Shown: piece after piece, positions 1-22,572 of the stretch | How positions within the stretch are numbered: the stretch's first letter is position 1 | How the letters are laid out: every line of letters starts with the position of its first letter | Program-made: the position numbers and the translations under genes | Notes under the pieces: model-generated | The model's input: only the letters and a program-made list of their open reading frames with translations | Databases searched by the model: none | Told to the model about the DNA's origin: nothing | IMG/VR virus record: IMGVR_UViG_3300004097_000064 | Span: 1-22,572 of that record | Length of the DNA stretch: 22,572 bases | Strand: one strand, 5' to 3' | Source of the DNA: a virus

Positions 1-864
1 TTGACACATTGCAAGTTCAACTGATAATGGCCGATGCTCAAACGGAGTGGCAACAGGTCCTTCTTCAAATTGAAAATCTGTTACACGAATTGTTCTACCA
101 CCAGCATTCAAAAAAGAAAAGTCAACTTCAACACCATTTACAGCATCTGCTGGTAAAGTTACTTGTTCTGAAAAAGAAACATATTCACCGCTTGTCAGGT
201 CAGAAGAAAAGTCTACTTTGCTTCCATAACTTACATTTGTTGATGCTGCTGAGTATACATTCGTGTTAAAAGTTACTCCTGTCGCATCATCAATATAGAC
301 CTTACCGCTGATTATGACTGTTTGATTCGCAAGTTTTCGACAGTTAACATTTTCAATTTTTTGACCAATGATTTGATTTACTGTTCCTGAATCGGGTATA
401 ACTTCAAGAGCCTTTCCTGTTGGTGTATCAACTTGTGAATACGAACATCCAGCAGCAACACAATAAACATACCATCGATCTGTTGTATAGGTAAAGGTGC
501 CTGCTATTGCTGTTCCATTTCCACGCTGATTTATCTGCATGTCACCATTGATAATCTTATTCCGAAATGATTCTAATCGTGGAGGAATTTGATTGACTGA
601 AGCTTCGACTAAATCAACAGATGAATTCAAGCTTGTGATATCTGCTTCAATAGAGTCAATTTGATTTTGAATAGGAGATAGGTCAACACCTTCAATTGTT
701 CCATCACTATGAATGACAGTGCTACCATCAGATTTCTTAAGACTTGCTCCATCTAACAGACGATAAGAACCATCTTCTTCAACAATGGATTCAAGACCTT
801 TGCGAATAGGAAGTTCTGCGCTGACAAATGAAACTGATCTTTTATTACCTACGTATCCGCTCAT
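1..864 (-). CDS. Tail fibre protein with carbohydrate-binding-type C-terminal domain (3' end beyond window)
   Basis: The frame opens at ATG 864 and stays open for 288 codons to base 1, so the stop lies outside the window. The start overlaps the stop of the upstream gene as ATGA. The N-terminus MSGYVGNKRS resembles the YIGN starts of marine phage fibres. Residues about 63-100 look like a short coiled coil (SPIQNQIDSIEADITSLNSS), a likely trimer stalk. From residue 101 the motif RNKIINGDMQINQRG, then TDRWY near 128, and finally FQFEEGPVATPFEHRPLSVE near 264-284, match the beta-sandwich domain common at the ends of phage fibres (RN.IINGAM...QRG...DRW...Q.E.G..ATPFE.R....EL..CQRYY). That domain is generally considered to bind surface glycans. 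Only the last residues after AMCQ are missing before the expected RYY motif. I infer a receptor-binding fibre; the ligand is unknown. Confidence 0.85.
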   Translation of the reverse strand, partial: MSGYVGNKRSVSFVSAELPIRKGLESIVEEDGSYRLLDGASLKKSDGSTVIHSDGTIEGVDLSPIQNQIDSIEADITSLNSSVDLVEASVNQIPPRLESFRNKIINGDMQINQRGNGTAIAGTFTYTTDRWYVYCVAAGCSYSQVDTPTGKALEVIPDSGTVNQIIGQKIENVNCRKLANQTVIISGKVYIDDATGVTFNTNVYSAASTNVSYGSKVDFSSDLTSGEYVSFSEQVTLPADAVNGVEVDFSFLNAGGRTIRVTDFQFEEGPVATPFEHRPLSVELAMCQ

Positions 865-1160
865 AATTCAAGAACCGTGAGAGTGCAATCAATTGTATTA
901 TCGGTAGAAGCATATACACGAACAACTTCATTTTCACCGATTGCGAGTTTACCATCAAGAACACCAAGTGTAGAACCTACAGGAATAGGAGCATTACGAA
1001 TGATATATGTTCCATCAATTTCAACATCAGCAGTTGCTGTTTCATTTGCTTTGTTTGCTAAGATAAGTCCGATTGCTAATCCTGTTTTGCCCGCAGGTGT
1101 TGTATAAACTGTGATACCAGATGTCGTAGCTGTCTGCGCTTGTCTTTTAAATTGAGCCAT
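861..1160 (-). CDS. Small virion-associated protein, copy 3 of a three-member paralogue family
   Basis: This 99-residue protein has no signal peptide or membrane segment. It aligns by eye along its whole length with the products at 4309-4653 and 6171-6518. Shared features are a YTTPAG/YTVPA motif near residue 18-25, IGLILANK near 30-37, a [PV]xGSTL or HSTLE segment, a GxKLxxxxND/NE motif, and a C-terminal ILEVS/VLEL strand. The pattern suggests an all-beta sandwich. Similar short proteins occur next to fibre genes in marine T4-like phages, but I know of no assigned function. The start is ATG 1160, preceded at 6-base spacing by GGGA, which lies in the last codons and stop of the upstream repeat fibre (1164-1760), so the pair is probably translationally coupled. 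The stop overlaps the next start by four bases (ATGA). Likely a structural or decoration protein working with the neighbouring fibres. Confidence 0.8.
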   Translation of the reverse strand: MAQFKRQAQTATTSGITVYTTPAGKTGLAIGLILANKANETATADVEIDGTYIIRNAPIPVGSTLGVLDGKLAIGENEVVRVYASTDNTIDCTLTVLEL

Positions 1161-1170
1161 TGATTATCCC
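1161..1170 (-). promoter_or_regulatory. Ribosome binding site formed by the last codons of the upstream gene
   Basis: The end of the repeat fibre reads TTG GGA TAA, and its GGGATAA segment lies 6 bases before ATG 1160. The terminal glycine codon and the stop therefore also make the Shine-Dalgarno for the 99-residue protein. A similar but weaker arrangement (GGT TGA TTA ATG) occurs at the junction 4654-4662. Confidence 0.55.
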
Positions 1171-1760
1171 AAAGCGATTGCAAAAATGATTGAGTTAAGT
1201 GTGTCTTCATCATCAAAGTAGAAGCCACCATTTCCATCTGTTTTCAGAACTTGTCCGTTTTGACCATCTGTAATATTTAGATCCATCAAAGTCTGAACTT
1301 CTTTTGCAGAATTGTTTGTAAAGAAAAATGTTCCATCTCCACTTGCTGTCAGAACTTGATTGGCGGTTGCCATTGAATTCAGGTCTGTCAAGCTTGACAT
1401 TGTGAGTGCGGGTGGTGAGGTGAATGTGAAAGTTCCACCACCATTTGTTGTGAGAACAGCACCATCAACACCATCAACAATACTTAGGTCAAGTAAAGTG
1501 TTGACTTCTCTTGCCGCATTGTTCGCAAAAAAGAAAGTACCATCACCATTTGCTGTCAGAACTTGGTCAGTTAAAGCTGTTGAAGACAAATCACTTAGAT
1601 TTGTTAACTTCAACAATGGTGTGACCATATTTTCAATGTCATCAGAACTTGAATTTGCGCCAAAGTCTACATCATCTAAGACTAATCTTTGATCCTCAAT
1701 TTGATAGCTTACATTGATGCGGTTTGCTAAACGAGCAAAATGTCTGGCTTTACTTGACAT
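1164..1760 (-). CDS. Short repeat-containing fibre-like protein (four repeat units)
   Basis: This 198-residue protein has an N-terminal head (residues 1-52, MSSKARHFARLANRINVSY), then four units of a beta-repeat built around [QA]VLTTNGxGTFxF (units about 53-87, 88-121, 122-156, 157-183). Units 1 and 3 resemble each other most (VLTANGDGTFFFANN and VLTASGDGTFFFTNN), as do 2 and 4, so it looks like duplication of a two-unit block with a 69-residue period. The same repeat appears ten times in the 503-residue protein at 4657-6168. The C-terminus NSIIFAIALG resembles the ends of the proteins at 4657-6168 and 13115-13384. Repeats of this kind form trimeric beta-shafts in many phage fibres; I infer a short accessory fibre. 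The Shine-Dalgarno is weak (AAAGAAAG, about 10 bases upstream). The next gene starts 3 bases after the stop. Confidence 0.8.
   Translation of the reverse strand: MSSKARHFARLANRINVSYQIEDQRLVLDDVDFGANSSSDDIENMVTPLLKLTNLSDLSSTALTDQVLTANGDGTFFFANNAAREVNTLLDLSIVDGVDGAVLTTNGGGTFTFTSPPALTMSSLTDLNSMATANQVLTASGDGTFFFTNNSAKEVQTLMDLNITDGQNGQVLKTDGNGGFYFDDEDTLNSIIFAIALG
1212..1604 (-). repeat. Four coding repeats arranged as a duplicated two-unit block
   Basis: These are residues 53-183 of the 198-residue fibre-like protein. The 16-base string ttgctgtcagaacttg occurs at 1343-1358 and 1550-1565, 207 bases (69 codons) apart, matching the two-unit period seen in the protein. The units belong to the same repeat type as those at 4726-5892. 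Confidence 0.8.
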
Positions 1761-1778
1761 GATTTTATTCTTTCTTTA

Positions 1779-2216
1779 TTATGCTGGTTCTACAGGCCAA
1801 TGTTCAAATACAAGTTCATTGTCTGAATTCAAAGTCGGTTCAGGTAATTCACCTGATTCAACTTTTTGTGGTACATTTTTAAGTTGTTTGCGATATTCAA
1901 TCCATTCGGCTTGATCTGTTCCTATATAATCGAGTAACATTCTCCAATCACTCATTGATAGAAGACGATTTCTTTCATAGCGAAGTGATTCCATTGCTGT
2001 AGGTGTTTCAATTTCGGGTAAATTTTCATCTATTTTTTCAACTATTATATCTGACACAACCCAAGAATTATTTTCAAATATACATACTTGAGTTGATCCA
2101 TCAAAAGCAGGAGGTGGTTCAGATGTTGTATCTGATGGAATTAAAAACTCACCTTCTCGTATCGGATGAGGTTGACACTGATAAGAATGTCCTGAGTGTA
2201 TGTTATAAACAATCAT
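1779..2216 (-). CDS. Tail fibre assembly chaperone (Tfa / phage tail assembly chaperone type)
   Basis: This 145-residue protein has two recognisable parts. Residues about 20-55 (EGEFLIPSDTTSEPPPAF, then VCIFENNSWVV) resemble the N-terminal strand region of Caudovirales tail fibre assembly proteins, in which a PP-rich segment precedes a W-V strand. Residues 80-116 carry YERNRLLSMSDW, W105, then YRKQLKNVPQ, the hallmark of the phage tail assembly chaperone family (RxxRNxLLxxxDW...W..YRQALRDLP). Such proteins help fold or trimerise the tip of a fibre and are usually encoded directly downstream of it. That is the case here: the collar-domain fibre ends 6 bases upstream. The start is ATG 2216 with a strong AAGGA Shine-Dalgarno. 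The remaining C-terminal tail is acidic (ESGELPEP, DNELVFEHW). I am confident of the family, and the partner is inferred from adjacency. Confidence 0.8.
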   Translation of the reverse strand: MIVYNIHSGHSYQCQPHPIREGEFLIPSDTTSEPPPAFDGSTQVCIFENNSWVVSDIIVEKIDENLPEIETPTAMESLRYERNRLLSMSDWRMLLDYIGTDQAEWIEYRKQLKNVPQKVESGELPEPTLNSDNELVFEHWPVEPA

Positions 2217-2222
2217 CTTTCC

Positions 2223-3479
2223 TTAGTATTTGATACAATATAAAACAGAAATATTTCTTGGTCTATTTTCTGAAGCAGTGTTACCATTTTCAGGATCAGT
2301 TGAATTATAATGATGTCCAAATGAACCAAATCGCCTTGAGCCACCCCAGTAGTTGTAATTATTATCAAGGGAACTTGATGTTGTATATGCCCTATGTGTG
2401 TGTGGTCCAACAGCATGGTCTTGAAAAGAACCAAATCTTCTACTACCATCAACACCACGGTTGACATCCCAACCTCTCAAAAACTCACCACGAAAATCAG
2501 GAATACGGAATGTTGTAGTATCTGAGCCAAAACCCCAAGGTAATAAATTAATTTCAACATCAGGATTTGATTCAGTAGCTTCCGCAGATAAAGTATATTC
2601 TGTTGGTGAGTTAACTGTAGAAACTGTAGTTCCTTCTGGTATACCAATACCACGTATGGATATACCACCATAAACTTGTAAGGTACTGATAAAAGAGTTT
2701 ATAGTGATTATATTTGATCCTGATACTACATTTGCTGTACCACGAATACAAAGTGCATCGTATAGCATTGGAAAATCTGTCATTTTTAAATTGTCTGAGC
2801 CGTCACAAACTAACCAACCACCAGGAGCATTTGGCATTGCAAAAGATCCAATCTGACCAGCAGGTGTTGTTCCTGCATGAACAAAATAACATTGACCAGT
2901 AGAATCAATATGAAGAACTTCTCCACCATCATGTGTTGGATTTACATCTGCCAACTCCGTTAGTTTTGTAGCATCACGATGAACACGATATCCTGGTTGA
3001 ATAATTTCAACTTCAATTCGGTCATCTTCACTAACATCTCCCTTAAAAATTATTCTTGAAAAAAGAAAATTGATTTCATAATCAACATCACGAACTAAAC
3101 GAACACCATTATAAAATACATTGAAGCGGTCTTCTGTTGAAATGCTCGAGACAAGTTCAACATAATCTAATGTTCCATCTAAAACAAAGCTTTCTTTTTT
3201 ATATGAATTTCTTGCGATGTCTGTAATCTCAATAGAACCAACACATTCAATTACATCGTTTGCTGTGGGTGTATTCACAAATGTAATATAGAAACCATTT
3301 GGATCAAGATTATAATCAACTGTTTCAACTTGTTTTAAACCGTTTTTAAAAACCATTACATTATCTTGATCGTATCGAGCATCAAAAGATTTATTGATAC
3401 CATCCGCAGTATGAGTTTTACGGTCTGCGATTTTTTCTGGACCCAGTGCTGGTGGTTGTTGAGCGCCAATAAATGGCAT
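2223..3479 (-). CDS. Tail fibre / short-tail-fibre-like protein with phage tail collar domain
   Basis: This 418-residue protein has a modular plan. Residues 1-30 (MPFIGAQQPP) are a short anchor. Residues 31-80 and 98-160 are two beta modules of the form N-G-[LV]-[KR]-x-V...DYxx...F.....DVIE (KNGLKQVETVDYNL; YNGVRLVRDVDYEI). Residues 171-202 hold one copy of the TELADVN...GEVLHIDSTG repeat. Residues 208-340 are the phage tail collar domain (GQIGSFAMPNAPGGWLVCDG ... FRIPDFRGEFLRGWD), interrupted by an insert at about 246-314. The C-terminal region has an HTH metal-type motif at 360-362 and ends ENRPRNISVLYCIKY, typical of gp12-like and side-tail-fibre tips. The start is ATG 3479 with the strong site TAGGAG. 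It sits between a small helical protein and a fibre assembly chaperone. It probably contacts the host surface; which T4 fibre it replaces cannot be decided here. Confidence 0.88.
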   Translation of the reverse strand: MPFIGAQQPPALGPEKIADRKTHTADGINKSFDARYDQDNVMVFKNGLKQVETVDYNLDPNGFYITFVNTPTANDVIECVGSIEITDIARNSYKKESFVLDGTLDYVELVSSISTEDRFNVFYNGVRLVRDVDYEINFLFSRIIFKGDVSEDDRIEVEIIQPGYRVHRDATKLTELADVNPTHDGGEVLHIDSTGQCYFVHAGTTPAGQIGSFAMPNAPGGWLVCDGSDNLKMTDFPMLYDALCIRGTANVVSGSNIITINSFISTLQVYGGISIRGIGIPEGTTVSTVNSPTEYTLSAEATESNPDVEINLLPWGFGSDTTTFRIPDFRGEFLRGWDVNRGVDGSRRFGSFQDHAVGPHTHRAYTTSSSLDNNYNYWGGSRRFGSFGHHYNSTDPENGNTASENRPRNISVLYCIKY

Positions 3480-3491
3480 GATTAGCTCCTA

Positions 3492-3761
3492 TCAAGTCTC
3501 AAGAGATTTACTAATTTCTTCATTTACTTGTTTTGCTGGCTTGACCCATCCTCGGTCAAATGCTTCAAAAACAATTTCTTCTTTTGATGCTGGTGTTGAT
3601 TCTCCAGCAGCAATAAATTTTTCAACAGCAATTTTTACAATTTCATCAATTGCTATACGACAACGATTGTGAACAGCATTTGAAACCCAAGCTTGCTGAT
3701 CTACAGCAGCATAAGAAAGAGCCATGTCTTCTGTTTCGGTAAGTTCGACTGAATATTTCAT
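3492..3761 (-). CDS. Small helical protein of unknown function, conserved-looking, between C1q-like and collar-domain genes
   Basis: This 89-residue protein looks mainly alpha-helical and charged: MKYSVELTETEDMALSYAAV, then QAWVSNAVHNRCRIAIDEIV, then EIVFEAFDRGWVKPAKQVNEE. It has no membrane segment or signal peptide. The segment VHNRCRIAIDEIVKIAVE and the overall layout resemble short proteins I recall near fibre genes of marine T4-like phages, for which no function is established. It is unlike its beta-rich neighbours, so it may be an assembly helper or adaptor rather than a fibre, but that is inference. The start ATG overlaps the upstream stop by four bases (ATGA), with GGA about 9 bases upstream inside the C1q-like gene. 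The stop is 12 bases before the collar-domain fibre start. Confidence 0.75.
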   Translation of the reverse strand: MKYSVELTETEDMALSYAAVDQQAWVSNAVHNRCRIAIDEIVKIAVEKFIAAGESTPASKEEIVFEAFDRGWVKPAKQVNEEISKSLET

Positions 3762-4312
3762 AATAGATATCCAAAAAAGTTAAATGTTCTTGAGTTTTCC
3801 CTAGGACGACCTCTATATGTTAAGTTTACTTGATCATTTTCTTCTAATTGTCCAATATAAGTTGTGCTTACAGTATCATTTCCTGCTTCAACTTTTTGTG
3901 ATAATGACTTAATCGATTTGTTGACTTCGATTGCTACCCACTGATGAATTGATGTTGTATTTTGTAGAAAGCTTCCTTCCGCATGAAAACAATAAACACC
4001 GGAAAAAGGTACGGTAAAATAACCTTGACGATGCATTGTTATTTCACCATCTTGTGGCCAATCAGATGAACTTTGATAAGGTAGATTATTTGAATCATTC
4101 CCTACAATGTTAATCAACAGATCAAAATGATTACCTTGATTCAGATATATAGACGCAACTCTACCAACTCTTCCGCTTACATGTTCTACTTGGTCATCAA
4201 GCGCAATCGTTGAATGAAAAATTGGACGATTCGGATTTGTTCCCTGAATCGGAATATTATTTTTTACGTCATTGACAATATGCTGACCAATTGTAAAATT
4301 CTTTGAAATCAT
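3758..4312 (-). CDS. C1q/TNF-like jelly-roll domain protein
   Basis: This 184-residue protein has a C-terminal half with the layout of a C1q-like domain. YFTVPFSGVYCFHAEG (98-113) matches the F.VP.SGVY.F motif, VAIEVNKSI (127-135) the central strand, IGQLEENDQVNLTY (153-166) the L..GD.V.L strand, and the last residues FNFFGYLL the F.GFLL end. In animals and some bacteria this fold forms trimeric binding heads; trimerisation would suit a fibre tip. The N-terminal half (MISKNFTIGQHIVNDV ... VSGRVGRVASI) is not recognised and may be the attachment part. The start ATG overlaps the previous stop as ATGA, as does its own stop with the next start, so the three genes from 4653 to 3492 are likely translated in a coupled way. 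The fold call is by motif only. Confidence 0.75.
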   Translation of the reverse strand: MISKNFTIGQHIVNDVKNNIPIQGTNPNRPIFHSTIALDDQVEHVSGRVGRVASIYLNQGNHFDLLINIVGNDSNNLPYQSSSDWPQDGEITMHRQGYFTVPFSGVYCFHAEGSFLQNTTSIHQWVAIEVNKSIKSLSQKVEAGNDTVSTTYIGQLEENDQVNLTYRGRPRENSRTFNFFGYLL

Positions 4313-4653
4313 GATTGCTCTACAAGACTAAGAATAGCATCAAAAGAATTTGCGATTGTTGAGGCTACTTGAATTTGGTCGCCTTCATTGAGAACCATTT
4401 TATTTCCTTGCATAATCTCAAGAGATGAACCTGAATTCACAACAACATCTTTTAGATAATGAACTGTTTGAGAAGCATCACTATCTATAACTTTGACTGA
4501 AACTGAAATCAATTCGTTATGAAGATTCGCAATTGTAAACCCAATCACAATTGTAGTATTGCTTGCTGGTACTGTATAAATGGTAGCATCTGCCGCTGGT
4601 GTGTTATAATCTACACCACCATTATATGTTTTTGATAAAAGTGTATTAGCCAT
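4309..4653 (-). CDS. Small virion-associated protein, copy 2 of a three-member paralogue family
   Basis: This 114-residue protein shares its plan with the products at 861-1160 and 6171-6518: start MANT, motif IYTVPASNTT near residue 25, VIGFTIANLHNE near 36-47, VNSGSSLEIMQGNKMVLNEG near 71-90, D-Q-I-Q-V-A-S, and a C-terminal strand ILSLVEQS. Predicted to be all-beta. The start ATG lies 3 bases after the stop of the ten-repeat fibre, whose last codons GGT TGA supply the only G-rich stretch upstream, so coupled translation is likely. The stop overlaps the C1q-like gene by four bases. It probably has the same structural role as its paralogues; no function is known to me. Confidence 0.8.
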   Translation of the reverse strand: MANTLLSKTYNGGVDYNTPAADATIYTVPASNTTIVIGFTIANLHNELISVSVKVIDSDASQTVHYLKDVVVNSGSSLEIMQGNKMVLNEGDQIQVASTIANSFDAILSLVEQS

Positions 4654-4656
4654 TAA

Positions 4657-6168
4657 TCAACCAAATATAATTGCGTTTATAAATGCGTCATCTGCCAGAA
4701 TTGCCATTTTTTCTGCGAGTTCAGCATCTGGTCTATTTTGTAATTGTGTATAATCAATTACCTTGAATTCAAATGTTCCATCATTATTTGCACTTAGATA
4801 AGTGTTCGCTGAACCATCACTAATATTTATGTCTGTTAGTGTTGCTGGAATGCTTGGTGTTCCCTCAATTAGATTATACTGTAAATTCGCAAAGAAGAAA
4901 TCACCATTTCCATTCGTTGTGAGAAACGAATTCGCAACGACGTTATTCTCAACACCAATGTCAAATAAATCTGCTGGTATAGAGGGCTTGTTTAGAATGT
5001 CAGCATACTCAACTGTTCCTCCCATTGGACGAAACTCAAACGTCCCATCACCATTTGCTGTCAATACAAGACCATCTGTTCCATCTGCAATTCCTAATTC
5101 AAGAATTGAGCTTGGAATTGTTGAACTGAATGAGAAGTTCCCTGAACCATCTGTTGTTAATACCGTGTTTGCTGAACCATCCGAAATCGAAAGGTCAGTT
5201 AATGCGGATGGAATGAATGGTTGGTGAATAACGTTGTTGTAATCGATAGTATTAAATATAAAGTTTCCTTCACCATCAGTTGTCAACACATTATTCGCAG
5301 AAGCATCCGCTATTCCTAGGTCAGTGAGTTCTTGAGGTATAGGTCTTGATGTGAAACTGAAGTTACCTCCACCATCTGTGACAAGCACAGCATTTGGTGA
5401 TCCGTCAGCAATTCCTAGGTCAGTGAGTCTTTGAGGAATTGGACGAACTGTGAATGTGAAGTTACCCGAACCATCCGTGACTAAAACTGAATTTGCTGGG
5501 CCATCATCAATTCCTAAGTTGAGAATTGATTGAGGAATTGGCTGAAAAGAAAATCCTCCAGAGCCATTTGTTGTCAGCACATCATTCGCATTTCCATCTG
5601 ACACACCAAGGTCTGTCAGCACAGTTGGAATAAAAGGAGTGTTATTCAGATGAGCATAGTCAATCGTGCTGAATGTGAAGGTGCCATTTGCATCTGTCGA
5701 GAGATATGTGTTTGCGGCGTCCCCGTCTGAGATGTCGTCCAGAGCCGTCAGAACTGTCGGTATCGGTGGTTTATTTGTGAGACTATCATAATCTACTGCA
5801 GAAAAGAAAATACCGCCATTTGTGTTTGAGGTGAGATATTCTCCTGTTGCGGTTGCGTCTGAGATTCCCAGGTCTGTCAATGTGCTGGGAATGAACATTC
5901 CGCTCAGATATGTATCAATCTCTTTTGTGATGAATCTTTGATTGTCATCATCATAGACAAAGATATCTCCATCAAGAAGTGTTTTGGTGACGGCAAAACG
6001 GACCGTTGTGTTGTCTTTGATGACTTCAGCAGAGGTTACATCTCCTTGACCAATGAGACCAGCATCAATGGCAGCATTACTGAAAGAGACATTTTTGAAT
6101 GTTTCTCCTGTGTATCTTTCTGCTAATCTCTTTGTAACTTCTGCCAGAGATATAATTTTACTGGGCAT
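4657..6168 (-). CDS. Fibre protein built of ten tandem beta-repeats
   Basis: This 503-residue protein has an N-terminal region (1-92, MPSKIISLAEVTKRLAERYT) followed by ten repeats between residues 93 and 481, each opening IPxxLTDLGIxDG and closing VLTTDGxGNFxF. Short units are 31-33 residues. Longer ones (42-46) add a linker of the type IDYxxLxNxPx. The C-terminus ADDAFINAIIFG resembles the ends of the proteins at 1164-1760 and 13115-13384. Such repeats are known from marine phage fibres and probably fold as a trimeric beta-shaft; no enzymatic motif is visible. The stop lies 3 bases before the next start. It sits between two copies of the small paralogue family (6171-6518 upstream, 4309-4653 downstream). 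Part of the 5' third is locally much richer in G+C than its surroundings. Confidence 0.85.
   Translation of the reverse strand: MPSKIISLAEVTKRLAERYTGETFKNVSFSNAAIDAGLIGQGDVTSAEVIKDNTTVRFAVTKTLLDGDIFVYDDDNQRFITKEIDTYLSGMFIPSTLTDLGISDATATGEYLTSNTNGGIFFSAVDYDSLTNKPPIPTVLTALDDISDGDAANTYLSTDANGTFTFSTIDYAHLNNTPFIPTVLTDLGVSDGNANDVLTTNGSGGFSFQPIPQSILNLGIDDGPANSVLVTDGSGNFTFTVRPIPQRLTDLGIADGSPNAVLVTDGGGNFSFTSRPIPQELTDLGIADASANNVLTTDGEGNFIFNTIDYNNVIHQPFIPSALTDLSISDGSANTVLTTDGSGNFSFSSTIPSSILELGIADGTDGLVLTANGDGTFEFRPMGGTVEYADILNKPSIPADLFDIGVENNVVANSFLTTNGNGDFFFANLQYNLIEGTPSIPATLTDINISDGSANTYLSANNDGTFEFKVIDYTQLQNRPDAELAEKMAILADDAFINAIIFG
4726..5892 (-). repeat. Ten tandem coding repeats (IPxxLTDLGIxDG...VLTTDGxGNFxF)
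   Basis: These are residues 93-481 of the 503-residue fibre. The repeats are also visible in the DNA: the 18-base string attcctaggtcagtgagt occurs at 5312-5329 and again at 5411-5428, exactly 99 bases (33 codons) apart, showing that some copies diverged recently or are kept alike by recombination. Unit length alternates between about 99 bases and about 130-138 bases, the longer ones carrying an added IDYxxLxNxP linker. Confidence 0.85.
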
Positions 6169-6170
6169 TG

Positions 6171-6518
6171 TTAGCTACTGACTTCTAGAATACTTAATGA
6201 AACGTCTAAACTGGTTGAAGAATCACATGAAACAAGAATTGAATCATTTGGTTGAAGAACAAGTTTTTGTCCAGAAAACATTTCAAGTGTACTGTGATCT
6301 GGAATTGGAATTGCATTCAACAGAGTAACATTTTCATTCACTTCATTATCTGTCGTTGCTGAATTTAAAAGAACCGTTGTTTCAATCGGTCCTGAAACTT
6401 TATTTGCTAAGATTAAACCAAGAACAATAGCAGAATCAATTGTTGCTGGAACAGTGTAAAGAGTTTCTGCTGTTGCTGAAACATCAGCTTTTGTTTTGAG
6501 CTTGAATGTATTTGCCAT
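6171..6518 (-). CDS. Small virion-associated protein, copy 1 of a three-member paralogue family
   Basis: This 115-residue protein starts MANTFKLKTK, with LYTVPATIDS near residue 20-29, IVLGLILANK at 31-40, a central IPIPDHSTLEMFSGQKLVLQ near 71-90, and the C-terminal strand SLSILEVSS. Its closest match by eye is the 99-residue product at 861-1160 (shared IGLILANK-type and IPxPxxSTL segments), then the product at 4309-4653. It looks all-beta and soluble. No Shine-Dalgarno stands out before ATG 6518, and the preceding gene ends only 6 bases upstream, so re-initiation is plausible. Two bases separate its stop from the ten-repeat fibre start. Likely a structural partner of the adjacent fibre; function unproven. 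Confidence 0.8.
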   Translation of the reverse strand: MANTFKLKTKADVSATAETLYTVPATIDSAIVLGLILANKVSGPIETTVLLNSATTDNEVNENVTLLNAIPIPDHSTLEMFSGQKLVLQPNDSILVSCDSSTSLDVSLSILEVSS

Positions 6519-6524
6519 AATTTG

Positions 6525-7625
6525 TTATAAACGGTTGATTGACATTTGACTTCTTTGATAGAACTTACCAAGATATTCACAATAAATTTTATCACCTACA
6601 TTAAGGTCTTCACAGAAATAAGTTTTATTTTGTTCTGAATCATTGACAAAGATCCAACCTTGATTATATGTTGTGATTGCGCTGGTAATTGAGTTCTGTG
6701 TGCATAAACGGAATTCTGCTCCACCCACTGTAGCAGGAGCAAGCATTGCTAGATCCACACGATATGTTCCAGCAAGAGGCACAACATACAAAAATAGAAC
6801 AGGATCAAAACCATTCAAGTTATCAACTTCAATTTTATCAAATGGAAAATATAACCAAGAAGATGTAGTATTGTCAAATGTTTCATCATCATCATAACCA
6901 CCAATAGCGGTACAATACACACTGTTTGTGTTTGTTGTAAGCACTGAAGTTACAACTGAAGTTGATGTAATTGTGGATGCTGAAATAGGTGCACTGAATT
7001 CAATTTCACCAGAAGAGTTAATATAAATTGATTCAGAACCAATATGAATATTGTTACTTAGATATAGATTCTTAAATGTATTTGTGAGTGAACCTAAATC
7101 ATAAGTTGCTGTAATGTCAGGAACTAAATTACCAGAAACAGTTCCTTTAATTTGAAAAGTATCAGGCGTTTTCGCAATCCATTCTGTATTTGCAGCATCA
7201 TAAACAAGATAATCATCATTCACAGCAGAAGCTACATTTACATTCGCAACTTCATCCAAATATAAAGTAATCTTATTGTTAGCTGATGAAATATCTTTGT
7301 TTTCAAGAACTTGAGATTCTGTATGATATGTATGAACATTGAAAGATAGATTGACACCATCACCCAATTTACCATATACATTGTCCATCTTCGTCATTAG
7401 CATATCTGTATTTGCTACATAAGATGCTAAATTTTGAGAAACATCAAGAATTTGAGAAAGAGTGGTTCCAGACGCAAAGTTAATAGTTAGCCCATTCCCC
7501 AAAGCATTATAAATTTCATCAAACATATGATTGATTTTTTCACCACCATCACGGATTGTATCTCCGTTGCTGTCATTAGGAGCCGATCCGATGTTTATAA
7601 CATGTTTTCCTGGTGTTAATGCCAT
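6525..7625 (-). CDS. Fibre-like protein: shortened relative of the 1815-residue fibre with a C1q/TNF-like end
   Basis: This is a 366-residue protein. Residues 11-42 (NIGSAPNDSNGDTIRDGGEK, then INHMFDEIYNAL) match the N-terminus of the 1815-residue protein encoded immediately upstream. Residues 163-214 carry a copy of the fibre module also seen three times there: SGNLVPD..ATYDLGS..NTFKNLYLS, ending EIEFSAPIS (compare QIKFSAPLA in the large protein). The C-terminal 90 residues contain VVPLAGTYRVDLAMLAP (281-297) and LNVGDKIYCEY (341-351), the spacing expected of a C1q/TNF-like jelly roll, although the match is weaker than for the 184-residue protein. I infer a short fibre sharing the attachment end of the large fibre but bearing a different head. 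ATG 7625 has no strong Shine-Dalgarno. Confidence 0.78.
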   Translation of the reverse strand: MALTPGKHVINIGSAPNDSNGDTIRDGGEKINHMFDEIYNALGNGLTINFASGTTLSQILDVSQNLASYVANTDMLMTKMDNVYGKLGDGVNLSFNVHTYHTESQVLENKDISSANNKITLYLDEVANVNVASAVNDDYLVYDAANTEWIAKTPDTFQIKGTVSGNLVPDITATYDLGSLTNTFKNLYLSNNIHIGSESIYINSSGEIEFSAPISASTITSTSVVTSVLTTNTNSVYCTAIGGYDDDETFDNTTSSWLYFPFDKIEVDNLNGFDPVLFLYVVPLAGTYRVDLAMLAPATVGGAEFRLCTQNSITSAITTYNQGWIFVNDSEQNKTYFCEDLNVGDKIYCEYLGKFYQRSQMSINRL

Positions 7626-7639
7626 TTGTTACTTATTGA

Positions 7640-10600
7640 TTAGAAGTTAAAGTCTAGAGTTAATCTTCCCCATTTATTATTTGCTACAGCAATATAAACC
7701 GTATCTCCATCAATCACCATATCTCCCATTGTTCCAGGTGCTGTATTTGAAGTAGGAACACTCATACCAGATTGGATCTTCAATGCCTTTATCAACTCAT
7801 TTTGAATTCCAGTCACTGATTGAGCAGTTGAATTGGCTAGATTTTGAGTAGTTGAGATTGAATTACTTAACTGATTTGCTGTATTCGCAATTGTAGCATT
7901 GAGTTGATTTGATGTATCTATCAATGCTGTATTAATACTTGTGACTGCAGGATCTTCTGATTTCTTATAAGTCTCGAACCAAGCATCATCAGAATGATAA
8001 TATATTAAGGCAGCATCTGCTCCAGAACCTATTTGAGTATTTGCTGTAGTAAAGAGATTCACATAGGTATTTGCAAACGCATAGACCGCATATGGTTTTT
8101 CAGTTGATGACCAATTATAATATTCATCATTCGAATTACCCACTTTATATGTGTAAATTCCAGGCTGCGCTAAAAGTGAAATCTTCAACTTGATACATTT
8201 TGACATATCTGCGATGAAGGTTTCTGGATTACGAACTTTGAAAGTTACATTACCAAAAGCATCAACTACAATACCTTCTGTTCGGTCCCCTGCTTTATGA
8301 AGAACGGCGCCTGTAACTTCAAATTCATATTTGTCTTTTGTAAGATGTTTATATTCTTTGAAAGGTTTATTTTGATCAATTCCAGTTTGAGAGTCATATA
8401 AACGAGCAGTAAGAACATAACGGTCATCAAAATCAACAATAGGTGTTCCAAGTTTTTTGAAAGGATATTTATTCAGGTCAATTGAAGCCATTCCCTCAAG
8501 AACCATCCATTTTTCAACTCGTTCATGACGAATTGATGCATCATACTTATGCGTTACCGCTTTTTCATAAGATACTCTTTGAGCAGTATAATATTGCAAA
8601 TGCGGCATTGGAATTACTGTTGTTCCAGCACCTAAAGTATCAACTTCTAATCTACCCGATCCATAGAACATGTTTTGCCAAAATACTTTTTCATGATGTG
8701 AATTTGAGTTTAGTTGATGATCACTCCATGGCATTTCTGATAGAAACTCATAATCACAAGCAAACTTCAAGTTATATGAAGACTTATTCGGTAAATCATG
8801 TTGAACTAAAACTTGATGATATAAATTATTATATGTGTAGAGCATATGATTTGAAAGAGGACGAGAACGAGATGTTCTTTCTAATACCGATCCTTGGTTA
8901 AAGCCATCTGTAAAACGGAATTCAGTTAAAAATCCAGGTGAATTATAAGCAGATTGTCCATCTGAATCTTTAACTAAATTATATGAGTCCGTTTGATTCT
9001 CCATCGCATATAAGCGATAGTAGAATGTATCATTGCCCTCCTTTTCAATTGAATGAATTATTATAAGTGGCTTAGAATCAGCAGCATCCCACTTCCAATT
9101 AGCCCCAGCAAATGTTGGAGTATAAGCAGTGTTTAGATTTGTTTGCTCAAAGTTTAAACTGTCTGTAAATGCCACACCATTAATCACAAATTTTTGTAAA
9201 GCGTTTCCTAGGGTGAAACCAAAAATTGGTGTTGTATTTGCATCACCAGAAGCAAGTTCATATTTCGATGAACCACTGACTATTTGATCTAATTCATCAC
9301 TTGCTTCAGTAAATTTCCAGCTGCTATCAATATAACTCTTGACCCAATTATTTTCAACTTCTGAAGGAACTATGTCCAATGTTACATACTCATTTACTGA
9401 ACCATCATTACGATAAGCAGTATATTTCACATTGTATGGAGTATTACCCCAGTATTTGAATAAATTTGTGGTTGATGTAGTTTCTAATATAGGAGGAACA
9501 CCAGGGGTTACACGAATCAAATAGTCACTTACTTGTTCTGAAATATGAGTTGATTTTGGATTCCAGAATTTATATGTAAGTTTAAATAATCCGTCTTGAT
9601 TTGATTGTACTCCTAAGTCTCTCAATGTAATATCGAGCATTTGACTAGAAGTATCTCCTCCAGAAGCATCTGCTGTTTTGGTTGAAGAACCACTCAATTC
9701 AGCATTTGGTTCAACAGACCAACCTGGATGAGCAACAGGTGATGATACTTCTAATATAGGAAATTCTTTATGAACTGTAACTTGCTGTTTCAAGTCGCAG
9801 AATAAACTATAGTTATAATTATCATTCCATGGTTTGTCACGTGCTGCCCAAGAATCATCATAACCATCTCCGCTTACAAGAGGAGTGTCATGTTCATTAT
9901 CGTCATCGCCAGGATGTCCACAGTAGAGAGTGATTTTATTACCAATCTTACCGCTCCAATCTGTATTCCCTACAGACCATTGAGGAAAATAAGAATTTTT
10001 ATTGTCAGGAATCATTTTTGAAATGCTTTCAACTGTTGCGACTGTAAGAGAGCCACCTTTTGTTGAAAGTTTTGTTCCACCAATATTCAAAGAATCAGCA
10101 CTAATATACAAATCACGGAAACGATTTTCAGGACTTCCTAAATCATAAGCTATATTTTGTGTAGGAATAAAATGACCATCAATATAGGTCGGTGAACCTT
10201 CCTTACCAAGAGTTTTATTTTCAAGATTTTGTTCACCTTCTGCTGTAAGAACATCACCTTTCTTTGTTGGGTCAAATTTAGTGATTGAGAGTTCAAGAGA
10301 AGCTTTCTTTGGATCAAACCATAGATGAGGTCTTCTCGCCAAATATCCTTGTTTATAATTATTATAAATGTCAGGATTTAATAAACTCAAGCAACGGCTG
10401 TTTACAACTACAAAAGTATTTGAACCAACTTGGTCGGGATAATTAGCAGAAACACTTTTTGTGGCATCAAAAACTGATCCTGCTGGTTTCAGATTATATT
10501 CAACACGGTCTTGACGATTGATTGTCAATGTAAGACTAAGTTCTTTACTTTGGTCTTCATAAGCTTTTTTTACAAAGTCTATGGCTTTGCTATCAGAACG

Positions 10601-13087
10601 AGTACCTTTGATTAATTTGATTCGGTTTTTACTTGTGAATTGAAAATAATTTGAATGTTCTACTGGCTTGTCTTTTGTAAGTGGATGATAAACATTTACA
10701 AGAGCTTCTTCACTCTGACTTATTTTGTAATATTCAACCCAAACTGCTGACCTTGTAACACCACCATCATCAACCCAAGTACCATTATTATTTTCTGCAC
10801 GAATAAGTTTGAGATAATCTGAGTATTGTTTACCATCAACTTTTGAACCATCTGATTTTAATAATTGGTTATATACCCAGAAGTTACCTGTTCTCTTATT
10901 CGCTGTATCTAAGCCCTCTGTGAAAAAATCTCCACCAGAATAAATTTCTCTGTCAATATTATCTTTAAATCCACTGCGTCTTGGTACTTCAAGAATTTCT
11001 CCAGTGTCAGGCCTTCGCATATACAATATTGGTTGATGTTGAGCATTTATTTCAAAATAGCCTTCATCACTAGGGTCTAAACCATCAAGTACATCTGGCC
11101 ATCCATGCGTAAACTGTACGATACTTATTTCTGGATCTGAAGAGTTTTGAAATTGATAATGTTCTTCTGGACGAAAATGATTCATACTGTCGATTTCTGC
11201 TATAAGCCGATTTGGTCCATCAGATAGTTTAACTTTTAAAGTAGCATAATAACCTTTACGAAGACCAATATAGCGATGCTCAGGATTTCTTAGATTCGCC
11301 TCAACAACACCGTTAATACGATTACCGGGTTGTTTTACAAATTCAATTTCATCGTGAGAAGCAATTACAGCCTCACTTGTCGCAGAAAGAAGTCGATCAG
11401 CTACTACATCAATTTCATTATGTAGAGTAGTTGGTCCTTGAGCAACATTAATTTTTAAGTTAATATCATATTCAGGTTCAATAGTTGTTTTCATGTTGAG
11501 AACATCAACAATGACTCCTGGTAAATCATCATTGAATGTAAGTTGTCTTGGGTGAGTGCTTACAAATTTATCTGTTGTGAAATAAACTTCGGTGTTTGCT
11601 TCAAAGGGAGCGAGAGGTGCGCTAAATTTAATTTGACCATTCTCATCTGAAATCTTTTGTGTTCCAAAATGAATTGAACTTCCACTAATATAAAGGTCTC
11701 GGAATCTTTTTGAAGGTGAACCCAAATCATAAACAACATCAGTATCTGGAATTAAAGATCCTGTAATTATATTATCTGTTGCTACTTGTTTGATTTCAAA
11801 AGCGAAACTTGTTCCTGTGCTATAGTCAGTAGCAGCATCACCAATCAATCTAATTGTTTTATAACCAGTAATTTGAAACCCTGAAATACCTGGTTCTGTT
11901 TTTCGATGATCTGGTACTGGACCATAAGTTACAACCTCACCAGTAGGTTTTGTAATTTTTACTTGTGATTCAATACCAGGTTGAAATCCAGGGTAATTGT
12001 CAATGAAGTTTGTGGCTGTATCTTCAGCATCTGTGAAAAGAGATGTGTCCAAACCGGGTAGATGTTCTTTACTCACACCTGCTATGTCTGATGTTTCGTA
12101 TGAACCTAAAGGGTCAAAATGCCAATTTCCATTTGCTGTTCCGATTGGAGTTTCTGAATACGAGAACAAGTTAATATCACTTGTATCAACAACAACATCA
12201 CTTTCTTCTAATTCTTCTGCTGAAACTTCAGGTTCTGCTGGAACAAATTCTTTTGTAATTGTAAGAACAACTTGAGAGGCATTTGCTATTTCTTCAGCAA
12301 CACCATCAACTAAAGGTTCACGGTTATAAACTGTCAATGTACCATACGAACCAAAAGACATTAAATCTTCAGCAAATTTATTTGTATCTTTTGGAGGATT
12401 GCTAATATAATCATGGTCACTTTTAAGTGTAGAGAATGTTTTTGCTACGCCATTTGAAACATAACTAAGTGTGAACTTTACACCTTCCAAAGGTTGTACA
12501 GGATTTCTTGTGTTGATATTCAATCCTGGGAAAGAACGCTCTGTCATATCACTAAAAGGATTGACTACATCAGGTAAAGTTCCTACAGCAGTCACTGAGA
12601 TACTATTCGCATAAACACCATTACCCATGACATGTGGATTGATTACACAATCATAAACACCTAAGACATTCTTTTGCTCAATACCATTTGGTCCAGCAGA
12701 GATAGATATGTTACCAAGATGTAATGTGTTATTCGAAAGGTATAGATCACGAAAGCGATGTGTTGAAGAACCCAAATCCCAAGTGACATTTGCGTCAGGA
12801 ACTAAGTGACCTGTTACACGACCATCAACTTCATGAGTGACAGGCACCCATTTTACACCGTTGAACTGAAGATACTGTTCATTTGTTGGCGCATTTGTTG
12901 TGAGGTCAACATCAACTAGTGAATCTAAGTCCATGGAACTGGCATCAAAGGTGATGGTTGTACCGTCAGTACTTAACGCATTATAAATCTCATTAAAGTT
13001 GTCATTGATTTTTTGACCACCCAACCGTAAGGTATCACCAGTATTATCGTTAGCGGCTACTCCGAGACCTAATGTTTGTTTTGGCAT
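7640..13087 (-). CDS. Very large modular tail fibre (1815 residues)
   Basis: This is the longest gene in the window. Residues 9-40 (LGVAANDNTGDTLRLGGQK, then INDNFNEIYNAL) are a fibre N-terminus typical of marine T4-like phages. Three copies of a 40-50-residue module with the core YDLGSxxxRFRDLYxS lie near residues 90-130, 440-492 and 965-1015; they probably mark joints between larger blocks. The blocks between (about 140-435, 500-960 and 1020-1700) are beta-rich, lack a family I recognise, and may be Ig-like or receptor-binding. Residues about 1705-1770 are heptad-like with many N, Q, S and T (TSNQLNATIANTANQLSNSI), a likely coiled coil. The end, PGTMGDMVIDGDTVYIAVAN then KWGRLTL, matches the small C-terminal domain of many phage fibres (PG..GD......Y..V....W.R). 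No strong ribosome site precedes ATG 13087. Probably the long or side tail fibre that contributes to host choice. Confidence 0.85.
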   Translation of the reverse strand: MPKQTLGLGVAANDNTGDTLRLGGQKINDNFNEIYNALSTDGTTITFDASSMDLDSLVDVDLTTNAPTNEQYLQFNGVKWVPVTHEVDGRVTGHLVPDANVTWDLGSSTHRFRDLYLSNNTLHLGNISISAGPNGIEQKNVLGVYDCVINPHVMGNGVYANSISVTAVGTLPDVVNPFSDMTERSFPGLNINTRNPVQPLEGVKFTLSYVSNGVAKTFSTLKSDHDYISNPPKDTNKFAEDLMSFGSYGTLTVYNREPLVDGVAEEIANASQVVLTITKEFVPAEPEVSAEELEESDVVVDTSDINLFSYSETPIGTANGNWHFDPLGSYETSDIAGVSKEHLPGLDTSLFTDAEDTATNFIDNYPGFQPGIESQVKITKPTGEVVTYGPVPDHRKTEPGISGFQITGYKTIRLIGDAATDYSTGTSFAFEIKQVATDNIITGSLIPDTDVVYDLGSPSKRFRDLYISGSSIHFGTQKISDENGQIKFSAPLAPFEANTEVYFTTDKFVSTHPRQLTFNDDLPGVIVDVLNMKTTIEPEYDINLKINVAQGPTTLHNEIDVVADRLLSATSEAVIASHDEIEFVKQPGNRINGVVEANLRNPEHRYIGLRKGYYATLKVKLSDGPNRLIAEIDSMNHFRPEEHYQFQNSSDPEISIVQFTHGWPDVLDGLDPSDEGYFEINAQHQPILYMRRPDTGEILEVPRRSGFKDNIDREIYSGGDFFTEGLDTANKRTGNFWVYNQLLKSDGSKVDGKQYSDYLKLIRAENNNGTWVDDGGVTRSAVWVEYYKISQSEEALVNVYHPLTKDKPVEHSNYFQFTSKNRIKLIKGTRSDSKAIDFVKKAYEDQSKELSLTLTINRQDRVEYNLKPAGSVFDATKSVSANYPDQVGSNTFVVVNSRCLSLLNPDIYNNYKQGYLARRPHLWFDPKKASLELSITKFDPTKKGDVLTAEGEQNLENKTLGKEGSPTYIDGHFIPTQNIAYDLGSPENRFRDLYISADSLNIGGTKLSTKGGSLTVATVESISKMIPDNKNSYFPQWSVGNTDWSGKIGNKITLYCGHPGDDDNEHDTPLVSGDGYDDSWAARDKPWNDNYNYSLFCDLKQQVTVHKEFPILEVSSPVAHPGWSVEPNAELSGSSTKTADASGGDTSSQMLDITLRDLGVQSNQDGLFKLTYKFWNPKSTHISEQVSDYLIRVTPGVPPILETTSTTNLFKYWGNTPYNVKYTAYRNDGSVNEYVTLDIVPSEVENNWVKSYIDSSWKFTEASDELDQIVSGSSKYELASGDANTTPIFGFTLGNALQKFVINGVAFTDSLNFEQTNLNTAYTPTFAGANWKWDAADSKPLIIIHSIEKEGNDTFYYRLYAMENQTDSYNLVKDSDGQSAYNSPGFLTEFRFTDGFNQGSVLERTSRSRPLSNHMLYTYNNLYHQVLVQHDLPNKSSYNLKFACDYEFLSEMPWSDHQLNSNSHHEKVFWQNMFYGSGRLEVDTLGAGTTVIPMPHLQYYTAQRVSYEKAVTHKYDASIRHERVEKWMVLEGMASIDLNKYPFKKLGTPIVDFDDRYVLTARLYDSQTGIDQNKPFKEYKHLTKDKYEFEVTGAVLHKAGDRTEGIVVDAFGNVTFKVRNPETFIADMSKCIKLKISLLAQPGIYTYKVGNSNDEYYNWSSTEKPYAVYAFANTYVNLFTTANTQIGSGADAALIYYHSDDAWFETYKKSEDPAVTSINTALIDTSNQLNATIANTANQLSNSISTTQNLANSTAQSVTGIQNELIKALKIQSGMSVPTSNTAPGTMGDMVIDGDTVYIAVANNKWGRLTLDFNF

Positions 13088-13114
13088 GTCTTGTCTATAG
13101 AATGATGTTAAAAA

Positions 13115-13384
13115 TTATCCAAGAGCAATAGCTAAGGCTGTTGCGTCTTGTGATGCTGTTCCTGTTAATTTATTTGATAGAGAACTTAAATCAACTGTTA
13201 TTTGATTACCTGTTACTGTTTCAAGAGTCAATTTATTTGTATTTACATCAAAAGAAGCTTGATCAATAAAAATGTCTTGAGTATCAGTAATTCCTTTAAT
13301 CTGAGTTTCATTCGGTATTTCAATGACACCATTGTTTGCTTTGAAAACTGTGATACCTGCTAAGTTGAGAACACCTCCAGCCAC
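13115..13384 (-). CDS. Small structural-type protein, GTG start
   Basis: This 89-residue protein starts at GTG 13384 (VAGGVLNLAGITVFKANNGV read with M) behind a weak AGAGAG site 5 bases upstream; no in-frame ATG gives a better start. The segment FDVNTNKLTLETVTGNQITV followed by DLSSL is a motif I associate with phage fibre and virion proteins (LxTNxLTLxxxxGxxVxVDLSSL). The NLAGI near its N-terminus faintly recalls the NLxGxP of the next two micro-genes. It ends SQDATALAIALG, sharing the AIALG tail with the protein at 1164-1760. Probably a small virion component or fibre-attachment piece; the function is not known. Confidence 0.7.
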   Translation of the reverse strand: MAGGVLNLAGITVFKANNGVIEIPNETQIKGITDTQDIFIDQASFDVNTNKLTLETVTGNQITVDLSSLSNKLTGTASQDATALAIALG

Positions 13385-13404
13385 AATTACTCTCTATAAA
13401 AATG

Positions 13405-13647
13405 TTATGTGGTAAATTTGATATCTTCAGCATCAATGTCGATATCAGCTAAACGAGTTCCGTCAGCAGCAAAATCTGCTGCTACAATATTTTTTATATT
13501 GTATAAAATAACCATTAACTGATTATCATCCGGATCAACTTCAACTGAAACGTAAGGAGTTAAACCATCAACACTTCGAAGAGAATTTATACGAAGTTCT
13601 TTTATTCTTTGAATGGGCATTCCGCCCAAGTTATAAATCTGTGGCAT
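13405..13647 (-). CDS. Small protein, second of two tandem MPQI paralogues
   Basis: This is an 80-residue protein. Its start MPQIYNLGGMPIQRIKELRI matches the preceding micro-gene product (MPQIFNLDGKPTSTISELRV), and both contain a later [TV]xLxN[VI][RK][DN]I strand and end in TT. This copy is longer by about 15 residues, mostly from an acidic insertion near the end (DGTRLADIDIDAEDI). The start codon overlaps the upstream stop as TAATG with no Shine-Dalgarno nearby, so it probably relies on translational coupling. No known family was recognised. Its position among fibre genes suggests a virion or assembly role. Confidence 0.72.
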   Translation of the reverse strand: MPQIYNLGGMPIQRIKELRINSLRSVDGLTPYVSVEVDPDDNQLMVILYNIKNIVAADFAADGTRLADIDIDAEDIKFTT

Positions 13648-13844
13648 TATGTAGTTACGATGTTATTTGCAGAAATTTGTTTACCACCTTTTGTAAAAAT
13701 ATCACGAACATTGTGAAGAGTAACACTTTGATCGCTATTTACTGTCATGATATCAATTGTGGCACTTTGATCTTTAATAACATCAACACGAAGTTCTGAA
13801 ATTGTCGATGTTGGTTTTCCATCAAGATTGAAAATCTGTGGCAT
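13647..13844 (-). CDS. Small protein, first of two tandem MPQI paralogues
   Basis: This 65-residue protein opens MPQIFNLDGKPTSTISELRV and contains VTLHNVRDIF near residue 41-50. It is homologous by eye to the next gene product. AGAGGA just before ATG 13844 lies within the end of the 107-residue gene, and the two genes overlap by one base (TAATG). The composition is soluble and beta-leaning, with no cysteines. The function is not recognised. Tandem duplication followed by length divergence is the simplest origin. Confidence 0.72.
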   Translation of the reverse strand: MPQIFNLDGKPTSTISELRVDVIKDQSATIDIMTVNSDQSVTLHNVRDIFTKGGKQISANNIVTT

Positions 13845-14167
13845 TATTCCTCTAAAATATATTTTTCTAAATTTACTACACTTATATCAAATTGTTGTAT
13901 CGTACCATCAATGAAAAAAAAAGAATTGTTCTTCTTTTCAGTTATATTAAAATTATTCAATGTCTTAGTATTTACGCCTATATTTTTTTCAACAAAGGCT
14001 AAATGATTCTTTTCAATAAACTCAACAAAATGATTATAATCTTGAGTTGTTTGTTCAATTTTTGTAGATAGTCCACTCAAAAAAAATATTTCTAAATGAT
14101 TATTTTCATAAGTAAAATATCTCACATTGTTCATATTATAAAATTGGTCACTTATCTTTACAAACAT
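13844..14167 (-). CDS. Small hypothetical protein (107 residues)
   Basis: The product starts MFVKISDQFYNMNNVRYFTY and contains alternating hydrophobic strands, an FFLSG turn near residue 30, the helical segment YNHFVEFIEKNHLAFVEKN near 44-62, and a C-terminal IDGTIQQFDISVVNLEKYIL. It is rich in F, N, K and I and differs in composition from the threonine/serine-rich fibres around it. A short strand-strand-helix layout might mean a small regulatory or assembly protein, but I do not recognise a family. The 11 bases after the previous stop are all A/T and contain no Shine-Dalgarno, so initiation may depend on coupling or low structure. Its stop and the next start form TAATG. Confidence 0.65.
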   Translation of the reverse strand: MFVKISDQFYNMNNVRYFTYENNHLEIFFLSGLSTKIEQTTQDYNHFVEFIEKNHLAFVEKNIGVNTKTLNNFNITEKKNNSFFFIDGTIQQFDISVVNLEKYILEE

Positions 14168-14178
14168 AATTTATTTTA

Positions 14179-15792
14179 TCATGGAGCTGGTGATGTATCT
14201 GGGTAATTAATTGCGTCCGCATCTACTTGCCACACACCCATTCCATATTTAATATACCATGTGCGATAATAACTTTCCCATTCAAGGTGAATTACAGTAG
14301 GTACATTATCTTGGATATTATAAATAACACCTCCACCATCTTTACTTGGATCATCAAATTTTCCTTCATAATTCATGAAGTTGTTTTCATCAGCATTGAT
14401 GAAAACATTTGCTGTTTGAGTTCCGCATACTACCTTTACTTCCATATGTTGATCAGGTGAATACTCTCCACCCATCTCCGGAAGATTGACGTACAAATTA
14501 TCACAGGTAGTATTCGCATAAAGATTAAGACCTCCACGATTCGCAATCATATCATGTGTTACTGTAAATGTGAAATCATTATCTTGAAGTTCAGTGAAAA
14601 CATCATTATGAACACCGTAATCTGTAGTAGGTTCCGCATAATTTGAACGAATAAGAGTATCTGTTGCGCCAATTTTAGCATCAATACGGTTATAGTAAGT
14701 TCCATCTGTGAGTGATGCTGTATTTGGTACAAGACTATCATTTTCAAGAATAAGAGTTGTTCCGCTATGAGAATGGAAACCTCTTCCACGAATATTCAAA
14801 ACACGAACAACAGCACCATCATCCAAACCTTCGCTAAATCTCAAAACTTTATATTCGTTTCCATAGTATATTTTTGCTGTTGTCCCATCATCTTGAATTT
14901 CTGTTCTAAATCCGGCAGGTGTTGTAAGAATATCATAGTTTAAAGTTGATTGAACAACACCGTCAATTGAAACCATCAAACCAAATTTATCAAATACTTC
15001 ATTATCTAAATAAAAATATTTTTGTTGGTTTGTTGAAACAAAAAGTTCTTCAAGAGCGGTACTTGAAGATAGGTTTGTTGATGTAGTTGTACGAATAGTT
15101 ACAATTGTTTCTTCAGGAGGTGCTTCATAGAATTTGAGAATAGTTCCTGAATTTGTGTTTATGAAAATATAAGAATCAAATGGATCCTGAATTACACCAC
15201 CAACACTCACAATAGCATTATAAGTTGAAATAGGTATTGAAACCGTGTATTCTTCTGTGACACCATCTGCTTCAAATTTTTCAATGTGATTCCAATTACC
15301 AATTTTTAAGCTATCTACATATTGCTTATTTGCTACATCATGAGCATGAATAGGCAATGCTGTATTTTTAATTCTACCAAAATTTAAGTCAATACCAAGG
15401 TCTTGACCCATAATTACATCAACAGTTGACTTTCCAAAGGACATCTGACCTTTACTATTTGTTGTAAAGGATGAATTGTAGATTGTGAAACCTGTACCTG
15501 CTGGAATTTCTGGACTGTTTGGTGTTACGGTAACTGTATCTGTGTCAGAAACAGCCGTAATAATTTTTGTTTGTCCATTATCAAAAACAACCAAGCGGTC
15601 AACAAAACTGTTATCTTCGAAAAATGGGGTAACTGTTGTTGTTGCCGCCGCTTCATCAATTTCCAAAGTTCCTTGACACGAAGTCTTTAATACCGCAGTA
15701 TAAACTACAGAAAGATCATCCGCTTTCTTAACTTTCTCACCTACACGGATAAAGATGTCGTCCTTTGATATATTATTACTAATAAAAGCCAT
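14179..15792 (-). CDS. Fibre-like structural protein (537 residues)
   Basis: The N-terminal part (residues 1-110, MAFISNNISKDDIFIRVGEK) begins like an attachment domain, with a strand-rich segment TTTVTPFFEDNSFVDRLVVF. Residues 145-168 hold LPIHAHDVANKQYVDSLKIG, a joint commonly found in phage tail fibres (A.[DN]..NK.YVD). Residues 170-235 and 255-340 are two beta modules with VSVGGVIQDPFDSYIF and VSIDGVVQSTLNYDIL, the same type as in the collar-domain fibre at 2223-3479. The C-terminal 150 residues (LNLYANTTCDNLYVNLPEMG ... VIHLEWESYYRTWYIKYGMG) look like a beta tip domain ending in the W-Y-I strand seen in fibre heads. The start is ATG 15792 with AAAGGGAAA upstream. The receptor is unknown. 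Confidence 0.8.
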   Translation of the reverse strand: MAFISNNISKDDIFIRVGEKVKKADDLSVVYTAVLKTSCQGTLEIDEAAATTTVTPFFEDNSFVDRLVVFDNGQTKIITAVSDTDTVTVTPNSPEIPAGTGFTIYNSSFTTNSKGQMSFGKSTVDVIMGQDLGIDLNFGRIKNTALPIHAHDVANKQYVDSLKIGNWNHIEKFEADGVTEEYTVSIPISTYNAIVSVGGVIQDPFDSYIFINTNSGTILKFYEAPPEETIVTIRTTTSTNLSSSTALEELFVSTNQQKYFYLDNEVFDKFGLMVSIDGVVQSTLNYDILTTPAGFRTEIQDDGTTAKIYYGNEYKVLRFSEGLDDGAVVRVLNIRGRGFHSHSGTTLILENDSLVPNTASLTDGTYYNRIDAKIGATDTLIRSNYAEPTTDYGVHNDVFTELQDNDFTFTVTHDMIANRGGLNLYANTTCDNLYVNLPEMGGEYSPDQHMEVKVVCGTQTANVFINADENNFMNYEGKFDDPSKDGGGVIYNIQDNVPTVIHLEWESYYRTWYIKYGMGVWQVDADAINYPDTSPAP

Positions 15793-15830
15793 TTGTTTCC
15801 CTTTGAAAAGACGAAAATTTTAGTTCGATA

Positions 15831-17825
15831 TTATTTAGAAATTTTACTCTCAAGTTCTTTTATTTTCTTTTGCTGTTCTTGTAGAGCAGACACCAAAACA
15901 GGAACTATTTTAGTGTAAGAAATACCTTTAGTTTCATTACTTCCATTTACGATTTCTGGTAAATATTTTTCCATTTCTTCAGCGATAAATCCTAGTTCAG
16001 TTTTCCTTGAAGAGTCATTGATACGATTATATGAAACAGGATTCATTTTCATAATCATATCAAGTCCGTTTTGATATGATTCAATATTTTCTTTCAGAAG
16101 GATAGATGAGCTTTCATTTAAGGTTGTGCAATTCAGAGTTTGCACAACTGTAACGTCGCCTGAATAAATAGCACTACCGTCTGCTCCATCAAGTTGAATT
16201 GTAGGAGATACTGCTCCTGCTGATAATTCTAACTTACCATCAGATGTAAGACCACCTTGAGAGGTTCCGCCAGCATCTAGAGCAAATATACCAACACCTT
16301 TTATTTGACCCAATGCTGTCATGTCGAGAGTTGACCTTAGATACTGTGCTTCAACTAATTGATTACAGGTAATATCATCTACAGTAATCTCACCCACACC
16401 TGTTATATCTTCTCCATTCATTTCAAGCGAAGTGGTAAAATTATGCCCTGTCATATCAAAAATAGCAGAAGAAGATCCTAAAGAAGCTTGCCCATTCCAA
16501 ACTAAACCAGTAGTATCTGTAAGAGTAAGTTGATATCCAGATGTCATATCAAATATAAATCCAGCTGAACAGTCAAATCTTGTTTGGCCACCATTTGTAT
16601 AAAGAAGCATTCTTTTAGTTCCGGCATCATCTTCATTAGAAACAGTGAGTATAGGAAATCCAGAAGTGGTACTACCAAATACTGTTTCTGAATAAAATTG
16701 AGCAGTATTTGAAAGTGTATGCTCAAATTCAACATCGCTACCAATAGCAACATTTTGATTAATTAGTGTACCAACCGTAACGCTAAAGTTATTTGAAATG
16801 TTAATTGAATTAATACTGGCTGCTGAAGGGTCACCTAGTGTTACTTGTGCTTTATTGTTTATGAAAGAATCTTCAGCGTCTGATATGAAATAGCTATTTG
16901 ATGATAATTCAAGGAAAGCATCACCGGAACCTATAGTAACTTGATCATCAGTTACATTCATTGCTTGACTTCCAGAAAATTCTAAAGCCAATGATTTAGC
17001 ACCACGAATAAAGTTAAATCCTAAGGTTGGTGAAGTGCTTACTTCATCACCAATCAAACTAATTTCTGTAGTATTTCTACCAATAGTTAATGATTGACAA
17101 GAAATTGATCCTTGTGTAAGAAATCCATCTACGTTAAAAGTTGAAACAATTGTATCACCATAACCATCTCTGTCTACTTCAATACGAACTTGTTGGTCTT
17201 GAGTAACTACTTTGTTATTTGCGTAACCAATTACTTGAATATCTGTAGCAAGAATCTGAACTGATTGAATAAGGTCACGAACACTAATCTTTGCTAATGA
17301 TTTACCGCTACCAAAAGCTTCAGAAGTAATCAACATTTCATCATCATTTGAAACGAGACTACCAATAAGTTTTTCTTGGGATTCAATTACATTGTATGCG
17401 CTTTCTCTTTTCATACCAATAATAGGATCTGTTCCATCCATACCTACAACATAACAAACTCCACCCAAATCAGCTCCGGTAATATCAACTCCTTTTAAGT
17501 TTTTAAATTCAACAGAATCTGTTTCAAAACTTTTCCATTTAAATTCCTGGTCAGATGGAGTTGCAAAAGTATCAACTGCTAGGTAATAATTTTTACCATC
17601 ATTTGGAGCAGATTCAATTGGAAAGGAATAACTTGTACCTGAAATATCAGCATTCGTATCAATTTTAAGTTTTGAACCTGAATCAGTTGTTACTACTGTA
17701 TTTTTTAGTTCACTTGTACCATTGACAACTAAGTCACCAGAAGATTCAACTTGAGAAAAAGTTGATTTTGTTGTGTCAAAATTTGAAATAACACTATCAG
17801 CGTACTCAAGAATTTTACTTGGCAT
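15831..17825 (-). CDS. Tail fibre with C-terminal S74 intramolecular chaperone domain (664 residues)
   Basis: The last 92 residues form an endosialidase-type chaperone domain (peptidase S74): SSILLKENIESYQNGLDMIM, VSYNR, ELGFIAEEMEKYLPEIV, GISYTKIVPVLVSALQEQQ, then a terminal coiled coil. In this family the domain trimerises the fibre and then cuts itself off at a serine, assisted by a lysine five residues later. Ser573 and Lys578 fit, so cleavage before Ser573 would leave a 572-residue fibre. The N-terminal part MPSKILEYADSVISNF resembles the MPSK start of the 503-residue fibre. The middle is a long beta-rich shaft with motifs such as GDLVVNGTSELKNT and EMNGEDITGVGEITVDDI. ATG 17825 has AGGA 9 bases upstream. 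Sixteen bases separate it from the previous gene, which carries the same type of domain. Confidence 0.9.
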   Translation of the reverse strand: MPSKILEYADSVISNFDTTKSTFSQVESSGDLVVNGTSELKNTVVTTDSGSKLKIDTNADISGTSYSFPIESAPNDGKNYYLAVDTFATPSDQEFKWKSFETDSVEFKNLKGVDITGADLGGVCYVVGMDGTDPIIGMKRESAYNVIESQEKLIGSLVSNDDEMLITSEAFGSGKSLAKISVRDLIQSVQILATDIQVIGYANNKVVTQDQQVRIEVDRDGYGDTIVSTFNVDGFLTQGSISCQSLTIGRNTTEISLIGDEVSTSPTLGFNFIRGAKSLALEFSGSQAMNVTDDQVTIGSGDAFLELSSNSYFISDAEDSFINNKAQVTLGDPSAASINSINISNNFSVTVGTLINQNVAIGSDVEFEHTLSNTAQFYSETVFGSTTSGFPILTVSNEDDAGTKRMLLYTNGGQTRFDCSAGFIFDMTSGYQLTLTDTTGLVWNGQASLGSSSAIFDMTGHNFTTSLEMNGEDITGVGEITVDDITCNQLVEAQYLRSTLDMTALGQIKGVGIFALDAGGTSQGGLTSDGKLELSAGAVSPTIQLDGADGSAIYSGDVTVVQTLNCTTLNESSSILLKENIESYQNGLDMIMKMNPVSYNRINDSSRKTELGFIAEEMEKYLPEIVNGSNETKGISYTKIVPVLVSALQEQQKKIKELESKISK

Positions 17826-17841
17826 TTTTTTATCCTACTAA

Positions 17842-20800
17842 TTAAGATTTTGTTTTACGAACTCTTTTTTTAGGGAGTTGAGACTTTAGTTCATTAATTT
17901 GTTCTTGCTGTTGCTTAACTGCCTCAACTAATAAGGCTACTACTTTGCTATATTTAACACCCTCTACTTTATCAGGAGAAGATGAAGAAACTAAGAAAGG
18001 TGTGACCTTCATCACTTCTTCAGCAATCAGTCCGTATTCTCTATCTGGTTTTGATTTATCTTTCCAGTTAAATTCAACACCATTTAGTTTTGTAACTTTA
18101 TCAAGAGCAGAATCAATAGGCTTTATATTTTCTTTAAGTGCTATTGATGAAGTTTCAGTAATGGATCCAGCAAAGACTGAACCTTGAACACCTAAACCAC
18201 CCGCTACAACTAAAGCACCGGAACTGGTTCCTGTAGATTTTGTTGTGCTTGTCACATCTAATTGACCAGAAACTTTCAAGTTAGGTAAACCAGCTAGTAA
18301 TTCGGTTCTTTGAACAGCATCAATTTGTGTTACACCAAGTTTTCTTCCTTGCTTAACTACAACTACACATGTTTGTCCATCGCTGCGATTTGATCCAAAA
18401 TCAAGTACATTCGTAACATTAGGAGAGGCGCCTGAACTCGTTAAATCGTAGTCTGCTTTTGTTACACGAAGACCGTTAATATATACATCTATTTCTTGTC
18501 TTTGCCATGCAGTTAGACAATTCATAAAAGTAAATGAATCTCCATAAGTAGGTCCAGTTGCCTGCTGAACAAATTCTGATTCAGTTGTTGTTAAAGATTG
18601 CCAAGCTGATTCATCTGCATTCCACATTTCAAGACTATCTGCTAATGCTGGAGCGGTGGGATTTCCGGAGGAATCAAATGTTGTGATTTGAACACTAGCT
18701 TCAGCATAACGAAGCATTCCTTTTTTTGGATCATGAGGACGATTTGTCGTGACATCACCAACAGGTATTTTTAAATAACCAGTTGAATTAATATCTAAAC
18801 CATCAGGATTTATCTGAAGTTCAGAAACTCCTGTAATTTTTGTTCCGGAATAGTCTCTTACACCATCAACATTTATACTGAAAAGACCAGGTCTTAAATC
18901 ATTTGAATCGATCGAAATTACACCTTCATTTCCAACGGCGTCTATTTTATGGAAAGATTTGATTATTGTATTACTTGATGATGCTCGCATTACTGTATTG
19001 CTTTGAGCATAATGATATATTGTATTATCATCATCACCAGTTTTGATTTCAGTATCTTGATCTAAATCAATTACACCACCAAGACCTCTCCAGGTACCTT
19101 GTGTGAATCCTTCAAAGAGTTGAACACCTGGGTTATAACGAATAAGACCGTCAGAACCGCCACCAGCAAGAGCATCTGCTGGTAGAAGAAGACCATTTTT
19201 AGTTCCTCTAAAGTCAGCAATACTTCCATCCAAAGTCATTACAGGATTGTGATTCTTTGTAACTTTGAATGCTCTTGGATTTTCAAAGGTAGCTTCTTTA
19301 GTATCAGTAGTTAATTCAAATGCACTAAGACTTCGATCTTTTGCTGAAGAAACTTCAATTCTACCGACATGATCATTAGTTACTGTAGTCGATTGATAAC
19401 TGTACACACCTGCTGTAAGAGGTGTAAAAATGACGTTTGCATTTACAGGTGATAAGGTAGCATAGTCTAACGCAAAGGATGCGTAATCTTTATAAATTTC
19501 ACCGTCAATTTCATATGTAACACCATCCATATAATCTAACGGGACGGCAGGGACTGTATTGGAAGCTACCCAAAATGCTTCAGTCATACCATTTGTAAGC
19601 TTGAGTGTAGAACCGGCATCCATTTTAAAGACATCAGACTCTACACCAGCAAATTTTAAAGTTGTTGCTGAACTTGGAGTAATCTCTTTTTCAAAATAAA
19701 GACCCATTGGATATGTTGTTTCAATCTCACCACCCATACCCGTATTATTCGCACTTACTTGAATCTCACCACCAAAATTATTTTTTGTTGGAAGTACTCC
19801 TACATGATTATTTGCTGTGTTCCAGTAATAAAAGTTAAATGTATCTGCAAAAGTAAGGTCGGTTGGATTGAAAATTACATTTGCCATCGATCCACTAGTG
19901 GCCGCTGCAGCGCTCACTGCTGATTCATAGTTAACTTTGTCAGTATAAGTGTTTACTAAACCCGCACCAGCATCATAAACTTCATATGTAACAGCACCAG
20001 CCATAGGATGACCATCAATCAATACATATTCATCATTTGCTCGATACTCAGAATGTCCAGCAACTGTCTCCAACCAGTTAAAAGGTTTTGTCGAAATGTA
20101 AACAGGGCTTTTGTCAGCACTGGTAAACAAATCAATTGTAAGCTTAACTGTATCACCAAGAACTACTTTATAATCATAATTTGACAGGTTATTTCTCGAA
20201 CTATCTGCTACCCCATCAATTAGAATATCTGAAGAAAACTGCCTTGATGATGTAGTAGTAGTTTGACCCTCATAGGAAACAGCAGGAATTGAACCAGCCC
20301 AGAGATAATAAGATGTTTCTTGATCTGGTTTAAAAGTAATTTTTACTTTGTCTGTGCTATTGATTGGAGTCTCTAAGAAAGCAGTTTTATAAGCTTCGTA
20401 TGATTCATAAAAAGTTGAACCAATTTGATAAGTGATTACTGAATTTGCTGTACTGTCATAATTACCAGGATTTGGCTGAAGAACATTCCCTTCCCTTCCA
20501 GCACCCGCAGATGTACCAATTGCAAAAGGTACCGCATTTGAGATTGGTTCTGTAGAAACAAACGAATACTCAACTATAAGAGCATCTTTTGTATTGATAT
20601 TGATATTTCGTACTTCTTGATCAGCTAATTGTAATTCTGTATTGTAGAAATGTTTTTCTGAAAGTGTAGAACTTCCCATAGCACCAATTGTAGCATCTAT
20701 AGGTCTATCAAAATAGAAATTTCTTCTTTGACCGGCAATATTGAGTTTTAGTACTAAGTTATTATCAGAACCGCTTGTATCATAAGGAAAACGATTACCA

Positions 20801-21432
20801 CTATTGACAAGACGGAAATGAGCATTTGTTTTAAAGATATCAAAACCACCATTTTCAGCAGTGAATGTTGATCCACCCTTGTTCAAAACAATATTATTAT
20901 CAGTGACAGTCAATGTTTGTGTATTGAATTCTGTTGAATCTCCAAGAACTGATAAGTCACCTGTGATTTCTACATCTTGCTTGAATGTTGTTTTATCTTT
21001 TAGAACTTCAATTACTTGAGTATTGTCAAGCGTAAAAGAAACATTTGAAACCAGTGAGCTTGGTGCTCCATTTACTTCAACAAATTCTGAGGCAGTTGCA
21101 TGACCAGAAGCATTTTTAATAATATTCTTTGCTTCGGCTTTGATTGCTTCGTATGTTGCTTTAGCAGTGAAAAGAACATTATCTTTCTCATACCCTGAAT
21201 TTGTAAAGTCATCAGCAATAGTATCGATACGAACTGAAGATGTTGACATATCAAGAAAAAAGCTATTTGCTTGAATGTCTTTAATTTGTAAGCTTCCAGC
21301 GTTATCGTAACGAACTAACTTATTAGGTCCCCGATTTGCTGTAGAAGCATTAATATCATCAATCAGTTTGTTTGTGGTATCAAGCCAGTTACCAAAAGTT
21401 TGACCGGTTACGATTCTTTTAATAAGTGCCAT
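17842..21432 (-). CDS. Long tail fibre with C-terminal S74 intramolecular chaperone domain (1196 residues)
   Basis: The N-terminus (MALIKRIVTGQTFGNWLDTT, then NKLIDDIN) is the fibre start seen in marine T4-like phages. It is followed near residue 150-196 by ITGDLSVLGDSTEFNTQTLT and VTDNNIVLNKGG, another typical joint. Three copies of a 65-80-residue internal repeat lie near residues 331-395, 480-560 and 637-695. Around residues 770-810 is SDGLIRYNPGVQLFEGFTQG followed by WRGLGGVIDLDQDT. Near 1010-1075 is a beta module with VYINGLRVTKADYDL. The last 102 residues are the S74 chaperone: SSIALKENIK, YGLIAEEVMKVTP, VKYSKVVALLVEAVKQQQEQ, then the basic tail KKRVRKTKS. Ser1095 and Lys1100 fit the self-cleavage pair. 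AGGAAAG precedes ATG 21432. Probably a host-binding fibre that matures by self-cleavage. Confidence 0.9.
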   Translation of the reverse strand: MALIKRIVTGQTFGNWLDTTNKLIDDINASTANRGPNKLVRYDNAGSLQIKDIQANSFFLDMSTSSVRIDTIADDFTNSGYEKDNVLFTAKATYEAIKAEAKNIIKNASGHATASEFVEVNGAPSSLVSNVSFTLDNTQVIEVLKDKTTFKQDVEITGDLSVLGDSTEFNTQTLTVTDNNIVLNKGGSTFTAENGGFDIFKTNAHFRLVNSGNRFPYDTSGSDNNLVLKLNIAGQRRNFYFDRPIDATIGAMGSSTLSEKHFYNTELQLADQEVRNININTKDALIVEYSFVSTEPISNAVPFAIGTSAGAGREGNVLQPNPGNYDSTANSVITYQIGSTFYESYEAYKTAFLETPINSTDKVKITFKPDQETSYYLWAGSIPAVSYEGQTTTTSSRQFSSDILIDGVADSSRNNLSNYDYKVVLGDTVKLTIDLFTSADKSPVYISTKPFNWLETVAGHSEYRANDEYVLIDGHPMAGAVTYEVYDAGAGLVNTYTDKVNYESAVSAAAATSGSMANVIFNPTDLTFADTFNFYYWNTANNHVGVLPTKNNFGGEIQVSANNTGMGGEIETTYPMGLYFEKEITPSSATTLKFAGVESDVFKMDAGSTLKLTNGMTEAFWVASNTVPAVPLDYMDGVTYEIDGEIYKDYASFALDYATLSPVNANVIFTPLTAGVYSYQSTTVTNDHVGRIEVSSAKDRSLSAFELTTDTKEATFENPRAFKVTKNHNPVMTLDGSIADFRGTKNGLLLPADALAGGGSDGLIRYNPGVQLFEGFTQGTWRGLGGVIDLDQDTEIKTGDDDNTIYHYAQSNTVMRASSSNTIIKSFHKIDAVGNEGVISIDSNDLRPGLFSINVDGVRDYSGTKITGVSELQINPDGLDINSTGYLKIPVGDVTTNRPHDPKKGMLRYAEASVQITTFDSSGNPTAPALADSLEMWNADESAWQSLTTTESEFVQQATGPTYGDSFTFMNCLTAWQRQEIDVYINGLRVTKADYDLTSSGASPNVTNVLDFGSNRSDGQTCVVVVKQGRKLGVTQIDAVQRTELLAGLPNLKVSGQLDVTSTTKSTGTSSGALVVAGGLGVQGSVFAGSITETSSIALKENIKPIDSALDKVTKLNGVEFNWKDKSKPDREYGLIAEEVMKVTPFLVSSSSPDKVEGVKYSKVVALLVEAVKQQQEQINELKSQLPKKRVRKTKS

Positions 21433-21446
21433 TCGTCTTTCCTAAA

Positions 21447-21686
21447 TTATTTGGATATTAAATGAGATAAAATCTTTTTCACTTCTTCGAGTTCATGCCG
21501 AAGAGAATAGAGTTCATTCTCTTGATTTTGCAGTATATTTTTTAGTTTATTTCTTTGACAAATATTAAGTCTATGATTATTTATGTCTTCTTTATTTGTC
21601 GCAACAATTGCTTGTGTTAGCCGGTCTCTTTTATAATGATCAGAATACACTTGATAAATCCACTGTGGTTGTGATCGGAGTCGCAT
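21447..21686 (-). CDS. Small coiled-coil protein overlapping the upstream gene
   Basis: The frame can start at TTG 21710 (87 residues) or ATG 21686 (79 residues). I prefer ATG 21686 because GGAA lies 6 bases upstream and the overlap with the preceding gene drops to 47 bases. The product starts MRLRSQPQWIYQVYSDHYKR, is basic and helical, and its last 30 residues (ILQNQENELYSLRHELEEVK) have heptad spacing expected of a coiled coil. I do not recognise a family. The stop lies 14 bases before the start of the 1196-residue fibre, and its coding region covers that fibre's upstream leader. It could be an assembly factor, or a small protein whose translation helps express the fibre. A chance open frame is possible but less likely, given the otherwise continuous gene coverage. 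Confidence 0.6.
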   Translation of the reverse strand: MRLRSQPQWIYQVYSDHYKRDRLTQAIVATNKEDINNHRLNICQRNKLKNILQNQENELYSLRHELEEVKKILSHLISK

Positions 21687-22572
21687 TATAAGTTCCAATG
21701 GCGTCAACAAGAATTAATTTATAAGTTCTTAAACTATTATCAAGGGCGTCATATTCAAATATCTTTAAATATCTTTTATTTTGTATTATATTTATATTAA
21801 CTAAATTGTCTGGATAGGCAGTATCTTCTAAACTCAATTCTTTAACACCAACACCATCATCAAAGACATTTGCTTCTACCCAAACCTTTTTCTTACCATC
21901 TTCAATCACTGAACGCTTGATTCCTAATGTGCCATAAGGAGGAGCAATCGCAGGTTCACTTACAAAATTAATCTTTCGAAATCGCTTTTCACCTTCCTTT
22001 GTTTTTACCCAAACATAAAGTTCATGCTCACCGGCTATGAGAGCAGAAACATCTAAGTTGAAATTAAACAAGTATTCATTAATCGAATTCGTAGTGATTA
22101 CAGGTGATGCCCAGGTTGTCGGTTCAGAAGAATCATCAACTAGGTAACCATATTGAAATCCAGAAACATCAGTATCATCAATATCAAAACGAACATCAAC
22201 ATTGTTTACAGAACCAATTAGATATGGATCTGAATCAATTTCGAATGTTTTAAATTCAACATCATTTACACGAAGAGAAATACGATAGTTTGGTGAAATC
22301 AAACCATTTTCATCTCTCAATCTCAAATACATAATTTTTGAACCATCAATATCATCAGCAGGGATTTTAAAATCTATATCAATTGATCCACTTTTTGTAA
22401 GAGGAATTGATTTGAATTGATCAGGATCAATACTGAATCCATAAGCATATGCTTCAATTGGAACTCGAGTGTCTGGTGGTGCTGCAGTCGTAAATGACCA
22501 AGTTACTGGTAAAATTAAAGCGTTTCCTGATGTGTCTGTAATACCAGCAGGCGCTGTAACATTAATCGTTGT
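21640..22572 (-). CDS. C-terminal part of a virion protein with Ig-like domains (5' end beyond window)
   Basis: The frame is open from the right edge for 310 residues to the stop at 21640. An internal ATG at 22332 is not the true start because the frame continues upstream in good agreement with a domain. The first 29 residues (TTINVTAPAGITDTSGNALI, then PVTWSFTT) are the end of a bacterial Ig-like domain of the SbsA/Big_5 type (VTVTAGVTDTAGNAL...TWSFTT). The rest looks like further beta-sandwich modules, for example DSSEPTTWASPVITT followed by GEHELYVWVKTKEG near residues 150-200, a pattern seen in fibronectin-like or Ig-like repeats. The end is TTTVDLSSVF. It may be a baseplate, neck or fibre-attachment protein with adhesive domains; the N-terminal part that would decide this is not in the window. 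Confidence 0.8.
   Translation of the reverse strand, partial: TTINVTAPAGITDTSGNALILPVTWSFTTAAPPDTRVPIEAYAYGFSIDPDQFKSIPLTKSGSIDIDFKIPADDIDGSKIMYLRLRDENGLISPNYRISLRVNDVEFKTFEIDSDPYLIGSVNNVDVRFDIDDTDVSGFQYGYLVDDSSEPTTWASPVITTNSINEYLFNFNLDVSALIAGEHELYVWVKTKEGEKRFRKINFVSEPAIAPPYGTLGIKRSVIEDGKKKVWVEANVFDDGVGVKELSLEDTAYPDNLVNINIIQNKRYLKIFEYDALDNSLRTYKLILVDAIGTYNATPITTTVDLSSVF
21789..21796 (-). promoter_or_regulatory. Candidate T4-type late promoter box TATAAATA
   Basis: The minus strand reads TATAAATA exactly, the consensus -10 box of T4 late promoters, which need no -35 box. It lies inside the end of the Ig-like gene, about 100 bases upstream of the small coiled-coil gene and 360 bases upstream of the first long fibre. 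I saw no other exact copy on this strand. In DNA this AT-rich a match by chance is easily possible, so it is only a candidate. Confidence 0.3.

Follow-up and report, generated by a model that had tools for sequence, protein, structure and literature searches.

Unrelated phage tail fibres share a short C-terminal tag that predicts a small, putative jelly-roll protein encoded behind them

The genes that lie upstream of a family of small phage proteins differ greatly in length and sequence, yet their products share an end of about nine residues, most commonly ATALAIALG. The common denominator of the partners of these small genes is this C-terminal tag of the upstream fibre and not a repeat shaft. 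Tag and small protein very likely make physical contact, and we lean towards a fuller role in which the small protein, as an adaptor in the virion, would hold the C-terminal tag of one fibre and connect this fibre to the following one. A family without an assigned function would thereby become a testable structural joint, and the common tail of otherwise unrelated fibres would be explained.

Three small paralogues in a series of tail-fibre genes

The window, that is, the whole stretch of DNA analysed here, is a 22,572-base IMG/VR record from a marine phage, and its minus strand carries a series of tail-fibre genes. Among them, all on that strand, are the genes of three small proteins, A (115 amino acids; 6171..6518), B (114 amino acids; 4309..4653), and C (99 amino acids; 861..1160), and those of two fibre proteins built from a repeat of the type IPxxLTDLGI...VLTTDGxGNFxF. 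A repeat HMM found 10 copies in the larger of the two (503 amino acids; 4657..6168) and 4 copies in the smaller (198 amino acids; 1164..1760). An initial annotation had the coordinates, lengths, and order of these genes all correct, and was right that both fibres share the repeat type. The ten-repeat gene has A 2 nt before it and B 3 nt after it, while C starts 3 nt after the four-repeat gene (1164-1760). A has a second fibre-like neighbour, being located directly behind the gene of a 366-residue fibre-like protein without the tag (6525..7625, minus strand). Directly downstream of B, with an overlap of 4 nt, is the gene of a C1q-domain protein (3758..4312, minus strand; Pfam C1q, E = 6.6e-7), and downstream of C is a fibre gene that is cut by the window end (1..864, minus strand; phrog_4492, tail fiber protein, E = 2.5e-29).

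When used as a query within its own record, A matched B (E = 1e-10) and C (E = 5e-9). The three proteins are 36 to 37% identical in pairwise comparison, and the profiles phrog_1276 and phrog_26609 match all of them (E values, in this order, of 8.5e-10 and 2.4e-9 for A, 1.7e-8 and 7.4e-13 for B, and 1.9e-6 and 7.1e-7 for C), confirming the proposal that they are true paralogues. PHROGs gives no function for either profile, and the tag partner lies outside these families. None of the three matched Pfam C1q, which does match the neighbour at 3758-4312, or the Pfam chaperone families Tfa, Phage_tail_APC, and DUF4376. Weak Pfam matches to DUF7873 (E = 0.017) and to Eas hydrophobin (E = 0.003) were below the cut-offs and were discarded, and a search of the family profile against PDB sequences gave nothing credible (best E value, 1.1). 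By tblastn, the family was found in phages of SAR11, SAR116, roseobacters, OM43, cyanobacteria, and Rhizobium and also in phages of Ochrobactrum, Delftia, Yersinia, and Streptomyces; gp65 of HTVC115P is 44% identical to A.

The full layout of the window (A, ten-repeat fibre, B, and further on the four-repeat fibre and C) is repeated in IMG/VR records 3300048010_000598 (L094) and 3300023119_000408 (L016), with short gaps of 3 to 9 nt within the module. Record 3300028844_007041 (L095) has the module without an intact C, and locus L014 carries the half that consists of A, the repeat fibre, and B. A search for related loci seeded with the ten-repeat fibre found no relative. A, B, and C each fell into a well-supported clade with their counterparts from L094 and L016, and one clade for all nine small proteins was not rejected (p-AU, 0.63). 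The duplication of a paired fibre and small-gene unit that the initial annotation had suggested is thus possible, but it would be old: since the A, B, and C clades each span contigs, any duplication predates the split of the lineages of the window, L094, and L016.

The partner fibres share their ends and not their shafts

The small proteins had at first been taken for partners of the LTDLGI-type repeat shaft, which they would specifically cap. The adjacency on which this idea was built holds for the window and its close relatives, and the paired unit of fibre and small gene is real; indeed, at most loci the small gene lies directly behind a fibre gene. However, this fibre usually lacks the LTDLGI repeat. 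Scoring of the neighbours placed repeat fibres beside a small gene only in the close relatives of the window, whereas the partner fibres elsewhere are unrelated in their bodies, which comprise about 50 to 1,300 amino acids. Repeat-specific capping is contradicted by this neighbour analysis, and we regard it as extremely improbable. Cap-like or collar-like roles of the family as such are possible.

What the upstream proteins have in common is the tag. In the window, the ten-repeat fibre ends in DAFINAIIFG (4660..4689, minus strand), of which FIN[AS]IIFG is kept in L014 and L094, and the comparison of upstream-gene ends gave NSIIFAIALG as the tag of the four-repeat fibre (1167..1196, minus strand). 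Fibres of T4-like cyanophages end in NPLIIALG, TPFILALGD, or TPYILALGGGD, the end in Delftia phage phiW-14 is LIWAIVMG, that in Yersinia phage GN1 is LSMAIALG, and those in HMO-2011 and HTVC100P are AMA[IV]AL, without the glycine. In the tag codons, second positions are nearly fixed and third positions are free, indicating that the tag is conserved as a peptide. A DNA-level signal behind the tag was ruled out by the same freedom of the third positions.

The tag alone predicts the small gene

With small genes as seeds, the tag pattern was found at the end of 44 of 54 non-redundant, unrelated upstream bodies, compared to 11 of 787 control open reading frames (ORFs). Seven of these 11 tag-positive controls were true tags, mostly from tag-seeded loci. 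We then used the tag as the only seed and searched IMG/VR with a degenerate DNA pattern, which found at least 119 ORF ends. A tagged gene was considered testable when at least 330 nt lay behind the ORF end (n = 100 among the matches listed), and a gene of the small family was located directly behind 96 of these 100. After removal of redundant bodies, the small gene followed 42 of 46 tagged genes among the matches listed, while the corresponding number for controls was 9 of 1,193 ORFs. Two of the four exceptions had one other gene between the tag and the small gene, and in a third, that same other gene was followed by the contig end. On contigs of bacterial and archaeal genomes, the small gene was present behind all tagged genes with enough DNA (6/6).

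A second, shorter seed (MAIALG plus stop) was followed by the small gene in 90 of 115 cases, or 74 of 92 non-redundant ones, among the matches listed. In many of its 25 exceptions, the protein encoded next instead resembled the T4-like neck protein, and in Melnitz, a 71-residue tagged fibre precedes an annotated neck gene. In T4-like marine phages, some tagged fibres have a neck gene and not a small gene behind them. Small genes without a tagged neighbour occur in Saftant, in DSL-LC04, and in a sub-branch represented in loci L131, L148, L151, and L196.

Tag and small protein also vary together. Among pairs with unrelated fibre bodies, tag similarity correlated with small-protein similarity (rho, 0.60 to 0.62; 0 of 2,000 permutations were as high), a co-variation to which linked inheritance over the short distance between tag and small gene contributes. 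These data bear on the view that the role of the tag, as a C-terminal helix, is limited to trimerising or stabilising the fibre, the small protein not touching the tag and the two genes being merely co-inherited. The tag is indeed modelled as a helix (see below) and adjoins the small gene on the DNA, and some tagged fibres have no small gene next to them. However, the tag by itself predicts the small gene across unrelated bodies (96/100 among the matches listed), and variants of the tag match variants of the small protein. We therefore consider a purely trimerising tag highly unlikely.

A shared N-terminal motif on the following gene

The gene after the small gene opened with M-x-Y-[IL]-G, or a closely similar sequence, in 45 of 61 non-redundant cases, compared to 36 of 787 controls. 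Many of the motif-positive controls were fibre genes further along the same operon. Since the motif is also found on fibre genes further downstream, it may be a general fibre N terminus. In the window, the fibre behind C (1..864) opens with MSGYVGNK. Other N termini follow A and B, which leaves C as the one joint of this phage that is canonical at both ends.

A single jelly roll is predicted for the small protein

We modelled tag, small protein, and N-terminal motif as a single chain with AlphaFold, using a natural in-frame stretch of locus L115 (101 rows). Read-through chains, which span stop codons, served as a single-chain proxy and do not imply any biological read-through. In the L115 model, the small domain is a beta sandwich with block-mean pLDDT values of 89 to 98, except for one loop at 76, and the small protein is predicted to form a single jelly roll. 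C reached pLDDT values of 91 to 98 in the read-through model of the four-repeat fibre with C. The tag helix is of modest confidence in the read-through models (pLDDT of about 60 to 75); in the model with C, where it comprises residues 185 to 196, its pLDDT of ~73 to 75 is above that of most of the preceding repeats.

Using VIA-align, we found the L115 model to be similar to the trimeric cement protein of Helicobacter phage KHP40 (Z = 9.3), to the HFTV1 turret (Z = 8.9), to Ena spore appendages (Z = 8.9), and to C1q-family chains (Z = 7.6 to 8.5), the last being tied with many other jelly rolls. Given that so many jelly rolls are tied in Z, the fold alone reveals no function. VIA-align also gave a Z of 7.8 over 101 residues against residues 476 to 587 of the long tail fibre of Agrobacterium phage 7-7-1. 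In that fibre (PDB 9RKV), residues 473 to 587 form a triple jelly roll that ends a trimeric, beta-helical structure (PMC12796354). The 7-7-1 jelly roll is covalently part of its fibre, unlike the separate small protein studied here, and the family profile showed no sequence match to the 7-7-1 long tail fibre.

The 7-7-1 precedent would fit a terminal cap or an adhesin at the tip, with the small protein as the distal knob of the fibre that touches the host surface. However, conservation is far higher in the small protein than in the fibre bodies, and, unlike a host-specific adhesin, its family is common to phages of SAR11, cyanobacteria, OM43, Rhizobium, and Yersinia. Moreover, the next gene commonly opens with the shared Y-[IL]-G motif. 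Such a role at the tip is, in our opinion, quite improbable.

Orientation of the fibres and presence in the virion

The tagged fibres of HTVC100P open with what we take to be a T7-like tail-fibre anchor, as presumably does the fibre gene that precedes the tagged ORF of HTVC010P. A fibre start of this kind would place the tag at the distal end of the fibre.

In Synechococcus phage S-SCSM1, the homologue ORF27 (QFG06283.1) has a tail-fibre gene on either side and carries the label "virion protein." The virion proteome of this phage has been measured, with 45 proteins identified by mass spectrometry (PMC9602691), and its record carries ~48 such labels. The label of ORF27 very probably reflects detection in the proteome, and the presence of the small protein in the virion is supported for this one phage.

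The small protein could also be an assembly chaperone, gripping the tag during fibre trimerisation and then being retained in the virion or not, with the N-terminal motif of the next gene unrelated to it. A site directly behind the fibre gene, as observed for 96 of 100 tagged fibres among the matches listed, is typical of such proteins, and Tfa, T4 gp38, and Pam3 gp25 act on distal fibre ends. In Pam3, gp25 is complexed 3:3 with the distal part of its fibre and contains a beta-sandwich domain (PMC9608196). However, the small proteins have no Pfam chaperone match, and the window has its own Phage_tail_APC chaperone gene (1779-2216, Pfam match), separate from the small genes. Furthermore, the family member of S-SCSM1 is labelled a virion protein, and the predicted single jelly roll lacks the helical domain that has been described in gp25. 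Taken together, this makes a chaperone unlikely; it and the terminal cap or adhesin are the strongest competitors of the adaptor reading.

A proposed fibre joint and its relation to known systems

We propose for the small protein the role of a structural adaptor within the tail-fibre apparatus, as a single jelly roll that would probably sit as a trimer on the trimeric fibre. It would bind the last ~9 residues of the upstream fibre (the ALAIALG tag) and close that end, and its other face would most likely hold the M-x-Y-[IL]-G peptide at the N terminus of whichever fibre or receptor-binding protein comes next; we infer both this link and a stoichiometry of 3:3. As both joints would be short conserved peptides, fibre bodies could be exchanged with the joint left untouched.

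Connectors between fibre segments, branched systems for receptor binding, and chaperones of fibres have all been described. The connectors gp35 and gp11 of the T4 long tail fibre are separate small proteins that join fibre segments, and the proposed adaptor is likened to them by role only, not by sequence or fold. The branched receptor-binding apparatus of Klebsiella phages combines a T4 gp10-like anchor domain with a conserved N-terminal peptide on a second protein (PMC6872550). Similarly, modular fibres would be joined here via a short conserved N-terminal peptide, with the anchor fibre encoded first. However, in the Klebsiella phages the anchor protein itself provides the socket as one of its domains, whereas the socket proposed here would be a separate small jelly roll that recognises a C-terminal tag. 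Ten proteins of the window were scanned with Pfam and gave no match to the T4 gp10-like domain, the published detection of which relied on HHpred. The proposed adaptor also resembles the Pam3 gp24/gp25 pair (PMC9608196) in that a small protein encoded behind a fibre would act at its distal end, as gp25 does with 3:3 stoichiometry. It differs in that gp25 has an extra helical domain and in that no shared tag is mentioned in the part of the Pam3 report that was consulted. In the literature searched, we found neither a separate jelly-roll family recognised via a shared C-terminal tag nor a match to the ALAIALG string, which may exist elsewhere.

The joint might even represent a widespread peptide docking code of marine phages, made of a C-terminal fibre tag, a universal jelly-roll adaptor, and the N-terminal Y-[IL]-G of the next fibre, by which podo-, myo-, and siphoviruses that infect SAR11, cyanobacteria, OM43, roseobacters, and other hosts could exchange fibre segments with one another. 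We put this broader idea forward tentatively, with our doubts slightly outweighing our confidence. If true, such a plug-and-socket joint could allow phages to swap the fibres with which they catch bacteria. The phages of SAR11 and of marine cyanobacteria rank with the most abundant viruses, and most of their fibres lack an annotation. With a tag of nine residues from which the partner gene can be predicted, fibre segments could be annotated and ordered from anchor to tip, and the parts that phages exchange could be recognised.

Candidate joints in the window

Three joints would be formed in the window. The four-repeat fibre would be paired with C and the ten-repeat fibre with B, while the probable partner of A is the tag of an 89-residue protein that ends in the canonical DATALAIALG (13115..13384, minus strand) and has no small gene directly behind it. 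A would serve this tag as the next small gene after one or two large fibres. Indeed, the genes of a 1,815-residue and a 366-residue fibre lie between 13115-13384 and A, an arrangement that is also found in L014, and in L094 only one fibre gene separates the corresponding tagged gene from A. Tags and small genes occur in a ratio of 3:3 both in the window and in L094.

Variations on the tagged fibre and small gene arrangement

In some loci the tagged fibre and the small jelly-roll gene are set apart by an extra gene. In HTVC100P (3089-5327), the tagged fibre, whose C-terminal end reads SIAMAVAL, is followed by a gene annotated as endonuclease VII and then by the small gene; the endonuclease gene looks like a homing-type insertion at the fibre/small-gene joint. 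In three other loci, a gene for a 149-aa protein (MANSATVNITATLLPD / MADDASVTVQATVLPD) is inserted after the tagged fibre and ahead of the small gene (L132, 785-1234; L150, 6972-7421; L204, 2-343).

The small protein itself also varies, and 214-aa versions carry an additional stretch inserted ahead of the last strands (L102, 10543-11187; L142, 3438-4082; L215, 1143-1787). On the 60-kb contig L095, the counterpart of window paralogue C (11352-11490) harbors an internal deletion and a frameshift, although the tag and the fibre downstream of C are both intact; the deletion represents either a true loss or an assembly fault.

In T4-like marine phages, neck-like genes directly follow some tagged fibre genes, with no adjoining small gene (L310, L255, L344, L375 at 4723-4938, and others). 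These fibres may share an adaptor or may dock into a different protein.

Other fibre and small genes of the window

The segment GxLVPDxxxxxDLGSxxxRFRDLYxSxxxxxxG occurs three times in the 1815-aa fibre protein that positions 7640-13087 encode as one gene. Two small paralogues with the N terminus MPQI[YF]NL[GD]G lie side by side (13405-13647 and 13647-13844) and are also found in the related locus L014. Finally, two large fibres (15831-17825 and 17842-21432) share the C-terminal pattern LKENI...EYGLIAEEV..., and these C termini look like S74-type intramolecular chaperones.
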